This document shows positions 1 through 64,000 of a DNA stretch of 64,000 nucleotides, in pieces. The notes below the pieces were generated by a model, which saw only the letters and a list, made by a program, of their open reading frames with translations, was not told the DNA's origin and ran no database searches. The stretch covers positions 1 to 64,000 of the forward strand of contig DYJD01000021.1 of the NCBI GenBank assembly GCA_020723325.1, in the 5' to 3' direction. The first letter of the stretch is position 1, and every line of letters starts with the position of its first letter. A program made the position numbers and the translations under genes. This DNA comes from Desulfosudis oleivorans. GTDB lineage: Bacteria; Desulfobacterota; Desulfobacteria; Desulfobacterales; SURF-7.

Positions 1-36
1 TAATAAAAATTGCTGCCTGACGATGGGCAGTGTAGT

Positions 37-1548
37 TTAATAAGCGCTTACGAAAGCATCGAAGATGAGATCATCCCGATGCGCTGCTGAGTCACGGCGC
101 GTCGAGACCTGAGCATGGTAAAGCGATTGATTGCGAAGTGCAAGAAAGGCGATCCCTTCGGCCAGCATTAGGGGGACTAACAGGTCGTAGCTGCCGGCAA
201 GTTCACAAACCATAACCAGCGAGCCGATTGGGACATGTGCCAGGCCGCCGTACATCGTCCCCATTCCAACCAGTGCGAATGCGCCTGGATCAATGCGCGG
301 ATCATGTAAAAGAATCTGTGCAGCACGTCCGAAAGCGCCTCCGAATATTCCCCCAAGGACGAGCGATGGCCCAAAATCTCCGGCACTGCCGCCTGTTCCC
401 ACGGTAAGCGAGGTGGCCACTATCTTGACCAAACCAAACAGCAAGAGCAGGGCGACGCCAATCCAGCCCCCCGGCAGCCAATCGGCTCCGGTGATGGCCA
501 CCTGCGCCGCACCATATCCGCCGCCAAGGATGCCAAGTCCCTGTCCCACGCCTAAGTTTAATCCTAATGCAACAACGAGTATGGTTGATAGAACGCCAAG
601 CGCGAGACCGCCAAAGGCCGGCTTGCTCCATACAGGCAGCCGCATACTGTCGGACACATCTTGGACAAAGCGCAGGCATTTCAAAAAACCAGCTCCGGTC
701 AGGGAAATGAACAAGGCCATCAAGGCATATAAGAATAGATGCGAGGTATAGAAAGGATAGCTGGGGGCATGCGCGAAAAGTGTTTCTTCGCCAAAGAGCG
801 AAATGAAGACTGAATAGGAGATTACACTGGCCAGGACCGATGGTACCAAGGCATCGGATTCAAAGTCATCGCGATGCAACACCTCTACTGCGAGGATGGC
901 AGCCCCTAAGGGGGTTCGGAATACAGCCGACATTCCAGCAGCAACACCAGCCACGAGCAAAATGCGCCGTTCCCGTATCGTCACACGCAGGTAGCGACCG
1001 ATAATTGAGCCCAAGGCTCCTCCGATCAGCATGGTCGGCCCCTCTCGTCCTCCCGAGCCACCGCTGCCCAGTGTAAAAATTGACGCGATTACCTTGATCA
1101 GCGGCACACGTCGTCGGACGACCGCGTTGTGATTGTGAAATGCCCCGATAATCGTATCTGTTCCGCCCCCACGAGCTTCCGGCGCCAGCTTGGTCACAAG
1201 CCCTGTCGCCAATGCCCCCAGAGCCGGAATGATCCATAGTAACCAAGGCCTAAAAGGGTGGGACTCAGTCGTATTGATGATTTGCTCACCAGCTGCCCGC
1301 AGGGGGATATAGCCAGCCAGTTGCTCAAGCAACACCCGTTGCACAAGCTCAAGGCCGGCCACGAAAAGGGAGCTGACCAGTCCGGCTGCAATCCCCACGC
1401 AAGCCGCATGCAGAAAAACTTTTCCCAGCATCTGCAACGCCAAAGGCGATTCATTGGACCGAATCCGCAACAGCAATGTCAAACGCTTCCAAGTTAAACG
1501 ATCCGGCTTGGTGGTTTTTTTTTCGAGTCGATCATTCCCCTCATCCAT
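37..1548 (-). CDS. ClC-family chloride channel or Cl-/H+ antiporter
   Basis: Integral membrane protein of the voltage-gated chloride channel (ClC) superfamily, expected to move chloride across the inner membrane. The signature loops are visible: GSGGSGGREGPTMLIG in the first half (the GREGP selectivity motif) and GTGGSAGDFGPSLVLGG in the second, with many hydrophobic helices. The usual first motif GSGIP is replaced by a GGGTDT-like segment, so ion selectivity may differ from E. coli ClcA. No CBS domains follow the membrane domain. I chose the ATG at 1548, about 503 residues, because a GGAAAGAGAAG purine stretch precedes it; an in-frame ATG at 1596 is possible but has no ribosome site. Family call is sure; channel versus antiporter cannot be decided. 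Confidence 0.9.
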   Translation of the reverse strand: MDEGNDRLEKKTTKPDRLTWKRLTLLLRIRSNESPLALQMLGKVFLHAACVGIAAGLVSSLFVAGLELVQRVLLEQLAGYIPLRAAGEQIINTTESHPFRPWLLWIIPALGALATGLVTKLAPEARGGGTDTIIGAFHNHNAVVRRRVPLIKVIASIFTLGSGGSGGREGPTMLIGGALGSIIGRYLRVTIRERRILLVAGVAAGMSAVFRTPLGAAILAVEVLHRDDFESDALVPSVLASVISYSVFISLFGEETLFAHAPSYPFYTSHLFLYALMALFISLTGAGFLKCLRFVQDVSDSMRLPVWSKPAFGGLALGVLSTILVVALGLNLGVGQGLGILGGGYGAAQVAITGADWLPGGWIGVALLLLFGLVKIVATSLTVGTGGSAGDFGPSLVLGGIFGGAFGRAAQILLHDPRIDPGAFALVGMGTMYGGLAHVPIGSLVMVCELAGSYDLLVPLMLAEGIAFLALRNQSLYHAQVSTRRDSAAHRDDLIFDAFVSAY

Positions 1549-1877
1549 ATACTTCTCTTTCCAGCCTATCCGCATTAAAACCAACTCGATGATCATTGTC
1601 TTGATTCAAAGTTTTTTTTCCATTCTGTCTCATCCCTGACGATCATTCGTTTTTGTTTATTATCACAGGAAATGGCGTTGGATTAACGAGAATATATTTA
1701 CTCCAAAATGTACTAGTCTGTAGATACTCAGTATCAAAAAAAATAATGCCATATAACAACCGCATAGAGAAAGACCGAAATACAACAAGCAGCCTATCGC
1801 TTGTCTATATCAAGCCATTCTTGAAGCGATAAGTTTCCTTTGAATGGCGCTCTCATCCCATTTCAACTAAATTCAAC

Positions 1878-2342
1878 CTAAAGTATTTGCTCTAAATTTT
1901 TAAATTCCTCTATGGCATGTCTTTTGATTGCGCTGATCTTTTTAGGGGGCATAATAAATAAGGCGATAAACCAATCTATGATTTTCTCCAACCCTAAAAA
2001 CCGAAAACCTATCCTTATTTCATGGATAACTTTAGTATCACTATCTACAGGAATAAATGATAATTGGAGGTAAACAGGAAAAGGAATTGTAGCTTTCATT
2101 AGGAGCAAATTCGGATTGTCTAATATCTTAATTTTCCAATTAAAACTAACTTTATACTCATCTATTATCTCTTCGAACCAAACTTTGTCACCCACTTTCA
2201 ACACAGCAGGCCTTTTAATTTTTCCCACATGAGCATTTGGGTCCCATTGCCGATATTTCTCTGGTGTTAAATGCATGATCCAATCAAAGATCTGTGCGGA
2301 GCTGATTTTTTTAACTATAATTTCTGTAGTAATTTTTATCAT
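1878..2342 (-). CDS. SRPBCC-fold protein of unknown ligand
   Basis: A 154-residue protein with the overall pattern of a START/polyketide-cyclase-like SRPBCC domain: an N-terminal strand (IKITTEIIVKKISSAQIFDW), a central hydrophobic sheet, and a long C-terminal helix ending in RHAIEEFKNLEQIL. These folds bind hydrophobic ligands in the cytoplasm; the ligand is unknown here. The start is the ATG at 2342; the longer frame opens with TTG at 2363. It is AT-rich compared with the flanking genes and sits next to mobile-element debris, which hints at an accessory origin. Another SRPBCC protein at 51763-52224 is only distantly similar. Confidence 0.65.
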   Translation of the reverse strand: MIKITTEIIVKKISSAQIFDWIMHLTPEKYRQWDPNAHVGKIKRPAVLKVGDKVWFEEIIDEYKVSFNWKIKILDNPNLLLMKATIPFPVYLQLSFIPVDSDTKVIHEIRIGFRFLGLEKIIDWFIALFIMPPKKISAIKRHAIEEFKNLEQIL

Positions 2343-2404
2343 GCTATTAAATTTGGTAATCAATTATATCTAACTTACCGATTGAAAGGCTGAAAATGAA
2401 AACC

Positions 2405-2513
2405 CGAAAGTGCAACACTCCTTGCCAAAGTGCACCCAGGTCCAGCCCCTTAAAAATGGTGCACATGGCTTCTGCTATTCTGCACTTTACCAGTCCGGCG
2501 ATTCCGCTGTCAA
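2405..2513. repeat. IS-end-like repeat, copy 1
   Basis: The segment 2453-2513 resembles 22143-22203 at roughly three positions in four, ending in both cases in CTGTCAA. Common core: CACTTTACCAGTC. Upstream, GTGCA-type words recur (AAGTGCAAC, AAGTGCACC, GGTGCACA). Repeated short words next to a TTGACAGC-type end (read on the minus strand) are reminiscent of IS21-family termini, but no transposase is present, so this is only a guess at the class. Both copies lie in the same orientation at the edges of accessory DNA. Confidence 0.4.
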
Positions 2514-2754
2514 TTTGTTAATCCCGTCCGGTTTTCAATCTTGAAAATGCTATTTTCTAGTTGGGAGGGTGGGAGAGAAACCCGCCCTTACCTTAACCAT
2601 TTAAATCCATAAAGATAAATTTCAGTAGGATCAATATCAGATTGCCGTTCACATCTATTCAGTTTTCAGCCGTATTATAGTTTCCCGGTTTTCCAGTCGA
2701 TAAGATAACGGTGCATTAAAAATCCCCAATCAACCCTTGACCGGAGACAAAAAA

Positions 2755-2943
2755 ATGACCCAACCCCAACCACCCAATCCAGAACAACGGATATTGACTG
2801 ACCTCGAATCCGTGTTGAAAAATTTCAGCGACACTGTTTTGCGATACAACGCCGCCCGAGAAAAACGTGCATTCGTTGAAAGTAATGTATTGGAATCAGT
2901 CCGGGATGCTTTGGGTACGATGACTGGGAAAAGAGATGGGTGA
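2755..2943 (+). CDS. Small hypothetical protein
   Basis: A 62-residue frame beginning MTQPQPPNPEQRILTDLE, preceded by GGAG about 9 bases upstream of the ATG, which is the main argument that it is real. It has a proline/glutamine-rich start and an amphipathic, charged helical body, with no recognised domain. It is isolated between a repeat and an integration scar, and an antisense frame of similar size exists. The rest of 2364-3145 shows no other gene; it contains the repeat at 2405-2513 and AT-rich sequence with a GTGTGAGAA word repeated at about 3010-3030. Confidence 0.35.
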   Translation: MTQPQPPNPEQRILTDLESVLKNFSDTVLRYNAAREKRAFVESNVLESVRDALGTMTGKRDG

Positions 2944-3145
2944 ATGGGCAATCTTTACCCACCCAATAATTCAAATTCCCCTACCCCTGAGCAAAAATCA
3001 TCCATTTTCCGTGTGAGAATCCGTGTGAGAAAATCTTTCCAAAATAGGAAAAAATTGGGGTTTGTATGGAAAATCCTACAAACCCCAATCCAATGATAAC
3101 AATATATTACACAAAATTAGGAGGTTAAAAACTCGAAGGTTCTTA

Positions 3146-3190
3146 TTTGTAATCAGTAGGCCCGCGGTTCGATCCCGCGCGGTGGCTCCA
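3146..3190 (+). other. 3' half of tRNA-Thr(TGT): probable attachment site
   Basis: The sequence runs from the anticodon loop (TTTGTAA), through the 3' anticodon strand TCAGT, an intact T-arm (CGCGG-TTCGATC-CCGCG) and the acceptor strand CGGTGGC, to T-CCA. Upstream bases cannot form the 5' half: the matching anticodon strand ACTGA and acceptor GCCACCG are absent. A 3' tRNA half about 45 bases from a tyrosine-integrase gene end is the classic footprint of an att site. The intact tRNA-Thr should lie at the other end of the former element, outside the window. Confidence 0.75.
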
Positions 3191-3235
3191 AATAAAAATA
3201 AATCTAATCAATTTGTTACAGAATCATCCAGATGA

Positions 3236-3703
3236 TTAATCCAGGAGATTTTGTTTTTCTGTGTGAGACTTTTTCCTGGCTTGTTCATAAACAGATATCG
3301 CCTCACGTTCCTGGCCGCTAATTCCATGCAAATAGATTTCCGTGGTGGTTCGGTTCTCATGTCCGAGAATCCGCTGGATAGATCCTATGGGAACGTTATT
3401 CTGATCCATCGTCGATGCGCCGGAATGTCGTAGTGGATGAAAACGAAAGTATCGAACCAACGAACCACGGAACATATCGATGTCCATCGTAGATTGAGGT
3501 GATAGCACCTCCCATACCATGAACATCAACGCACCTTTGAGAATAAGTTTCTCGGCATGGGAAGACCGGGAAAAGCGGTATAGGAAACGTTCGATCGCAT
3601 AGTATTGGAACAGCTCGTTAAAGGGGCGGGCGGATTCTTGTGCCTTATTAAGCAGGCGCTGATGAACGGAAGCGGCGATGTTCCGCGGATTTGGGTTTTT
3701 CAT
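3236..3703 (-). pseudogene. Chimera: AbiEii toxin N-terminus fused to tyrosine integrase C-terminus
   Basis: From the ATG at 3703 the first 75-80 residues read as the AbiEii nucleotidyltransferase toxin: SVHQRLLNKAQ, FNELFQYYAIERFLYRFS, LILKGALMFMVWE and then MDID in place of the usual TRDLD motif. At about 3478-3451 it switches in frame to the C-terminus of a phage-type tyrosine recombinase: HPLRHSGAS (HxxR box), ILGHENRTTTEIYLH (second His and catalytic Tyr). AbiEii proteins are normally near 300 residues and integrases near 400, so both partners have lost most of their catalytic domain. The simplest reading is a deletion joining abiEii to the int gene that lay between it and the att site. 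Probably non-functional; no toxin or recombinase activity is expected. Confidence 0.8.
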
Positions 3704-4324
3704 AGTGTCGCCTCCACATATGGACGCATAACCCTCTCTACGCGGCATATTTTGGCATAATGCATCAGCTCATCGACCTTGGCCGTTTTCCCTGCCGATA
3801 GCTTTTCAGGGCTTCAAGAACGACATCAAGACCAATCTTATTTCTATATTTGAAACAGTCGGCCAATGTCTTCTCCAGGCTGTAAACTTGCACGGGGATA
3901 TCATCTACGACGTGTTTTTCGATCCCTTCCTCAAAAGCAGGACCGCCAAACCAGAAAATACGTAGCGGTGGGAAATCAAGCCTGGGTGGCTCAGCCCCCC
4001 TCGGTAGGGCAAGATAAATTTCGTGGGGGATTTCTGTTGTAATCTCATGATAGGAAAGGGCGGAAATGAGACAGATGACAGCCTTTGGGATCTTCATGGC
4101 AACGATAGCCAGATCCGGGTTTCCCATCGCCGGCAGATCCGCAAAGCGATACACGCCTCGGCCGATACGCGCTATCAGCCCCATATCCAGCATACTAAAA
4201 TGGTCCGGGGATGGACGCCTGCCCTCACTGCCTCACTCACTCGAAAAGTTCCACTTCGTGGGCGAAACAGGTTTTTTAGTCTTTGAATAGCTTTTGATTC
4301 TGTTTTTTTTATGATGCGCGACAT
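3700..4324 (-). pseudogene. abiEi: AbiEi-type antitoxin/regulator, frameshifted twice
   Basis: Antitoxin of an AbiE-type abortive-infection toxin-antitoxin pair. The middle part is excellent: GRGVYRFADLPAMGNPDL, AVICLISALSYHEITTEI, IPHEIYLALPRGAEPPRLDF, SLEKTLADCFKYRNKIGLDV. The N-terminal winged-helix part (from ATG 4324, with FRPRSGTFRVSEAVRAGVHP) is in another frame and runs into a stop near 4190. A second one-base shift near 3795-3803 separates the body from its natural end, KVDELMHYAKICRVERVMRP, which would overlap the abiEii ATG by four bases (ATGA). Two independent frameshifts plus a truncated toxin show the locus is dead. A long open frame covers only 3765-4193. Confidence 0.8.
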
Positions 4325-4330
4325 GGAAAT

Positions 4331-4364
4331 AATTACCAGCAATAATTATTATTTGCTGGTAATT
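4331..4364. promoter_or_regulatory. Perfect 12-bp inverted repeat before abiEi, probable autoregulatory operator
   Basis: Arms AATTACCAGCAA (4331-4342) and TTGCTGGTAATT (4353-4364) are exact complements around a 10-base AT-only centre. The repeat ends six bases upstream of the inferred abiEi ATG at 4324. Studied AbiEi antitoxins repress their own promoter by binding inverted repeats, so an operator is likely. It could also fold as an mRNA hairpin at the start site. From 4365 to 4662 I see no gene. Confidence 0.55.
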
Positions 4365-4662
4365 CAGACCAACTTATTCTGCCATGTCAAGCAAGAACAC
4401 ATGAACCATTCTGATAAGTGTTTGTTGCGAGCATCCTTTAGCCCGTTTTCTCCGTTGTCTTGAATCGGTTCGCCCAGGTAGAAGCTATAAACGAGATTTT
4501 AAAAAGAAAAACAAAAAATTTCATTTAGCTTATAGGCAGCCAGTTTATTCAACGGCATTGGTTGCCATAATGCAAATATTTCTTACTGCCGCATCTACTC
4601 ATACCCTGACATGGCTTCGTGGCAAGTGTTATGCAAAGGCCTAAATTCATGGTTAATAAATA

Positions 4663-4691
4663 TTGACAGATAAAGGGGCGTTTGTTAGATA
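4663..4691 (+). promoter_or_regulatory. Predicted sigma70-type promoter for the liv operon
   Basis: TTGACA (4663-4668), a 17-base spacer, then TAGATA (4686-4691), about 128 bases before the first gene. Perfect -35 box, -10 box with four of six matches, ideal spacing. No operator could be recognised in the leader. Confidence 0.45.
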
Positions 4692-4818
4692 AAACCCTGA
4701 TTCGCCTTCAAACAAAATTCCACGCATTCTTACCGTCAAGCCGTTTGAAAGACCGGATCAGATCACGTCTTACAAGCTCTTTTATTATCATTAACCTTAA
4801 ACGCCTAAGGATAAAGCC

Positions 4819-6018
4819 ATGAAAATCAAAGCAGGTTGGATCATGACGTTAAGCGTTTTCCTTTTTCTGGGTTTGGTTTTTTCAGCTCAAGCCGCTCCTG
4901 TTGCGGGTGTAACCGATACTGAAGTGGTGATCGGCATGTCAACGCCGCTCTCCGGGCCCGCCGCTCTCTGGGGGGTAACCGCTCAGGGAGCAAAGGCCTG
5001 GGCGGATTATGTCAACGATAAAGGCGGAGTTAACGGACGTAAGATCAAAATCATCTTAAAGGACGACGGTTACAACCCCGCAAGGGCAATGGCCAACCTG
5101 ACCGAAATGAAAGGCCAGGTTTTTGCCGTCTGCGCCCTTCTGGGCACCGCCATTGCCAATGCCACCAAGGACTTTTTCGCAGACAATAAAATCCCTCTCA
5201 TAACGGTTTATGCCGATGTAAGGATCTGGGAAAAATATCCTAAAGATAAAATGAAATATATTTTTGTAAGCTACCCGGATTACGAAAACGAGGCCGAATA
5301 CCTGGCCACATACGCCGTTCAAAATCTGGGCGCCAAAAAAGTGGCTCTCTTTTACCAGAACGACGATTACGGAAAGATGGCGATGGAGGGCGCAAAATTG
5401 GGCCTCTCCAAGCTTCCGGGAAAACCTGAACTTGCAGGAGCGGTTCCTTATGAGGTCACCGAAAGAGCGCTGGCAACCCACGCCCAGAAATTAAAAGAAA
5501 CCGGCGCCGACACGCTCCTGCTTTATCCGACCATGACTCATGGCGCGCTCATTTTAAAGGAAATGGCCAAAATCGAATATCGTCCAAAAGCGCTCACCAC
5601 TTTTACACTCGGTGATCCCATTATGTATGGTCTCGCCGGGGCTGATGTCTGGGAAGGTGTGTACCCTGCGGCGCCGGCCCAGTCAGGTGTGCCGGGCGAA
5701 CCGGCCGCCGACAAGGTCATTGAAATTCTGAAAAAATATGACCCTGCACTTGCCGGAAAGGAATATCTGGCGCTTTTCGGCGCAGTTTCCATGATGCATC
5801 TTGTCGAGGGTTTGAAAAATGCAGGAAAAGACCTTACCCCGGACTCACTTGTCAAGGGAATGGAAATGATCAAAAACTGGAAACCTGAGGGGATCGGATC
5901 TCCCGTGACCTACTCGCCCGACCGGCACCATGGAGTAAACGGCTCCCGGATGATGAAAGCGGAGAAGGGAATGCACGTTCCGGTTTCGGATTATACAATA
6001 TATAAACCGTTGTTTTAA
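4819..6018 (+). CDS. livJ: Branched-chain amino acid-type ABC transporter substrate-binding protein
   Basis: Periplasmic binding protein of the Leu/Ile/Val-BP family (type I periplasmic fold, two lobes). It opens with a Sec signal (basic MKIKAGW, hydrophobic core, cleavage near SAQAAPVAG). Then come TEVVIGMSTPLSGPAALWG and GVNGRKIKIILKDDGYNPA, both typical of the family. The start has AAGGA eight bases upstream. Length, 399 residues, is normal. It heads an operon with two ATPases, an acyl-CoA synthetase and two permeases. In this subgroup the ligand may be an amino acid, an aromatic acid or another carboxylate; the embedded CoA ligase makes a carboxylate plausible (inference). Confidence 0.9.
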   Translation: MKIKAGWIMTLSVFLFLGLVFSAQAAPVAGVTDTEVVIGMSTPLSGPAALWGVTAQGAKAWADYVNDKGGVNGRKIKIILKDDGYNPARAMANLTEMKGQVFAVCALLGTAIANATKDFFADNKIPLITVYADVRIWEKYPKDKMKYIFVSYPDYENEAEYLATYAVQNLGAKKVALFYQNDDYGKMAMEGAKLGLSKLPGKPELAGAVPYEVTERALATHAQKLKETGADTLLLYPTMTHGALILKEMAKIEYRPKALTTFTLGDPIMYGLAGADVWEGVYPAAPAQSGVPGEPAADKVIEILKKYDPALAGKEYLALFGAVSMMHLVEGLKNAGKDLTPDSLVKGMEMIKNWKPEGIGSPVTYSPDRHHGVNGSRMMKAEKGMHVPVSDYTIYKPLF

Positions 6019-6026
6019 AAAAATTC

Positions 6027-6066
6027 GGGGTTCAAGGGGTCGGGGGCACCCGAATCCTTGAACCCC
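6027..6066 (+). repeat. Long intercistronic hairpin between livJ and livG
   Basis: GGGGTTCAAGG (6027-6037) pairs with CCTTGAACCCC (6056-6066), and an inner TCGGG/CCCGA pair extends the stem. A further CTGAACCCC word is repeated just downstream. There is no T-tract, so it is not a clear terminator. Stable hairpins at this place commonly protect the binding-protein mRNA so that it is made in excess over the membrane components; that role is inferred. Confidence 0.55.
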
Positions 6067-6089
6067 TGAACCCCTGAACCCTTTTTCTG

Positions 6090-6842
6090 ATGTCTCTCTT
6101 AGAAATCAAAGACCTCTCCATAAGCTTCGGCGGCATCATGGCCCTAAACAGGGTGAACCTTTCCGTGACGGAAAAGTCCATCATGGGGATAATCGGTCCC
6201 AACGGCTCTGGCAAAACCACGCTTTTTAATTGCCTCACAGGCATTTATCATCCCGACAGAGGCGATATTCTTTTTGAGGGAAAGAGCGTCCGGAATCTGT
6301 CACCGGACCGCATCGCGGCCCGCGGCATTGCCCGCACCTTCCAAAACCTGCGGCTTTTCATGAACATGAGCACACTGGATAATCTTCTTCTCGGGCGGCA
6401 TCTTCGTTTCAACAAGAACCCTCTTTATCCCCTTTTCCGGATCCGCAAAGAGGAGATCCGCCACCGGGAGTGGGTGGAGGGGATTATAGATTTTCTGGAT
6501 CTCCAGGCGTACCGCAACTCGCGTGTGGCGGACTGCCCTTACGGCGTTCAGAAGCGGATCGAACTCGGACGGGCGCTTGCCCTTGAACCGAGGCTTCTCC
6601 TGCTGGACGAGCCCATTTCCGGCTTGACCTCGGAGGAGAAGGAAGAATCGGCCTATCTGATAACCGAAATCCGCGGGCGCTTTGAGGTTACGATTCTGCT
6701 GGTGGAGCATGACCTGAGGATCGCTTCGCGTTTATCCGATACCATGACAGCTCTTTACTACGGGCAAAAACTTGCCGAAGGTTCTCCTGATGAGGTAAAG
6801 CGCAACCCCGAAGTGATCCGCGCCTACCTGGGAGATGATTGA
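6090..6842 (+). CDS. livG: Branched-chain amino acid-type ABC transporter ATP-binding protein LivG
   Basis: Cytoplasmic ATPase of the Liv-type importer. Walker A GPNGSGKTT near residue 36; the family's long insert with ARTFQNLRLFMNMSTLDNLL; Walker B LLLLDEPISGL; switch His in LLVEHDL. The ABC signature LSGGQ position reads DCPYGVQKRIELGRAL, the degenerate form often seen in LivG relatives. The C-terminus, EVKRNPEVIRAYLGDD, is the standard LivG tail. 250 residues is typical. The ATG at 6090 has a weak ribosome site, fitting low expression after the hairpin. Its stop overlaps the livF start (TGATG). Confidence 0.93.
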   Translation: MSLLEIKDLSISFGGIMALNRVNLSVTEKSIMGIIGPNGSGKTTLFNCLTGIYHPDRGDILFEGKSVRNLSPDRIAARGIARTFQNLRLFMNMSTLDNLLLGRHLRFNKNPLYPLFRIRKEEIRHREWVEGIIDFLDLQAYRNSRVADCPYGVQKRIELGRALALEPRLLLLDEPISGLTSEEKEESAYLITEIRGRFEVTILLVEHDLRIASRLSDTMTALYYGQKLAEGSPDEVKRNPEVIRAYLGDD

Positions 6843-7615
6843 TGGCCTTTCTAAAGATCGCCAATATCGAAACGCTTTACTTTGACCGGATCTACGCGCT
6901 TCACGGCCTGACTCTCGAAATAAAGGAAAAGGAAATCTTCGCGGTGCTCGGTCCGAACGGCGCGGGTAAAACCACTTTGCTTAAGACGATAGCGGGACTG
7001 CTTAAAGATCAGCCCAAGAAAGGAAGCATAGAATTCGACGGCAGGCGGATACACCGGCTTCCGCCTGAAAAAATCTCATCGATGGGCATCGTCTATGTGC
7101 CGGAGGACAGGGGCCTCTTCAAGGAACTTACCGTCCGGGAAAATCTTGAGCTCGGCTGCTGGGGAAGGCGCGACAAGGGTATAAAAGATGATCTGGATTT
7201 TATATACGATCTTTTTCCCATCCTAAAGGAACGCACCCATCAGCAGGCTGAAACGCTTTCGGGGGGCGAGCAGCAAATGCTTGCAATAGGGCGGGCCATA
7301 TTGCGAAGACCCCGGCTGCTGATGCTGGATGAACCGTCACTCGGACTTGCCCCGTTGGTTGCCCGCACGGTTTATGACGCCCTTGTTAAAATCAGCGCCC
7401 TTGGAACAACCATCCTCCTGATCGAACAAAACGCTAGGCTTGCCTTGAAGATCGCTGATTACGGCTACATACTCGAGGCCGGCCGGATCGTCCTCAAGGG
7501 AACCGCTGAAGAACTCAAGAAAAACGAAGATGTGCAGGAATTGTATCTGGGCATGGGCGGCCAGACTGTTTCCTCCAAGGGCTGGCGTCTTTATAAAAAG
7601 CGGAGGCGGTGGTAA
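6842..7615 (+). CDS. livF: Branched-chain amino acid-type ABC transporter ATP-binding protein LivF
   Basis: Second ATPase of the importer, expected to pair with LivG. Walker A GPNGAGKTTLLKTIAGLL, family motif GIVYVPEDRGLFKELTVREN, a good signature LSGGEQQMLAIGRA, Walker B LLMLDEPSLGLAP and the switch region LLIEQNARLALK. The tail VQELYLG is the LivF hallmark; here it is followed by about 20 extra basic residues (GWRLYKKRRRW), longer than usual. The start is taken as ATG 6842, overlapping the livG stop; TTG 6839 is in frame. It ends in TAATG with the next gene. Confidence 0.93.
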   Translation: MAFLKIANIETLYFDRIYALHGLTLEIKEKEIFAVLGPNGAGKTTLLKTIAGLLKDQPKKGSIEFDGRRIHRLPPEKISSMGIVYVPEDRGLFKELTVRENLELGCWGRRDKGIKDDLDFIYDLFPILKERTHQQAETLSGGEQQMLAIGRAILRRPRLLMLDEPSLGLAPLVARTVYDALVKISALGTTILLIEQNARLALKIADYGYILEAGRIVLKGTAEELKKNEDVQELYLGMGGQTVSSKGWRLYKKRRRW

Positions 7616-9420
7616 TGACCGAAGGAATCGGCACTTTTCCGGATCTTTTTTTCAGCCGGGTGGCGCGCTATCAGGATCGTGTGGCATTGCGCCATAAGGA
7701 TTACGGCATCTGGAAACGGATTTCGTGGAAAGAGTACGGAGAGATGGCGCGCATTGTGGCGGCCGGTCTGATTTCGCTTGGGGTGGAACGCGGAGACAAG
7801 GTTTCCATCCTTGGGGAGAACCGCCCCGAATGGCTCTTCTGCGATCTCGGCAATATGAGCGCGGGAGGAGTATCGGTGGGAGTCTATCCGACTTCCGCTC
7901 CGGATCAGATAGCCTACGTTGTCGCTCACTCGGAATCCAAAGTTCTTTTCATTGAAAACGAAGAGCAGGTTGATAAGATACTTCAGATTCTACCCAATCT
8001 GCAGGTAAAGGAGATCATAGTCTGGGATCCGAAGGGCCTGTGGGGATTTTCTCGCGAACGGATCATCTTCTTCGATGAGTTTCTTAAGAGATCCAAAGCC
8101 TACCTGGAGCAAAACCCCGGATGTGTGGAAAAGCGCATGGCCGAAATCCGGCCTGACGATACGGCAATGATCATATACACTTCAGGAACCACCGGACGGC
8201 CCAAGGGGGCCATGATAAGCCATAGCAACATTCTGAGCATGACCGATTCTTATATCCGGGCAAACCCCGGTTTTGAAACCGATGAGGCTTTATCATACCT
8301 GCCGCTTGCCCATATTTACGAAAACCTTATTTCTCTTTTTCAGGCCATATGGACGGGAGGAACCGTCAATTTTGTTGAAAGCATGGATACTCTGCCTCAC
8401 AACCTGAAAGAGGTCTCGCCTACCATCTTTGCCAGCGTGCCGAGGATATGGGAAAAGTTCGCCTCAATGATCGCCATACGCATGGCCGATTCAACTCCTT
8501 CCAAAAAGCTGCTTTATAAAATAAGCATTGCGGTCGGCTTAAAGTATGTGCGGGCTTCTGAAAAACCGTTGGAGCATTTCTTATGGAGCCTGCTGTACTG
8601 GCCCCTTTACGGACTGGTGCTCTACCATTTGAAAAGACAGCTCGGGCTGGAAAGAGTGCGGGTGGCCATATGCGGAGCGGCGCCGGCGTCTCCGGAACTT
8701 TTTGAATATTACAATGCAATAGGGGTTCCCTTAAGGGAAGGTTACGGCCAGACTGAATCCACCGGCGTCATAGCCGTACAGCGCCTGGAGAGGCCCCGCT
8801 GGGGCTACGTTGGGGAGGTTGTGCCCGGAGTGGAGGTAAAAATAGCCGATGACGGGGAGATACTGGCCAGAGGCGCCAATGTTTTTAAGGGATATTTTAA
8901 AAATCCTGAACTGACTGCGGAAACAATAAAGGACGGATGGCTCCACACGGGGGACGTTGGCGCGCTTGAAGGCGGTTTCCTCAAGATCATGGATCGCAAG
9001 AAGGATATCATCATCACCGCGGGCGGCAAGAACATAACCCCGGCATTTATAGAGAACAAACTCAAATTCAGCTCCTATATCCAGGATGCAGTGGTGATCG
9101 GGGAAGGAAGAAAATTTCTCTCCGCCCTGATCCTGATCGACGAGGACAACGTCACCAAATACGCGCAGGACAACCGCATTCCCTTTACCACCTTTGAAAA
9201 CCTGTCGCAGAATCCTGAAATTCACAAACTCATAGATGCCGAGGTCGTCAAGGTAAACAAAACACTTTCACAGGTGGAGTCGATTAAAAAATTCGCCCTC
9301 CTTCCGAGGCGTTTTTACGAGGAAGACGGCGATGTCACCCCGACCAAAAAAGTGAAAAGACGGTTTCTTGAAAAAAGGTACGCCGATTTGATCGAGTCGC
9401 TGTATAAGGGAGGAAGATGA
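7615..9420 (+). CDS. AMP-forming long-chain fatty acyl-CoA synthetase-type enzyme
   Basis: ATP-dependent ligase joining a carboxylic acid to CoA through an acyl-AMP. Hallmarks of the ANL superfamily: P-loop YTSGTTGRPKGAM, REGYGQTES, WLHTGDVGALEGGFLKIMDR and IITAGGKNITPAFIENKL. About 601 residues, the size of FadD15-like long-chain synthetases. Start ATG 7615 overlaps the livF stop by one base; GGAGG lies 8 bases upstream. Lying inside a Liv operon between ATPases and permeases, it may activate the acid imported by this transporter; this arrangement recurs in Desulfobacterota, but the substrate is not evident. Confidence 0.88.
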   Translation: MTEGIGTFPDLFFSRVARYQDRVALRHKDYGIWKRISWKEYGEMARIVAAGLISLGVERGDKVSILGENRPEWLFCDLGNMSAGGVSVGVYPTSAPDQIAYVVAHSESKVLFIENEEQVDKILQILPNLQVKEIIVWDPKGLWGFSRERIIFFDEFLKRSKAYLEQNPGCVEKRMAEIRPDDTAMIIYTSGTTGRPKGAMISHSNILSMTDSYIRANPGFETDEALSYLPLAHIYENLISLFQAIWTGGTVNFVESMDTLPHNLKEVSPTIFASVPRIWEKFASMIAIRMADSTPSKKLLYKISIAVGLKYVRASEKPLEHFLWSLLYWPLYGLVLYHLKRQLGLERVRVAICGAAPASPELFEYYNAIGVPLREGYGQTESTGVIAVQRLERPRWGYVGEVVPGVEVKIADDGEILARGANVFKGYFKNPELTAETIKDGWLHTGDVGALEGGFLKIMDRKKDIIITAGGKNITPAFIENKLKFSSYIQDAVVIGEGRKFLSALILIDEDNVTKYAQDNRIPFTTFENLSQNPEIHKLIDAEVVKVNKTLSQVESIKKFALLPRRFYEEDGDVTPTKKVKRRFLEKRYADLIESLYKGGR

Positions 9421-9427
9421 TAAACGG

Positions 9428-10408
9428 ATGGATCTGATAGAAAGTTATAAGGAAGAATTGCGGCTTGTACGCAGGTTCTGGACCGGATTCTGGATCATCT
9501 CTCTGCTTATAGCCCTCATCTTTTTGCCGTGGTACGGCAAAGAGCACTGGGTTTATATCCTGACCCTGATTTTTATCTTTTCAATCGGCGTTCAGGGGCA
9601 GAATCTTCTCATAGGTTACACCGGCCAGATATCCTTCGGCCAGGCAGGGTTTCTGGCTCTGGGCGCCTTTACTTTCGGGCACCTGGCGCGCTTCGGCGCG
9701 CCTGTTTTGGTTTCCCTGCTCTGCGCCGGTCTTGTCGCCGCCGTTTTCGGCCTGCTGGTGGGCTTTCCGTCCCTTCGGCTTAAAGGGCCTTATCTTGCCA
9801 TCGCGACTCTAGGCTTCGGCATAGCGGTCTATCAGGTCTTTGTGAATTCTGAACTGCTTTCGGGAGGCCGGATGGGCTTGACCGTTCAGAAGCTTCCGGC
9901 GCTTTTCGGGCTGAGCCAGGTGAACACATACTACTATTTTAATCTCCTGCTGGCCGCGCTGTTTACCCTTGCCTCTTATAATTTGATTTCTTCCTTTGTG
10001 GGGCGGGCGTTTATTGCCATCCGGGACAATGATATTTCAGCGGAAGCAATGGGGGTAAACCTGACCACTTACAAGCTTCTGGCTTTCGCCGTAAGTTCTT
10101 TCTATACCGGGATTCAGGGAGGGCTTTACGCGCTGCTTCTGGGATATCTTGAACCGAACATGTTCACCTTCCTTGAAACGATAAGCCTTTTTGTGGCGGT
10201 CATAGTCGGCGGGCTTGCCTCCGTGGAAGGATCCATTCTGGGCGCGGCCTTTGTAATTCTGGTCCCTCATGTATTCAGTGACGCGAAACAACTGGTTCCT
10301 GTTGTTTACGGTATCGCCATAATCCTGATTCTCATATTCGAACCGCTGGGGCTCTCAGGGCGGTGGCTCAAAATCAGGCTATATTTCAGGATGTGGCCGT
10401 TTCGGTAA
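9428..10408 (+). CDS. livM: Branched-chain amino acid-type ABC transporter permease LivM
   Basis: Inner-membrane permease with about 9-10 hydrophobic segments. Family motifs: NLLIGYTGQISFGQAGFLALGAF near the start, LRLKGPYLAIATLGFG, and RAFIAIRDNDISAEAMGVN (the cytoplasmic EAA-like loop touching the ATPase), then VGGLASVEGSILGAAFV. 326 residues, normal. It follows the CoA ligase by seven bases and precedes livH, so the operon order is binding protein, two ATPases, ligase, two permeases. Confidence 0.92.
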   Translation: MDLIESYKEELRLVRRFWTGFWIISLLIALIFLPWYGKEHWVYILTLIFIFSIGVQGQNLLIGYTGQISFGQAGFLALGAFTFGHLARFGAPVLVSLLCAGLVAAVFGLLVGFPSLRLKGPYLAIATLGFGIAVYQVFVNSELLSGGRMGLTVQKLPALFGLSQVNTYYYFNLLLAALFTLASYNLISSFVGRAFIAIRDNDISAEAMGVNLTTYKLLAFAVSSFYTGIQGGLYALLLGYLEPNMFTFLETISLFVAVIVGGLASVEGSILGAAFVILVPHVFSDAKQLVPVVYGIAIILILIFEPLGLSGRWLKIRLYFRMWPFR

Positions 10409-10447
10409 AAAAACCAGCTTTATAGAAAATAAGTGAAAGGTGATTTA

Positions 10448-11332
10448 ATGAGTCAATTCCTGCAATACGCAGTTTCCGGCTTATCAATAGGGGCATTATA
10501 TTCGCTCGTGGCTCTGGGACTGGTGCTTATTTACCGCTCAACCCGCATTCTTAATTTCGGGCATGGTGACATTGCCACGGTCGGCACTTTTTTCGCTTTC
10601 ACGTTATTGAGCCATAATTACTCCTGGCAGATGGCATTCCCTCCCGCCCTTATCCTCGGCGCGGTTCTTGCCATGATTTTTTATTTTGTCATCCTTATTC
10701 CCGCCCAGAGGCGAAACGCCACCCAGCTCGGCCAGATAATCCTCACCGTGGGCTTAAGCCTTATCTTGCAGGGGCTGGTTGCTTATTTCTGGGGCACGGA
10801 ACCACAGTCATTTCCTTTTCCCCTTTCCGATACAAAGACGTGGAAAGTCTATAAGGATGTTGTTATCAGCGAACTCAGCCTTGGCGCGCTGGCCATCGGC
10901 CTGGTCGGAAGCCTTATTCTGTTTTTCCTGGTTCAGAAAACCAGGCTTGGACTTGCCATGCGGGCCGTCTCGGAAAATCTCCCGGCCGCCCAGACACTGG
11001 GTATTCCCACCCGCCGGGTTCTTTCACTTTCCTGGGGACTGGCCGCTTTCCTCGGAGTTCTGGCCGGGATTTTCCTAGCCCCTGCCCTGCTGCTCGACCC
11101 GTTCTTCATGCTCGAACCGTTCCTTAAAGGATTCGCGGCCGCCGTTCTTGGAGGCTTGAACAGTCTTCCCGGGGCAATAGCGGGAGGGCTTATTCTGGGA
11201 GTGGCCGAGAGTCTGGCGGGCGGCTATGTCACCGTGGCATTCAAAAACACTCTTGCTTTTATAGTTATCATTGTCGTACTGCTTATCCGCCCGGAAGGCC
11301 TCCTGGGTAAGGAATTCATTGAAAGGGTTTGA
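10448..11332 (+). CDS. livH: Branched-chain amino acid-type ABC transporter permease LivH
   Basis: Second permease, about 294 residues, strongly hydrophobic. Motifs: LSIGALYSLVALGLVLIYRS and LNFGHGDIATVGTFFAF near the N-terminus, the loop LGLAMRAVSENLPAAQTLGI, then AAVLGGLNSLPGAIAGGLIL and a RPEGLLG end. I take ATG 10448 (AAAGGTGAT upstream); a GTG at 10433 is in frame. It closes the transporter operon. Immediately downstream is a fragment of an unrelated gene, so the chromosome was broken or rebuilt just behind this stop. Confidence 0.92.
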   Translation: MSQFLQYAVSGLSIGALYSLVALGLVLIYRSTRILNFGHGDIATVGTFFAFTLLSHNYSWQMAFPPALILGAVLAMIFYFVILIPAQRRNATQLGQIILTVGLSLILQGLVAYFWGTEPQSFPFPLSDTKTWKVYKDVVISELSLGALAIGLVGSLILFFLVQKTRLGLAMRAVSENLPAAQTLGIPTRRVLSLSWGLAAFLGVLAGIFLAPALLLDPFFMLEPFLKGFAAAVLGGLNSLPGAIAGGLILGVAESLAGGYVTVAFKNTLAFIVIIVVLLIRPEGLLGKEFIERV

Positions 11333-11374
11333 TCATAAGAAGCCCTTAAGTGAAACGGAGGATAACAGATATGA

Positions 11375-11456
11375 TGCCCGATTCAATTATTATTCGCCAA
11401 AAGGCCGGAAAGGACGCGGTAACTTCCATGGCATCCGTCTCGTCAGGGAGCCGTAA
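11375..11456 (+). pseudogene. 3' fragment of a sulfatase-modifying-fold (DGR-target-like) gene
   Basis: The frame ending at TAA 11454-11456 reads RFNYYSPKGRKGRGNFHGI then RLVREP, a C-type-lectin/FGE-fold terminus. Its last 14 residues match the intact gene at 23467-24303 except for one Ile/Phe change, and the 3' flank is also conserved. Upstream of about 11370 the homology ends and nothing resembles the rest of the gene. The nominal open frame continues back into livH and is not meaningful. Best explained as the leftover end of a second target gene. Confidence 0.6.
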
Positions 11457-11518
11457 CTCTTTATTGCCTGAATGTGAACCCGGCCTTTTATCAGGGCCGG
11501 GCTTTCATTTTGACAAGG
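11416..11518 (+). repeat. Direct repeat A: VR tail plus 3' flank
   Basis: Matches 24263-24364 (copy B) almost base for base over the coding end and the flank: GGTAACTTCCATGGC, CCGTCTCGTCAGGGAGCC, TAACTCTTTATTGCCTGAAT, then a hairpin and CATTTTGACAAGGC. Changes cluster in the hairpin loop and in the last part. After 11518 the copies diverge but rejoin in CCCTTCAGCCGG. A shorter, more diverged relative is copy C at 22313-22424. Confidence 0.8.
11479..11511 (+). terminator. Hairpin behind the VR fragment
   Basis: CCCGGCC (11479-11485) and GGCCGGG (11495-11501) form a seven-pair stem, followed by CTTTCATTTT. It may act as an intrinsic terminator. Hairpins directly downstream of a variable repeat are also a common cis element for DGR retrohoming. 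The copy behind the intact gene (about 24326-24350) has a weaker stem. Confidence 0.5.
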
Positions 11519-11577
11519 CACCCAGAACGGTTTACAGGTAAATCCCTTCAGCCGGATCATGACCGGCTATCCTACCT

Positions 11578-11610
11578 AACCCGGCTGCCTGGATTGCGGC
11601 CGGGTTTTTA
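11578..11610 (+). terminator. Intrinsic terminator
   Basis: AACCCGGC and GCCGGGTT arms around a 12-base loop with a run of T. A similar stem with TTTTTT sits at the end of copy C (about 22393-22424). It could terminate the liv operon transcript. From 11611 to 11962, before hsdM, I see no gene; the sequence becomes AT-rich. Confidence 0.6.
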
Positions 11611-11962
11611 TTGACAAAAAAGACGGGGATAATGATAATCCTAAATCAAAAAGGACAGCAACAAATGAAGGCAAATATCAAGATTCAAATTCAAGCTCCA
11701 ATCAACATTTTCCTGGAAAACAACCCCTGACTACAGAGAGTTGAATAAAAGCCAACATCTTGTAATTACGAATTTCTTGACACATCAATGATCTGTCCGT
11801 ATACTCGTCAGCCATCGAACGGGATCTGCATAGGAAGATAATAAAACGCTTGATATGCAAAGCCATAAAAAATTCCGAGGTGTCTGACGATGGCTTATCA
11901 AGTGAATATCCATCAACCCGTTCCAAAACAAATAAGAAATCAATAGGGGCGTTCAGATAAAA

Positions 11963-13564
11963 ATGGGAAAACAAGCCGGACCGAAAGAAAAGCGCAACAA
12001 AAAAACCAACGGCAATGGGGATAAAGATAAATCCCTGGAGAGTTGGATCTGGGATGCGGCTTGCAGCATTCGGGGCGCCCAGGATGCGCCCAAATACAAG
12101 GATTTTATCCTGCCCCTGGTCTTTACCAAGCGGCTGTGCGACGTGTTCGACGATGAGCTGAACCGCATCTCGGCCCAGGTGGGTTCCCGGGAAAAAGCCT
12201 TTAAACTGGCAGCCATGGATAAAAAGCTGGTGCGTTTTTATCTGCCCCTCAAGCCCGCTGATGTGGAGGAACCGGTCTGGTCCGTGATCCGTAAATTGGC
12301 GGACAAGATCGGCGAAAAGCTCACCGACAACCTGCGGGCCATTGCCAAAGAGAACCCTTCTCTGGAGGGAATCATCGACCGGGTGGACTTCAACGCCACC
12401 ACCCACGGCCAGCGGGACATCGACGACGACCGCCTGTCCAACCTCATTGAAAAAATCAGCGAAAAACGCCTGGGCCTGTCCGACGTGGAGCCGGACATCA
12501 TTGGCCGCAGCTACGAATACCTGATCCGCAAGTTCGCCGAGGGCGGCGGCCAGTCCGCCGGCGAGTTTTACACCCCGGCTGAGGTGGGCATGGTCATGGC
12601 CAAAATAATGGACCCGGAACCGGGCATGACCGTCTACGATCCCTGCTGCGGATCGGGTGGCCTGCTGATCAAGTGCGAACTGACACTGGAAAACAAAATG
12701 GGCCTGCGCAGCCGGAACAAGTACGCCCCCTTGCAGCTTTTCGGCCAGGAGTACATCGGCAACACCTGGGCCATGGCCAACATGAACATGATCATCCACG
12801 ACATGGAAGGCGCCATCGAGATCGGCGACACCTTCAAGAACCCCAAGTTCCGGGAGGCGGGACGGCTGCGGGACTTTGACCGGGTAGTGGCCAATCCCAT
12901 GTGGAACCAGGACTGGTTTACGGAAAAGGATTATGACGCCGATGAGCTGGGCCGCTTTCCCAAGGGCGCGGGATTCCCCGGCAAACAGTCGGCCGATTGG
13001 GGATGGGTCCAGCATATTCTATCTTCCCTGAACAATACCGGCCGGGCCGCCGTGGTTCTGGACACCGGCGCAGCCTCCCGGGGCAGCGGCAACGCCAACA
13101 AGAACAAGGAAAAAGAAGTGCGCCAATGGTTCGTGGAGCAGGACCTGATCGAAGGCGTGATCTACCTGCCGGACAACCTCTTTTACAACACCAGCGCGCC
13201 GGGGATTCTGCTTTTTCTGAACAGGGCCAAACCCCAAAATAGGAAAGACAAGCTCTTCCTGATCAATGCCTCCCAAGTTTTTGCCAAAGGCGATCCGAAA
13301 AACTATATTCCGGATGAAGGGATTGAAAGGATTGCCTCAACCTTTTTGGCTTGGGAAGAGGAAGAAAAGTTCAGCCGGATTATTGATAAAGCCGAGATTG
13401 CCAAGAATGATTACAACATTTCGCCATCGCGATACATTCATACGGCTGATGCCGAGGAATATCGGCCGATTCGAGAAATATTAGAGGAGTTGGAGGCTTT
13501 GGAGGTTGAGGCAGCGGAGACCAATTCGTCTTTAAAAAAGATTCTCGGGAAATTATGGTTATAG
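11963..13564 (+). CDS. hsdM: Type I restriction-modification system, DNA methyltransferase subunit
   Basis: Adenine-N6 methyltransferase subunit. N-terminal HsdM helical domain (SLESWIWDAACSIRGAQDA), then the N6-MTase fold: GEFYTPAEVGMVMAKIMDP, AdoMet motif I DPCCGSGGLL, and catalytic motif IV VVANPMWNQ, where NPMW replaces the more common NPPF/NPPY. 533 residues, normal. With HsdS it methylates the host recognition site; with HsdR it forms the restriction complex. Codon use is GC-rich in contrast to hsdS, whose variable domains are AT-rich. It overlaps hsdS by ten bases. Confidence 0.95.
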   Translation: MGKQAGPKEKRNKKTNGNGDKDKSLESWIWDAACSIRGAQDAPKYKDFILPLVFTKRLCDVFDDELNRISAQVGSREKAFKLAAMDKKLVRFYLPLKPADVEEPVWSVIRKLADKIGEKLTDNLRAIAKENPSLEGIIDRVDFNATTHGQRDIDDDRLSNLIEKISEKRLGLSDVEPDIIGRSYEYLIRKFAEGGGQSAGEFYTPAEVGMVMAKIMDPEPGMTVYDPCCGSGGLLIKCELTLENKMGLRSRNKYAPLQLFGQEYIGNTWAMANMNMIIHDMEGAIEIGDTFKNPKFREAGRLRDFDRVVANPMWNQDWFTEKDYDADELGRFPKGAGFPGKQSADWGWVQHILSSLNNTGRAAVVLDTGAASRGSGNANKNKEKEVRQWFVEQDLIEGVIYLPDNLFYNTSAPGILLFLNRAKPQNRKDKLFLINASQVFAKGDPKNYIPDEGIERIASTFLAWEEEEKFSRIIDKAEIAKNDYNISPSRYIHTADAEEYRPIREILEELEALEVEAAETNSSLKKILGKLWL

Positions 13565-14892
13565 ATATGTCACTTGGTAATTTTAGAGTGCCAGATTGTT
13601 GGCAGACAAAACGCTTAGGAGATTGTCTGTCTACAATCAGAAATGGATTAACCAATAAACAGAATAAGGACGGAATTGGTATCCCAATAAGTCGAATAGA
13701 AACTATTGCTCAAGAGAAAATTGATGCCAGCAAAGTTGGATATACTGATGGGCTGAATGGTGATCAAATTGAAAATTTCAAATTGCAGATTGGAGATTTG
13801 TTATTCAGTCATATAAACAGCGAACCTCAGCTTGGAAAAACTGCAATATATCGTGGATCACCAAATTTATTGATACATGGCATGAATCTTTTGCTTTTAA
13901 GAGTAAATGAATGCCTACAAACTGAATTTTTAAATTTTATATGCAAATATTTCAGACAGCAAGGTGTTTTTATAGCCCTTTCAGGGAGAGCAGTAGGTCA
14001 GAGCTCTATCAATCAAGGCAAACTAAAAGATCTAAAAATCCCTCTTCCTACAAAAATTGAGCAAATCCACATCGCCGCCATCCTATCCACAGTCCAACGC
14101 GCCATCGAGCAGCAGGAGCGCCTGATCGCCCTGACCACAGAGCTGAAAAAGGCCCTGATGCACAAGCTCTTTACCGAGGGCACACGCGGCGAACCCCAAA
14201 AAGAGACCGAGATTGGTTTGGTGCCGGAGAGTTGGGGAAAAACAACCCTTGATCAAATCTGTAAAAAACCGGAAGGAAAAATTCAGACTGGCCCATTCGG
14301 CAGTATGCTTCATAAAGAAGAATATCAAACTGAGGGGATCCCTGTAGTTAATCCAGTGAATCTTGATAATAATCGAATTAATAGACACAACATTCCACGC
14401 GTTTCAGAAAAAACCGCTCAAAGATTATACCGATATACTTTGGAGCAAAAAGATTTGTTGTTTTCGCGTCGTGGTGAAATTGGCAGACATGGTATTGTGA
14501 CAGCGTCTGAAAAAAGCTGGATCTGCGGCACAGGATGCTTCATTGTTCGTTTATCATCAAAAGAAGTCGATGCTTATTTCCTTAATTACTATTTTTCCCT
14601 TAAACCAGTGATTAATTGGCTTGAGAGGCATGCAGCCGGTGTAATTATGCTAAACCTTAGTAATGCCGTTTTAAGTCGAGTTCCTATTTATCTGCCCAAA
14701 AAGGAAGAACAAATAGAGATTGCAAGAACAATAGAATTGATTGATAGAAAAATATCAAACCATAATAAACATCGCGACTCACTTAATTGTCTCTTCCGTA
14801 CCCTCCTCCACCAATTAATGACCGCCCAGATCCGCGTCAACGAAATCGATTTGTCCGCCTTGGGTCTGTATCCGGAACCAACGGCAACATAA
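13555..14892 (+). CDS. hsdS: Type I restriction-modification system, specificity subunit
   Basis: Sequence-recognition subunit with two target-recognition domains, each followed by a conserved helical spacer. Spacer 1: IAAILSTVQRAIEQQERLIA, then LTTELKKALMHKLFTEGT. Spacer 2: ARTIELIDRKISNHNKHRDS. Domain 1 covers about residues 1-165 and domain 2 about 225-395. The recognition domains are clearly AT-richer than the spacers (compare 13600-14040 with 14070-14210), the usual mark of exchanged specificity domains. 445 residues, complete. The first ATG overlaps hsdM; ATG 13567 is an alternative. Confidence 0.93.
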   Translation: MVIDMSLGNFRVPDCWQTKRLGDCLSTIRNGLTNKQNKDGIGIPISRIETIAQEKIDASKVGYTDGLNGDQIENFKLQIGDLLFSHINSEPQLGKTAIYRGSPNLLIHGMNLLLLRVNECLQTEFLNFICKYFRQQGVFIALSGRAVGQSSINQGKLKDLKIPLPTKIEQIHIAAILSTVQRAIEQQERLIALTTELKKALMHKLFTEGTRGEPQKETEIGLVPESWGKTTLDQICKKPEGKIQTGPFGSMLHKEEYQTEGIPVVNPVNLDNNRINRHNIPRVSEKTAQRLYRYTLEQKDLLFSRRGEIGRHGIVTASEKSWICGTGCFIVRLSSKEVDAYFLNYYFSLKPVINWLERHAAGVIMLNLSNAVLSRVPIYLPKKEEQIEIARTIELIDRKISNHNKHRDSLNCLFRTLLHQLMTAQIRVNEIDLSALGLYPEPTAT

Positions 14893-14902
14893 GGAGGCTG
14901 AC

Positions 14903-16027
14903 TTGCCGACCAAACCGGTCCAATACCATGAAGGCGGATTTCCACCCAAGAAAATCGATTGGGAGCGGCTGATTCCCCTGCTCGGACCGGCCAGTGCGGC
15001 CCTGGCGCGCTATGACGGCATTTTAATCGCCTTGCCCAATTCGGCCGTGCTCCTGTCACCGCTGATGACCCAGGAAGCGGTGCTTTCATCGAGAATCGAG
15101 GGAACCCAAGCCACCATGGGCGAGGTATTGGAATATGAGGCCGGTGCAGCCCCCAAAGATGCCGATCCCCGAAAAACCGCCGACATCCAGGAAATCCTCA
15201 ACTACCGGCAAGCCATGTGGCGGGCGGTGGAACTGTTGAATGAATTGCCTTTGTGCCAGCGGGTGGTCAAGGAAGCGCACCGAGTACTAATGGAGGGCGT
15301 CCGCGGCCAGGGCAAAGCTCCCGGCGATTATCGCAAAATTCCCAACTGGATCGGCCCGCCCGGATGCACAATTGAGAAAGCCAAGTATGTGCCCATTTCC
15401 AGCGAGCGCCTGCCGCGCGCCATAGATCGCTGGGAGCGTTTCATTCATGATGACGCGCCGGATCGACTGGTTCAGTTATCCCTGTTGCATGCCGAATTCG
15501 AAGCCCTGCACCCGTTTCTGGACGGCAACGGCCGCTTGGGCCGGATGTTCGTACCTCTTTTCCTGTTCAGCCTCAAGATTCTGCAAAGCCCCATGTTCTA
15601 TATCAGTGCTTATCTTGAAGCCCGGCGGGAAGAATATTATGAGCGTCTGCTGGCGGTTTCCCGTGACGGTGATTGGACCGGCTGGTGCGTGTTTTTTCTC
15701 AAGGCTTTGACGGAACAAGCCAAGGAAAATCATGATAAGGCCTCGGCCATCCTGCACTTATACGAAACGGAAAAAAATCGGATCATGGAATTGACCCGCT
15801 CCCAATTCGCCATCAAAGCAACGGACTTTCTTTTCAAGCGTCCGGTTTTTTCCGTTTCAGCGTTTTATATTGAAGCCGGCATTCCGGAGCACTCGGCCCG
15901 AAAAATTCTCAAAACATTGCGGGAGAAAGCCTTTTTCAGTACGTTAAAAGAGACCAAAGGCCGGCAGCCGGGGGTTCTGGTTTTCCGAGATCTGCTGAAT
16001 ATAGCTGAGGGGAGGCAAGTTTTTTGA
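14903..16027 (+). CDS. Fic-domain protein (AMPylase type) with inhibitory motif and winged-helix tail
   Basis: Fic enzymes usually transfer AMP from ATP to hydroxyl side chains of target proteins. The complete catalytic motif HPFLDGNGRLGR lies near residue 203. An N-terminal SSRIEG fits the inhibitory (S/T)xxxE(G/N) motif of class II Fic proteins, so it should be auto-inhibited. The last 70 residues (FAIKATDFLFKRPVF, SARKILKTLREKAFF) look like a winged helix that could bind DNA. The start is a TTG with a strong AAGGAGG seven bases before it. It sits inside the restriction operon between hsdS and hsdR, a recurring arrangement whose role is unclear. 374 residues. Confidence 0.9.
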   Translation: MPTKPVQYHEGGFPPKKIDWERLIPLLGPASAALARYDGILIALPNSAVLLSPLMTQEAVLSSRIEGTQATMGEVLEYEAGAAPKDADPRKTADIQEILNYRQAMWRAVELLNELPLCQRVVKEAHRVLMEGVRGQGKAPGDYRKIPNWIGPPGCTIEKAKYVPISSERLPRAIDRWERFIHDDAPDRLVQLSLLHAEFEALHPFLDGNGRLGRMFVPLFLFSLKILQSPMFYISAYLEARREEYYERLLAVSRDGDWTGWCVFFLKALTEQAKENHDKASAILHLYETEKNRIMELTRSQFAIKATDFLFKRPVFSVSAFYIEAGIPEHSARKILKTLREKAFFSTLKETKGRQPGVLVFRDLLNIAEGRQVF

Positions 16028-16033
16028 TGAGAT

Positions 16034-16118
16034 TGGATTATCGGCAAACGAATTTGCCGATAATGAAACTGGGATTCATTATCGCCTAAAATTTTGGCCG
16101 ATATTTCGTTATCGGCTA
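16034..16118. promoter_or_regulatory. Clustered TTATCGGC palindromes between fic and hsdR
   Basis: ATTATCGGCAAA (16034-16045) and TTTGCCGATAAT (16050-16061) are perfect complements around CGAA. A second imperfect set follows: TTATCGCCTAAAATTTTGG, then CCGATA, then GTTATCGGCTAAA. The half-site TTATCGGC/GCCGATAA occurs about four times in 85 bases, and the last copy ends about 20 bases before the hsdR start. Repeated half-sites suggest an operator controlling hsdR, possibly read by the winged-helix tail of the Fic protein (inference). The first palindrome could also fold as a weak hairpin, but it has no T-run. Confidence 0.6.
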
Positions 16119-16137
16119 AACTATTGAAGGACTTTTC

Positions 16138-19071
16138 ATGCCCAAGCCCGGTGAACACAAGACAGTCCAAGCGCGCATTATAAACTATGCCCAGGAAATC
16201 GGCTGGACCTTCATCCCCCGGTCCAAGGCGGAAGCAAGGCGGGGGTTTGATCCCGACGCTGTCACACCGGCCGAGCGGGCGGCCCGCGCTTCACTGTATT
16301 TCAATGACCTGCTCCATGCCCAAGTACGCGCCTTCAACCCCAAATACACCGATGCGACGGGAGCCCTGATCGGACGGCTGCGCCACCTGCAGGCCAATAT
16401 TTTCGGCAACCGGGAATTTCTGGGCTATTTGCGCAATACCGGCAAATATTTCTGCAAGGCTGAAAACCGGGAACTGGACCTGCGGCTCATCGATTACGAG
16501 CAAGATCCCCTGAAGGCCAATGTGTTCGAGGTCACCGAGGAATTCTATATCCACAACGGCAAATACGGCAATCGCGAGGATGTGGTCTTTCTGATCAACG
16601 GCATTCCGGTGCTGGTGATCGAATGCAAGAATGCCGGCAAGGACGAAGCCATTGCCGTGGGCATCGATCAGATCCGGCGCTATCATACGGAAACACCCGA
16701 GTTGTTTGTGCCGGAAATGATCTATACCGCCACCGAAGCCATCGGTTTTTCCTACGGTGTCACCTGGAACACCATCCGCCGCAATATTTTCAACTGGAAA
16801 AGCGAACAGGTGGGCCAATTGGAGCATAAGGTCAAGAGTTTCTGCGACCGGCAACATATTCTGAACCTGTTGCGGCATTTCATCGTTTTTGCCGAAAAGG
16901 ATGAGGAACTGAACAAGTATATTCTGCATCAGCACCAGACCGGCGCGGTAACGGCGGTGGTGGCGCGCTGCCTTGACACCCGGCGCAGCCGGGGTCTGAT
17001 CTGGCACACCCAGGGCAGTGGCAAGACCTTTACCATGATCAAGGCTGCCGAGATGCTGTTCAAGGCGCCCGAGGGCGACAAACCCACAATTCTGCTGATG
17101 ATCGACCGCAACGAACTGGAAGACCAGATGCTGAAAAATCTGGCGGCCCTGGGGCTAAACAACGTGGAGCATGCCGACCGGATCAACACGCTGGTCAAGC
17201 TGCTGAAAAACGACTACCGGGGCATCATCGTGACCATGATTCACAAATTCCGGGACATGCCAGCCAACGTGAATCAGCGCGGCAACATTTATGTGTTGAT
17301 CGACGAAGCCCACCGCACCACCGGCGGCGACCTGGGAAATTTCCTTATGGCTGGTTTGCCCAATGCCAGTTTTATCGGCTTTTCCGGCACGCCCATCGAC
17401 AAGACCGCTTACGGCAAAGGCACTTTCAAAACCTTTGGAACCGAAGACCAGGAAGGCTATCTGCACAAATATTCCATTGCCGAAAGTATTGCCGATGGCA
17501 CCACCTTGCCGCTTTTTTACAATGTGGCTCCCAATGAGATGCTGGCCAATGCGGACCTGATGGAAAAAGAGTTCTGGTCCCTGGCCGAAACCGAGGGGAT
17601 TGCGGATATTGAGGAACTGAACAAGATCCTGGATCGGGCCGTGAACCTGAAAAATTTTCTCAAGGCCGATGACCGGGTGGACAAGGTGGCCCACTATGTG
17701 GCCGAGCATTATCAATTGAATGTCGAGCCCTTGGGATACAAGGCCTTTCTGGTGGCCGTGGACCGCCCGGCCTGCGCCAAATACAAGGAGGCTTTGGATA
17801 AGTTGCTGCCGGCCGATTATTCGGCGGTGGTCTACACCCCCAACAACAATGACTCGGCGGCATTAAAAAAATATCACATTGATGAAAAGACTGAAAAACA
17901 GATCCGGAAGAGTTTTGGAAAAATCGGTGCATTTCCAAAAATCCTGATTGTCACGGAAAAGTTGCTCACCGGTTTTGACGCCCCCATCCTGTATGCCATG
18001 TATTTGGACAAGCCCATGCGCGACCACACCCTGCTGCAGGCCATTGCCCGGGTCAACCGGCCTTATGAGAATGAGGCCGAGGAAATGGTCAAACCCCATG
18101 GGTTTGTGCTGGATTTTGTGGGCATCTTCGACAAGCTGGAAAAAGCCCTGGCATTCGACAGCCAGGAAGTCAATGCCATCATCAAGGATATCCGACTGCT
18201 CAAAGTTCTGTTTGAAACCAAGATGACCCAAAAGGCGCCGGATTACCTGACGCTGATCCAACACAATTTCAACGATAAGGATGTGGACCAGCTCATCGAA
18301 CATTTCCGGGACAAGGAGCGCCGCAAGGCCTTTTTCAAGGAATATAAAGAAATCGAAATGCTGTACGAAATTATTTCGCCGGATGCCTTCCTGCGGCCAT
18401 TCATGGATGATTATGCCACCCTGGCGTCGATTTATAATGTGGTCCGCAAGGCCTATGCCAAAGCAGTCTATGTGGACCGCGCTTTTCAAAAAAAGACCAA
18501 CGACCTGGTCCAATCAAGAGTGGGAACCAATTACATCCAGCCGGTGACGACTTTCATTGAAATCAACGAGAAAACCATACAATTCATCTCCCAAAAAGAC
18601 GGTGGCAAAGGCACCAAGGTGATCAACCTGGTCAAAAGCATTGAGAAAAGCGCCGAGGAACAGAGCGACGATCCTTTTCTCATTGCCATGGCAGAGCGCG
18701 CCCGAGCGGTCCAGGAACGTTTTGAGGAAAGACAGACCAGCACCCAGGAGGCTTTGGAGGAATTATTCAATGAACTCCGGCAGGATGAATTGCGCAAAAA
18801 GGAACAGGCCCGCAAAGGATTTGACGGCTTGACGTTTTTCGTCTACCGGACACTGCTGGATGCCAAGATGCCCAATGCCGAGGCGGTCAGCTCCAAAATC
18901 AAGGCCGCTTTTGTCGAACATACCAACTGGAAATCCAGCGATGCGGCTTTGCGTGAGCTGCGTCAGGCGGTTACCTTCGCGGTTTATTCCGAGCTGGATG
19001 ACCTGGAAAAAGTGACGGCTATTGTTGAAAACCTGTTTTCACTGATTCACAAGGCTTATTCCATAAAATGA
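16138..19071 (+). CDS. hsdR: Type I restriction-modification system, restriction (R) subunit
   Basis: ATP-dependent translocase and endonuclease subunit. N-terminal PD-(D/E)xK nuclease with GIPVLVIECKNAG near residue 160; SF2 helicase Walker A HTQGSGKTFTM near residue 290; DEAH box VLIDEAHRTTGG; motif III SFIGFSGTP; motif VI LLQAIARVNRPY. A C-terminal helical region binds the methyltransferase. 977 residues, typical. The start has AAGGA upstream and is preceded by the palindrome cluster, so hsdR may be expressed separately from the methylase, which would help avoid self-damage. It overlaps the next gene by ATGA. Confidence 0.95.
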   Translation: MPKPGEHKTVQARIINYAQEIGWTFIPRSKAEARRGFDPDAVTPAERAARASLYFNDLLHAQVRAFNPKYTDATGALIGRLRHLQANIFGNREFLGYLRNTGKYFCKAENRELDLRLIDYEQDPLKANVFEVTEEFYIHNGKYGNREDVVFLINGIPVLVIECKNAGKDEAIAVGIDQIRRYHTETPELFVPEMIYTATEAIGFSYGVTWNTIRRNIFNWKSEQVGQLEHKVKSFCDRQHILNLLRHFIVFAEKDEELNKYILHQHQTGAVTAVVARCLDTRRSRGLIWHTQGSGKTFTMIKAAEMLFKAPEGDKPTILLMIDRNELEDQMLKNLAALGLNNVEHADRINTLVKLLKNDYRGIIVTMIHKFRDMPANVNQRGNIYVLIDEAHRTTGGDLGNFLMAGLPNASFIGFSGTPIDKTAYGKGTFKTFGTEDQEGYLHKYSIAESIADGTTLPLFYNVAPNEMLANADLMEKEFWSLAETEGIADIEELNKILDRAVNLKNFLKADDRVDKVAHYVAEHYQLNVEPLGYKAFLVAVDRPACAKYKEALDKLLPADYSAVVYTPNNNDSAALKKYHIDEKTEKQIRKSFGKIGAFPKILIVTEKLLTGFDAPILYAMYLDKPMRDHTLLQAIARVNRPYENEAEEMVKPHGFVLDFVGIFDKLEKALAFDSQEVNAIIKDIRLLKVLFETKMTQKAPDYLTLIQHNFNDKDVDQLIEHFRDKERRKAFFKEYKEIEMLYEIISPDAFLRPFMDDYATLASIYNVVRKAYAKAVYVDRAFQKKTNDLVQSRVGTNYIQPVTTFIEINEKTIQFISQKDGGKGTKVINLVKSIEKSAEEQSDDPFLIAMAERARAVQERFEERQTSTQEALEELFNELRQDELRKKEQARKGFDGLTFFVYRTLLDAKMPNAEAVSSKIKAAFVEHTNWKSSDAALRELRQAVTFAVYSELDDLEKVTAIVENLFSLIHKAYSIK

Positions 19072-19385
19072 GCCCGGAAAAGCACAAAACCTTGCTGTTT
19101 AAAGATCGCGTTTGCGCCTGGGCGCATAAATTAAACGTCGAGGCCACGTCCATCATTGTGCGCCCCATGCGCACCAAATGGGCCTCCTGCTCCACCGCAG
19201 GCCGTTTGACCTTTGATGCTTCAGTCCCGGATTTGCCTAATGATCTCCAGGATTATGTGATCGTGCACGAACTGCTGCATTTTCAAGTGCCCAATCATGG
19301 ACCGTTATGGAAAAGCTTGATGCGGGCGCATATTGGGGATTTTGAGGAACTTGATAAACGACTTAAGGGTAAAATAGCTTCATGA
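19068..19385 (+). CDS. YgjP-like (DUF45) metallopeptidase-fold protein
   Basis: A 105-residue protein of the YgjP/SprT-like zincin group: IIVRPMRTKWASCSTAGRLTF, then VIVHELLHFQVPNHGPLWKSLM, matching the HExxH...NHxxxFW-type signature with HELLH as metal site. Shorter than free-standing YgjP (about 230 residues), with only the C-terminal catalytic part. Start overlaps the hsdR stop (ATGA), so translation is coupled. Homologues are often attached to type I restriction operons; a role in processing or turnover of HsdR is a guess. Confidence 0.85.
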   Translation: MSPEKHKTLLFKDRVCAWAHKLNVEATSIIVRPMRTKWASCSTAGRLTFDASVPDLPNDLQDYVIVHELLHFQVPNHGPLWKSLMRAHIGDFEELDKRLKGKIAS

Positions 19386-19470
19386 GATTTAATTTATACA
19401 AATTCCTTTCCGCATGGCTATAAATGAAAAATTAGCCCTCCCATTTGGCCTGAACTGATTCAAATATTGT

Positions 19471-20190
19471 TTATATGTTGGATTTTTCTAAATCTCTTAT
19501 TTCTTCTCTGAAGCCGTATAACAGAGAATCTTTTTCGAAATACCCCGTAATCAGCCAATAAATCCATTCGTCTATTATACCCATAGCGTCGCTACTTAAA
19601 CAGAAATCAGTCAGTTCTATTGAATCGTGATGTTTACCGATAGGTTGGATGTGGTCAAATCTAAGAATTGATTCGGAGTTGGTGGTGCTAATTGGTAAAA
19701 TGTCCCAACCCAATTGGGGATATTCACATCTTCTGATTCTTTCTACAAATATGGGATTAAAGCCCGCGCGTTTTCCATCCTCATCACCGCCATAACATGG
19801 GATAACCAAAATAGTTGGTGCGGTCTGCCATTTAGGCTTACCCATTGTTAAAGACTTTGGTATGTCAGCGCCGCCTTCGCTTATAATGATCGCCGGTCTT
19901 TTTTTTGCTCTGTAAACGGCCCTAACCTCATTTCCATATACTGGACAAGCAGCAACCGGCAATGACTGCTTTTTCACATGGCCTTTTATTCGCATTGGTT
20001 CAAGAGTGTAGTTGGCTTGAGTATGTTCCGTTGGGGTGGTTCTACCTATCAAAGTCAAGGTCGATGGAACCTGATCGACGTGGGGGAGAAAAGCTTTTAT
20101 TAATCGGCCTCTGCAGAAATCAGATCCAGAAATAGATTCCCACCAAGGAGTTGGAGCAAGAAACCCTTGGATTGAGTCGTCACAATACAT
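19471..20190 (-). CDS. Candidate toxin-like partner of a Panacea gene, possible PemK/MazF-like fold
   Basis: A 239-residue protein with no certain family. The middle has features of PemK/MazF-type RNase barrels: GNEVRAVYRAKKRPAIIISE resembles the GDVVLVD..KRRPALVIS start, followed by TAPTILVIPCYGG and later WDILPIS and RFDHIQPI, where MazF proteins have their V.PIT and VDQIRTL strands. Outer parts are unassigned. The ATG at 20190 (TTG 20199 also in frame) lies within the end of the upstream Panacea gene, so the two are co-translated. Gene order antitoxin then toxin is common in toxin-antitoxin pairs. Toxin activity is a hypothesis; a structural prediction would settle the fold. Confidence 0.5.
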   Translation of the reverse strand: MYCDDSIQGFLAPTPWWESISGSDFCRGRLIKAFLPHVDQVPSTLTLIGRTTPTEHTQANYTLEPMRIKGHVKKQSLPVAACPVYGNEVRAVYRAKKRPAIIISEGGADIPKSLTMGKPKWQTAPTILVIPCYGGDEDGKRAGFNPIFVERIRRCEYPQLGWDILPISTTNSESILRFDHIQPIGKHHDSIELTDFCLSSDAMGIIDEWIYWLITGYFEKDSLLYGFREEIRDLEKSNI

Positions 20191-20977
20191 CGGGATCAAA
20201 TCTCACTTTTGATTTCCAGATATCGTCAGAAAAACGAATTACACCTCGCCCGCTTTCTGTTTTTGCTCCTGGAATCGCTTCTAATTCAGCTAAACCTTCG
20301 AAATATACCTCATCATAACGGGGCGGGGTTGGTTTTATTTTATTTCTTCTTTTTGATTCTAATAGAGCTTTAAATTTTTCCTTTTTGGCCGATATTAACT
20401 CTTTTCGTTTTTTCTGCTGCCTTACAGATAGTTTTTCTTGAGGCTGACATTCACCGTTCCGGTTTTGGTAGTCGGTTTTGTCAAGGAAATGCGGGATTGT
20501 AAAATCAAGAGTATCTTCAGGCTTGGCATTCAGCATTGGCCAAGTTTTGTATACAAAATCTAAAAGTCCTGCGGTATCTGATCCAAACCGATGTATGTAT
20601 TTATGCAACGGTCCGGAAATAGACAGGCTGATTTGCCGTTCTAGTTTTTCGAAAAGCGCTTCGTCATTAATTGTCCATCTCGTAAAATCGTCCTCATATT
20701 TTGTTGAGTGAAGAATCTTCTTTTCCGCACCAATTGCCTCCAACGCCGGTTCAATTCTTTCAAAACATTCAAGCGCCCATGGACCATAATGATGAAATTT
20801 CCACTTTAAGCCGGTGTAAATTTGGCCATTATTCAATTTTGCGTGAAACAAATCGGCGATATAGACATATTTGATGAGATGGATAGGGCCAAGATCCCTG
20901 TTTGTATATTCTTCCTCCCTGCCTGCGACCAGAAGGATGTATTGGAGTAACAAGTCTATTTTATTTATATTTTCCAT
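20180..20977 (-). CDS. Panacea-domain (SocA/DUF4065-like) protein, candidate antitoxin
   Basis: 265 residues. The N-terminal 130 resemble the Panacea domain: LLLQYILLVAG, then HLIKYVYIADLFHAKLNNGQ, and WKFHHYGPWALECFERIEPA (the K.KYGP-type motif). Panacea domains serve as antitoxins for many unrelated toxins in PanAT pairs. A basic linker around residues 180-215 (KKRKELISAKKEKFKALLE) is followed by a tail of short strands. The next gene overlaps its end. AT-richer than the restriction operon, so probably acquired separately. Confidence 0.6.
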   Translation of the reverse strand: MENINKIDLLLQYILLVAGREEEYTNRDLGPIHLIKYVYIADLFHAKLNNGQIYTGLKWKFHHYGPWALECFERIEPALEAIGAEKKILHSTKYEDDFTRWTINDEALFEKLERQISLSISGPLHKYIHRFGSDTAGLLDFVYKTWPMLNAKPEDTLDFTIPHFLDKTDYQNRNGECQPQEKLSVRQQKKRKELISAKKEKFKALLESKRRNKIKPTPPRYDEVYFEGLAELEAIPGAKTESGRGVIRFSDDIWKSKVRFDPDVL

Positions 20978-21261
20978 CCCGTTCGGTCCCTTTTTTGCCG
21001 TTTAATTATAACAGATTTTTCGAAAAAATGGAAAGTATGATTGTTCTTGATTAAAGTCAAGAATTCAGGTGATTCAACATTTTGCATATCCGACTTTTTA
21101 TATGGAAGATTTATTGAATTGTCATCATTTAAATTTGCTGACAACATAATCGGCATTTCATTATATGCTAAAAGTATTATTAATAATTTGTTACTGGCAA
21201 AAGTTGGTAAGGCCATGCTTCATAGGTGGTTTTGAAAGAATGAGAAACGATAGCCCAAATC

Positions 21262-21882
21262 CTACTTAAACTTTTTTTTGTCACAATTCAAAAAAATGAT
21301 ATTCGATAACTGCTTCAGACTCGACTCACTTGCATCTTTGGTAACTTCAACGCGCCTCACAAGTGGGAACCACGTTGCCGGGATGGGATTCGTTGCATAT
21401 GGATTCTGGAATAGGGCATGTTCTCCTGTGAGTTCGCAATCGAAAACAAATATTCCAGAGATTAATGTGTGATGAAAGGGCGTCATAGACGCATTACCTC
21501 TGGGAAGATGATGGAAATCCTCTCTGCCGTCCGCAAAAAATTCAGCACCAACGTCCCCAAGCATGGCGCGCGCGACTGAAAAACCAGTGAACAGGTTACC
21601 AGAGAAGTTGACACTCACAAGCAGGACAGGTGTCCTGGGACGTGACGGCCCAAATTTCTTGCGCAAGTCGCTCAGATCATCGCGTAGGTGAGCATAGGCG
21701 TCGATGCCTTGAGATTCTTTTTCGCCGGTACGAATCTCCTTCACATCGCAAAAAATAGACGGACTTCCTTCGATGAGAAAGTCTACATTCCGAGCATCTC
21801 GAACCAAAACATGGCGCCGGTACTTCAGTTGAAGAGTGTCGAGATATGAGGCAAACAGGCCTTCAGAAATTTTAGCATCCAT
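21262..21882 (-). CDS. Hypothetical protein, possibly restriction-endonuclease fold
   Basis: 206 residues, start ATG 21882 with GGGGGTG upstream. The N-terminal part DARNVDFLIEGSPSIFCDVKEI has the spacing of a PD-(D/E)xK nuclease core (Asp, about a dozen residues, then D-x-K), and a helix rich in charged residues follows (LRDDLSDLRKKFG). The C-terminal half has no recognised motif. Nuclease function is a weak inference from the short core and from the defence-gene surroundings. The stretch 20978-21261 upstream of panA has only short overlapping frames in both directions and I call nothing there. Confidence 0.5.
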   Translation of the reverse strand: MDAKISEGLFASYLDTLQLKYRRHVLVRDARNVDFLIEGSPSIFCDVKEIRTGEKESQGIDAYAHLRDDLSDLRKKFGPSRPRTPVLLVSVNFSGNLFTGFSVARAMLGDVGAEFFADGREDFHHLPRGNASMTPFHHTLISGIFVFDCELTGEHALFQNPYATNPIPATWFPLVRRVEVTKDASESSLKQLSNIIFLNCDKKKFK

Positions 21883-22089
21883 TGACTAATCGCACCCCCT
21901 TATGCCCCAACTGTTGTGTTGACTGCGTATACTCTTCGCCGATAGTCGACAATTCGTAAGCGTCGCTCTACCGGTGTCCTTTCGCGGTAACAATTTACCG
22001 TAGCTGATTAACCAACCGAATGTGGCATTGTTCAGTTCAGTGGGTTGGGATTCTATTCGATTATATTCGGCAATTGATGCTTTCAGATT

Positions 22090-22203
22090 GAAGTGATGAG
22101 TGAAAGACAGTTTGCCACTATCCACCCACGTGTAACGCCTCGAAAATGATGCACATTGCTCTATACAATCTACACTTTACCAGTCTGCCGGTTGCGCTGT
22201 CAA
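22090..22203. repeat. IS-end-like repeat, copy 2
   Basis: 22143-22203 aligns with 2453-2513: AAAATG-TGCACAT, then CACTTTACCAGTC and GCGCTGTCAA. Upstream, CAGTTTGCCACTATCC weakly follows the CTTGCCAAAGTGC of copy 1. Same orientation as copy 1, 19.7 kb apart. It separates the nuclease-like gene from a run of non-coding fragments. Confidence 0.4.
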
Positions 22204-22312
22204 CTCCCCCAATCGGCCATATCAGTCTTTATGGTAAATCGTTACATGGTAACGGCGTGAATCCATCGGTTGATGATCAGGACCCGGTCACCAGCGATGT
22301 GACCTGGTTTCT

Positions 22313-22424
22313 TTTGACAATGCATTCCAACGGCGATATATGGGGATATCCTTTTCAGCCGGACCATGACCGCGGCTATCCATTGTTGACCCGGTCAGCC
22401 AGCCACTGGCCGGGTTTTTTAGTT
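22313..22424 (+). repeat. Copy C of the DGR-target 3' flank, without coding end
   Basis: CTTTTGACAATGCATTCCA, CGGCGATATATGGGGATATC and TTCAGCCGGACCATGACCG match the flank of copy B (24357-24403), and the final part, with a CCCGG/CCGGG stem and T-run, matches the end of copy A (about 11551-11610). It therefore holds the complete downstream half of the unit, while A and B each hold part of it. Just after it, 22451-22490 has a GTAGCAACT word repeated three times. 22726-22795 is a GC-rich, hairpin-prone patch (GAGGGC...GCCCTC). Otherwise 22204-22863 shows no gene. Confidence 0.6.
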
Positions 22425-22863
22425 TGCTGTCAGCGGGATATCGAAGGAACCGTAGCAACTGTAGCAACTGTAGCTGTAGCAACTCACAGAAAATGAAAAA
22501 ATGAAGGCGGGGATCTAAGCAATCCTTAAAAGGGCTTTTTGTGGTTTTTGCAGTTACTGGATAGGGCATTTTCAAAAAAATGAGACTTCAGCCAGCATCA
22601 CGGAAGCGCTTCCCCTGGCCGATATAAAAATGCTTTCACTGTAAAAATTGGGGGTCTTTTTGGGGGTATATTATTTATTATTTAATATTATTGATTTAAA
22701 TTTCATTTAGTTATGATTCAGTTAAATGGACGCCGCCGCAGGGGAAGACTGCCACGGCGTAGCCCCAGAGGGCGAAGCCGGGCCCTCCGTTCCAGCTTTA
22801 CAACGTATCATTCGATGATTTAAAAACCTTTTTAAAACATTATAATTCTAATTAAAAACGAAA

Positions 22864-23118
22864 ATGGACGACCATCTCTTCCATTACGTCTACATCCTCA
22901 CCAGCCAAGCCGATCCTACCCGCCATTACACCGGCCTCACCACAAACCTTGAAAACCGCCTCCTTTCCCATAATGCCGGTCAGGTTCCCCATACCGCCAA
23001 ATACAACCCCTGACGTATCGAAACCGCCATAGCCTTTCGAAACCGCAAAAAGGCCTCAGAATTTGAAAAATACCTGAAAAGCCATTCCAGGCGTGCATTT
23101 GCTTCCAAGCATTTCTAA
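22864..23118 (+). pseudogene. GIY-YIG nuclease-domain protein with in-frame TGA
   Basis: Single-domain GIY-YIG protein of the UPF0213/YhbQ-like type: FHYVYILTSQ, HYTGLTTNLENRLLSHNAGQ, then TAKYNP, stop, RIETAIAFRNRKKASEFEKY and a SKHF end. The only defect is TGA at 23011-23013 where relatives have Trp (TGG), a single G-to-A change. All 85 codons are otherwise in frame, so the damage is recent. No selenocysteine element was recognised and Trp-site recoding is not expected. Confidence 0.8.
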
Positions 23119-23120
23119 GA

Positions 23121-23235
23121 ATCATGAAACAGCAAAAGCCCTTGGAGTATCTCGGGCAACGGTTGAAAGAGTTCGCGGGGTGATAAAACGAGGGGGGAGG
23201 AAGCTGTTGAAAGAATTCTGGCTATGGTATTCCTG
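23121..23235 (+). pseudogene. Possible ParB-type helix-turn-helix fragment
   Basis: In one frame: ETAKALGVSRATVERVRGVI then KRGGRKLLKEF. The first part looks like the helix-turn-helix of ParB-related partition or adaptor proteins (AKALGVS.ATVERA..VI..G). It has no start of its own, begins inside the end of the GIY-YIG remnant, and the sequence after it is unrelated. Treated as a short degraded fragment; chance resemblance is possible. Confidence 0.25.
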
Positions 23236-23466
23236 CCCGGCTGCGGTGGCGATCCTGAAAATCAGGCCCATTCCCTTGCCTGGGTGGCGATCGCTTCTCC
23301 TGGGGCATCCTGGCAAGTCGGATTTTCTTAAAAAGGGCCGGCGGACATCATTTTATAAATAAGCAGGGTTTTTGTTGCAATCTTTGATTGCCTGTGAAAT
23401 TACGGAAAAAAAACAAAAAAATGATTTTTTGTGTGTATCTTTTTAACATTTTTTAATGGGGGGGTT

Positions 23467-24303
23467 GTGAAAAAAGTTTTGCATGCCTCTTGGAGTGCCT
23501 TGACACGGATAGTATTGCTTTTAATTATTGCTGGTAATGTAGGCTGCGACAGTAGCAGCAATGCCCCTGCCTCTGGAGTGAATAGGCCTGTGGTTACTAA
23601 CTCTCTCGGTATGAATTTTGTGTATATCCAACCCGGAACGTTTTGGATGGGCAGTCCGGACACAGAGGTGTATCGAAATTGGGATGAAATTCTTCATCAA
23701 GTTACCTTGACCGATCCGTTTTACATGCAGACCACCGAGGTGACTCAGGGGCAATGGGCAAGTGTGATGGGCAGCAATCCTTCTGGTTTTCCCAATTGTG
23801 GCAACAGTTGCCCGGTGGAGCAAGTTTCCTGGGATGATGTACAGTTGTTTATCAATGCCTTGAACCAACGGGGAGAAGGGACCTATCGTTTACCCACCGA
23901 GGCGGAGTGGGAGTATTGCGCCCGAGCCGGCACGACCACGCCGTTTAATACCGGCGTTTGTTTATCCACGGATCAGGCCAATTATGATGGAGGTTATCCT
24001 TACAGTGATTGCTCAATAGGGATATATAGGGGGAAACCGATAGCGGTGGGGAGTTTTACCGCTAATGCTTGGGGACTGTATGATATGCACGGCAATGTGC
24101 AGGAATGGTGTTCTGATTGGTATGGAGACTATCCGACGACGACAGTGACCAATCCAACTGGCGCTACAAGCGGTTCCACCCGGGTGATACGCGACGCCGG
24201 CTGGAGCGGCGGCGCCGAATTCTGCCGCTCCGCTTCGCGGAACCATTTCGCGCCCTGGGGTAGCGGTAACTTCCATGGCTTCCGTCTCGTCAGGGAGCCG
24301 TAA
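23467..24303 (+). CDS. FGE/sulfatase-modifying-fold lipoprotein, probable DGR variable protein
   Basis: 278 residues from the GTG at 23467. An N-terminal signal (MKKVLHASWSALTRIVLLLI) leads to AGNVGC, a rough lipobox, so the protein is probably anchored on the cell surface. The rest is the formylglycine-generating-enzyme-like C-type lectin fold: GTFWMGSPDTE, TEVTQGQWASVMGSNPSGFP, YRLPTEAEWEYCARAG, NAWGLYDMHGNVQEWCSDW, and a GFRLVREP end. It lacks obvious FGE active-site cysteines in the C-terminal part. The last 40 codons look like a diversified variable repeat (next feature). No reverse transcriptase or template repeat is in the window, so any DGR acts in trans. Likely role: ligand display or recognition; ligand unknown. 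Confidence 0.85.
   Translation: MKKVLHASWSALTRIVLLLIIAGNVGCDSSSNAPASGVNRPVVTNSLGMNFVYIQPGTFWMGSPDTEVYRNWDEILHQVTLTDPFYMQTTEVTQGQWASVMGSNPSGFPNCGNSCPVEQVSWDDVQLFINALNQRGEGTYRLPTEAEWEYCARAGTTTPFNTGVCLSTDQANYDGGYPYSDCSIGIYRGKPIAVGSFTANAWGLYDMHGNVQEWCSDWYGDYPTTTVTNPTGATSGSTRVIRDAGWSGGAEFCRSASRNHFAPWGSGNFHGFRLVREP
24181..24300 (+). other. Candidate DGR variable repeat (VR)
   Basis: Encodes VIRDAGWSGGAEFCRSASRN, HFAPWGSGNFHG and FRLVREP. Where related proteins vary (residues around WSGG, EF, NHF and GSGNFH), every codon ends in C or T: agc ggc ggc, ttc, aac cat ttc, ggt agc ggt aac ttc cat. This is what adenine mutagenesis of AAC/AAT template codons produces, while framework codons (tgg, cgg, gcg, gag) are free of this pattern. 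The coding end, stop and downstream hairpin are conserved in copy A, as expected for a homing-initiation region. Without the template repeat this stays an inference. Confidence 0.55.
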
Positions 24304-24364
24304 CTCTTTATTGCCTGAATGTGAACCCAGCCTTTTATTAAGGCCGGATTTTTCATTTTGACAA
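24263..24364 (+). repeat. Direct repeat B: VR tail plus 3' flank
   Basis: Partner of copy A (11416-11518), 12.8 kb away in the same orientation. It includes the last 13 codons of the lipoprotein gene, the stop, and a hairpin (about 24326-24350, imperfect). Between 24365 and 24645 there is a continuation shared with copy C up to about 24403, then nothing I would call; a short minus-strand frame at 24418-24624 has no recognisable features. Confidence 0.8.
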
Positions 24365-24645
24365 GGCGTTCCAGCGGCGATATATGAGGATATCCCTTCA
24401 GCCGGTATCCATCCCGTCTATATTTGCGCTTCCTCGATCTTTTCGGGCCGTCCCTTAATCATCCGAACACCGATTATCGGCCCAAGCCGGCCTTTTGCCC
24501 CATGCAACCGGGCAAGTTCGAATAAATTGGGCTGAAATCGACAAAGATCGTTTGACTTAGCACGAACAGCCTTTGTATAAGGGCTTGCCGTGGACATTAT
24601 CGCATTGATCTTTTTCCGCGGCATGGATAACCCCGGGATGACGAT

Positions 24646-26091
24646 ATGGCACTGGAATACGCCACATTAGAGCTGCTGCGCCAGAACCACCCTGCCTGGC
24701 GGTTGCTGTGCGCCCACCACGCGCCGCTGGTGGCCGGTTTTCTGCACCGGGTGTTCATTAAGCCCAATGTGCGGAATCTGTCCCAGGCCGACTTGGTCGA
24801 GGCGTTGGAAGATGAGCTCTTCGCCTTGCGCCAACAAATGGGGGACGAGGCCTTTCCTGGTACCGCCCAAAACTATCTCAACGACTGGGCCGAAAACGAC
24901 AAGGGCTGGCTGCGGAAATTCTACCCGGCCGGGACGGACGAACCTCACTTTGACCTGACTCCGGCGACGGAAAAGGCGCTGGCCTGGCTGGAGGGCTTGA
25001 CCGAGCGCACCTTTGTCGGGACCGAGTCGCGCCTTCTCACCCTGATTGAGCTGCTGCGGCAGATGAGCCAGGGGAGCCAGACCGATCCGCAGGTGCGGAT
25101 CCACGAACTGCAGAAACGCCGCAACGATATCGACACGGAGATCTCCCGTATTCTGGCTGGTGACATTCCGCTGCTGGACGACACGGCCCTGAAGGACCGT
25201 TTCCAGCAATTCCTGCAACTGGCGCGGGAATTGCTGGCCGATTTTCGCGAGGTGGAGCACAACTTCCGCACCCTCGACCGGCGGGTGCGCGAACGCATCG
25301 CCCTGTGGGAAGGGTCCAAGGGGGCCCTGCTCGAGGAGATCATGGGCGCGCGGGACGTCATCGCCGATTCGGACCAGGGGAAAAGCTTCCGGGCCTTCTG
25401 GGATTTTCTCATGTCCCAGTCCCGGCAGGAAGACTTGAGCCGCTTGCTGGAGCAGGTACTGTCGTTGCCGCCGATCCTATCCCTGCACCCCGAAGCCCGT
25501 TTGCAGCGCGTGCATTATGATTGGCTGGAAGCCGGCGAACATACCCAGCGAACAGTGGCCAAGCTCTCCGAGCAACTGCGCCGGTTTCTCGACGATAAGG
25601 CATGGCTGGAGAACCGCCGGATCATGGACATCCTGCACAGCATCGAAACCCACGCGCTGGCGTTGCGTGAAGAGTTCCCGCCAGGGGATTTCATGCCGCT
25701 GGCCGAGACCTCCGCGTCTGTGGAGCTTCCCCTGGAGCGGCCGCTTTACCGCCCACCACTCAAACCGCTCATTGCCGGAACCATATTGGCGGAAGGGGAT
25801 GCGGATGTGGATACGGCGGCGCTCTACGCCCATGTGGTGGTGGACCGGGCCGAGCTGACCCGGAATATCCGCCAGGAGTTGCAGGGTCGCAGCCAGATCA
25901 GCCTCGCCCAGGTGGTTGCCCGCCATCCCCTGCGTCACGGGTTGGCCGAGCTGATTGCCTATCTGCAACTGGCCGGAGAGTGGCCCAAGACCGCCGTGGA
26001 TGACGACGTGCAGGAAAAGGTGTGCTGGCAGTCCGACACGGGTGCCACGCGACAGGCGACCTTGCCGCGCATTATATTGCTGAGGAACTGA
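24646..26091 (+). CDS. jetA: Wadjet type I system protein JetA (DUF3375)
   Basis: DUF3375 protein, the kleisin-like subunit of the Wadjet condensin that recognises and removes small circular DNA. The N-terminus is highly typical: LEYATLELLRQNHPAWRLLC, then HHAPLVAGFLHRVFI, LVEALEDELFALRQQMG and a WLRKFYPAGTDEPHFDLTP segment. Charged helical regions in the middle suit a kleisin linker. 481 residues, normal. It is followed by jetB, jetC and jetD with overlapping ends, so all four form one operon. GC content is high compared with the kinase gene behind them. Confidence 0.92.
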   Translation: MALEYATLELLRQNHPAWRLLCAHHAPLVAGFLHRVFIKPNVRNLSQADLVEALEDELFALRQQMGDEAFPGTAQNYLNDWAENDKGWLRKFYPAGTDEPHFDLTPATEKALAWLEGLTERTFVGTESRLLTLIELLRQMSQGSQTDPQVRIHELQKRRNDIDTEISRILAGDIPLLDDTALKDRFQQFLQLARELLADFREVEHNFRTLDRRVRERIALWEGSKGALLEEIMGARDVIADSDQGKSFRAFWDFLMSQSRQEDLSRLLEQVLSLPPILSLHPEARLQRVHYDWLEAGEHTQRTVAKLSEQLRRFLDDKAWLENRRIMDILHSIETHALALREEFPPGDFMPLAETSASVELPLERPLYRPPLKPLIAGTILAEGDADVDTAALYAHVVVDRAELTRNIRQELQGRSQISLAQVVARHPLRHGLAELIAYLQLAGEWPKTAVDDDVQEKVCWQSDTGATRQATLPRIILLRN

Positions 26092-26729
26092 TGATGAATG
26101 TTACCGATACCGCGCCCAACCATTCGGTCAATCCGCCCCAAGATCTCTCGGCCGTGGTGGTTCCGCTGCTCAAGAGCGTGATTTACCAGGAGGAGAATCC
26201 GGGCTTGTGGGGCGCGCTGCTGAATCTGCAGGCAAGTGTCCGGGATTACGTGGCCGTGCTCGGCCTGGAGTTGCTGCTCGATGAGGCGGAAGGCTACGCT
26301 TTCTTGCGTTCCCGGCAGGATGGCGATGGGGACGGCGCAACAGCCATCCCGCGCCTGGTTGCCCGGCGGCAGCTCTCCTATCCGGTCAGTCTGCTGCTTG
26401 CGCTGTTGCGGAAAAAGCTGGCCGAGTTTGACGCAGGCGGCGGTGACACGCGCCTGATTCTCTCCCGTGATGAGGTGGTGGAGTTGATCCGAATTTTTCT
26501 CCCGGCGGGCAGCAACGAGGTGAAGCTCATCGATCAGGTCGATGCCACCTTGAACAAAATCACCGAGCTGGGTTTTATCCGCCGCTTGCGGGGGCAAGGC
26601 CAGATGATCGAAGTACGGCGGATTATCAAGGCCTTTGTCGATGCCCAATGGCTGGCCGACTTTGATGACCGCCTGGCGGAATATCGACGGCAACTTGCCG
26701 GGGCTGTGGAAGGGGACGAGCATGGCTGA
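26091..26729 (+). CDS. jetB: Wadjet type I system protein JetB (DUF4194)
   Basis: DUF4194 protein, the KITE-like winged-helix subunit that binds the JetA kleisin. Features: VVVPLLKSVIYQEENPGLWG near the start, LEADEAEGYAFLR-like stretch (LLLDEAEGYAFLRSR), RRQLSYPVSLLLALLRKKL and a C-terminal FIRRLRGQGQMIEVRRIIKA. About 212 residues. The ATG at 26091 overlaps the jetA stop (TGATG); the upstream in-frame ATG at 26022 lies inside jetA and is not used. Its end overlaps jetC by eight bases. Confidence 0.9.
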   Translation: MMNVTDTAPNHSVNPPQDLSAVVVPLLKSVIYQEENPGLWGALLNLQASVRDYVAVLGLELLLDEAEGYAFLRSRQDGDGDGATAIPRLVARRQLSYPVSLLLALLRKKLAEFDAGGGDTRLILSRDEVVELIRIFLPAGSNEVKLIDQVDATLNKITELGFIRRLRGQGQMIEVRRIIKAFVDAQWLADFDDRLAEYRRQLAGAVEGDEHG

Positions 26730-29700
26730 GCAGATGTTTCTGGAATTTCTCGGCGATGATCGGCTGGCCGGATTCCGCCTGCAGCGGCTTGAGGTCTTCA
26801 ACTGGGGGACCTTTGATGGCCGGATCTGGACCCTGCGGGTGGGTGGAAAAAACGGCCTGCTCACCGGTGATATCGGCTCTGGAAAATCCACCCTGGTGGA
26901 CGCCGTCACCACCTTGCTGGTGCCGAGTCAGCGGGTTGCCTACAACAAAGCGGCGGGCGCCGACAGCCGGGAGAGATCGCTGCGTTCCTATGTGCTCGGC
27001 TATTTCAAATCAGAGCGGCAGGAAACCCTTGGCAGCGCCAAGCCGGTCCCTTTGCGCGACTTCAACAGTTATTCGGTGATCCTCGGCGTTTTCTACAACG
27101 CCGGATACAGCAAAACCGTCACCCTGGCCCAGGTCTTCTGGATGAAGGAGGCCAACGCGCAGCCGGCCCGCCTGTATGCGGCCGCCGAACGCGATCTTTC
27201 CATAGCCGGGAATTTTTCCGGATTCGGCAGCGAAATGACCGGGCTTCGCAAGCAGTTGCGTTCAAGCGGGGTCGAGCTGTTTGACAGCTTTCCGCCCTAC
27301 GGTTCATGGTTCCGTCGCCGCTTCGGCATCGACAACGAGCAGGCCCTGGATCTGTTCCATCAGACCGTGTCCCTCAAGTCGGTGGGGAACCTGACCGATT
27401 TCGTGCGCAGCCACATGCTTGAGCCCTTTGATGTCGCGCCGCGCATCTCCGCCTTGATTAGGCACTTCGAGGATCTCAACCGGGCTCACGAGGCGGTTCT
27501 CAAGGCCAAACGGCAGGTCGAAATGCTGGCGCCGCTGGTGGCCGATTGTGAACGCCACCAGGAACTATCGCAAACAGCGGAAAATCTGCGCGCCTGCCGC
27601 GATGCTCTGCGCCCCTTTTTCGCCACTCTGAAGCTGGGTCTGCTCGAGAAACGCCTCACCGCGCTGAATGAGGAATTGACCCGACACCAAGCGGCCATCG
27701 AGGGGCTGGAGGAGCAGCGGCGTGCCCAGCAGGTGCAGGAGCGCGAGCTGCGCCGCACCATCGCGGAAAACGGCGGGGACCGGATCGAAATTATCGCTGC
27801 GGAAATCCGGCAGAAACAAGATGAACTCGAACGTCGCAAACAAAAAGCCACCCGCTATGAGGAGCTGGTACGTTCCCTGGGGCAAGCCCCGGCCGCGACC
27901 CAGGAAGCATTTCTGCGGCAACGGTCCGAAACCGCAACCTGGCGTGAAACGACTGAAGAAGCTGAAGCGCAGGCTCAGAATGACCGCACCCAGGCCGAGG
28001 TGGAATTTGCCCAAGGACGTCAGGAATACGATCAGTTGCAAACTGAAATAACCAGCTTGAAAGCCCGGGTCAGCAATATCGACGAAAAACAGATCGCCAT
28101 GCGGCATTCGCTCTGCCGGGCGCTGAATTTGGCCGAAGCAGAGGTGCCCTTTGCCGGTGAGTTGCTCCAGGTTCGCGCGGACCAGCGTGACTGGGAAGGA
28201 GCCATGGAACGGCTGCTCCGCGGTTTCGGTCTGTCTCTTCTGGTTCCGGATCATTATTACACCAAGGTGGCTGAATGGGTTGACCGTACGTATCTGCGCG
28301 GGCGTCTGGTCTATTTCCGGGTGCGTGAAGGCGGCCGCGGCGAGCTGCCGCCGCTCCATCCCCATTCCCTTGTGCGCAAGCTGCAAGTCAAACCCGGCTC
28401 GCCCTTTTACGACTGGATCGAACGGGAGGTGGCCCTGCGCTTTGATCTGGCCTGCTGCCTGTCCCAGGAACAGTTTCGCCGCGAGACCCGGGCCATCACC
28501 CAGGCAGGGCAAATCAAGGCGAAAGGGGAACGCCATGAAAAGGATGACCGGCACCCGCTTGATGATCGTCGTCGCTATGTCCTGGGCTGGAGCAACGCCG
28601 AAAAAATCGCGGCCTTGGAAAAGGAAGCCAAACTGCAGGAAACCCACCTTGGCGAACTCGCCGGTCGCATCAGTAGGCTGCTGAAGGAACAGTCCGCCCT
28701 CAAAGAGCGTCTTTCGCTCCTCTCGAAGCTGGGGGAATACAGCGACTTCCGTGAGCTCGACTGGAAGCCCGTGGCAATGGCTATCGCCAGGCTGGAAGCC
28801 GAGAAACGTGAGCTTGAGGCTGCTTCTGATCTGCTCAAAACCCTTACCGCCCAATTGACCGCCCTCGAAGACCACTTGCGGGAAACGGAGCGCCAGCTTG
28901 ACCAACGAAAGGATAGCCGCTCAAAAACCGAACAAAAAATCTCTGCCGCACAAGAGTTGCAGCAGCGGGCGCAAGAATTGTTGGCTGAGACCAACGCGGC
29001 TACTGCCCGGCGCTTTACCATGCTGGAAGGCATGCGCGCGGAGGCGCTGGGCAGCCAGTTGCTGACGGTTGAATCCTGCGACAATCGTGAGCGTGATATG
29101 CGCGATTGGCTGCAGACCAGGATCGACGCCGAAGATTCAAAGATTAAACGTTTGTCCGAAAAGATCATCAAGGCCATGACCGAATACAAGCAGGAATGGG
29201 CCCTGGAAACCCGGGATGTGGATGTCAATATCGCGGCCGGACCTGAATTCAAATTGATGCTTGATCAACTCCGGGCCGACGATCTGCCGCGTTTTGAAGG
29301 GCGTTTCAAGGAACTCCTGAATGAGAATACCATCCGGGAGGTGGCCAATTTTCAATCCCAGCTAGCCCGCGAACGGGAAACCATCAAAGAACGCATTGCC
29401 CAGATCAACCAATCCCTCACCCAGATTGACTACAACCCAGGCCGTTACATCCGTCTCGAAGCCCAGATGAATCTCGACGCCGACATCCGTGACTTCCAGA
29501 CCGAGCTGCGCGCCTGTACCGAAGGGGCGCTCACCGGCTCGGAGGACGCGCAATATTCGGAAGCAAAATTTCTGCAGGTGAAGCGCATCATTGAACGGTT
29601 TCGCGGTCGGGAGGAGCACACTGATCTGGATCGGCGCTGGACGTCCAAGGTGACCGATGTGCGCAACTGGTTCGTTTTTGCCGCCAGCGAGCGCTGGCGT

Positions 29701-30087
29701 GAAGACAACAGCGAACATGAACATTATGCGGATTCCGGCGGAAAATCGGGCGGCCAAAAGGAAAAGCTGGCCTACACCGTGCTCGCCGCCAGCCTGGCAT
29801 ACCAGTTTGGCTTGGAATGGGGCGCGGTGCGCTCGCGCTCTTTCCGCTTCGTGGTGATCGACGAGGCTTTTGGGCGCGGTTCGGATGAGTCGGCCCAGTA
29901 TGGTTTACAGCTTTTCGCCCAACTCAATCTGCAACTGCTGATCGTCACGCCGCTGCAGAAAATCCATATCATCGAGCCTTTTGTAGCCAGTGTCGGCTTT
30001 GTTCACAATGAAGACGGCCGCAACTCCGTCCTGCGCAACCTGACCATTGAGGAATACCAGGCCGAGAAGCAAAGGATGCAAGGGTGA
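26722..30087 (+). CDS. jetC: Wadjet type I system SMC/MukB-like ATPase JetC
   Basis: SMC-family motor of the Wadjet complex, about 1121 residues. Walker A GLLTGDIGSGKSTLVDAVTT near residue 50; two long coiled-coil arms rich in E, R, Q and L (about 270-450 and 660-890); a hinge-like segment in between (LLVPDHYYTKVAEWVDRTYL); ABC signature SGGKSGGQKEKLAYTVLAAS; and Walker B FVVIDEAFGRGSDESAQYGL. ATP-driven loop extrusion along plasmid DNA is the established role of the family. I take ATG 26722 (GGAAGGGG upstream); in-frame ATGs further up lie within jetB. Confidence 0.94.
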   Translation: MAEQMFLEFLGDDRLAGFRLQRLEVFNWGTFDGRIWTLRVGGKNGLLTGDIGSGKSTLVDAVTTLLVPSQRVAYNKAAGADSRERSLRSYVLGYFKSERQETLGSAKPVPLRDFNSYSVILGVFYNAGYSKTVTLAQVFWMKEANAQPARLYAAAERDLSIAGNFSGFGSEMTGLRKQLRSSGVELFDSFPPYGSWFRRRFGIDNEQALDLFHQTVSLKSVGNLTDFVRSHMLEPFDVAPRISALIRHFEDLNRAHEAVLKAKRQVEMLAPLVADCERHQELSQTAENLRACRDALRPFFATLKLGLLEKRLTALNEELTRHQAAIEGLEEQRRAQQVQERELRRTIAENGGDRIEIIAAEIRQKQDELERRKQKATRYEELVRSLGQAPAATQEAFLRQRSETATWRETTEEAEAQAQNDRTQAEVEFAQGRQEYDQLQTEITSLKARVSNIDEKQIAMRHSLCRALNLAEAEVPFAGELLQVRADQRDWEGAMERLLRGFGLSLLVPDHYYTKVAEWVDRTYLRGRLVYFRVREGGRGELPPLHPHSLVRKLQVKPGSPFYDWIEREVALRFDLACCLSQEQFRRETRAITQAGQIKAKGERHEKDDRHPLDDRRRYVLGWSNAEKIAALEKEAKLQETHLGELAGRISRLLKEQSALKERLSLLSKLGEYSDFRELDWKPVAMAIARLEAEKRELEAASDLLKTLTAQLTALEDHLRETERQLDQRKDSRSKTEQKISAAQELQQRAQELLAETNAATARRFTMLEGMRAEALGSQLLTVESCDNRERDMRDWLQTRIDAEDSKIKRLSEKIIKAMTEYKQEWALETRDVDVNIAAGPEFKLMLDQLRADDLPRFEGRFKELLNENTIREVANFQSQLARERETIKERIAQINQSLTQIDYNPGRYIRLEAQMNLDADIRDFQTELRACTEGALTGSEDAQYSEAKFLQVKRIIERFRGREEHTDLDRRWTSKVTDVRNWFVFAASERWREDNSEHEHYADSGGKSGGQKEKLAYTVLAASLAYQFGLEWGAVRSRSFRFVVIDEAFGRGSDESAQYGLQLFAQLNLQLLIVTPLQKIHIIEPFVASVGFVHNEDGRNSVLRNLTIEEYQAEKQRMQG

Positions 30088-31268
30088 AGTGGACGTCGCC
30101 GACTGAGCTTAAAGCCCAGGTGCAAAAGCTCTGGGATCGCGGCCTGCTGCTAGCCTCCTTATCCGGCGGGGAGTCGGTTTTCCCCAGGCGTCTGACGCTC
30201 AAAGGCCCTGATTCCCGGGCACTAAGCGAACGGTTTCCCGCGGTGCGCGACTGGATCGCCCAATTGTCGGCAGCCGCCGGGCCCTATCGGATCCAATGGC
30301 GCAGCGTCAACCACCGTGTCCTTGGGGCCAATCAAATCCCAGCGGAAATCTGGGTTGATACGCTGGCGGATGCGCTCGGACTGATCGGCAAACGCAAGGC
30401 GTCGGAGCAATTTGCAGCAATGGTTGAACTGACCAGAGAGCGGCAGCCTGAATTGATCCCTTGGCTGGCAAAGCGCCCGCTGCGGGCTTTGGAATTGGCC
30501 GATGACTGGCCGCGACTGCTGGCGATTGTCGCCTGGCTGCGCCGACATCCGCGTTCGGCGATTTATCTGCGCCAGATCGATCTGCCGGGCGTCCATACCA
30601 AGTTGATTGAAGGGCATCGCGGCGTGCTGGCGGAACTTTTCGATCTGGTCTTGCCGGCGGAAGCCATTGATGCAACCCACACAGGCATTGGTGGATTCTG
30701 CCGCCGCTATGGCTTTCTGGATAAACCTTTGCGGGTGCGCTTGCGGGTGTTGGACCCGCATATCAGGTTGCTGCCCATGGAATCCCACCAGGATATCACC
30801 CTGAGGCAGGACGCCTTCTCTTCGCTGCATTTGCCGGTATCCAAAGTGTTTATCACCGAAAACGAAATCAACTTCCTGGCTTTTCCGGCTGTTCCTGATG
30901 CGCTGGTGATTTTCGGGGCAGGATACGGTTTTGACAATCTCGCTGCCGCTTCCTGGTTGCAGCAGAAAAAAATCTACTATTGGGGAGATATCGATACCCA
31001 CGGCTTTGCCATTCTCAATCAGTTGCGCGGATTCTTTCCCCATGCCGTGTCTTTTCTCATGGATGGGCGGACACTCTTGCACCATCAATCCCTCTGGGGA
31101 GTTGAGGCCCAGCCTGAAACGGCAGACCTTTCGCGGTTGAACCCAGAGGAAAACGCTCTTTTCGATCAGTTGCGCCGGAACCATTGGGGTGACCGAGTTC
31201 GGCTTGAGCAGGAGAGAATCGGCTTTGACTTTCTGCTTGATTTCCTCAAGGGGCAGCAGCTTTTTTAA
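30084..31268 (+). CDS. jetD: Wadjet type I system nuclease JetD (DUF3322/DUF2220, Toprim fold)
   Basis: The endonuclease that cuts circular DNA once JetABC has extruded it. N-terminal DUF3322 part (KWTSPTELKAQVQKLWDRG) and C-terminal DUF2220 domain related to topoisomerase VI subunit A. The Toprim acidic residues are visible: VFITENEINFLAFP, then IYYWGDIDTHGFAILNQLRG. 394 residues, complete. GTG start overlaps the jetC stop (GTGA). All four jet genes look intact, so the system should be functional. Confidence 0.93.
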   Translation: MKWTSPTELKAQVQKLWDRGLLLASLSGGESVFPRRLTLKGPDSRALSERFPAVRDWIAQLSAAAGPYRIQWRSVNHRVLGANQIPAEIWVDTLADALGLIGKRKASEQFAAMVELTRERQPELIPWLAKRPLRALELADDWPRLLAIVAWLRRHPRSAIYLRQIDLPGVHTKLIEGHRGVLAELFDLVLPAEAIDATHTGIGGFCRRYGFLDKPLRVRLRVLDPHIRLLPMESHQDITLRQDAFSSLHLPVSKVFITENEINFLAFPAVPDALVIFGAGYGFDNLAAASWLQQKKIYYWGDIDTHGFAILNQLRGFFPHAVSFLMDGRTLLHHQSLWGVEAQPETADLSRLNPEENALFDQLRRNHWGDRVRLEQERIGFDFLLDFLKGQQLF

Positions 31269-31389
31269 TCCATATGATCTCAAGCCAACGGCTTGCATCC
31301 ATCCTTTGATTTTTATCCCATAATTTGCTATTTCAACTGTGTTCACTGTGTTCGATATATTATCTCGCCTACTGATTCGAGAATACAAT

Positions 31390-33498
31390 ATGGATGCGAA
31401 ACACACAGATAAAGTTATTTTTTATAAACGGGAGATCATCCGTCTGTTTTTAAATATTTTTATCAATCATATTATAAAAAATTTAAAATTACAGGAGGTT
31501 CCCCATTATGAGTCCAAGTATCATCTCACCAAAACTCAGGGCGGCTACGAAAATTATGAATTGAAGGTTTTGATCGGGGAAAAGAATTACAGCCGGACAA
31601 TGTCCATCCGGCTTTTGGCCGAGGGCAGCGGCGCCAAAAGTTTCGTATTCGAGGTTGTTTATGATATCCACATCGTTATCAAGATTCCGCCCGGCAAAAT
31701 CACTGATTTTAATAAATATCTAAAAAAAGTGATGCATGAAAGAGCGGTGAGCGAATGTTTGGGGAACCAAATTGTCACCATTGTTCCCGAATTTCAATGC
31801 ATTTTAAAAATGATTTTTCCCTTGGGCACAAAGGTCGGGCTTGCCAACAACAGGCGTATTGAGAAGACTTATGTGCAGCTTTTAACCAAAAACCAGCGAC
31901 TCCACCGTTTTCTTCAGATTGACGGTGGCTATGTCTTTTTCATGTATCTGAGCAGGAACAGAACATTGGGCGATTTTATCCGCCAGATCTATAATGAAAC
32001 CGAAATGGTTGAAAAGGAAATTCGTGAAAATGAGGGCATTTTCTGGGATGCCCGCTCCTTTCAAGGGCGTTACGAACTGAATGCGCGTGAAAACATTGAG
32101 GAAGGCAGCGAACTTGACCGCCTTTTTGCCAAATATAATGAAGCCTTTGATGTTATCGATTCCTATTTGAAAAGTGTGATGCGCAATGAATATAAAATCA
32201 AAATTGAAACCTATCAAACCCGCCAATGGTTCATATCCTATTTATCCAACCAGCGCTTATATATCGATGATGCCGACTATCCTGTAGGCTTTTTGCAAAC
32301 CCTGACCATTGCATTTAAATATATTGTTCACACTTATTCGGAAACATTTGATAAATTTTTTCAAGTGATCAAAGCTTACTCTGAAAAAAGGCATTACACC
32401 TATAATGAGGAAAAACTTCGTATTATTTGTTCAAATTTATTGGTGACATTTACTATTTTATTTAGAAAAAGGGTTTCTCACAGGGATTTAAAGCCTGATA
32501 ATATCATCATTGTTGCCAATAATTTTGAGCGCAGTGAAATGGTGAAAAGCCAAATGGGTTTAATTGACTTTGAAACAGCCTATGCCGCCAAGTTGGAAGA
32601 CAACCTGGAAATCATCGGTGGTACTCCACAATATGCGACATTATCACAATTATATAATTCCCAAGTGCTTGCTCAAGTCTATGGGGAGAATTATAAAAGC
32701 ATTTTCAACTACCAGGACCTATATGCCTTAATAGCGGTCATTTATCAGTTGTTTACCGGGGAAACCCTGTTTATCAAAACCGGCTCATATTTTAAACAAG
32801 CCTTTTCTGAAATTGTTAAAGATGGCGCCCTCGCAACCGGTGAGGGCTACATCAAATTGTCAAAGCGTTTTTGGGCGATTGCCTTTGAAGAGTTAAAGGA
32901 TAGGCTGGACAAGGAGGCAAAGCGTCTAAAATCATTTCAAGTGCGACTAGAGATAAATGATTTGGGCAGGTTTTTGGAGACTTTTTTTCAGCCGCAACGG
33001 GTTGAAACCAAGCTCAGGGAATTGGAAACTGCCCAGGCGCGAATGCTGCAAAAACAGACCATTTTAAATGAAGATCAGGTGAACATCATTAAAACGGCTG
33101 ATGCTGAAAAAATTGTCGGTCTGATCAAAAAGAATGAAAAAAAAGGATTGCATGACCACATTGCCTTGTTGGAAAAAATTCAACGCCTTAAGGAAAATGT
33201 AGAATTTTTTAGCAGTATCAAGCAATTAAGGCAAAATATGAACAGCTACCAACAGTTTAAAGCACAGATACTGAGTGATGATTTTGATGATGAGGAACGG
33301 GAAATCTTTGAGATCCAACTTGCCAAAGAAAAGAAATCCATCGAGGAGCGGCCCGGCATTAAAGTATTTGATTTGATGAAAGCGTTTTTTGATATGACCT
33401 ACGACAATATGTATCATAGAGAGTGGGGGCCGCTTCCGTTGGAATCATATATTGGTGAGGATGAAAGCGCTAGTCTTGAATTTCAGGCCACCATGTAA
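31390..33498 (+). CDS. Large protein-kinase-like protein behind the Wadjet operon
   Basis: 702 residues from ATG 31390. A glycine-loop-like AEGSGAKSFVFEV and lysine strand IHIVIKIPPGK lie near residues 77-103; the catalytic loop VSHRDLKPDN is near 362 and the metal motif LIDFETA near 392 (DFE instead of DFG), then GGTPQYATLSQLYN. So about 260 residues separate the ATP-binding lobe from the catalytic loop, much longer than usual, implying a large insert. The C-terminal 150 residues are coiled-coil-like. HRD and Asp are kept, so activity is possible. It is AT-richer than jetABCD and starts 121 bases behind jetD, same strand. Target unknown; a defence role is inferred from position only. Confidence 0.75.
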   Translation: MDAKHTDKVIFYKREIIRLFLNIFINHIIKNLKLQEVPHYESKYHLTKTQGGYENYELKVLIGEKNYSRTMSIRLLAEGSGAKSFVFEVVYDIHIVIKIPPGKITDFNKYLKKVMHERAVSECLGNQIVTIVPEFQCILKMIFPLGTKVGLANNRRIEKTYVQLLTKNQRLHRFLQIDGGYVFFMYLSRNRTLGDFIRQIYNETEMVEKEIRENEGIFWDARSFQGRYELNARENIEEGSELDRLFAKYNEAFDVIDSYLKSVMRNEYKIKIETYQTRQWFISYLSNQRLYIDDADYPVGFLQTLTIAFKYIVHTYSETFDKFFQVIKAYSEKRHYTYNEEKLRIICSNLLVTFTILFRKRVSHRDLKPDNIIIVANNFERSEMVKSQMGLIDFETAYAAKLEDNLEIIGGTPQYATLSQLYNSQVLAQVYGENYKSIFNYQDLYALIAVIYQLFTGETLFIKTGSYFKQAFSEIVKDGALATGEGYIKLSKRFWAIAFEELKDRLDKEAKRLKSFQVRLEINDLGRFLETFFQPQRVETKLRELETAQARMLQKQTILNEDQVNIIKTADAEKIVGLIKKNEKKGLHDHIALLEKIQRLKENVEFFSSIKQLRQNMNSYQQFKAQILSDDFDDEEREIFEIQLAKEKKSIEERPGIKVFDLMKAFFDMTYDNMYHREWGPLPLESYIGEDESASLEFQATM

Positions 33499-33517
33499 GG
33501 AAGGTGGAAAAATCCAA

Positions 33518-33560
33518 TTTGCCGTTTTTCGTGCTCGTGCTCGTGCTCGTAATCGTACTC
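33518..33560. repeat. Low-complexity CGTGCT repeat in a gene-free gap
   Basis: CGTGCT is repeated three times (33527-33544), continuing as CGTAATCGTACTCGG. The gap 33499-33905 otherwise contains only short frames on both strands with no recognisable product. Its last 50 bases are AT-rich and may carry the promoter of the EF-G gene (TTGATC, 17 bases, AATAAAAT-type box), but that is weak. Confidence 0.4.
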
Positions 33561-33905
33561 GGCTGCTCATGTGCCATTCAAAATTCATCTTGACAACCGA
33601 CAAGAAATCGATTATTTGCATCAGGCCATTTAGGCGATATGGAGTGCTCGGCATTTCCATAAAAATATTGAAAAAAAAGGAACTACTAACCAAAAACCGG
33701 ATTTGAATCGAGCTCGCAACAGGTGCGATAGTTCATATTTCACTTCGTCTTCTACGCGTTCACCTTTCATCACTATTTGCTGTGACATATTGTTGAACAA
33801 ACAATCGGCCGGCGATCGGAAATGTCGTCTTTTCGTTTGCTGTCGGGTGCGCTTGATTGCATTGATCATTGTTTATTGGTTGGAATAAAATAGGGGAATC
33901 GGAAA

Positions 33906-35993
33906 ATGAAATTTGATTTGAACAAGGTCAGAAACATCGGCATCAGCGCCCATATCGACTCCGGCAAGACCACCTTGACGGAAAGAATATTGTTTTACAC
34001 CAAGCGCATCCACGCCATTCACGATGTCAAGGGCAAGGACGGCGTGGGCGCCACCATGGACTCCATGGAACTGGAACGGGAACGGGGCATCACCATTGCA
34101 TCGGCCGCCACTTTCTGTTCCTGGCAAAGCCATGAGATCAATATCATCGATACCCCGGGCCATGTGGATTTCACCATTGAAGTGGAGCGCTCCCTGCGGG
34201 TCCTGGACGGCGCCATCCTGGTGTTGTGCGCCGTGGGCGGGGTCCAGTCCCAGTCCATCACCGTGGATCAGCAGATGAAACGCTACAATGTGCCCTGCAT
34301 CGCCTTTATCAACAAGCTGGACCGCAGCGGCGCCAATCCCTTCCGGGTCATCGAGCAATTGAATGAAAAACTGGGCCATACGGCCGTGGCCATGCAGATC
34401 CCCATCGGCTTGGAAGGCTCCCTGGAAGGGGTCATTGATCTTGTCCACATGCAGGCCTTGTATTTTGACGGCGAAAACGGGGAAACCGTCCTGCGCAAGG
34501 AAATTCCGGCCCATTTGCTGGATGAGGCCCGGGCCAAACGGGAAGAACTCATCGACAAGGCTTCCTTGTTTTCCGATGACCTCACCAACGCCATCCTGGA
34601 GGAAACCGAAATCACCACGGATTTGCTCATCAGCGCCATCCGCCGGGGCACCTTGAGCCGCAAGCTGACCCCGGTGTTCATGGGCTCGGCCTATAAAAAC
34701 AAGGCGGTCCAGCCCATGCTGGACGGCGTCAATCTCCTTTTGCCCTGCCCCATGGATGTCACGAATCAGGCCCTGGATATGGATCAGGACGAGGCGCCGG
34801 TGACCCTGTCCGGCAAACCCGCTGACCCGGTGGTGGCCCTGGCCTTTAAATTGGAGGATGGTGCTTACGGACAATTGACTTACATCCGCGTGTACCAGGG
34901 CACCCTTACCAAAGGGGCCACCATTATCAATGTGCGCAGCGGCAAAAAAACCAAAATCGGCCGCCTGGTGCGCATGCATGCCGACCAGATGGAAGACATC
35001 GAGGCCATTCCGGCAGGCTATATCGGCGCCCTGTTCGGCATTGACTGCGCCTCGGGGGACACCTTTGTATCGCCGGGCATCAATTACAGCATGACCTCCA
35101 TGTTTGTGCCCGAGCCGGTCATCTCCCTGGCCATCGTGCCCACGGACAATAAATCCCAGATCAACATGTCCAAGGCCCTCAACCGTTTCACCAAGGAGGA
35201 CCCCACCTTTCGGACCTATGTCAATGAGGAAACCAACGAGACCATCATCGAAGGCATGGGTGAATTGCATCTCGAAGTGTATGTGGAGCGCATGCGCAGG
35301 GAGTACAATGCCGTGGTCAACACCGGCCAGCCCCAGGTGGCCTACCGCGAAACCATCACCCGCAAGGCGGAATTCAATTATATTCACAAAAAACAGACCG
35401 GCGGCTCCGGCCAATACGGCCGGGTGGCGGGCTTTTTAGAACCGGTGCCGGAGGAGGAATTTGTTTTTGACAACAAGGTCACCGGCGGCACCATCCCCAC
35501 CCAGTACATTCCCGCTTGTGAAAAAGGCTTCCGCCAATGTCTGGCCAAGGGGCCGAAAATGGGCTTTCCGGTCACAGGCATCAAAATCACCATCAACGAC
35601 GGCGCCTCCCATTCCGTGGATTCATCGGACATGGCTTTTCAGGCCGCGGCCCACGGCGCCTTCAAGGAAGGCTATGCCAAAGCCGGTGCGGTGATTCTGG
35701 AACCCATCATGAAAGTGGTGGTGGAAACCCCCACGGAATTCCAGGGCAATGTCATGGGCTCCCTGAATCAAAGGCGCGGCATCATCCTCGGCTCCCAGGA
35801 GGACGGGCCCCAGTGCACCATCGACGCCCAGATTCCCCTTTCAGAGATGTTCGGCTATTCCACGGTCCTGCGCTCCCTGACCCAGGGCAAGGCCCAGTTC
35901 ACCATGGAATTTTCCGCTTATAAGCAGGTGCCCAACGCCATCGGCGAGGAGCTGATGAAAAAAGCCCAGGAAAAGAAAAGCAAGGTGGCCTAA
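33906..35993 (+). CDS. fusA: Translation elongation factor G
   Basis: GTPase that drives ribosomal translocation. G1 [15 protein letters not shown] (Ser where most EF-G have Ala), switch I with [13 protein letters not shown]3 [16 protein letters not shown]4 [10 protein letters not shown]; domain IV with [10 protein letters not shown] and the C-terminal [19 protein letters not shown]. 695 residues, complete. It is not beside rpsL, rpsG or tuf, so it is outside the usual str operon; it could be a second EF-G copy or the main one. Marks the return to core genes after the defence island. Confidence 0.95.
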
Positions 35994-36084
35994 AAGCAGG
36001 CCGGTTTCCATAGAAAGCGCGAACATCATGACTATTATCAACGCAGCGGCCAGATGGGTCAATGCTCACAATCAGGAGAAATCA

Positions 36085-36783
36085 ATGCAGATAAATGAAC
36101 AGATGCTTTGGAATCCCTTGCGTCGCCTTGGATTTGCCACAGACGACCTGCTTTCCAAGGGGGCCTTCGGCGCCATCACCGGCCGGGCCGGGGTGGGCAA
36201 AACTTCCTTTTTGGTGCAACTGGCCCTCAATGCCATGTTGCGGTACAAGAGCGTCCTGCACATCAGCCTGGATTATCCGGTGAAAAAAATCAACCTCTGG
36301 TACAAAGAAGTCTTTCAGCATCTTGCCAAACAGTCGGGCATTGCCAATCCCAACGAAATGTGGGAGACCATCCTGCCCTTCCGTTTCATCATGACCCTGC
36401 AGGTGGACGGCTTCAGTGTGCCCAGACTGATGGAACGCCTGAAAGATCTAACTGAACAGAAAATCTTCCGGCCGGAGATCATCATCATCGACGGTTTGCC
36501 TTTTGATGGATCCATCCCCGGCATCCTCGCGGATTTAAAGCCAGTGGTTGCGGAAAACTTGTGCGCCTGGTTCACGGTCAAAACCCATCGCCATGAAGCG
36601 CCGGCTGCGGACGGGCTACCCACCCAGTTGACCGGTGTAAAAGACTTGTTTGAGATCATCATCGCGTTGCAGCCGGAAGGCAGCGAGATCCTGGTCCAGG
36701 CCTTGAAAGGCGCCGACCCGTCCTGCGGTCGGGCCGTGGTGCGCATCAATCCTTCCACCATGCTGATCCAGGTTGCGGGTTAG
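36085..36783 (+). CDS. RecA/DnaB-type P-loop ATPase of unknown role
   Basis: About 232 residues, start ATG 36085 with AGGAG nine bases upstream (in-frame ATG at 36028 lacks one). Walker A GRAGVGKTSFLVQLALNAM and a Walker B-like RPEIIIIDGLPFDGS. Order and spacing resemble RecA-superfamily ATPases such as KaiC or DnaB cores, without extra domains. The final part, GRAVVRINPSTMLIQVAG, is a short sheet. Lies 90 bases behind EF-G and ends tail to tail with a histidine kinase, overlapping it by four bases. No partner is evident. Confidence 0.6.
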   Translation: MQINEQMLWNPLRRLGFATDDLLSKGAFGAITGRAGVGKTSFLVQLALNAMLRYKSVLHISLDYPVKKINLWYKEVFQHLAKQSGIANPNEMWETILPFRFIMTLQVDGFSVPRLMERLKDLTEQKIFRPEIIIIDGLPFDGSIPGILADLKPVVAENLCAWFTVKTHRHEAPAADGLPTQLTGVKDLFEIIIALQPEGSEILVQALKGADPSCGRAVVRINPSTMLIQVAG

Positions 36784-38444
36784 GCTGGCGCCGGTTTCTT
36801 TTTTCTCCTCCCGGTGGCGCTGCTTTTGCGGGCCGCGGGTAGGAAGACCTGAAAAGTGGCCCCTTTGCCTTTTTGCGACTGGACCTGCAGGTAACCGCCG
36901 TGGGCCTTGACGATTCCATAGGTCGAGGCCAGCCCCAGGCCGGAGCCCTTACCCACTTCCTTGGTGGTGAAAAACGGTTCAAAAATGTGCTCCATGACGG
37001 CGGCATCCATGCCCACGCCGGTGTCCTGCACGGTCAGGCAGACATAGATGCCGGATTTGGGTATGAACCGATCCGTCCGAATTTCTTTGTGGGATAGGTT
37101 TTCCGTTTTTAGTAGCAGGTCACCGCCGCCGGGCATGGCATCCAGGGCATTGACCAACAAATTCATCACCACCTGTTCCATCTGCCCGGGATCGGCTATG
37201 ACCTCGGCCAGGTCCAAAGCCTCCTGGAACTCAACCCGAATGCCTTTTTGGGGCTTGGCAACCGTTGCCGAAATTTCCCGCACCAGGTCATTCAAATTGA
37301 TGGGCTGGATTTCATAATTTCCCTCCCGGGCATACCCCAGGAGTTGACTGGTGAGATGGGCGCCGGCCGTGATCTGCTTTTCAATGTTCTGGAGCATCTT
37401 GTAAGTTTTGCTGTTCGGTTCGGTCTTTAACAGCAACATGGAAGTATAGCCCTGGATGGCCATGAGCAGATTGTTGAAATTATGGGCCACTCCCCCGGCC
37501 AAGGTGCCGATGGACTTCATGCGCCGGGCGTATTGCATTTGCTTTTCCATTTGCTTTTTTTCTTCTTCAGCCAGTTTGCGGGCCGTGATATCCCTGGCAA
37601 TTCCCCGGAATCCCATGGGCTCGTTTTTGTGGTTGCGGATGAGGGCCACCGAGGTTTCAATTATGCATTTAACCCCGTCCTTGCGCGTGAGCACCCAATC
37701 AAATCCATGGGAAACCTTGCCGGCTTTATAAACCTCATTGAATGTTTGAAAGACCTTTCTGGCGTTTTCCGCATCCATAAATACCCGGTTGTTCATGCCC
37801 AGGAGTTCTTCGGCCGGGTAACCGAGGATTGCACACATGGAACCATTGAAAAAGGTGAAATTGCCCGCCAGATCCACCTCATAATAGCCTTCGATGATAT
37901 TGTCGAGGATGGTGTGATAGCGGGCCTCGTTGGCGGCTGCGGCTTCCGCATGCCTGCGCCGTTCCACGGCCAGGGAGATTTGTTCCGCCACGGTTGTGAG
38001 CAGGTCCAGGTCCTGATGACTGTATTGATCCGGGTTGGAATAATGCTGAAGGGAAAGCAAGCCCATGGCCGCGCCCTTGATCTGGAGCGGAACCCCCAGC
38101 CAAACCTTTGGAACAATCCCGGCCGGAATCCTCTTTTGAATTTCCTTTTCCCTGGCAATCAGGGCTCTGTTCTTGCGGATGACTTCAATGGCCAGATCCT
38201 GGGCTATGGGATCAAGACGGCCGCCACGGGGTGAAGCGGACGCCAGGCTGGGCTGAATATAGGGAAAAACCAAACCAGCGCCGCCTTTGTCCAGGAAGGC
38301 CACATAGAAATTTTCCGCATCCAGGACCTGTGAAAGGGTCCTGTGGATGCTGGGAAACAACTCTTCCAGCTCCTTGTGTTTGCTGACCGCATTGGAAATT
38401 GCCGACAACAGCTCACAGCAATTCTTGTAATCGTATTTTTTCAT
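36780..38444 (-). CDS. GAF-PAS sensor histidine kinase
   Basis: 554 residues, no membrane segment, so cytoplasmic. GAF domain about residues 15-165 (FPSIHRTLSQVLDAENFYVA), PAS domain about 175-300 (LDNIIEGYYEVDLAGNFTFF), then the phospho-acceptor His near 320 in LAGGVAHNFNNLLMAIQGY, and a HATPase with N box NLLVNALDAMPGG, G1 DTGVGMDAAV and G2 GKGSGLGLASTYG. The NtrB-like HNFNN box suggests the HisKA subclass that talks to NtrC-like or detached regulators. No response regulator is nearby, so it is an orphan kinase. Confidence 0.92.
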   Translation of the reverse strand: MKKYDYKNCCELLSAISNAVSKHKELEELFPSIHRTLSQVLDAENFYVAFLDKGGAGLVFPYIQPSLASASPRGGRLDPIAQDLAIEVIRKNRALIAREKEIQKRIPAGIVPKVWLGVPLQIKGAAMGLLSLQHYSNPDQYSHQDLDLLTTVAEQISLAVERRRHAEAAAANEARYHTILDNIIEGYYEVDLAGNFTFFNGSMCAILGYPAEELLGMNNRVFMDAENARKVFQTFNEVYKAGKVSHGFDWVLTRKDGVKCIIETSVALIRNHKNEPMGFRGIARDITARKLAEEEKKQMEKQMQYARRMKSIGTLAGGVAHNFNNLLMAIQGYTSMLLLKTEPNSKTYKMLQNIEKQITAGAHLTSQLLGYAREGNYEIQPINLNDLVREISATVAKPQKGIRVEFQEALDLAEVIADPGQMEQVVMNLLVNALDAMPGGGDLLLKTENLSHKEIRTDRFIPKSGIYVCLTVQDTGVGMDAAVMEHIFEPFFTTKEVGKGSGLGLASTYGIVKAHGGYLQVQSQKGKGATFQVFLPAARKSSATGRRKKKPAPA

Positions 38445-38701
38445 TTGAATGCGAGGCCTTGACCATCATTTCAACCCCATCGCCACCGGAAGCCGTTTCC
38501 ACGATTGAAAATAGCCGAAATTCCGGCCCTGGTCGAATGTGATCTATTATATGGATTTTTTGGTTGATGCATATAGCGATTCCCGCGCCGATAGTCAAAG
38601 CAAATTTTCATACCGTGATTCAAATATTTTTGCTTGCTTGAAACCACCGGTTTCCGATATTGTGCCTGAAAATGGATTGTTTAAGGAACTGTAAAGAACG
38701 T

Positions 38702-39547
38702 ATGAAAAAAACAGCCCTTCTTTTTTTAATTGCACTGATCGCCTCTGGTTGCATCTTTCGTTTGATCTATACCAATCTGGACTGGATCATCCCCTGGTAC
38801 GTTTCCGATTACATCACCTTGAACGGCGAGCAGGACGGATTTCTGGCCCAACAAATCAAATCCCAATTGAAATGGCATCGGGTTTCCCAATTGCCCATTT
38901 ATTCCCAGGCCGTTAAAAATTTCAGCGCCGCCGCGGGAAAAGGTCTGACCCGTAATGATCTGGAGCATGTTCATGACACCCTGCGCCTGTATTGGCAGGA
39001 CCTGGTGCGCCAGATTTCGCCTGATATCGCCGATATCCTGATTTCCGCCGACGATGCCCAGATAAAAGAGCTGTTAGCCAGTTTTGAAAGAAAAAATCGC
39101 GAATTCAAGGAAAAATATATTGATCTGGAACCGGAAAAGCTGCGCAAAATGAAGGTCGAACGCATGGAGCGGGTGCTGGACTATTTCCTGGGCTCCCTGA
39201 CCCAACAGCAGGAGACCATCATTGAAATGTGGGCTTGCAAACTCGCGCCCATTGCCGAGGAGCGCCTGGCGTACATCAAGCAGATCAAGGCGCGCTTTGA
39301 AAAAATGCTCGCAAACCGCCATGACAAGGAAAAATTCAAGGAGGACTTGCGAAATCTGATGTTTTTCAACCGGGAGGAATGGCCGGCGGATTTCAAAGCC
39401 AAGGCCGAGCGCAATCGTGAACTGACCAGGGAAACTTTTCTGGAAATCGACCGCACCCTGAGCGCCGACCAGCGCGCCCATTGCATTGAAAAATTGAACG
39501 CCCTGAGCGCGGTCATGGATGAGCTGGCTGCCGAAGTACGGGAATAA
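38702..39547 (+). CDS. DUF6279-type lipoprotein
   Basis: 281 residues. The start MKKTALLFLIALIASGC is a clear lipoprotein signal with lipobox IASGC; the following IYTNLDWIIPWYVSDYITL is the hallmark of the DUF6279 family. The remainder is helical and charged, with KVERMERVLDYFLGSLTQQQ. Function of the family is unknown; it is an envelope protein. ATG 38660 is in frame but would spoil the signal. It precedes the polyamine genes by about 30 bases, possibly by chance. Confidence 0.8.
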   Translation: MKKTALLFLIALIASGCIFRLIYTNLDWIIPWYVSDYITLNGEQDGFLAQQIKSQLKWHRVSQLPIYSQAVKNFSAAAGKGLTRNDLEHVHDTLRLYWQDLVRQISPDIADILISADDAQIKELLASFERKNREFKEKYIDLEPEKLRKMKVERMERVLDYFLGSLTQQQETIIEMWACKLAPIAEERLAYIKQIKARFEKMLANRHDKEKFKEDLRNLMFFNREEWPADFKAKAERNRELTRETFLEIDRTLSADQRAHCIEKLNALSAVMDELAAEVRE

Positions 39548-39578
39548 TCAAGAAAAACGGAAAAAAGGAGTGCTGCAA

Positions 39579-40754
39579 GTGGCAACTGTATTGATTATCG
39601 GAGCAGGTGGCGTGGGCAATGTGGTGGCCCACAAATGCGCCCAGGCGGCGGACATATTTGAAAGAATCATTCTGGCCAGTAGGAACAAAGCCAAATGTGA
39701 TGACATCGCCGCCCGCATCGCGAAACCCATGGCAACGGCCCAAGTGGATGCGGACAAACCGACGGAAGTCATTGCCCTTATCAAACAGGTCAAGCCGGAT
39801 CTGGTCATCAATGTGGCCCTGCCCTACCAGGATCTGCCCATCATGGAAGCCTGCCTTGCAACCCAGGTGGATTATCTGGATACGGCCAATTACGAACCAC
39901 CGGATCAAGCCAAATTCGAATACAAATGGCAGTGGGACCTGCATGATCAGTTCCGGGAAAGGGGCATCATGGCCCTCCTGGGCAGCGGTTTTGACCCCGG
40001 CGTTACCAATGTGTTCTGCGCCTATGCCCAAAAGCATCATTATGACGAAATTCATGCCATCGACATCATCGACTGCAATGCCGGCAGCCACGGCCATCCC
40101 TTTGCCACCAATTTCAATCCGGAAATCAATATCCGCGAAATCACCCAGAAGGGCAAATATTGGGAAAAAGGCCAATGGATCGAAATCGAACCCATGTCCG
40201 TCTCAAAAGATATCGACTTCCCGGAAGTGGGCCCGCGCCGGGCCTATCTCTTGTACCATGAGGAATTGGAATCCCTGGTTAAGCATATCCGCGGCCTGCA
40301 GCGCATCCGCTTCTGGATGACCTTTGGCGAAGAATACCTGACCCACCTGCGCGTGTTGCAAAATGTGGGTATGACCCGCATTGACCCGGTGCGCTTTGAA
40401 GGCCACGACATCGTGCCCCTCAAATTCCTGAAGGCCCTGCTGCCGGACCCGGGCTCCCTGGGAATCACCTATGCGGGCAAGACCAGCATCGGCTGCATTT
40501 TCGAAGGTATCAAGGACGGCCGGCCCAAAAAGCTGCTCATTTACAATGTCTGCGACCATGCTGTCTGCTTTCAGGAAGTCGGGGCCCAGGCCGTGTCCTA
40601 TACCACCGGCGTGCCGGCCATGATCGGCGCGGCCATGATGCTCACCGGCAAATGGCGCGGCCAGGGGGTCTTCAACATGGAGCAGTTCGATCCCCTGCCC
40701 TTCCTGGACATGCTCAACCGCTACGGCCTGCCCTGGAAGGAAAAAATGCTGTGA
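39579..40754 (+). CDS. Saccharopine dehydrogenase-like carboxynorspermidine dehydrogenase
   Basis: NAD(P)H-dependent enzyme that condenses a diamine with aspartate semialdehyde to give carboxy(nor)spermidine. Rossmann start VATVLIIGAGGVGNVVAHKC; typical RIILASRNKAKCDDIAARI, YLDTANYEPPDQAKFEYKWQ and LGSGFDPGVTNVFCAYAQKH. 391 residues. The GTG start at 39579 has AAGGAG upstream; an ATG at 39519 lies in the previous gene. The overlap with the decarboxylase (GTGA) supports this assignment over lysine biosynthesis. Confidence 0.9.
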   Translation: MATVLIIGAGGVGNVVAHKCAQAADIFERIILASRNKAKCDDIAARIAKPMATAQVDADKPTEVIALIKQVKPDLVINVALPYQDLPIMEACLATQVDYLDTANYEPPDQAKFEYKWQWDLHDQFRERGIMALLGSGFDPGVTNVFCAYAQKHHYDEIHAIDIIDCNAGSHGHPFATNFNPEINIREITQKGKYWEKGQWIEIEPMSVSKDIDFPEVGPRRAYLLYHEELESLVKHIRGLQRIRFWMTFGEEYLTHLRVLQNVGMTRIDPVRFEGHDIVPLKFLKALLPDPGSLGITYAGKTSIGCIFEGIKDGRPKKLLIYNVCDHAVCFQEVGAQAVSYTTGVPAMIGAAMMLTGKWRGQGVFNMEQFDPLPFLDMLNRYGLPWKEKML

Positions 40755-41890
40755 TCCCGGATGTCGGCAGTCTGAGAACCCCCTGTTACATCATCGATCT
40801 GGGCCTGCTCCGCAAAAACCTGGACATCCTGGGGCAGGTGCAGGCCGCGGCCGGCTGCAAAATCCTTCTGGCCCTGAAAGGCTTTGCCGCCTGGAGCACC
40901 TTCCCCCTGATCCGCAAGACCCTGCACGGCGTCACGGCCAGCTCCCGGCACGAAGCCATGCTGGGCAAGGAGGAATTCGGCGGCGAGGTGCATCTTTGCG
41001 CCCCGGCCTATCGCGATGATGAAATCGACGCGCTCCTGGCCTGTGTGGACCATATGGTGTTCAATTCCTTTTCCCAGTGGCAGCGCTTCAGAGCCCGGAT
41101 TCAAGCCTGCCCGCGGCCGGTTTCCTGCGGTCTGCGCCTCAATCCGGAGCATTCCGAGGTGGCCACGGCGATTTACGACCCTTGCGCGCCCGGGTCACGC
41201 CTGGGGGTCCGGCTGGAAACCTTCCTTGCCCACGACCGGGCCGGCCTGGAAGGGCTGCATTTTCACACCCTGTGCGAACTGAATGCCGATGCCCTGGAAA
41301 GAACCCTTGCGGTTTTTAAAAACAAGTTCGGCCCCTTCATCCCTGGAATGAAATGGGTCAATTTCGGCGGCGGCCATCACATCACCCGGCCGGATTATGA
41401 TGTGGAGCGCCTATGCCGGCTGGTGCGGGATTTCCGCAACGAATTTGCCGTCGAGGTCTATCTGGAACCGGGCGAAGCCATTGCCTTGAACACCGGTTAT
41501 CTGGCAGCCACGGTCCTGGATATCACCCACAACCGGGTGGATATCGCCATTCTGGACACATCGGCGGCTACCCACATGCCCGACGTGCTGGAAATGCCCT
41601 ACCGCCCGGTGATTGAAGGGGCCGGCAAACCGGGTGAGCATCCCCATACCTATCGCCTGGGCGGGCTCACCTGCCTGGCCGGGGATGTGATCGGCGACTA
41701 TTCCTTTCCCGAGCCCCTCAAGGTGGGGCAACGCCTGATTTTCCACGACATGGCCCATTATTCCATGGTGAAGAACAACACTTTCAACGGCGTGGGTCTG
41801 CCGGACATTGTCTTATACGAACCGGAAACCGGCGCATTTCAGGTAGTGCGGGAATTCAGTTATTTGGATTACAAGCAGCGGCTGTCTTGA
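40751..41890 (+). CDS. nspC: Carboxynorspermidine decarboxylase
   Basis: PLP-dependent decarboxylase of the alanine-racemase-fold group, giving spermidine or norspermidine from the carboxy form. PLP lysine strand KILLALKGFAAWSTFPLI (K near residue 39); SSRHEAMLGKEEFGGEVHLC; HFHTLCELNADALE; GGGHHITRPDYDVERLC; and PLP-binding GLTCLAGDVIGDY. 379 residues, complete. GTG start overlaps the dehydrogenase stop. Together they form the alternative spermidine route common in Desulfobacterota. Its last 35 bases overlap the end of the convergent ATP-grasp gene. Confidence 0.93.
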   Translation: MIPDVGSLRTPCYIIDLGLLRKNLDILGQVQAAAGCKILLALKGFAAWSTFPLIRKTLHGVTASSRHEAMLGKEEFGGEVHLCAPAYRDDEIDALLACVDHMVFNSFSQWQRFRARIQACPRPVSCGLRLNPEHSEVATAIYDPCAPGSRLGVRLETFLAHDRAGLEGLHFHTLCELNADALERTLAVFKNKFGPFIPGMKWVNFGGGHHITRPDYDVERLCRLVRDFRNEFAVEVYLEPGEAIALNTGYLAATVLDITHNRVDIAILDTSAATHMPDVLEMPYRPVIEGAGKPGEHPHTYRLGGLTCLAGDVIGDYSFPEPLKVGQRLIFHDMAHYSMVKNNTFNGVGLPDIVLYEPETGAFQVVREFSYLDYKQRLS

Positions 41891-42821
41891 AAGTCTTAAC
41901 GGCAAAGGCCACCCGTTCTGCCAGGCTGTGAAGATCGTGGGCCTGCTTTTTCACCGCATCAAGGCGCGGCAGCAGGCCTTGGCGGTTGGCGATCTGGATG
42001 CTCAGCCCCGGCCGCGCATTCAGTTCCAGAATGAGGGGGCCTTTGGATTGATCCAGCACAATATCCACCCCCAAATAGCCCAGGCCGGTCAATTCGTAAC
42101 AGCCGGCCGCCAATTTCAGTAATTCCGGCCAACGGGGGATGGTGAGGCCCTTGATGCTTGCACCGGTGTCGGGATGTTCTTCCACGGCGGTATTCTTCCA
42201 CACCGCTGCCACGGTGACTCCGCCGGCCAGGTCAATGCCGGCTCCCACGGCGCCCTGGTGCAGGTTGGCCTTGCCGTTGGACTCCCGGGTGGGCAGCCGC
42301 ACCATGGACATGACCGGCACCCCCAGAAAAACAATGATGCGGATATCAGGCACCCCCATATAACTCACCCCTTCGAAAACCGGATCAAATTGCACCCGGT
42401 ATTCGATCATGGCCCGGTCAGGCTGGCCCCCCAGGGAATACATCCCGCTAAGAATATTGGAGACATGATAGCCCACTTCCTCTTTTTCCATGATGATGCC
42501 GTTGTTTTTCCGATAGCGTTCGCGAAAACGGCCGGTCAGCACCAGAATCCCTTTGCCGCCTGACCCCTTGGAAGGTTTGATCACCGCCTCTGGATGGATC
42601 GCAAGCAAGTCATGGAGCTTGTGGCGGATCTGGTATTCCGAATCAATCACCCCATAGAGCTCCGGCACGGACAAGCCGGCCTGAAGGGCCAGGGCCTTGG
42701 TTTTCAGCTTGTCATCCACCAGGGGATAAAGCCGGCGTTGATTGTATACCAGGGTATAAGCCGCATTGCGCTGATTCAGGCCGAGAATGCCGCTCTGTTT
42801 CAGTCCGCCCCAGGCCTTCAT
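41856..42821 (-). CDS. Alpha-L-glutamate ligase-related ATP-grasp protein
   Basis: ATP-grasp enzyme (RimK-like) expected to form peptide-type bonds. Visible: RRLYPLVDDKLKTKALALQA, PEAVIKPSKGSGGKGILVLT (the nucleotide-gripping Lys and glycine loop), GVDIVLDQSKGPLILELNAR (metal-binding D..E.N) and PGLSIQIANRQGLLPRL. 321 residues. Gene overlaps with the 7TM gene upstream (ATGA), forming a known three-gene neighbourhood with a zinc-protease-like protein. Proposed role: attaching amino acids to an unidentified substrate; the acceptor is unknown. Confidence 0.88.
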   Translation of the reverse strand: MKAWGGLKQSGILGLNQRNAAYTLVYNQRRLYPLVDDKLKTKALALQAGLSVPELYGVIDSEYQIRHKLHDLLAIHPEAVIKPSKGSGGKGILVLTGRFRERYRKNNGIIMEKEEVGYHVSNILSGMYSLGGQPDRAMIEYRVQFDPVFEGVSYMGVPDIRIIVFLGVPVMSMVRLPTRESNGKANLHQGAVGAGIDLAGGVTVAAVWKNTAVEEHPDTGASIKGLTIPRWPELLKLAAGCYELTGLGYLGVDIVLDQSKGPLILELNARPGLSIQIANRQGLLPRLDAVKKQAHDLHSLAERVAFAVKTFKTAAACNPNN

Positions 42822-44371
42822 GACGATTTCTCTTTGGTATTGAATACCTTAAATCGGATGAATTCCGTCAGGCGATAACCGGAATACCTGCCCAGCAACA
42901 GAATGGCCGCCAGCAGCACCAGATTCAATTCAGGAAAGACAAATACTAGATGGGCCAAAATGGGCACGGCCATCACCAGATAAATGAAAGTGGCCACGAT
43001 CAAGGTGCCCAGGCCCTGGCGCAGGGCATCCCCTGGACCGGTTTCCTCCCATAAAATGGACATGCGCTCAATGGCCATGGTCAGGATCACCATGGGAAAC
43101 AGGGCCACGGAAAGGCCTTGTTCCAGGCCCAGCAAATGGGTGACCACGCTGAAGGCGGCCATCATGAGGATCACCATGGTCAGCACCGCCGCCAGCCGCG
43201 GGACCACCAGCAATTTGAGCTGCTCCAGATAGCGCCGCACCCCCAGCCCCAAACCCACCAGCACGATGAAGAGCATCAAGCCCACGGGCAGTTGGGTCTC
43301 CCGCAGGGCCAGGGCGATCAGTACCGGCATGAAAGTCCCCAGGGTGCGAATGCCGATGACGTTGCGCAAAAGCACCACCAGCAAAGCCCCTATGGGAATC
43401 AGCATCAGGATCCGGTAGACCGATTGGGTCTGAAGGGGTAGGCTGAACAAGGAAAACCGGTATAAAAAAGGCATGCCCTTGGGATTGCGATCGGAAACGA
43501 TGAACTGGGTTTCCTCCTCATTGCGGGCCAGGGAAAAAGCCACTTTGCAGTCTTTCAGCCCCTTGAATTTCAGCAGTGGCTCCCCCCCCCGCCACCAGAC
43601 CAGATAGTCCGCGGGAATCCCCTTTTCGGCTGTTTCGGGATTAAAGGGATGCCATTTGCCGTTATCAAAAACTTCCACCCAGTGTTTTAAATCCGACCTG
43701 GCAAATTTCAAATCCTGAACCAGGCGGATGCCATGCACGGCCCGGGCCTGAATATCCGCAAGGGACAAGAGCCGGACAATCAAATCCGCCTTGTCTTCCG
43801 TGGTCTTCATTTTATCCAGCAGAAACAGGGTGGCAGCGCTTTCATCCGACTGATTCAGGCGCTTGAGCAAAGCGATCACAAAACTTTCCATATCCGCGGA
43901 TTTATCAAAAAGCTCCGCGATCAAGGCCGTTGAAGCTTCCAAGCGGGTGCCGGAAAAATCCGGTTTCCGCAATTCGGTTTTGTCCCGACGATCAAAGGGG
44001 GCTTCCAGGGTCCGTTCCACGCCGGTCAGACGAAATACCCCGCGGTAGTAGAGATGGATTTTGCCCTTGGCCTGGCGTTTGGACCAGACCGCCTTGCGGT
44101 TGCCGCCTTCGGTTTCCGTGTTCAGGCCGAATTCCCGGGAAATGAAACTTTCATTGGTGATGGCGATATTGGGATTGTTTTTGGGAATGAACAGCTCGAT
44201 CTTGATGGGCGCCTTCTGGGCCTTGAAAGCCACTTCCGCCTCCAGGGTCCACAGCATGGTCTGAACCTTGGGCTGCAAGGGCAACTTCAACTGCCGGACC
44301 TTGTAGTAGAAACAGCCCAACCCGGCCAGGGTCAAAACCATCGCAAGAATGAAAAGGTGTTTCCGCTTCAT
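42818..44371 (-). CDS. Inactive transglutaminase domain fused to seven membrane helices
   Basis: 517 residues. N-terminal membrane anchor (HLFILAMVLTLAGLGCFYY), a periplasmic domain with a transglutaminase-like core (DIQARAVHGIRLV, KHWVEVFDNGKWHPFNPE) in which the catalytic Cys is missing (LSLADIQA where active enzymes have a Cys), then about seven helices from residue 320. This matches the UUP1/7TM_transglut_inact architecture. Families of this cluster are thought to sense or handle peptides in the periplasm. Co-encoded with the ATP-grasp ligase and the aspartyl-protease-fold protein on either side. Confidence 0.85.
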   Translation of the reverse strand: MKRKHLFILAMVLTLAGLGCFYYKVRQLKLPLQPKVQTMLWTLEAEVAFKAQKAPIKIELFIPKNNPNIAITNESFISREFGLNTETEGGNRKAVWSKRQAKGKIHLYYRGVFRLTGVERTLEAPFDRRDKTELRKPDFSGTRLEASTALIAELFDKSADMESFVIALLKRLNQSDESAATLFLLDKMKTTEDKADLIVRLLSLADIQARAVHGIRLVQDLKFARSDLKHWVEVFDNGKWHPFNPETAEKGIPADYLVWWRGGEPLLKFKGLKDCKVAFSLARNEEETQFIVSDRNPKGMPFLYRFSLFSLPLQTQSVYRILMLIPIGALLVVLLRNVIGIRTLGTFMPVLIALALRETQLPVGLMLFIVLVGLGLGVRRYLEQLKLLVVPRLAAVLTMVILMMAAFSVVTHLLGLEQGLSVALFPMVILTMAIERMSILWEETGPGDALRQGLGTLIVATFIYLVMAVPILAHLVFVFPELNLVLLAAILLLGRYSGYRLTEFIRFKVFNTKEKSS

Positions 44372-44393
44372 GCTGAAAAAAGTCGTATCTAGC

Positions 44394-44900
44394 TTACTTG
44401 CTCTTGGGGCCGGATACCGGCTTGCAATCCGGTATCAGTGTATATTTGGCATCCGGATCAATGGCATAGGCGCCTTTGATAAAACTGCGGCCGATGAGAA
44501 ATTCATAAAGAAAACGCTTGCGATCCACCAGATTCACTTCCGCTCTGCGTACCGTAGTGCCGATGCAGATATCCAGATTCACCACCGGCCGCTCCTGATG
44601 GTTGCCGCTTCTCATTTTAACCTTGGCGGTGCGCACCACCGGCCGCTCCAAGGTCACTTTTTTGTCCTTACGATCCGTCACCGTGAAGCGAACCCATTGG
44701 TTGCCGTCTTTGACAAAGCGTTCAATGCCTTCGGCGTTTAACGAGGAATGCATGGCGCCGGTGTCCATCTTGGCTTTGAAATACAATTTTTCCGGTTGCA
44801 CCACCACTTCTTCCAGCCAGCCGATCACCTTGATTTCAGAAGAAAAACAAATCGATTGACCCGCCAGCAACAATACCAGGACCAGAAGCATAAGACGCAT
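44394..44900 (-). CDS. RimK/LysX-associated retropepsin-like zinc protease protein
   Basis: 168 residues with a Sec signal (MRLMLLVLVLLLAGQSICFS). The mature part is the PF05618-type putative ATP-dependent zinc protease with an aspartyl-protease fold: KAKMDTGAMHSSLNAEGIE carries the DTGA catalytic loop, and FLYEFLIGRSFIKGAYAIDP is the second conserved block. Start has GAGG about 9 bases upstream. First gene of the three-gene operon, so exported protease, membrane sensor and cytosolic ligase are made together. Confidence 0.85.
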   Translation of the reverse strand: MRLMLLVLVLLLAGQSICFSSEIKVIGWLEEVVVQPEKLYFKAKMDTGAMHSSLNAEGIERFVKDGNQWVRFTVTDRKDKKVTLERPVVRTAKVKMRSGNHQERPVVNLDICIGTTVRRAEVNLVDRKRFLYEFLIGRSFIKGAYAIDPDAKYTLIPDCKPVSGPKSK

Positions 44901-45143
44901 ATTTCATCACCTCGTTTTGCTTGATTAATCTGTTTTATAAAGGAAAAATATTTATACGCTATGACGGCAGAAAACAAGACTTTTTATCCGTCACGGCTGG
45001 GCGAACCTATGCTGAAAGCCGCTTCATCATCCGGGGCGCTAGCCGGATCGGATCAGGCTCGCGACCGTTATTTTCGGACATAATGGTTGCCACAAAGCCA
45101 AAAGATATTATAGGATACCCCAAAAATCGGAAAGGATCTTGCC

Positions 45144-45962
45144 ATGACAACAGCCGGACATATTCATATCGAAAGGCGCAACCAGGTGGCCATCATCTTC
45201 CTGGACCGGCCCCAGCGCCGCAATGCCTTTAATGAAACCATGCTCAAGGAACTCGCGCGCGTAACCGCCATTTTAAAGGAAAATCCGCCCCGGGCCGTTG
45301 TCATCACCGGCACAGGGGACCAAGCCTTCAGCGCCGGTTTTGACGTGAATCCGGACAATCCCATGGTGACTGCCTTTATCGCCGCCGCGGAAAAACATGA
45401 TGAAGGCCTTGCCGGGCAAGCCATCGGGGACCTGCGGCGGATTGTGGATGAATTCATTGCTCTGCCCGTCCCCATCATTGCCGCCCTGAACGGGATTGCT
45501 TACGGCGGTGGGGCCGAATTATGCGTTCGCTGCGATTTACGGGTCATGGATCCCCAGGCCGTGATCTGCTTTTCCGAGGTCCGCCTGGGCTTGATGCCGG
45601 ATTGGGGCGGCGGCGCCACCCTGGCGCGCCTGATCGGACCCTCCAGAGCAGCGGACCTGATCCTCACTGCCCGGAAGGTGGGGGCCACGGAAGCCCTGGC
45701 TTTGGGCCTGACCAATCGCATCAGCAAGGCCGGCAGTGCCCTGGAAGAAGCCGTGTGCCTGGCGGAAGCCATCACCGCCAACGGCCCCCGGGCCGTGCGC
45801 AACGCCTTGGAAATCATCCGGCGCAGTCAGGACCTGAGCTTGACAGCAGCCCTGGAGCTGGAACTTGCACGGGCCACCACCCTCATTGCCTCTGGTGAAT
45901 GCATCCATGGGGTCTCGGCCTTTTTGATGAAAAAACCGCCGGATTTTCCCGATGTGGCCTAG
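45144..45962 (+). CDS. Enoyl-CoA hydratase/isomerase family protein
   Basis: Crotonase-fold enzyme, 272 residues. FLDRPQRRNAFNETMLKELA at the N-terminus; oxyanion hole and CoA site VVITGTGDQAFSAGFDVNPD; second signature ALNGIAYGGGAELCVRCDLR; PDWGGGATLARLIGPSRA. The catalytic Glu position (equivalent of Glu144) reads GGGAELC, and the second (Glu164) reads LGLMPDWGGG, where Asp/Trp replaces Glu, so it may be an isomerase or a hydrolase rather than a hydratase. AAGGAT precedes the ATG. Followed closely by a FAH-family gene and a TetR regulator. Confidence 0.9.
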   Translation: MTTAGHIHIERRNQVAIIFLDRPQRRNAFNETMLKELARVTAILKENPPRAVVITGTGDQAFSAGFDVNPDNPMVTAFIAAAEKHDEGLAGQAIGDLRRIVDEFIALPVPIIAALNGIAYGGGAELCVRCDLRVMDPQAVICFSEVRLGLMPDWGGGATLARLIGPSRAADLILTARKVGATEALALGLTNRISKAGSALEEAVCLAEAITANGPRAVRNALEIIRRSQDLSLTAALELELARATTLIASGECIHGVSAFLMKKPPDFPDVA

Positions 45963-45996
45963 ACAAATCGTGTTGTTGCATATAAGGAAAATTCCC

Positions 45997-47076
45997 GTGA
46001 TCAGAGCAACGGTTCTCATGGCCGCACTGGGGTTTTGCCTGGGAAATGGTATTGCGGTTTCGGCCGCGGAAGTAACCACCCTCTGCCGTTATCTGGACCC
46101 TGCGAGCGGCCGCCCGGTCCTCGGCGCAGTGCTTGCGGAGGATCACATATTGCCGCTCCAGGGCACCTATTCCCAGTTTTATGGTGGGCAGCTCAGCCCC
46201 CATCTGGAATCCCTGCCGGCCTTTTTCAGCGACGGCGGCAAAACCGGTCGGGCCCTTGCCAACCAACTGGCCGAGGAAGCCCGCCAAGCCGGCTTGCCCC
46301 TGGTAAGGCCGGAGGAAGTCCGTCTGCTGACACCCCTTGACCCGGTTAAATTGATCGCCGGCTCGATTTTCGAAGGCCATGCCGCCCGTGCCCGGGAAGC
46401 CTGGGCCCGGGATCTGTTTCCGTTCCAATGGGCTGTTGCAAAAATGATCGGCGGCGGTCCCTTTGCTCCTCCCAAGGAGCACTACCAGGACGTCACCTAT
46501 TATCAGGGCAATCATCTGGGCTGGTTCCCCCATCTGGCTGAAATCCAATTGCCCAAAGGCTGGGAAAGCGTGGACTTTGAAGTGGAAATCGCCATGCTGG
46601 TGGTGCCGGACAACGGCAGTCATAGCATCGGCGGCTATTTTCTTTTCAATGATATCACCCACCGCAAAACCCAGCGCCTGGAAATCGATAAAGTCAAACA
46701 CGGCTTTTCCGTGAGCAAGCATCTCAATGCCGCGGGCTGGAAATTTGTGCTGGCAGAATATGTGGATTTTTCAAAAATTACCGCAAAGGCAAGTATCATC
46801 CGGGCCGACGGAGAAAAGCAGCTCCTTTGCACAGGGCAAACCGGGGATGCGCTTTTTTCACCCACGGCGGTATTGACTTCCATTGCCGCAAGGGACGGCG
46901 GCCTTTGCAGCGGTGAAGTGATCACCACCGGCACCTTGACCGGGTGTTGCGGTCTTGAGATTTTGGGCGCCGCGGAAGCGGACTTGCTGCACCCAGGCGA
47001 CACCATCCGTTTTGAAAGCGACCTTTTCGGCACGTTGGAGAACAGGATAGCGCCCCGCGGGGATCAGCCCAAATGA
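45997..47076 (+). CDS. Fumarylacetoacetate hydrolase-family protein with apparent signal peptide
   Basis: FAH-fold protein (2-keto acid hydratase/hydrolase/decarboxylase superfamily): VDFEVEIAMLVVPDN carries the metal-binding E.E, followed by GGYFLFNDITHRKTQR and a C-terminal GTLTGCCGLEI with HPGDTIRFESDLFGTLENRI. GTG 45997 has AAGGA upstream and gives MIRATVLMAALGFCLGNGIA then VSAAEV, which looks like an export signal, unusual for a cytoplasmic enzyme family. About 359 residues. ATG 45952 is in frame, overlapping the previous gene. Substrate unknown. Confidence 0.8.
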   Translation: MIRATVLMAALGFCLGNGIAVSAAEVTTLCRYLDPASGRPVLGAVLAEDHILPLQGTYSQFYGGQLSPHLESLPAFFSDGGKTGRALANQLAEEARQAGLPLVRPEEVRLLTPLDPVKLIAGSIFEGHAARAREAWARDLFPFQWAVAKMIGGGPFAPPKEHYQDVTYYQGNHLGWFPHLAEIQLPKGWESVDFEVEIAMLVVPDNGSHSIGGYFLFNDITHRKTQRLEIDKVKHGFSVSKHLNAAGWKFVLAEYVDFSKITAKASIIRADGEKQLLCTGQTGDALFSPTAVLTSIAARDGGLCSGEVITTGTLTGCCGLEILGAAEADLLHPGDTIRFESDLFGTLENRIAPRGDQPK

Positions 47077-47666
47077 GCCGCAAAAGCGTACAACTTGAAA
47101 GGCGCCGCCAGATCATGGAGGCCCTGCACGAATGCCTTTTGGAAAAGCCCTTTGATCAGACCTCCATCAAGGATATCGCCGCTGCTGCCAAAATCAATCA
47201 AGGCCTGCTGCACTACTATTTTGAAAACAAGGAAGACCTCCTGCTCAACTATATTGAATATGTAATCCAGCGCTACAAAGCGCTTTTTGAGGACTGGCTT
47301 CTCTCAAAAAGCCAATCCCTGCAAGATCCCCAAGACTTTCTCCGGATTGCTTTTGATTTTGTTTGCCATAAAATCACCTTGAACCGGGATCTTTCCAAAA
47401 TTTTTATCGAGATCTGGGGAATCGCCATCTACAACCGGAAGGTGAAGGAAAAATTGCGCAAAGCCTATACTGAGTGGATTCAAACCATCAACACCACCCT
47501 GGTCAAGGTGATCCAGGACAAAAACAAATCCACCCGTATCAGTATCGGCCTGGTTGCCTTTCTCGAAGGCATTTCCATGTTCTCCATCATCCTGGATAAA
47601 AAAGCCCTTGATCCGGAAGCACTCCTGAAAGATTTTCAGGAACAGTTTCTGCAGTCCTTGGGATAA
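47073..47666 (+). CDS. TetR/AcrR-family transcriptional regulator
   Basis: 197 residues. N-terminal helix-turn-helix: RRRQIMEALHECLLEKPFDQ, TSIKDIAAAAKINQGLLHYY, FENKEDLLLNYIEYV. The C-terminal part is a helical ligand-binding domain. ATG overlaps the stop of the FAH-family gene (ATGA), so it is co-transcribed with the enoyl-CoA hydratase and FAH genes and probably controls them, perhaps in response to an acyl-CoA or related metabolite (inference). Confidence 0.92.
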   Translation: MSRKSVQLERRRQIMEALHECLLEKPFDQTSIKDIAAAAKINQGLLHYYFENKEDLLLNYIEYVIQRYKALFEDWLLSKSQSLQDPQDFLRIAFDFVCHKITLNRDLSKIFIEIWGIAIYNRKVKEKLRKAYTEWIQTINTTLVKVIQDKNKSTRISIGLVAFLEGISMFSIILDKKALDPEALLKDFQEQFLQSLG

Positions 47667-47670
47667 AATT

Positions 47671-48191
47671 TTACTCAGCCTGAAGTGCTCTGGAAATCAC
47701 CTTTTTCATATGCAGCACGGACGGTGCAAAGCCATAGCCCAAGACCACCATCAACAACATGGCGATGGAAAGATGGCTTCATCGAACAATATCAGGGCGC
47801 ATAGAACCATGAGACCGCCGATGGTGCTGGGAACGCCGCAAAAAAAATTGGGATCCGATACTGCTTTGTTTAAGGTGAAAAAAACCAAGCGGGATATGGT
47901 GAAAAAGCTGTATAGCAATCCGGATACGGCCCCCTGCCATCCCCCGATGATGAAAAACAAGGCCACCCCATAATCCAGCAGGCAAAAAAGGACGAATAAG
48001 AGGAAGGTCCAGACCGGGGAATTAGGCAGAATGCTCACCTGTTTGAATGAGAAGAACATCGCGGGAGTTACCACGAGCAGCTTGATGGAGGAAATAACAT
48101 TGGGGTGAAAAGGAATCCGGCCGGCGAGCTGGTGCTCGGCCTTTTTAAGCCATTCCGGTTTGACGGCCAATTGACGCGGTTTATCCCCCAT
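47671..48191 (-). pseudogene. CDP-alcohol phosphatidyltransferase (PssA-like) with lost catalytic motif
   Basis: The N-terminus HPNVISSIKLLVVTPAMFFS, a membrane helix ending LFCLLDY, and later DPNFFCGVPSTIGGLMVLCA are typical of CDP-diacylglycerol-dependent phosphatidyltransferases. But LLDY jumps straight to GVALFFIIGG: the segment that should carry DG..AR...G..D...D is missing, about 30 residues, in frame. Near 47765 a one-base frameshift separates the body from its natural last helix (MLLMVVLGYGFAPSVLHMKK), which ends at 47671. Both defects point to a dead gene. Confidence 0.65.
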
Positions 48192-48293
48192 TTCAACAAT
48201 TCCTGTTTGTATGTCGAGCGGATTGGTAGTGAATAATCGATCTTGATCCGTTGACCAACATATGTGCAGTTTATTGCTGTGTCAAGAACTCCG

Positions 48294-48607
48294 CTATATA
48301 TTTAGCCACGTGCGCTGCTTTCTGGCCTCATGCCGTTGTCTTGTAGTTGTGAAAACCTGCTCATATATCTCCGGCAATCCCTTTTCCAGCAAGGCAACAC
48401 CCCCTTCCGTTGCTCCTCCGGGTGTGGCCACCCGTGCTAGTAAAGCCTGAAAATCCTCCCGATTCCGGAGCAGGAGTTTGGCTGTTCCATAATCAGATGC
48501 ATTGCCCCAGGCAATACATCCCGGATCTCCGTCAACACGGTATGAACCTGATAAGTCCCCACAACACTTCCCATATGGCCGTAACCGCTAAACCCTATTA
48601 TACCCAT
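48294..48607 (-). pseudogene. ProC-like (pyrroline-5-carboxylate reductase family) remnant
   Basis: Starts MGIIGFSGYGHMGSVV, the NADP-binding start of ProC-like proteins, but the family's central 150 residues are gone. In another frame the C-terminal helix bundle remains: FQALLARVATPGGATEGGVA, then LLEKGLPEIYEQVF and RQRHEARKQR, closing at TAG 48294. Deletion and at least one frameshift. From 48192 to 48293 nothing else is seen. Confidence 0.65.
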
Positions 48608-48780
48608 TGAATGATTTTCCTCCACCCCGAGCCAGGTTCTAACGTACTTCGTTACGAAAACGTTTATGTTCTCTCTGCGATAAGAAAAAAAATTCGAACA
48701 CCAATTTGGTTTAGCGCGTTATCCTCTAAAAAATGATTTAAAATTATACAATAAAATTCTATTCGTACCCTGTTTTTATA

Positions 48781-48837
48781 TTTGAAGCGCTCGCCCCAGA
48801 AAAAGCCCCGGCGGCCATGGCGTTTGTTGTAAAAACG
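48781..48837 (-). pseudogene. Short REP-associated transposase-like (Y1/RAYT) fragment
   Basis: One frame reads RFYNKRHGRRGFFWGERFK, which resembles the N.RHGRRG.FW..RFK block of IS200/REP-associated tyrosine transposases. The flanking residues do not continue the family, so at most a 19-residue relic remains. The surrounding region 48608-49124 shows no other gene; TTGACA (48992-48997), 17 bases, AATATT (49015-49020) is a possible promoter. Confidence 0.35.
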
Positions 48838-49124
48838 GGAAAAGGTCAAACAAATTGACAACGGAATCGCCGAACTGATACTGTGCAGAATTCCTGAAAC
48901 TATGAGCATCATTTTCGAGGCATTGGACCTGAGTGGATTATGGCTTGTCTGCACTTTCGATTTTTTTGGTTTTTAGACTTTCAATGGAATTTTGACATAG
49001 TCGACCTGATAATCAATATTTAGATGGCATGGGAAAAATATACCTAACTTACCCTTTTGTTTTCTTTGCTTTTTATCTCGGTATTGCTTATGCGGATATC
49101 ATTATATGATGGTTGAACAAAAAT

Positions 49125-49526
49125 ATGATCGTTTCGTTTCTGAAATTTTACAAAATCAAAGATTTCGAACTATATGGTGTGAACGGACTGGAAGGCGAGC
49201 CCACACCGGAATTTATTGAGCATCTTCGGATGTTGTTCAAAAAGCCGGAACAGATTATCAATCTCACCAGCATTCTTGTGAATATCAAAAGCTATCAGCG
49301 CATTGCAACTCCGCCAAGAGGTATAAAACTGCCACCCATTTGTGTTTTCTGGGGTGAGCGGAATCAGGAACTTCCCGCAGAATCCTCAATAGGGCTATGT
49401 GCAGCCTATAATTTTAAGGAATTTCATGTCATCAAAGGCGCAGGCCATTTTCTGATGAGAGAAGAACCCGATGAGATCAACGCCATGATGGATCAGTTCA
49501 TGGGATCGACACTGGGAGGAGAGTAA
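49125..49526 (+). pseudogene. Alpha/beta-hydrolase C-terminal fragment
   Basis: About 133 residues matching the end of an alpha/beta hydrolase: KLPPICVFWGERNQELPAES (strand with the acidic residue), then FHVIKGAGHFLMREEPDEIN with the catalytic His in GAGHF. The N-terminal half with the nucleophile elbow GxSxG is absent and upstream DNA has no match. It could be a true short protein, but it cannot have the catalytic triad. ATG 49125 is chosen; TTG 49113 is in frame. Confidence 0.55.
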
Positions 49527-49565
49527 CAGACTGAAACCAATTATACAAAAGGAAGTTCTTATTCG

Positions 49566-50435
49566 ATGAACCAAAACCGACACAGCAGAACCGCTATCAT
49601 GGCGGCGGTTGTACGCGCATTGCACACGAGGTTTGAAACGCCGGTGGTGTTTAATGATCCATATGCCGCAAAACTTGCTGGACCTATGTGGCAAATACTA
49701 GCCAGCACCCGTTTTTGTTACTGGCTCGGAACAAAAATTATATACAATGGCTTGGATCCCATCCGGCGTCAGATCGTCGCCCGGGCGCGCTATGCGGAAG
49801 ACAAATTGGAATCAGCAGTAGGTTCCGGCATTAACCAATATGTGATCATCGGTGCCGGGTTTGATTCTTTCGCATTGCGCCGGAAAGATCTTTCAAAAAT
49901 GATATCTGTCTTTGAACTGGATCATCCCGCCAGCCAGAAAGCTAAACAATTCCGGTTTAAGCAGTTAAAGGTTACCTTACCTGAAAGGCATGAATTTATT
50001 GGAATTGATTTTGAAAAACAGGGAATTACCGAGGCTTTGGCAAAATCATCATATTCCCGGAAGCACCCTGCTTTTTTCTCATGGCTTGGCACTGTCCACT
50101 ACCTCACCCCCCAGGCAGTCCGAAAGACTCTAAACGCAGTTGCCGCATGTGCTTGTCCAGGATCAGAATTGGTGCTGGATTATGCCGGGACCGAAGGTCT
50201 TTCCGGCTCATCTCAAGGAGATTGGGCAAAAAAACTCAAACGCTATACAGACCGGCGCGGGGAACCAATCCTATCAATGTTTAAGCCTGATCAATTCCAG
50301 GAAATCGTATCAAAAGCGGGTTTTAATCTGGTTGAAAATCTCTATCCAGATGAACAGGCAAACCGGTATTTTAAACTCCCCGATGGGACGACTTTACCCA
50401 TGCCGGGCTCCTATTTTGCCCATATGAAGTTATAG
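49566..50435 (+). CDS. Leucine carboxyl methyltransferase-family SAM-dependent methyltransferase
   Basis: Class I methyltransferase of the LCM/PPM1/YktD-like group, 289 residues. Typical blocks: NDPYAAKLAGP near the start; ARARYAEDKLESAV; AdoMet motif YVIIGAGFDSFALRR; VFELDHPASQKAKQ; and SWLGTVHYLTPQAVRKTLNA. Bacterial members modify small molecules or polyketide/nonribosomal products, but no pathway is nearby. Follows the hydrolase fragment by 39 bases. AAGGAAG precedes the start. Confidence 0.88.
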   Translation: MNQNRHSRTAIMAAVVRALHTRFETPVVFNDPYAAKLAGPMWQILASTRFCYWLGTKIIYNGLDPIRRQIVARARYAEDKLESAVGSGINQYVIIGAGFDSFALRRKDLSKMISVFELDHPASQKAKQFRFKQLKVTLPERHEFIGIDFEKQGITEALAKSSYSRKHPAFFSWLGTVHYLTPQAVRKTLNAVAACACPGSELVLDYAGTEGLSGSSQGDWAKKLKRYTDRRGEPILSMFKPDQFQEIVSKAGFNLVENLYPDEQANRYFKLPDGTTLPMPGSYFAHMKL

Positions 50436-50598
50436 CCTGGATTTCCACTGGATGGCGGGTGAGATATTGCCAAAAACTCTACTATCAGGCATTACCGATT
50501 AGGAATGAGAGCCAAGCGAAAGGCTTCTATTGCATAGTGTGGGCGTGGTTGAGCGAAAATCCTTGACCCGCAAATATTGTTGCTGCACAAAATCCTTA

Positions 50599-50859
50599 TC
50601 AATCTGTTCGGGAAATCACCGCTCCACAATTCAAACACGTCTCCCCATCCTGATACTGCACCAGTCCACATTTGGTGCAGAAAATGCCTTTGATCGGCAA
50701 CTTGGGTTTATTGCGATCTACGAAAACACATTCGCCCCGATCATCAATATCAAAATCGGTCAAACAAACCGGACAGGACACTTTACCGGGTATGAGTTCG
50801 AATTCGTAACTCCGACAAAAGGGACAACTTATGGTGGCGGTCACGGTATTTTTATTCAT
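50599..50859 (-). CDS. Small zinc-ribbon protein
   Basis: 86 residues with three CxxC pairs plus one single pair: CPFC, CPVC, CTKC, CLNC, i.e. two zinc-ribbon-like units (ISCPFCRSYEFELIPGKVSC and IFCTKCGLVQYQDGETCLNC). Good ribosome site (AAGGACGAG). Proteins of this kind usually bind nucleic acid or other proteins; no specific role can be given. The gap 50436-50598 and 50860-50992 hold no gene. Confidence 0.7.
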   Translation of the reverse strand: MNKNTVTATISCPFCRSYEFELIPGKVSCPVCLTDFDIDDRGECVFVDRNKPKLPIKGIFCTKCGLVQYQDGETCLNCGAVISRTD

Positions 50860-50992
50860 CTCGAATCTCGTCCTTGAAACCCTCCTGGAACTAATTAAAA
50901 AGACCCTCGAATCCAGTGAAGAATTGGTTGGTTTATCTTCCCCGGTACCTCAAGTACATAAGGGTTATCGAACGGAATTTCAATAGATCTAT

Positions 50993-51763
50993 TCATTTTA
51001 GATAGTTATCGTAAATTCTTTTATATCTTCCATCATCAACCATTTTTTTATATGCATCAATAAATTTTTTAACAGTTTCATCTGGTGTCGATATACTAAA
51101 AGCAGCGAAATAGCCCGGATCATCACTGCCTGTTAACACCATAATTTTTTCAAGTTCATCGACATTATATCCCATCTTTTTTGTTAGATAAGACAAAGAT
51201 AATTCATTTATTGGTAAAAGATCAAAACGTTTAAGCACAAAAAATCTTTTTATATTAATTTGTTCAGCATTTGCACTTTGCTCTGCAATAAGGTTTTTTC
51301 CAATTACAAATCCTTGAGATATAAGATATTTTGTCGTTGCATCTTCATTGGTTGTTACACCAATTAGATATTTTTTAAAATCATCAAGATTTTTACCAGC
51401 AATATCTTTTCTATCTTTAAATTTAAACAGACCTACTTCCCTTGGTGATATTTTGCCAATCCACTTAAATTTGTTTTCTCTTTCGGGAGTTCTCGCCAAA
51501 GTGAAAATAAGTACGTTGGGAATGGTCTCAGCCATTAAATATGCCCGATTCCATGGGTAAGATTCGATAGTGGCCACTATCCCAACATCCTTTAATAGCT
51601 CATAAATGATTTCAGCACCAAGACCAGTAACTTTACCATCGACGGTATAATTATATGGTGGCCACTCTTCTGTCACAATTGTTAATTTATCTGTAATGGT
51701 TTGAGCAAATAAAACACTTGCTGTTAACAAAAAGAATAAAATTGAAAACAATATTTTTTTCAT
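50993..51763 (-). CDS. Periplasmic amino acid-type substrate-binding protein (SBP_bac_3)
   Basis: 256 residues with signal peptide (KKILFSILFFLLTASVLFAQ). Family-3 binding domain: LTIVTEEWPPYNYTVDGKVT, GLGAEIIYELLKDVGIVATI, YPWNRAYLMAETIPNVLIFT, and a KMVDDGRYKRIYDNYL end. No ABC permease or ATPase adjoins it, which is common for stand-alone sensor-type binding proteins in this group. AT-rich. ATG overlaps the stop of the preceding SRPBCC gene by one base. A shortened relative lies at 53265-53738. Confidence 0.88.
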   Translation of the reverse strand: MKKILFSILFFLLTASVLFAQTITDKLTIVTEEWPPYNYTVDGKVTGLGAEIIYELLKDVGIVATIESYPWNRAYLMAETIPNVLIFTLARTPERENKFKWIGKISPREVGLFKFKDRKDIAGKNLDDFKKYLIGVTTNEDATTKYLISQGFVIGKNLIAEQSANAEQINIKRFFVLKRFDLLPINELSLSYLTKKMGYNVDELEKIMVLTGSDDPGYFAAFSISTPDETVKKFIDAYKKMVDDGRYKRIYDNYLK

Positions 51764-52224
51764 TAGGATAGAGCTTTCTTTAAATTCTTCAAATATTTTT
51801 CTACGAGCCCGCTGAATTCGCGCACCACCAGCGGGGCCACGATGATTTTGGTGAGGGCCGGCAACGGCAGGGTGATTTCTCCCTTGGAGTAGAAGACCAG
51901 ATGGGTCTTTTCAGATTTCTCCCGGATGGTCCACTGCCCTTGCACCACACCGTTCCCCACTCCCTGGACCGGCGACCACTTGATCCAGCCTTTGTTTTTA
52001 TTCTGGCTGTATTTCACGGCGTAGACGGATTGGATGAAATATTTATCCACGCCGAATTTCTTCATTTCCCATTTGTAGGTGCTTTTCCCGAGATCCGTGA
52101 GCTTGTCCACGTTGGGAAAATGACTAGCGGATTTGGGTACATCCGCGAGATAGTCAAATACAACCTCATAGGGTCGCTCGATTTCCAGTTCTCTTTCCAC
52201 TTCAACCGTTACTGTGACAGACAT
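51763..52224 (-). CDS. SRPBCC-fold protein
   Basis: 153 residues: ERELEIERPYEVVFDYLADV, then SASHFPNVDKLTDLGKSTYK and a C-terminal helix EFSGLVEKYLKNLKKALS, the coenzyme-Q-binding/polyketide-cyclase-like pattern. Strong ribosome site AAGGAG. Ligand unknown. GC-richer than the binding protein behind it, so the one-base overlap may be a recent junction rather than an old operon. Confidence 0.75.
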   Translation of the reverse strand: MSVTVTVEVERELEIERPYEVVFDYLADVPKSASHFPNVDKLTDLGKSTYKWEMKKFGVDKYFIQSVYAVKYSQNKNKGWIKWSPVQGVGNGVVQGQWTIREKSEKTHLVFYSKGEITLPLPALTKIIVAPLVVREFSGLVEKYLKNLKKALS

Positions 52225-52288
52225 GTTTTTCTCCTTACGACAGAAATCAAAGAAGGATTAAATGGGATCGTTTCTGGAAAAACCGGAT

Positions 52289-52681
52289 TTAGGCCGCTTC
52301 CGATAGCCGTTTATTGATGATATGCCAAAAATTTGCCAGCGCCTCGTTCTTACCTTCGAAATAATCCTCGAAGAATCCAGCTTTATTCAGCACTGGCGGA
52401 TATGAATATCTTTCGCCATCCTCGCCATATTCGGTGATCCAAATATTCGGCTCCCTTGAATCAATAACTTCAAACAAATCCGATGGATAAAGATGGTGTT
52501 CGAACCAATGATACTCATAAAAATTTCCTTCAATTTCAAATTGTGGACTGCTTTTCTTACTCCACAATGAAGGCTTTCCTCCATGTTCACGAACAAGCCT
52601 GTCAAGATCTCGAATGCCGCGACCTTTTGCGATTACACGTGATTGAGCAATAAGTTCTTTGGTGAGAGCTGGAATCCGCAT
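52289..52681 (-). CDS. Hypothetical protein, possibly related to polymorphic-toxin ends
   Basis: 130 residues beginning RIPALTKELIAQSRVIAKGR. The stretch LVREHGGKPSLWSKKSSPQF followed by GNFYEYHWFEHHL recalls the GG....W.K......E.HWYE pattern seen at the C-termini of some polymorphic toxins and hypothetical proteins, but the match is not strong. No signal peptide. ATG 52681 with AAGAAG upstream. Stands alone between a SRPBCC gene and a PIN-domain remnant. Confidence 0.5.
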   Translation of the reverse strand: MRIPALTKELIAQSRVIAKGRGIRDLDRLVREHGGKPSLWSKKSSPQFEIEGNFYEYHWFEHHLYPSDLFEVIDSREPNIWITEYGEDGERYSYPPVLNKAGFFEDYFEGKNEALANFWHIINKRLSEAA

Positions 52682-52893
52682 ACCACTTCTTTTTCAGAAC
52701 CACTATTGGCACATTTCATCACTTAAATATTATTGCAGCGTTGATCCACATTCAAGAAAAAAATACCCCCGCGATGCCGGGCATTCGATTTGTCTGTACT
52801 ATGGAACCAATGAATACAATTTAGAAAAGAATGATAATCCAATAAGTTATGAATCTACGCGATGCTCAAAATGCAATTCAATCATCGTTTTGG

Positions 52894-53008
52894 TGGATTT
52901 CCCCTCGGAGCTGAGGCCGATGCAATGCATGTTGCGGTCTCAGCTATGCACCGAATTGACTATCTCCTCACCTGGAATTTCCGACATATCGATAATGCTG
53001 AAGCATAG
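52894..53008 (+). pseudogene. PIN-domain (VapC-like) C-terminal remnant
   Basis: One frame reads GGFPLGAEADAMHVAVSAMH then RIDYLLTWNFRHIDNAEA before TAG 53006-53008. This is the end of a PIN ribonuclease: A.ADA.H.A.A...DYLLTWN..H, including the third acidic residue. The N-terminal two thirds are missing. No antitoxin is seen. Elsewhere in 52682-53264 I find no gene. Confidence 0.65.
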
Positions 53009-53264
53009 CGAACCTCGCGGTTCCGCCCTTGCCAATGGATAATACTTATGCTAATAAATCAATTTATTATTAGCAGGATTCACATACCGGGAACTTTCAC
53101 CCCATAACATCACGCCCATCCCGGGCGTACTCAATCGATTCCAGCCGGCGCTCGTACCTCGCGTGGCTGAGCCGTACATTATTTTTTCAGAGAAAAAGTA
53201 AAAAAACTGACTGGCTTCAGGCTTCTCTTCTTACGGGAGTTTTCTCAGAACAGGAGGGCTAGTG

Positions 53265-53738
53265 ATGAAACAATACTTAAGAGGAATGTATACGGTGCTC
53301 TTTTTATGCTTGGCCCATGTCGGCTTCGCAGAAGAAGCCCCCCATAAATTATTGGTGGTCAGACCCGAAGGATCTTGGCCGCCATGGGAAATAGCAGCCG
53401 GCAGCGGCGAACCAACGGGTATTCATATCGAGCTTATCCAGGAGGCTGCCAGGTCGCTCAATCTGTCAGTGACCATAAAGACTTATCCGTGGAAACGGGC
53501 AATAAAAATGCTGAAAGACGGGTATGCGGATGCGATTACCTACATGTCAAAGACAGATGAAAGGAAACAGTTCGGCTACTTTTTTGACGGTAACGTACTC
53601 TCAGTTTCACAGATCGGATTTTTCATTCTAAAGAAGCATCAGGATGAATATCTGGCAAAGCGGTTTGCCGACACCATTAAGATATTCAAAACCACGCCCC
53701 GGTATGATGAACTGTTGAAAAAGTATGGTGTAGATTAG
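53265..53738 (+). pseudogene. Family-3 substrate-binding protein with internal deletion
   Basis: 157 residues with signal peptide (GMYTVLFLCLAHVGFAEEAP) and a good N-terminal lobe (PEGSWPPWEIAAGSGEPTGI, SVTIKTYPWKRAIKMLKDGY). After SVSQIGFFILKK it jumps to DEYLAKRFADTIKIFKTTPR, the usual end. About 85-90 residues that form most of the second lobe are missing, although the frame stays open. AGGAGG precedes ATG 53265. Ligand closure would not be possible, so probably inactive. Confidence 0.65.
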
Positions 53739-53748
53739 TTTTCAACGG

Positions 53749-54255
53749 TTAATCTGTTGCCGAACAAGTCTCGTTGATCGGCTCAAAACGGTTGAGACGG
53801 ATATTTTTCCTGACTTTGTCCGGATCGAAAATGCAGCCGTTCATGGCGATGTAGACCCCTGGCGGCAGGATCTGCACGGCGGCGACTGCACAGCCCACAT
53901 TAAACTGGGCGTCGCTGGTTCTGGACATAGCCGGTTCAATGGCTCCGGTCAAGACGATGGTCTTACCCCTCACTTTTTTCAAGAGCCTGGCGCTGGTGAT
54001 CATGGTGTCCGATCCATGGGTCACCAGGATGTGCCGCCCCGCTTCCGACAAAATCCGGTCCAGCAGTTGTTGGCGATCTTCATCCGTCATATCCAGGCTG
54101 TCTTTTTGGATCAGGGATTCCACTTCATAGTCAAAGCTCACGCCGACCTCCTGTAAAATGGAACTTATCCGCGGCGCGCCCACTTCATATTCGCTCTTTT
54201 TATCAAAATAAATTTTATCTATGGTTCCGCCCATGGTGAAAATCTTGATCTTCAT
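53749..54255 (-). CDS. Asparaginase-domain protein, N-terminal domain only
   Basis: 168 residues. MKIKIFTMGGTIDKIYFDKK holds the first catalytic Thr motif (TGGTI becomes MGGTIDK) and GRHILVTHGSDTMITSARLL the second (HGSDTM). Full L-asparaginases are 320-350 residues; only the first domain is present, but the ends are clean and short asparaginase-domain proteins form a family of their own. Activity on asparagine is uncertain. Good ribosome site (GGAGG). Confidence 0.8.
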   Translation of the reverse strand: MKIKIFTMGGTIDKIYFDKKSEYEVGAPRISSILQEVGVSFDYEVESLIQKDSLDMTDEDRQQLLDRILSEAGRHILVTHGSDTMITSARLLKKVRGKTIVLTGAIEPAMSRTSDAQFNVGCAVAAVQILPPGVYIAMNGCIFDPDKVRKNIRLNRFEPINETCSATD

Positions 54256-54393
54256 CAGCCTCCATTTTATCCCAATTTGAATTGAAAAGAGAGGGTCTGG
54301 GCATCATCTTGGCCGGATTGCGGCCGGAAGCCGCTCCCATAAAACCAAGCAACAACTACCACGAAGATGCCCAAGTCCTCATGGGTAAATCCT

Positions 54394-54975
54394 TTATTTC
54401 CGGAGCCCCTCGATCCCCACCATGATCTCGACTTCATCCCCCAGGGCCTCGGGCATGAAATTCATGCCGAAGTCGCTGCGTTTGATCTTGAAAGTCGTTC
54501 CAAAACCGATACGGTTTCCACCCCAGGGGTCCTTGCCAGAGCCCACATGGGTGGCGGTTATGGTAATGGGCTTGGTGACACCGAGAAAAACGAGATCGCC
54601 ATCCACGATGTAATTCCCTTGATCCGCTTTTTTAACCTGCTTGCTGCGGAACTGAATGGTCGGATGGGCCGCGATATTGAAAAACTCGGGACTTTTGAGA
54701 TGGGTGTCCCGTTTCTCATTGGCCGTATCGATATCCTTGGCCGTGACATTCACCTCGATCCGGCATTTTTCCGGTTGGTTTTCATCAAACTCAAGGGTGC
54801 CGCCGGTATTGTTGAAACGCCCAAAAAACGGGCTGACCCCCAAATGGGCGATTTTAAATACAATGGAGGAATGCACCGGATCAATGGCATAGGTTTCCGC
54901 AGCAGCCGAGGCGGGGCCGGCGAACAATACCACCAGTGCTGATAGAATCATCCAATTATGTTGAAGTACGCGCAT
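54394..54975 (-). CDS. YceI-family periplasmic lipid-binding protein
   Basis: 193 residues with a Sec signal (LQHNWMILSALVVLFAGPAS). The mature part is a lipocalin-like YceI barrel: TYAIDPVHSSIVFKIAHLGV, GGTLEFDENQPEKCRIEVNV, KSPEFFNIAAHPTIQFRSKQ, and RSDFGMNFMPEALGDEVEIM. YceI proteins bind isoprenoid chains. Strong AAAGGAGG before the ATG. 25 bases behind another YceI-domain gene on the same strand. Confidence 0.93.
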   Translation of the reverse strand: MRVLQHNWMILSALVVLFAGPASAAAETYAIDPVHSSIVFKIAHLGVSPFFGRFNNTGGTLEFDENQPEKCRIEVNVTAKDIDTANEKRDTHLKSPEFFNIAAHPTIQFRSKQVKKADQGNYIVDGDLVFLGVTKPITITATHVGSGKDPWGGNRIGFGTTFKIKRSDFGMNFMPEALGDEVEIMVGIEGLRK

Positions 54976-55000
54976 GTCGACCTCCTTTCTTTATGGGAAA

Positions 55001-56440
55001 TCAATCCCTTTTCGTTGCAGCCGGTTCGGAATCCACCGGTCGTAAAACAAAATTGACATCAAACAGCAGCATATGATTGGCCGGGGCCGGTCCATCCGGA
55101 CCCTGGATATCAAAGGCCTTCAAATCCATTTGAAAATTACCCTGCATGAGCAGCCGCTTTTCCCCTTTTTCGGTAATGACCGGTTCGATCTGCACGGCGG
55201 TCTTTAAAGGCATAATCTTTCCTTTTAAACTGAAATTGCCGCCATAGGCCACCTGGCTAAGGCGCCCAAAAGCCAGGGGCTCACCCGTATCCTCGCCGGA
55301 GCTGATGGTAAAGGCCGCCAGCGGAAATTGGGCTGCATTCAGCACCATGCTGCTGCGGATAAACTGGTCCAATTCCTTCTGCCCCATGGTGACCGAGGTG
55401 GTTTCCACCCGGATCTCCCCCCTGGCGGCCCCGGGTTTCAAATCCGGCGTCAGCAGAAGCTCGCCACCGGCTTTGACAGCTTCACCGGCATGGTTGTCCA
55501 AGGGTGGTGGAAAACGAAATTGAATCATGGGACCATCCTGGGGGGCCGGGTCCTGCAATTTCCAGCGGCCCGGCAAATCGCCCTCCATGACCGGCCCGTG
55601 TTCGGTTTTTTCAGCAAGGGGCAAGGGATAACCGAATTCTTCCCAGGTAACATCCTTCACCCGGTCATCCACCGGATCAAAACCGTCTCCGCCGAAGCCA
55701 TCCTCGATTTTCTGCTGCACCACTGTTTCCAATTGCCGGGCAGCCTGAAAAAACAATTGGTCGCGCTGATCCCAAGGTCCCATCAAAGGGCTGTCCCCGG
55801 TGGAAAAGACCGCCTGCTTGCAATGAAACTGGGAAAAGATCGCAAGCGACAGAAACAATATGCCTTCTTTGGATCGATAGGGATACAAATCCAGGTAAAA
55901 ACCCCGATCCGCCCGGCCCAGGAGCACGTTCGGCATGAGCTTGAAAAACCGGAAGCCCTGATGAACCGCCTTGCGCGACTCCTGTTGAAAAGCATCCTGG
56001 TCAAAATTTTCCGGCAAGCTTCCGGTAAGTTCGGTGATCTTCACCGGAGCCCAAATTCTTGCTCGGCCCATCTGTCGGACGGCCGTTTGTTCCCGCGGCA
56101 AGCCCTGGTTTCCTTGGGGTACATGCCGGGCCGTGCGAATGAAATTCCGGATGCGCTCCATGGTATTCAAGCGGCCCTGGTAAATGGAACGTCCCCGGGC
56201 ATTCTGAAAGACCAAAAGGGGGGTGATGGCGACTTCCTTGGGCGCCTTGTCGCTGATCTGACGAATGTCCAGTGCCAGGCCCAGTTCTTTTGCCAACACC
56301 CTAATCTCCGGAAGAAGGGACTCTTGAAACTGCCGGGCCACCTGGGTCGGGCGGTCCTGGAGCAAAACAAGGAGCTGCTCCCCGGCCACGGCCGGTTGCC
56401 CGATAGAACCGATTAACCCCAAAAGCAGCAAGTAACGCAT
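55001..56440 (-). CDS. Exported protein with C-terminal YceI-like domain
   Basis: 479 residues. Signal peptide MRYLLLLGLIGSIGQPAVAG. The first 300 residues have no recognised family (they include LLVLLQDRPTQVARQFQESL and QDAFQQESRKAVHQGFRFFK). From about residue 320 the sequence becomes YceI-like: LLTPDLKPGAARGEIRVETT, SMVLNAAQFPLAAFTISSGE, GNFSLKGKIMPLKTAVQIEP. ATG 56440 with GGAGGGAG upstream. Followed by the single-domain YceI gene, suggesting they act together. Confidence 0.75.
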   Translation of the reverse strand: MRYLLLLGLIGSIGQPAVAGEQLLVLLQDRPTQVARQFQESLLPEIRVLAKELGLALDIRQISDKAPKEVAITPLLVFQNARGRSIYQGRLNTMERIRNFIRTARHVPQGNQGLPREQTAVRQMGRARIWAPVKITELTGSLPENFDQDAFQQESRKAVHQGFRFFKLMPNVLLGRADRGFYLDLYPYRSKEGILFLSLAIFSQFHCKQAVFSTGDSPLMGPWDQRDQLFFQAARQLETVVQQKIEDGFGGDGFDPVDDRVKDVTWEEFGYPLPLAEKTEHGPVMEGDLPGRWKLQDPAPQDGPMIQFRFPPPLDNHAGEAVKAGGELLLTPDLKPGAARGEIRVETTSVTMGQKELDQFIRSSMVLNAAQFPLAAFTISSGEDTGEPLAFGRLSQVAYGGNFSLKGKIMPLKTAVQIEPVITEKGEKRLLMQGNFQMDLKAFDIQGPDGPAPANHMLLFDVNFVLRPVDSEPAATKRD

Positions 56441-56497
56441 GGGCAAGCTCCCTCCTGATTAAGTTCAATCTAAGCAAGGTTCAAGGGGCTGTCAAGT

Positions 56498-58168
56498 TCA
56501 CCACTGATTGGGCAGTTTATGCTTCCGCAGATGTCGGAAGATCTCTGTGTAGCAGTCAAAGGCGCTGCCCGACTCTTCAAAACGGTTGTGAAAATAGCCG
56601 TGGATTCTGGATAAGGGGAATTGGCCGTTCTTCACCGCATAATATAATTTATTGCCGAGAATATATCCCAACTGGGTGCTGAAAATGATCGGCAGCATGG
56701 TGCGCTGGCGAAACAGGCTCTCAAACTTGTCCTTGAAATCCGCGGCAACACCCCCCCGGCGCTGCAAGGCGTAATGTTGTAAAATCAAACGAGCCACCTG
56801 GGGCGTTTCCGGCTCGATTTGCGGACACTCCCCGCGTTTGAACTGCCCCAACAGTTGCCGCAGGGAATTTTCAGAATGGGCCTTGCGCTTCTCATTGATG
56901 AATTTGCTGCTGAAAAAACCCAGGCATTCCGTGACCACATTCCAATAGAATTGATCAAATGGAGTCAACTGCCGGGTCAGCGGGCCCCGCAAAACCGCGT
57001 TGACAAAATGGCCGGCTTCTTCCGCCGCCATATTGATGTTGGAGCTGGGCAGATAAATCAGATGGGACTCTTCCTCCTCCGTCGGGAAGCTGAGCAGGAA
57101 CCCCTCACCTCTTTCGATCTTCTCCCGCACCAGGTGCAGCTTGGTTTTCAATTCCGGAATCCGGCGGATATTGTCCATGAAGTGCAGATCATTGGCATAG
57201 TAAACCGTCAGCCCATCCATGGCATTATGGGGCAGTTCCAGCTTGAGAATCCCGGCAATGGCGGTGATCATTTCCTGCACGGTCAGGCCGCGGCCCTCAA
57301 AGCCCTCGTCTTCCCATTCCTGATGCACCGGATAGTAGGCATCTTCGGAAAACTCCAGCCAATTCAAATATGACTGAACTTTGTTGGCCGGCATGGTATT
57401 CATCACGCAATAGCTTTCCTCGTCGATCTTGAGCACATCGGCTTCTTCCAATCCCTGACGGCAAAGTTTCCAATAAAGTCCTTCCGCGTTTTGATAAATG
57501 AGCAAACGCCGCACCGGCAAATCCAAAAGGGCCAGCAATTGCCCCACTTCCTTGGGCAGATGGGTGGGGGCAATGTGGAAGTCGCCATCCACCACATAAA
57601 TCAACTTCCCAGGATTCCGGATCAAGGCTTTGGCAATGATCTGGGCTGAAAACCGGTCCCGGCTGCGCAAGCCCCTTATCCCTTCCGCGGCTGTGGAATT
57701 GATCCCCAGAATCGGAATCCGATGCTCCTGGCAAAAATAGATGATCGGGCTCCAATTGCGCCAACTGAAGGGCCATTTGAATTTATAGTCGATCTTGGTG
57801 ATGAAGGTATCTTCAGACAGCTCGCCGGCCATGAAGGCGTCCAGATATTTCTGATCCACGGCATGAAACATTTCCAGGCAGAGGATGAGCTCGCGCTTGT
57901 CCTGGATCTCGCGCAGGATCCGCAAAACGCAACGCTGGGATTGGCGTAGGGTGTGATAGTCCCCGTGAAAGACCAGGTCAACGGTGGTCACCCGCTTGAG
58001 CAGTTCACTGCGACTGGAAATCCCCTGGTAACGCTGTAAAAACCGATGATATTCTTTTTCATAGATTTCAATGGCAGGACTATGGGCCAGGGTGTCGCGC
58101 AGAATCGCGAGATTCTTGCGGTAGTTTCTGCGCGAAATCCCGATCAGTTCGTCTCTTAATTGGGCCAT
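56498..58168 (-). CDS. ChaN-like (haem-binding uptake, Tiki superfamily) protein
   Basis: 556 residues, no signal peptide. N-terminal third is ChaN-like: TTVDLVFHGDYHTLRQSQRC, LILCLEMFHAVDQKYLDAFM, FCQEHRIPILGINS and YVVDGDFHIAPTHLPKEV, with the His and Glu residues typical of the ChaN/TraB fold. The rest is helical and unassigned. It lies seven bases behind the PP2C gene and two genes behind a Ser/Thr kinase, so it may be a substrate or effector of that switch (inference). Confidence 0.8.
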   Translation of the reverse strand: MAQLRDELIGISRRNYRKNLAILRDTLAHSPAIEIYEKEYHRFLQRYQGISSRSELLKRVTTVDLVFHGDYHTLRQSQRCVLRILREIQDKRELILCLEMFHAVDQKYLDAFMAGELSEDTFITKIDYKFKWPFSWRNWSPIIYFCQEHRIPILGINSTAAEGIRGLRSRDRFSAQIIAKALIRNPGKLIYVVDGDFHIAPTHLPKEVGQLLALLDLPVRRLLIYQNAEGLYWKLCRQGLEEADVLKIDEESYCVMNTMPANKVQSYLNWLEFSEDAYYPVHQEWEDEGFEGRGLTVQEMITAIAGILKLELPHNAMDGLTVYYANDLHFMDNIRRIPELKTKLHLVREKIERGEGFLLSFPTEEEESHLIYLPSSNINMAAEEAGHFVNAVLRGPLTRQLTPFDQFYWNVVTECLGFFSSKFINEKRKAHSENSLRQLLGQFKRGECPQIEPETPQVARLILQHYALQRRGGVAADFKDKFESLFRQRTMLPIIFSTQLGYILGNKLYYAVKNGQFPLSRIHGYFHNRFEESGSAFDCYTEIFRHLRKHKLPNQW

Positions 58169-58174
58169 AAGCGG

Positions 58175-59029
58175 TTATGATTGCCGTATGTCGTCCCGGT
58201 AGTGCCGCCCCTGCTCTGGACCACTGCCTTTCCGGGACCAGGGGATGCGGGATACAAGATGGGACCATTTTTTCAACACGCCCCCCGGCTTTGAATGTAT
58301 TTCATGGCCGGGTCCCACCACAATAATGGTGAAATCGTCCTTGGCGCCGAAATCGCTGCTGGCTTTTGCCAAACAGCTTACCGCCGCTTCCGGACCATCT
58401 GCTTGGGATAAAATCTGGGAAAGCTGTTGGGGATCATTCCAATAGATCAAACCGTCGGTGGCAAGCAGAAAAACCTGATCCCGCTCCCATTTTCCCACAG
58501 CATGGCCCACATTCAGGGTTTTTTCGCCGATGCCCACCGCTTGGGTCAAACGATGGCGATCCGGATGAATGCGGGCTTCTTCCGCATTGATTTCACCCCA
58601 ATTCATCAATTGGCGCGTCACGGTATGATCCTGGGTGATCTGGTAAAAACTCTTCTTGTGCCAGCACCAAACCCGGGTATCGCCCACCCAGGCCACCTGC
58701 CATTCATGGTTGCGGATCATCAAAGCCGCCACAGTGGTGCCGCATTGGTTAAAGGTTTTGGATTTGTTATACGTCAAACGCCATACTTTCCAATGGGCAT
58801 GGTGGATGGAACTCACCAGGTCCACATTGCCGGCCACATGGTCGGCTATGGTCATGGCACACACCCAACTGGCGCTTTCGCCTTCCATATGCCCGCTCAT
58901 ACCGTCGCACAGAATCCACAAGCCCAAATCCGGCCGGATCAGGTAATAATCCTCGTTTTTGCTGCGATTCAGCCCGGGATTGGATTCCGCGGCCCAGCAT
59001 ATGCCGTTATGAATGGATGAGGTCAGCAT
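58175..59029 (-). CDS. PP2C-type serine/threonine protein phosphatase
   Basis: 284 residues, cytoplasmic. Metal-binding motifs: NRSKNEDYYLIRPDLGLWIL, CDGMSGHMEGESAS (DGM.GH), WQVAWVGDTRVWCWH and GAKDDFTIIVV (DD in place of the common DN). It should remove phosphate from Ser/Thr, the counterpart of the kinase 23 bases upstream. Kinase, phosphatase and ChaN-like gene lie in one minus-strand operon. Confidence 0.93.
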   Translation of the reverse strand: MLTSSIHNGICWAAESNPGLNRSKNEDYYLIRPDLGLWILCDGMSGHMEGESASWVCAMTIADHVAGNVDLVSSIHHAHWKVWRLTYNKSKTFNQCGTTVAALMIRNHEWQVAWVGDTRVWCWHKKSFYQITQDHTVTRQLMNWGEINAEEARIHPDRHRLTQAVGIGEKTLNVGHAVGKWERDQVFLLATDGLIYWNDPQQLSQILSQADGPEAAVSCLAKASSDFGAKDDFTIIVVGPGHEIHSKPGGVLKKWSHLVSRIPWSRKGSGPEQGRHYRDDIRQS

Positions 59030-59052
59030 GTAACATACAAAACATCAGCAGA

Positions 59053-61950
59053 TTAGGGCGTTCTCACCAAACGGAAACCGAGATTATAGTTTCGGCTGTC
59101 CGGATAATAATAGCTACGGTTGGTGGTCCGGCTTTCACCGGATTTCATCAACCAACTGCCCCCCCTGCAAACCCGGTACTTGCCGCCTTCCCGTTTTACC
59201 GGATTGTCTTTCTGAAGCTGGCTGTAGGCATCGGAAGCATAGACATCCTCCACCCATTCAAAAACATTGCCGCTCATATCATGAAGACCCAGTCCATTGG
59301 CGGTCTTTTTTCCCACTGGATGAAAAGAACGTTCGCTGTTGCCTTCATGCCAGGCTGGTCCGTCGGCCGTGTTGCCGCCGGCATAGCGCTCGGCCTTTCC
59401 GCCGCTGCGGCAGGCATACTCCCATTCCGCTTCCGTGGGCAATCGAAAAACGTATTTTCCGCTGTTGGCTTCATTCAGTTTCTTGACAAAAGCTTGAATG
59501 TCGTTCCAGGAAACATTCACCACCGGATAATTGTCGCCGGTCTTGAGGGTGGCAGGATTGGACTGCATGACCTTTTGCCATTGGCCCTGGGTTACCTCAA
59601 AACGGCCCAGGAGAAAGCCCTCCACACAGACTTCATGCAGCGGTCCTTCGTCCACGTTCCGTTCCGGATCAGCCGCATCACTGCCCATGTTAAAACAGCC
59701 TTTGGGAATGGATACAAATTCCATACCGGTGACCGGATCCCGCAACTGGCTGCCGCTATCCGCAATTTCGGATTCCAGGCGGGCAAGCACGGTTTCCCTT
59801 CCGCCGTTTTTCAGATTGACTGTGATCATCTGTTCTTTGTGTTTATCCAGAACCATTTTGATCGTATGCTCCCCAGGGACCACGCCGGCAACGTTTGCCG
59901 GGGTGACGCCGCGGTATTCTCCATCCATATACCATTTGGCCCCGGGCGGCTGGCTGTTAACCACCAGACTGGCGCAATTACTTGTGAGTTTGAAGCGTGC
60001 TTCAACGGCGCGGTTGGCTTCCACCACGACTTCCTTGATTTCAGTTTGAAAGCAATCCTTGCGCAATTCCAACATGACCGGTCCGATTTTTTGTTTTTTC
60101 AGTAAAATCGGGGTGAGGCCTTTGCGCTCGCCGGCCAGATAAACTTCGGCTTTGGCCGGATCACTGACCACCCGCAAATCCCCCATAGACTCCATCAGTT
60201 CGGCTTTGATCTTGGTCACCTCATCGCGGGCCACCTTGATCTGTCGCACCCATTTTTCATATCCTTCGGCTTCGATGGCGATCCTTTTCTTGCCGATTTC
60301 AAGTTCTTTTACAACCAGGGGGGTTTGTCCGACCTCTTTGCCGTCGATAAAAACCAGCGCGCCTTCCGGTGTGCTGGTGATTTCAAGCTCACCTTGCAGG
60401 GAAGGCAAGGATGCCGTCAGCTTTTGTCCGTTATCGGGCGCATAAGTTATCTGCTCGATCCAGGGACCAAAACCGTCCTTGGTGATCTTGATTTCGTATT
60501 TGCCGGCTTTCAGAGCCTCCAGGGTCAGCGGCGTGGTCCCTTTGACAGCGCCATCCACATATACGATGGCGCCCTCCGGATCACTTTGGATCGGAAGCAC
60601 TCCGGTGGGCTCCGCTGCCGGCGGTTGTGCTGCCGGCGCCGGCATGGGCGCTGGAGGGGCTTCGATTTTTTTGGCCACCGGCTCCGGGATAGGTTCCGGC
60701 TGGGGGGTTACCATGGGTGGCTTTTCTTCCACGGGCTTGGGAATCATGGCCGGCCCCCCCTTGGATTCCGTGGCCACGATTTTTTGTCGGACAGTCGGTT
60801 TCTGAAGATAGAACCAACCTGCCACACCGGCGAGAACAATCAGAAAAAATCCCACCCAGCCTAGTCCCCATTTCCTGAGAACAATACGATCGGTCTTTCC
60901 GGCTTTCAGGGGCTGCGACATGGCTTCGGGGCCGCCTGGTTTGGCCTGTCGCTCTTCACGGCCGGTTTTGGCTTCTTCTTTTTTTGGAATGGGTTTTTCA
61001 CCTGCCAGAACCGCCACAAATTCTTCAGCACTGGCCGGGCGATGTTCAGGTTTTTTATTCAAGCCGAAAAGCAGGGCGGCATTGATCTTTTTGGGAATGA
61101 ATTCGATCTCCTCAACCTCTTCATGCATGATCTGCCAGCGCAGATCCCCGGTATGGAAGGGCGGATGTCCGGAGAGCAATTCATAGGCAACGGCCGCCAG
61201 GGCATAAATGTCGGACCAGGGCCCGATGCCCTTTCCGCGAATCTGTTCCGGCGCCATGTACGCCAAAGTCCCGGCCGCTTCCCAGGCGGAAATGCGGGTG
61301 GCCAGATCCCGCAGCACCCGGGCCAGTCCGTAATCGGCGATTTTGGCCTGGCCTTCCTTGGAAATGAGAATATTCAACGGCTTGATATCCAGATGCATGA
61401 CCGGCGGACTCTTGCGGTGGGTATAATCCAGTCCCTGGGCGATCTGATGCAGCAAGGGCAAGGCTTGATCCAGTGACAAGCGCCCGCCGTTTTTCACCAT
61501 CAAATGGGAAAGGGTGCCGCCGGGCACATACTCCATGGTGACGAATGTCAGATTACGCCAGGTGTCCAGATTGTATAAACGCACGATGAATTCATGGGTA
61601 AGCTCCAGGGCCAGAGAGGTCTCCCGTTTCAGGTCGGCAATGGCCTTGGGATCCATGGACAATTCCTGGGGAATGATTTTCAAGGCCACATCCCGATCCA
61701 TATAATTATCATGGGCTAAATAAACAATCCCCATTCCGCCGCGGCCGATCTCCCTTTTCACATCATAGCGCTCCGCCACCACAATACCGGGTGTAATCGG
61801 CGAAGCCGGTGAATTCCGTATATGGAAGGATGCTGTTTGAAACGTCGTATTTTGGCTTGCAAGCGCCTGATCAATCAAGGCATTGCAGTGTGGACAGTTT
61901 ATTCCGCTGGTATCTATTTTATTATTGCAATTCCAACATATTAGCGACAT
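59053..61950 (-). CDS. Ser/Thr protein kinase with PEGA repeats and FGE-fold domain
   Basis: 965 residues. An N-terminal zinc ribbon (CWNCNNKIDTSGINCPHC); kinase domain about 55-315 with GRGGMGIVYLAHD, VALKIIPQE, MHLDIKPLNILI (HLD instead of HRD), KIADYGLARV (DYG instead of DFG) and GTLAYMAPEQIRG; a membrane helix near 365-385; then PEGA repeats, for example GAIVYVDGAVKGTTPLTLEA and GALVFIDGKEVGQTPLVVKE; and from about 715 a sulfatase-modifying FGE fold ending GLGLHDMSGNVFEWVEDVY and LGFRLVRTP. The outer part should be periplasmic. AAGGAGAG before the ATG. Likely an envelope-sensing kinase. Confidence 0.93.
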   Translation of the reverse strand: MSLICWNCNNKIDTSGINCPHCNALIDQALASQNTTFQTASFHIRNSPASPITPGIVVAERYDVKREIGRGGMGIVYLAHDNYMDRDVALKIIPQELSMDPKAIADLKRETSLALELTHEFIVRLYNLDTWRNLTFVTMEYVPGGTLSHLMVKNGGRLSLDQALPLLHQIAQGLDYTHRKSPPVMHLDIKPLNILISKEGQAKIADYGLARVLRDLATRISAWEAAGTLAYMAPEQIRGKGIGPWSDIYALAAVAYELLSGHPPFHTGDLRWQIMHEEVEEIEFIPKKINAALLFGLNKKPEHRPASAEEFVAVLAGEKPIPKKEEAKTGREERQAKPGGPEAMSQPLKAGKTDRIVLRKWGLGWVGFFLIVLAGVAGWFYLQKPTVRQKIVATESKGGPAMIPKPVEEKPPMVTPQPEPIPEPVAKKIEAPPAPMPAPAAQPPAAEPTGVLPIQSDPEGAIVYVDGAVKGTTPLTLEALKAGKYEIKITKDGFGPWIEQITYAPDNGQKLTASLPSLQGELEITSTPEGALVFIDGKEVGQTPLVVKELEIGKKRIAIEAEGYEKWVRQIKVARDEVTKIKAELMESMGDLRVVSDPAKAEVYLAGERKGLTPILLKKQKIGPVMLELRKDCFQTEIKEVVVEANRAVEARFKLTSNCASLVVNSQPPGAKWYMDGEYRGVTPANVAGVVPGEHTIKMVLDKHKEQMITVNLKNGGRETVLARLESEIADSGSQLRDPVTGMEFVSIPKGCFNMGSDAADPERNVDEGPLHEVCVEGFLLGRFEVTQGQWQKVMQSNPATLKTGDNYPVVNVSWNDIQAFVKKLNEANSGKYVFRLPTEAEWEYACRSGGKAERYAGGNTADGPAWHEGNSERSFHPVGKKTANGLGLHDMSGNVFEWVEDVYASDAYSQLQKDNPVKREGGKYRVCRGGSWLMKSGESRTTNRSYYYPDSRNYNLGFRLVRTP

Positions 61951-62092
61951 TTTAACCTGCTCTCCTTATTTCTTTTCGGCAAACCGCCGAAAAATTCATT
62001 GGATGGATATCTTCCGCCTATATGTCAAAAAGCGCTTGTTGAGTCAAGGCGGTAATGATAAGCATAAATATATATTTTCAGAGGATTGGATA

Positions 62093-64000
62093 CTAGATTT
62101 TAAACCGTTGGACCGCTTCCTTTAAGGTCGTTGCCAATTCCGATAATTTATTCGCATTGGTGTCGATCCGGCTGCTGGTTCGCATGATTTCGGCAGCCCC
62201 GAGATTGACCCCGGCAATTTCCCTGGCGATTTGATCTGACACGGCCGAACTTTGTGAAACATTTTTATTGACTTCCAGCACCCCTTTGGCTGCCTGGGCG
62301 ATATTATTGGCGATTTCCTTGGTGGTGATGGATTGTTCTTCGATGGAGCCGGCAATATTGGAAACGATTTCATCCACCACATTGATTACGCCGGTAAACT
62401 CGCTGATTTGCTGGATGGTCATTTCGGTCTTATGCTGTATCTTTGATATTTTTTCCCTGATCTGCCCTGTGGCGCCGGCTGTTTGTCGGGCCAGCTCCTT
62501 GATTTCATTAGCCACCACGGCAAAGCCCTTGCCGGCCTCCCCGGCCCGGGCCGCTTCAATCGTGGCATTAAGCGCCAAAAGATTGGTCTGCTCGGAAATT
62601 TCATTGATGGCTTCTGTAATCTGACTGATCTCAATGGCGGCGCGGCCCAGCTCATCGACTTGCTCGGTGGTGCTTTTGGAACGGACAACCGCTTGTTCTG
62701 AAATGCTGCGCGCCTTTTCGGAGTTTTGGGCGATTTCGTTAATGGTGGCGGTCATTTCTTCAGAGGCCCCGGCCACCATTTCAATATTTGCCGATGTCTG
62801 CTCCATGGCGGCAGCCACTGATCCCATGCTGATGCTCATCTCGATGGCGGCGGCAGCCACACTGTCGGATTGATGGGATGAATCCCGGGCCGCTTTGGCC
62901 ATATCCCCTGAAAGCCCGGAGAGGGAGTCGGCGGAAGAATCGAGCTGGTCCGCGTGTTGCACGATTTTATGGATCATTTCCTGAAGATTCTCGATAAAAA
63001 CATTGAACCAGCGGGCAAGTTCCCCCAATTCATCCTTCCCGCCCACAGGCAGCCGATAGGTCAGGTCCCCTTTTCCATGGGCGATGTCTTTCAACCCGTC
63101 CACAACATGGGCGATGGGGGTTGCAAGGGAGCGATATATAAAAATATTTAAAATGCCCGATAACAAAACAATGGCCAACACACCGGTGATCATGGCAAAA
63201 TTGCTGATCCGGCCGGCTTGCTGAACCTTGCTGTTGCTTAATGCCACAATCTGATCCGCGATCTTTTTTGATTTTTCGCCGGCTTCGATAATTTCCTTAA
63301 TGGCCGACTGGTTTTCCTGCCAAAAATCAGCGATCTTTTTTTCAATACTCTCCACAGCATTCATTTTTTCTTCGACTTTTTTCCAGCTCATTGCAAACCC
63401 ATCGATATTGACGGCTTTGATGAGCATGCGCGTGTTATAAGCTTCAACATCAATTTGCTTTTTCAGTTCTTGCCTTTTTGATCCATATTTTTCGGCATTG
63501 TCAGTTAGAAAAAGATTTTCATTCAAATTGAGTATCACTTCATTTCTGATTCCTAAAAGCTGTTTGAACTGTTTGCGTACGGCATCTTTTTTCGGTGCAA
63601 TAAAGTCACCGTTCAAGAAAAGAGCGGCCTCTTCATCGTTGATGATCTTTATAATATCTTGGAGCAGGGACTCGCATTTCAGCCAGGTATCGCGAAGTTC
63701 CTCCTTGGCGCGATTCATTGATACCGTATTCGCAACTATGGCTTCAAAAAGCTCAGCGCTTTTCTTTTCAAGGGCCTTCATTGCATTGATCAGCCCATGG
63801 ATTTCCGTATTTTGTGTTGACTCTGTTATTTTCTCGATGACTTCTGTGAATTGACTCCGGTAATTTTTTGACTCCTGGACCAGGTGCGCCTCCGTGGACC
63901 GAATATAGCGTTCCTCAATCCTTAAGATATTGGAAATATCGCCGGCAGAGGCCTGGCTGAGGCGGCTGATTTCGTTTTCCTGATGGATAAAACCCTGCAT
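62093..64000 (-). CDS. Methyl-accepting chemotaxis protein (5' end beyond window)
   Basis: At least 635 residues; the frame is still open at the right edge, where a Met codon happens to be the last codon, and a first membrane helix is expected upstream. Helical sensor domain to about residue 265, membrane helix [24 protein letters not shown] ([20 protein letters not shown]), and a signalling domain with the hairpin [40 protein letters not shown]. Signals to CheA/CheW. No chemotaxis genes are next to it. Confidence 0.92.

Follow-up and report, generated by a model that had tools for sequence, protein, structure and literature searches.

Targets of diversity-generating retroelements (DGRs) that stand alone have been described in Thiohalocapsa PB-PSB1. 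According to the accessible part of that report, DGR loci decay and targets can be remote; such targets are best explained by action in trans, and at some loci the reverse transcriptase (RT) is intact in some cells only (PMC10907252). As far as the accessible text goes, the variable repeat (VR) in the published trans cases matches the template repeat (TR) at all non-A sites (PMC10907252). Roux et al. state in the available portion of their paper that remote targets, which do not lie beside an RT, escape their own RT-based survey (PMC8144416). DiGReF, likewise as far as its text is available, reports additional ORFs whose perfect variable repeats show differences at A positions exclusively (PMC3521204).

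The gene considered here is located in a window of 64,000 nt, i.e. bases 1-64000 of contig C104 of a Desulfosudis oleivorans assembly (7.22 Mb, 113 contigs, 99.5% complete, not closed). In the following, C-numbers designate contigs of this assembly unless another genome is named, L-numbers loci and G-numbers genomes (G000 is the same assembly). The ORF starts with GTG at 23467 and ends with a stop codon at 24301-24303 (Table 1). The encoded protein matches PF03781 over residues 51-276 with 146.1 bits (curated cut-off 23.3; E 2e-42), and its AlphaFold model is a confident FGE/C-type-lectin fold (pLDDT 88.9). In Foldseek, the model ranks TvpA (2y3c) first (E 1.7e-20), followed by PvdO and formylglycine-generating enzymes; the top phmmer matches are PvdO (4.4e-23) and TvpA (2.1e-22). 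Hence, the fold named in the preliminary description is borne out. The translation begins with a hydrophobic N-terminus followed by a Cys; the lipobox is non-canonical, and the protein is a putative lipoprotein. TvpA of Treponema denticola (entry title variable protein 1), a DGR variable protein, has the same fold and carries its variable segment at the C-terminus, as the window gene does. The window gene differs from TvpA-type DGR proteins in three respects: neither RT nor TR was found in its assembly, its framework is changed, and differences between its copies are not confined to A.

Table 1. Coordinates of the features in the window
Feature	Position	Strand	Evidence
Gene for a 278-aa protein of the FGE-sulfatase/C-type-lectin fold; probably a former DGR target	23467..24303	+	ORF; PF03781 2e-42; AlphaFold pLDDT 88.9; Foldseek; phmmer
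VR-like segment, 32 codons, R-V-I-R ... N-F-H	24181..24276	+	C76 divergence; GC3 change-point; non-A/A contrast
Framework codons GAC GCC (Asp-Ala) replacing near-invariant Gly-Gly	24193..24198	+	comparison of 117 VR-like segments
Conserved 3' block at the place of an IMH (GFRLVREP, stop codon, 25 nt downstream)	24277..24328	+	91% over 55 nt to C76; within 66 nt common to the relic at 98%
Hairpin followed by T-run, terminator-like	24330..24344	+	same stem folds in relic and C76
Gene relic: broken copy of the window gene (3' portion) with downstream flank	11416..11570	+	local alignment to 24263-24421

The gene is flanked on one side by a type I restriction-modification block that includes a Fic protein (11963-19071) and on the other by JetABCD (Wadjet) genes (24646-31268), and the region from 11963 to 31268 is read as a defence island holding it. 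The restriction-modification block comprises a methylase, a specificity subunit, a SoFic-like protein and a restriction subunit. A kinase-domain protein is encoded at 31339-33498, after JetABCD.

Genomes of the same order contain DGRs with FGE-type targets (L091-L096, L098, L102, L109, L110), most of which display the motif R-V-x-R-G-G-x-W ... G-F-R; unlike the window gene, they have RT and TR within a few kb. Among 41 loci scanned, which were chosen mostly for RT or FGE matches in same-order genomes and supplemented by loci of the own assembly, 13 contain TR/VR pairs whose mismatches fall nearly always at template A; in ten of these loci, the VRs are of the FGE type and the RTs DGR-like. A fourteenth TR/VR-like pair on contig C79 of the own assembly (L112) was rejected, since it lies inside near-identical repeat units of one protein. 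This 1052-aa protein (L112:52-3210), whose many repeats we presume to be of the WD type, mimics a TR/VR pair in an A-tolerant scan and is a warning against false positives. The window gene resembles the PB-PSB1 case in that there, too, VR targets lack an own RT or TR in a genome with conflict-system genes; according to the accessible part of the report, each DGR class of PB-PSB1 has a complete locus and most VRs are diverse in situ, in contrast to the window assembly with no RVT_1 match (PMC10907252).

The preliminary description had found neither RT nor template repeat in the window and had proposed to search the rest of the genome for both. RVT_1 (PF00078) yielded no match at E<=0.001 in the whole 7.2-Mb assembly, with matches in three of 14 control genomes. 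Similarly, a profile built from 13 DGR RTs of relatives gave no match in the assembly at E<=10, and its positive control, the known DGR of G036, was recovered at 7e-159. By blastn of the whole assembly at E<=10, no TR was detected for the VRs of the window gene, of a second copy on contig C76 or of an FGE gene on C21. An A-tolerant scan that gives the known TRs of L094 and L095 scores above 100 revealed no TR on C104, covered as five adjoining stretches exclusive of their joints, or in regions on seven other contigs with FGE genes; for the VRs of C93, C84 and C79 it comprised these regions only, and the FGE loci on C99 and C98 lie outside it. This means that the earlier statement on the window holds and that, in this 99.5% complete, unclosed assembly of 113 contigs, neither a DGR-class RT nor a TR matching a VR at non-A positions was found. 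The lack of a DGR RT is an outcome that the preliminary description had named as refuting it.

The search was extended to other genomes. Among 389 genomes of the order, 20 have a match to 24172-24345 at E<=0.01, and ten loci examined contained no TR for the window VR; one weak TR/VR-like pair, in L299, has 8 mismatches at A and 4 at non-A over 63 nt. No phage or viral source was found: blastn of 24150-24380 gave no match in phages, and the 3' block had no exact match in viral contigs. In the 11 further genomes searched from the same family, no clear DGR RT was seen, so that no donor emerged, a point against a DGR origin. The RTs of G003, G009 (C13) and G011 were dismissed as donors: with RVT_1 they reach 144, 126 and 111 bits but with the DGR profile only 54, 77 and 79 bits, and they are taken for other RT classes. 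The same applies to the second RT of G009 (C70; 67.5 bits with RVT_1, 47 bits with the DGR profile); for comparison, two DGR RTs of G036 score 529 and 368 bits on this profile. In G002, only RT fragments with stops are present. The genomes compared comprise one per species, with none of the same genus among the relatives listed. In a further scan, none of the 80 loci kept of 294 relatives found exceeded 50% identity. In a 4.2-Mb genome of the same order (G059:C1), at least 28 RVT_1 matches were counted (28 of 54 candidates scored), most of those listed with the same score and a 484-aa open frame, a pattern that would suit a multi-copy group II intron.

The last ~40 codons of the window gene resemble a DGR VR, and both the predicted fold and the position of the divergent segment are those of a C-type-lectin-type protein with a C-terminal VR. 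The VR pattern was fitted by 117 of 178 distinct FGE ORFs; the FGE genes on C79, C94 and C98 of the own assembly do not fit it and so are outside the 117. In the preliminary description, C or T was claimed for the third base at every variable position. This is an overstatement: C/T is found at 11 of the 13 positions where the TRs of relatives mostly encode Asn, the exceptions being ATA (24187-24189) and TCG (24235-24237). Nor does the count discriminate. It amounts to 11-13 in the ten VRs with a TR in the locus and averages 10.6 in the other 107 of the 117 segments, and conserved paralogues, among them L076, L024 and L238, also score 11. Since non-DGR relatives score much alike, the third-position count was discarded as proof of a DGR.

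At all 13 template-Asn positions, the window VR is free of K, E, Q, M and W. The C76 VR contains Gln, Glu, Trp and Lys at such positions, which are unobtainable from AAY codons mutated only at A, and the window codons ATA and TCG also misfit AAY; both observations count against a DGR origin. R-G-G is present in 109 of the 117 VR-like segments, and R-D-A occurs in the window gene only. Such a framework change would be expected to be erased by rewriting from a TR.

With nine TRs of relatives as proxies, the window VR and the best TR agree at 0.71 of the non-A positions but at 0.27 of the A positions. True DGR VRs compared with foreign TRs give a similar contrast, e.g. 0.73/0.20 for L093. The contrast is missing in several conserved paralogues, such as C104:59k (0.61/0.60) and L238 (0.50/0.54), and weak in the C76 VR (0.65/0.39). 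As paralogues of the own assembly that were taken as stable show part of it (C99, 0.61/0.38; C110, 0.59/0.41), the contrast constitutes graded evidence.

The second gene copy, on C76 (L030:9660-10217), lacks the N-terminal half. Between the two copies, 106 of 133 aa (80%) are identical before the VR, 10 of 31 inside (24181-24276) and 8 of 8 after it. At the DNA level, identity resumes in the last codons and extends 28 bases past the stop codon (91% over 55 nt, 24277-24331). Upstream of the VR, silent differences were counted in 26 of 106 identical-residue codons. The VRs themselves differ at 46 of 96 nt, distributed as 17, 16 and 13 over the three codon positions, and at 19 of these positions neither VR has an A. 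Three VR pairs of true DGRs, each written from a common TR, differ at 8, 13 and 16 of 96 nt, none of them in third position. Nine TRs of relatives contain 24-30 A per 96 nt with 0-1 at third positions, and a common template for the window and C76 VRs would require at least 46. One template of ordinary A content cannot produce these differences. VR copies within one genome that differ only at template A, as expected for DGR targets, were not seen in the one pair available, nor does this pair reach the DiGReF standard as set out in the accessible part of the paper (PMC3521204).

A GC3 change-point search that was blind to the VR position placed the step in the window gene 2 codons before the VR start, with GC3 rising from 0.51 to 0.81 (9 of 1000 permutations). 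In the C76 copy, it is located 5 codons before the VR start (0 of 1000 permutations). As window gene and C76 copy are of common ancestry, their seams are not independent. A seam was defined by a fixed rule: at most 6 codons from the VR start, p<=0.05 and GC3 rising. Of 12 DGR targets, 7 have such a seam, as do 3 of 8 FGE genes of the own assembly (those of the window, C76 and C93) and 8 of 97 others. The 12 targets comprise ten with a TR in the locus, L072, and the second VR of L094, which was assigned without TR comparison; at every non-A position, the L072 VR agrees with the TR of L092, which lies on the same contig. The VR genes of two more DGRs, L091 and L109, are outside the 12. The eight own-assembly genes are those that fit the VR pattern, and the 97 are what remains of the 117 after subtraction of these 8 and the 12; some of these others are probably undetected DGR targets. 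The seam misses 5 of the 12 DGR targets as well as C21 and C84, and it is present in none of the three own-assembly genes C99, C104:59k and C110 and in none of seven paralogues labelled stable from listings (L224, L076, L237, L238, L239, L244, L246). Compositional distinctness of the VR from the gene body, which the window gene exhibits, is our own criterion outside the DGR definition and was tried on the 12 DGR targets only. The seam suggests, but does not prove, that the tail was copied in from a template whose composition differed; a comparable GC3 mark could also arise by gene conversion with another FGE gene as donor.

Downstream of the VR, the preliminary description had noted that the stop codon is followed by a conserved flank with a hairpin. 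This was confirmed, as the block recurs in C76 and in the relic, the first 66 nt of which are 98% identical to the 3' end of the gene, and the stem folds in all three copies (MFE -17.2, -27.7 and -26.0 kcal/mol with z of -1.9, -3.7 and -4.6, respectively). The window hairpin with its T-run looks like an intrinsic terminator; in the region, two intrinsic-terminator-like sites were found and 1.7 expected in shuffles, which is no enrichment. At the place of an IMH, a conserved block and hairpin are present in three copies, but the hairpin is terminator-like and the window gene lacks the CCAGGTCA ending of several DGRs of relatives. In the relic, the final 14 bases of the VR, directly ahead of the conserved GGC codon, are still those of the gene, which would be expected had no rewriting of the VR followed the duplication. 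As a template repeat, the relic was rejected: It carries the gene's own VR letters and continues through stop codon and terminator. The 13-kb segment from relic to gene was likewise dismissed as an integrative element with the repeat as att site, since a fragment upstream of the intact gene would be in the wrong order for a 3'-end insertion.

In the most economical account of these data, the window gene is probably a former DGR target that was orphaned and now drifts by ordinary mutation and selection; a frozen relic is more likely than an active receptor. In an ancestor, an error-prone RT would have copied an A-rich template repeat, and retrohoming would have pasted the mutated copy over the last ~40 codons of the FGE-fold protein, setting its presumed ligand-binding face. 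RT and template would since have been lost from the lineage, or are at least absent from the assembly, and the VR would then have been frozen and changed by ordinary mutation and selection. The C76 copy and the broken 3' end at 11416-11570 would be remnants of the same target family. The earlier proposal of an orphan DGR-type target gains support from the seam at the VR edge, the VR-centred divergence from C76, the TR-like conservation at non-A positions and the FGE-target DGRs in the same order. Since neither a TR nor an RT of this lineage was seen, the DGR origin is argued from resemblance. In a second explanation, which we regard as unlikely, the gene was never a DGR target. It would belong to an ordinary duplicated FGE family, and its binding face would either change rapidly by selection or be exchanged among FGE paralogues by homologous recombination. 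In favour of this, the motif R-V-x-R-G-G ... G-F-R-L is widespread among FGE proteins that the C/T count does not separate, neither an RVT_1 match nor a TR was found in the assembly, the 13 third-position differences between the two VRs are of the kind that ordinary divergence gives, the silent differences upstream show that the copies are old, and a composition step is also expected from gene conversion by another FGE gene. Against this stand a conserved single-domain FGE group of the same family (L020, L224-L228, L230) with a nearly unchanged VR region, the absence of a GC3 seam from the two conserved FGE genes tested (L224, L076), the non-A/A contrast that the window VR shares with DGR VRs, and the trypsin-NACHT-FGE protein on C21, which ends in CCAGGTCAG like several DGR VRs of relatives.

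The preliminary description had furthermore inferred that the gene is diversified in trans. An RT and a TR in an assembly gap, on a plasmid, in a phage or in other cells would then still rewrite the VR, which we consider less likely still. Trans targets and an intact RT restricted to some cells are described for PB-PSB1 in the accessible part of the report (PMC10907252), an assembly of 113 contigs may lack a cassette of a few kb, and none of the 13 template-Asn sites of the window VR has a residue of the set K, E, Q, M and W. Yet the assembly is 99.5% complete and matches neither RVT_1 nor the DGR-RT profile; published trans VRs match their TR at all non-A sites, as far as the accessible text reports (PMC10907252), and no TR was found here. 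The A content required of a common template exceeds that of the nine TRs of relatives, the R-D-A framework change is retained, and neither an exact match to the 3' block in viral contigs nor a blastn match of 24150-24380 in phages was found. With no RVT_1 or DGR-RT match, no TR for three VRs and a VR pair that misfits one template, diversification in trans is unsupported. For this one gene, the practical conclusion is modest: citing 23467-24303 as a receptor under active diversification would not be justified.

On a larger scale, DGRs may have become extinct genome-wide, such that several sensor or surface targets (the window gene, C76, C93, perhaps C21) lost their RTs and kept the last-written variants as fixed binding proteins; this is a tentative and on balance rather doubtful extension. 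If true, the GC3 step would persist at VR edges as a fossil mark, and part of the orphan targets could be recognised from it where RT and TR are missing. Should composition steps be frequent at VR edges, a list of some orphan targets could be drawn up from the sequence alone, and the fate of hypervariable proteins after loss of the mutator becomes askable. We do not assert that the literature is silent on orphan VRs lacking an RT.

Other FGE genes of the assembly show further features. On C21 (L116:6-6555), a TIR-domain protein is followed by the trypsin-NACHT-FGE protein in a conflict-system-like cluster; the C-terminal VR-like tail of the latter shares the end CCAGGTCAG with several VRs of relatives' DGRs. 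The FGE gene at G000:C93:26927-27616 (L026, L290) has a VR-like tail with a GC3 step 3 codons before the VR start. An end like that of C93, F-R-L-S-R-S-V-S, recurs in other genera (L069, L298), and no TR/VR pair was found in L298. On C79 (L112), a caspase (Peptidase_C14) is fused to an FGE domain at 6964-8847. On its low-coordinate side, the ORFs 3280-3684 and 6697-6882, which we take to be recombinase-like, both contain FISERGKQLATRSVRALVTTGLERAGIH.
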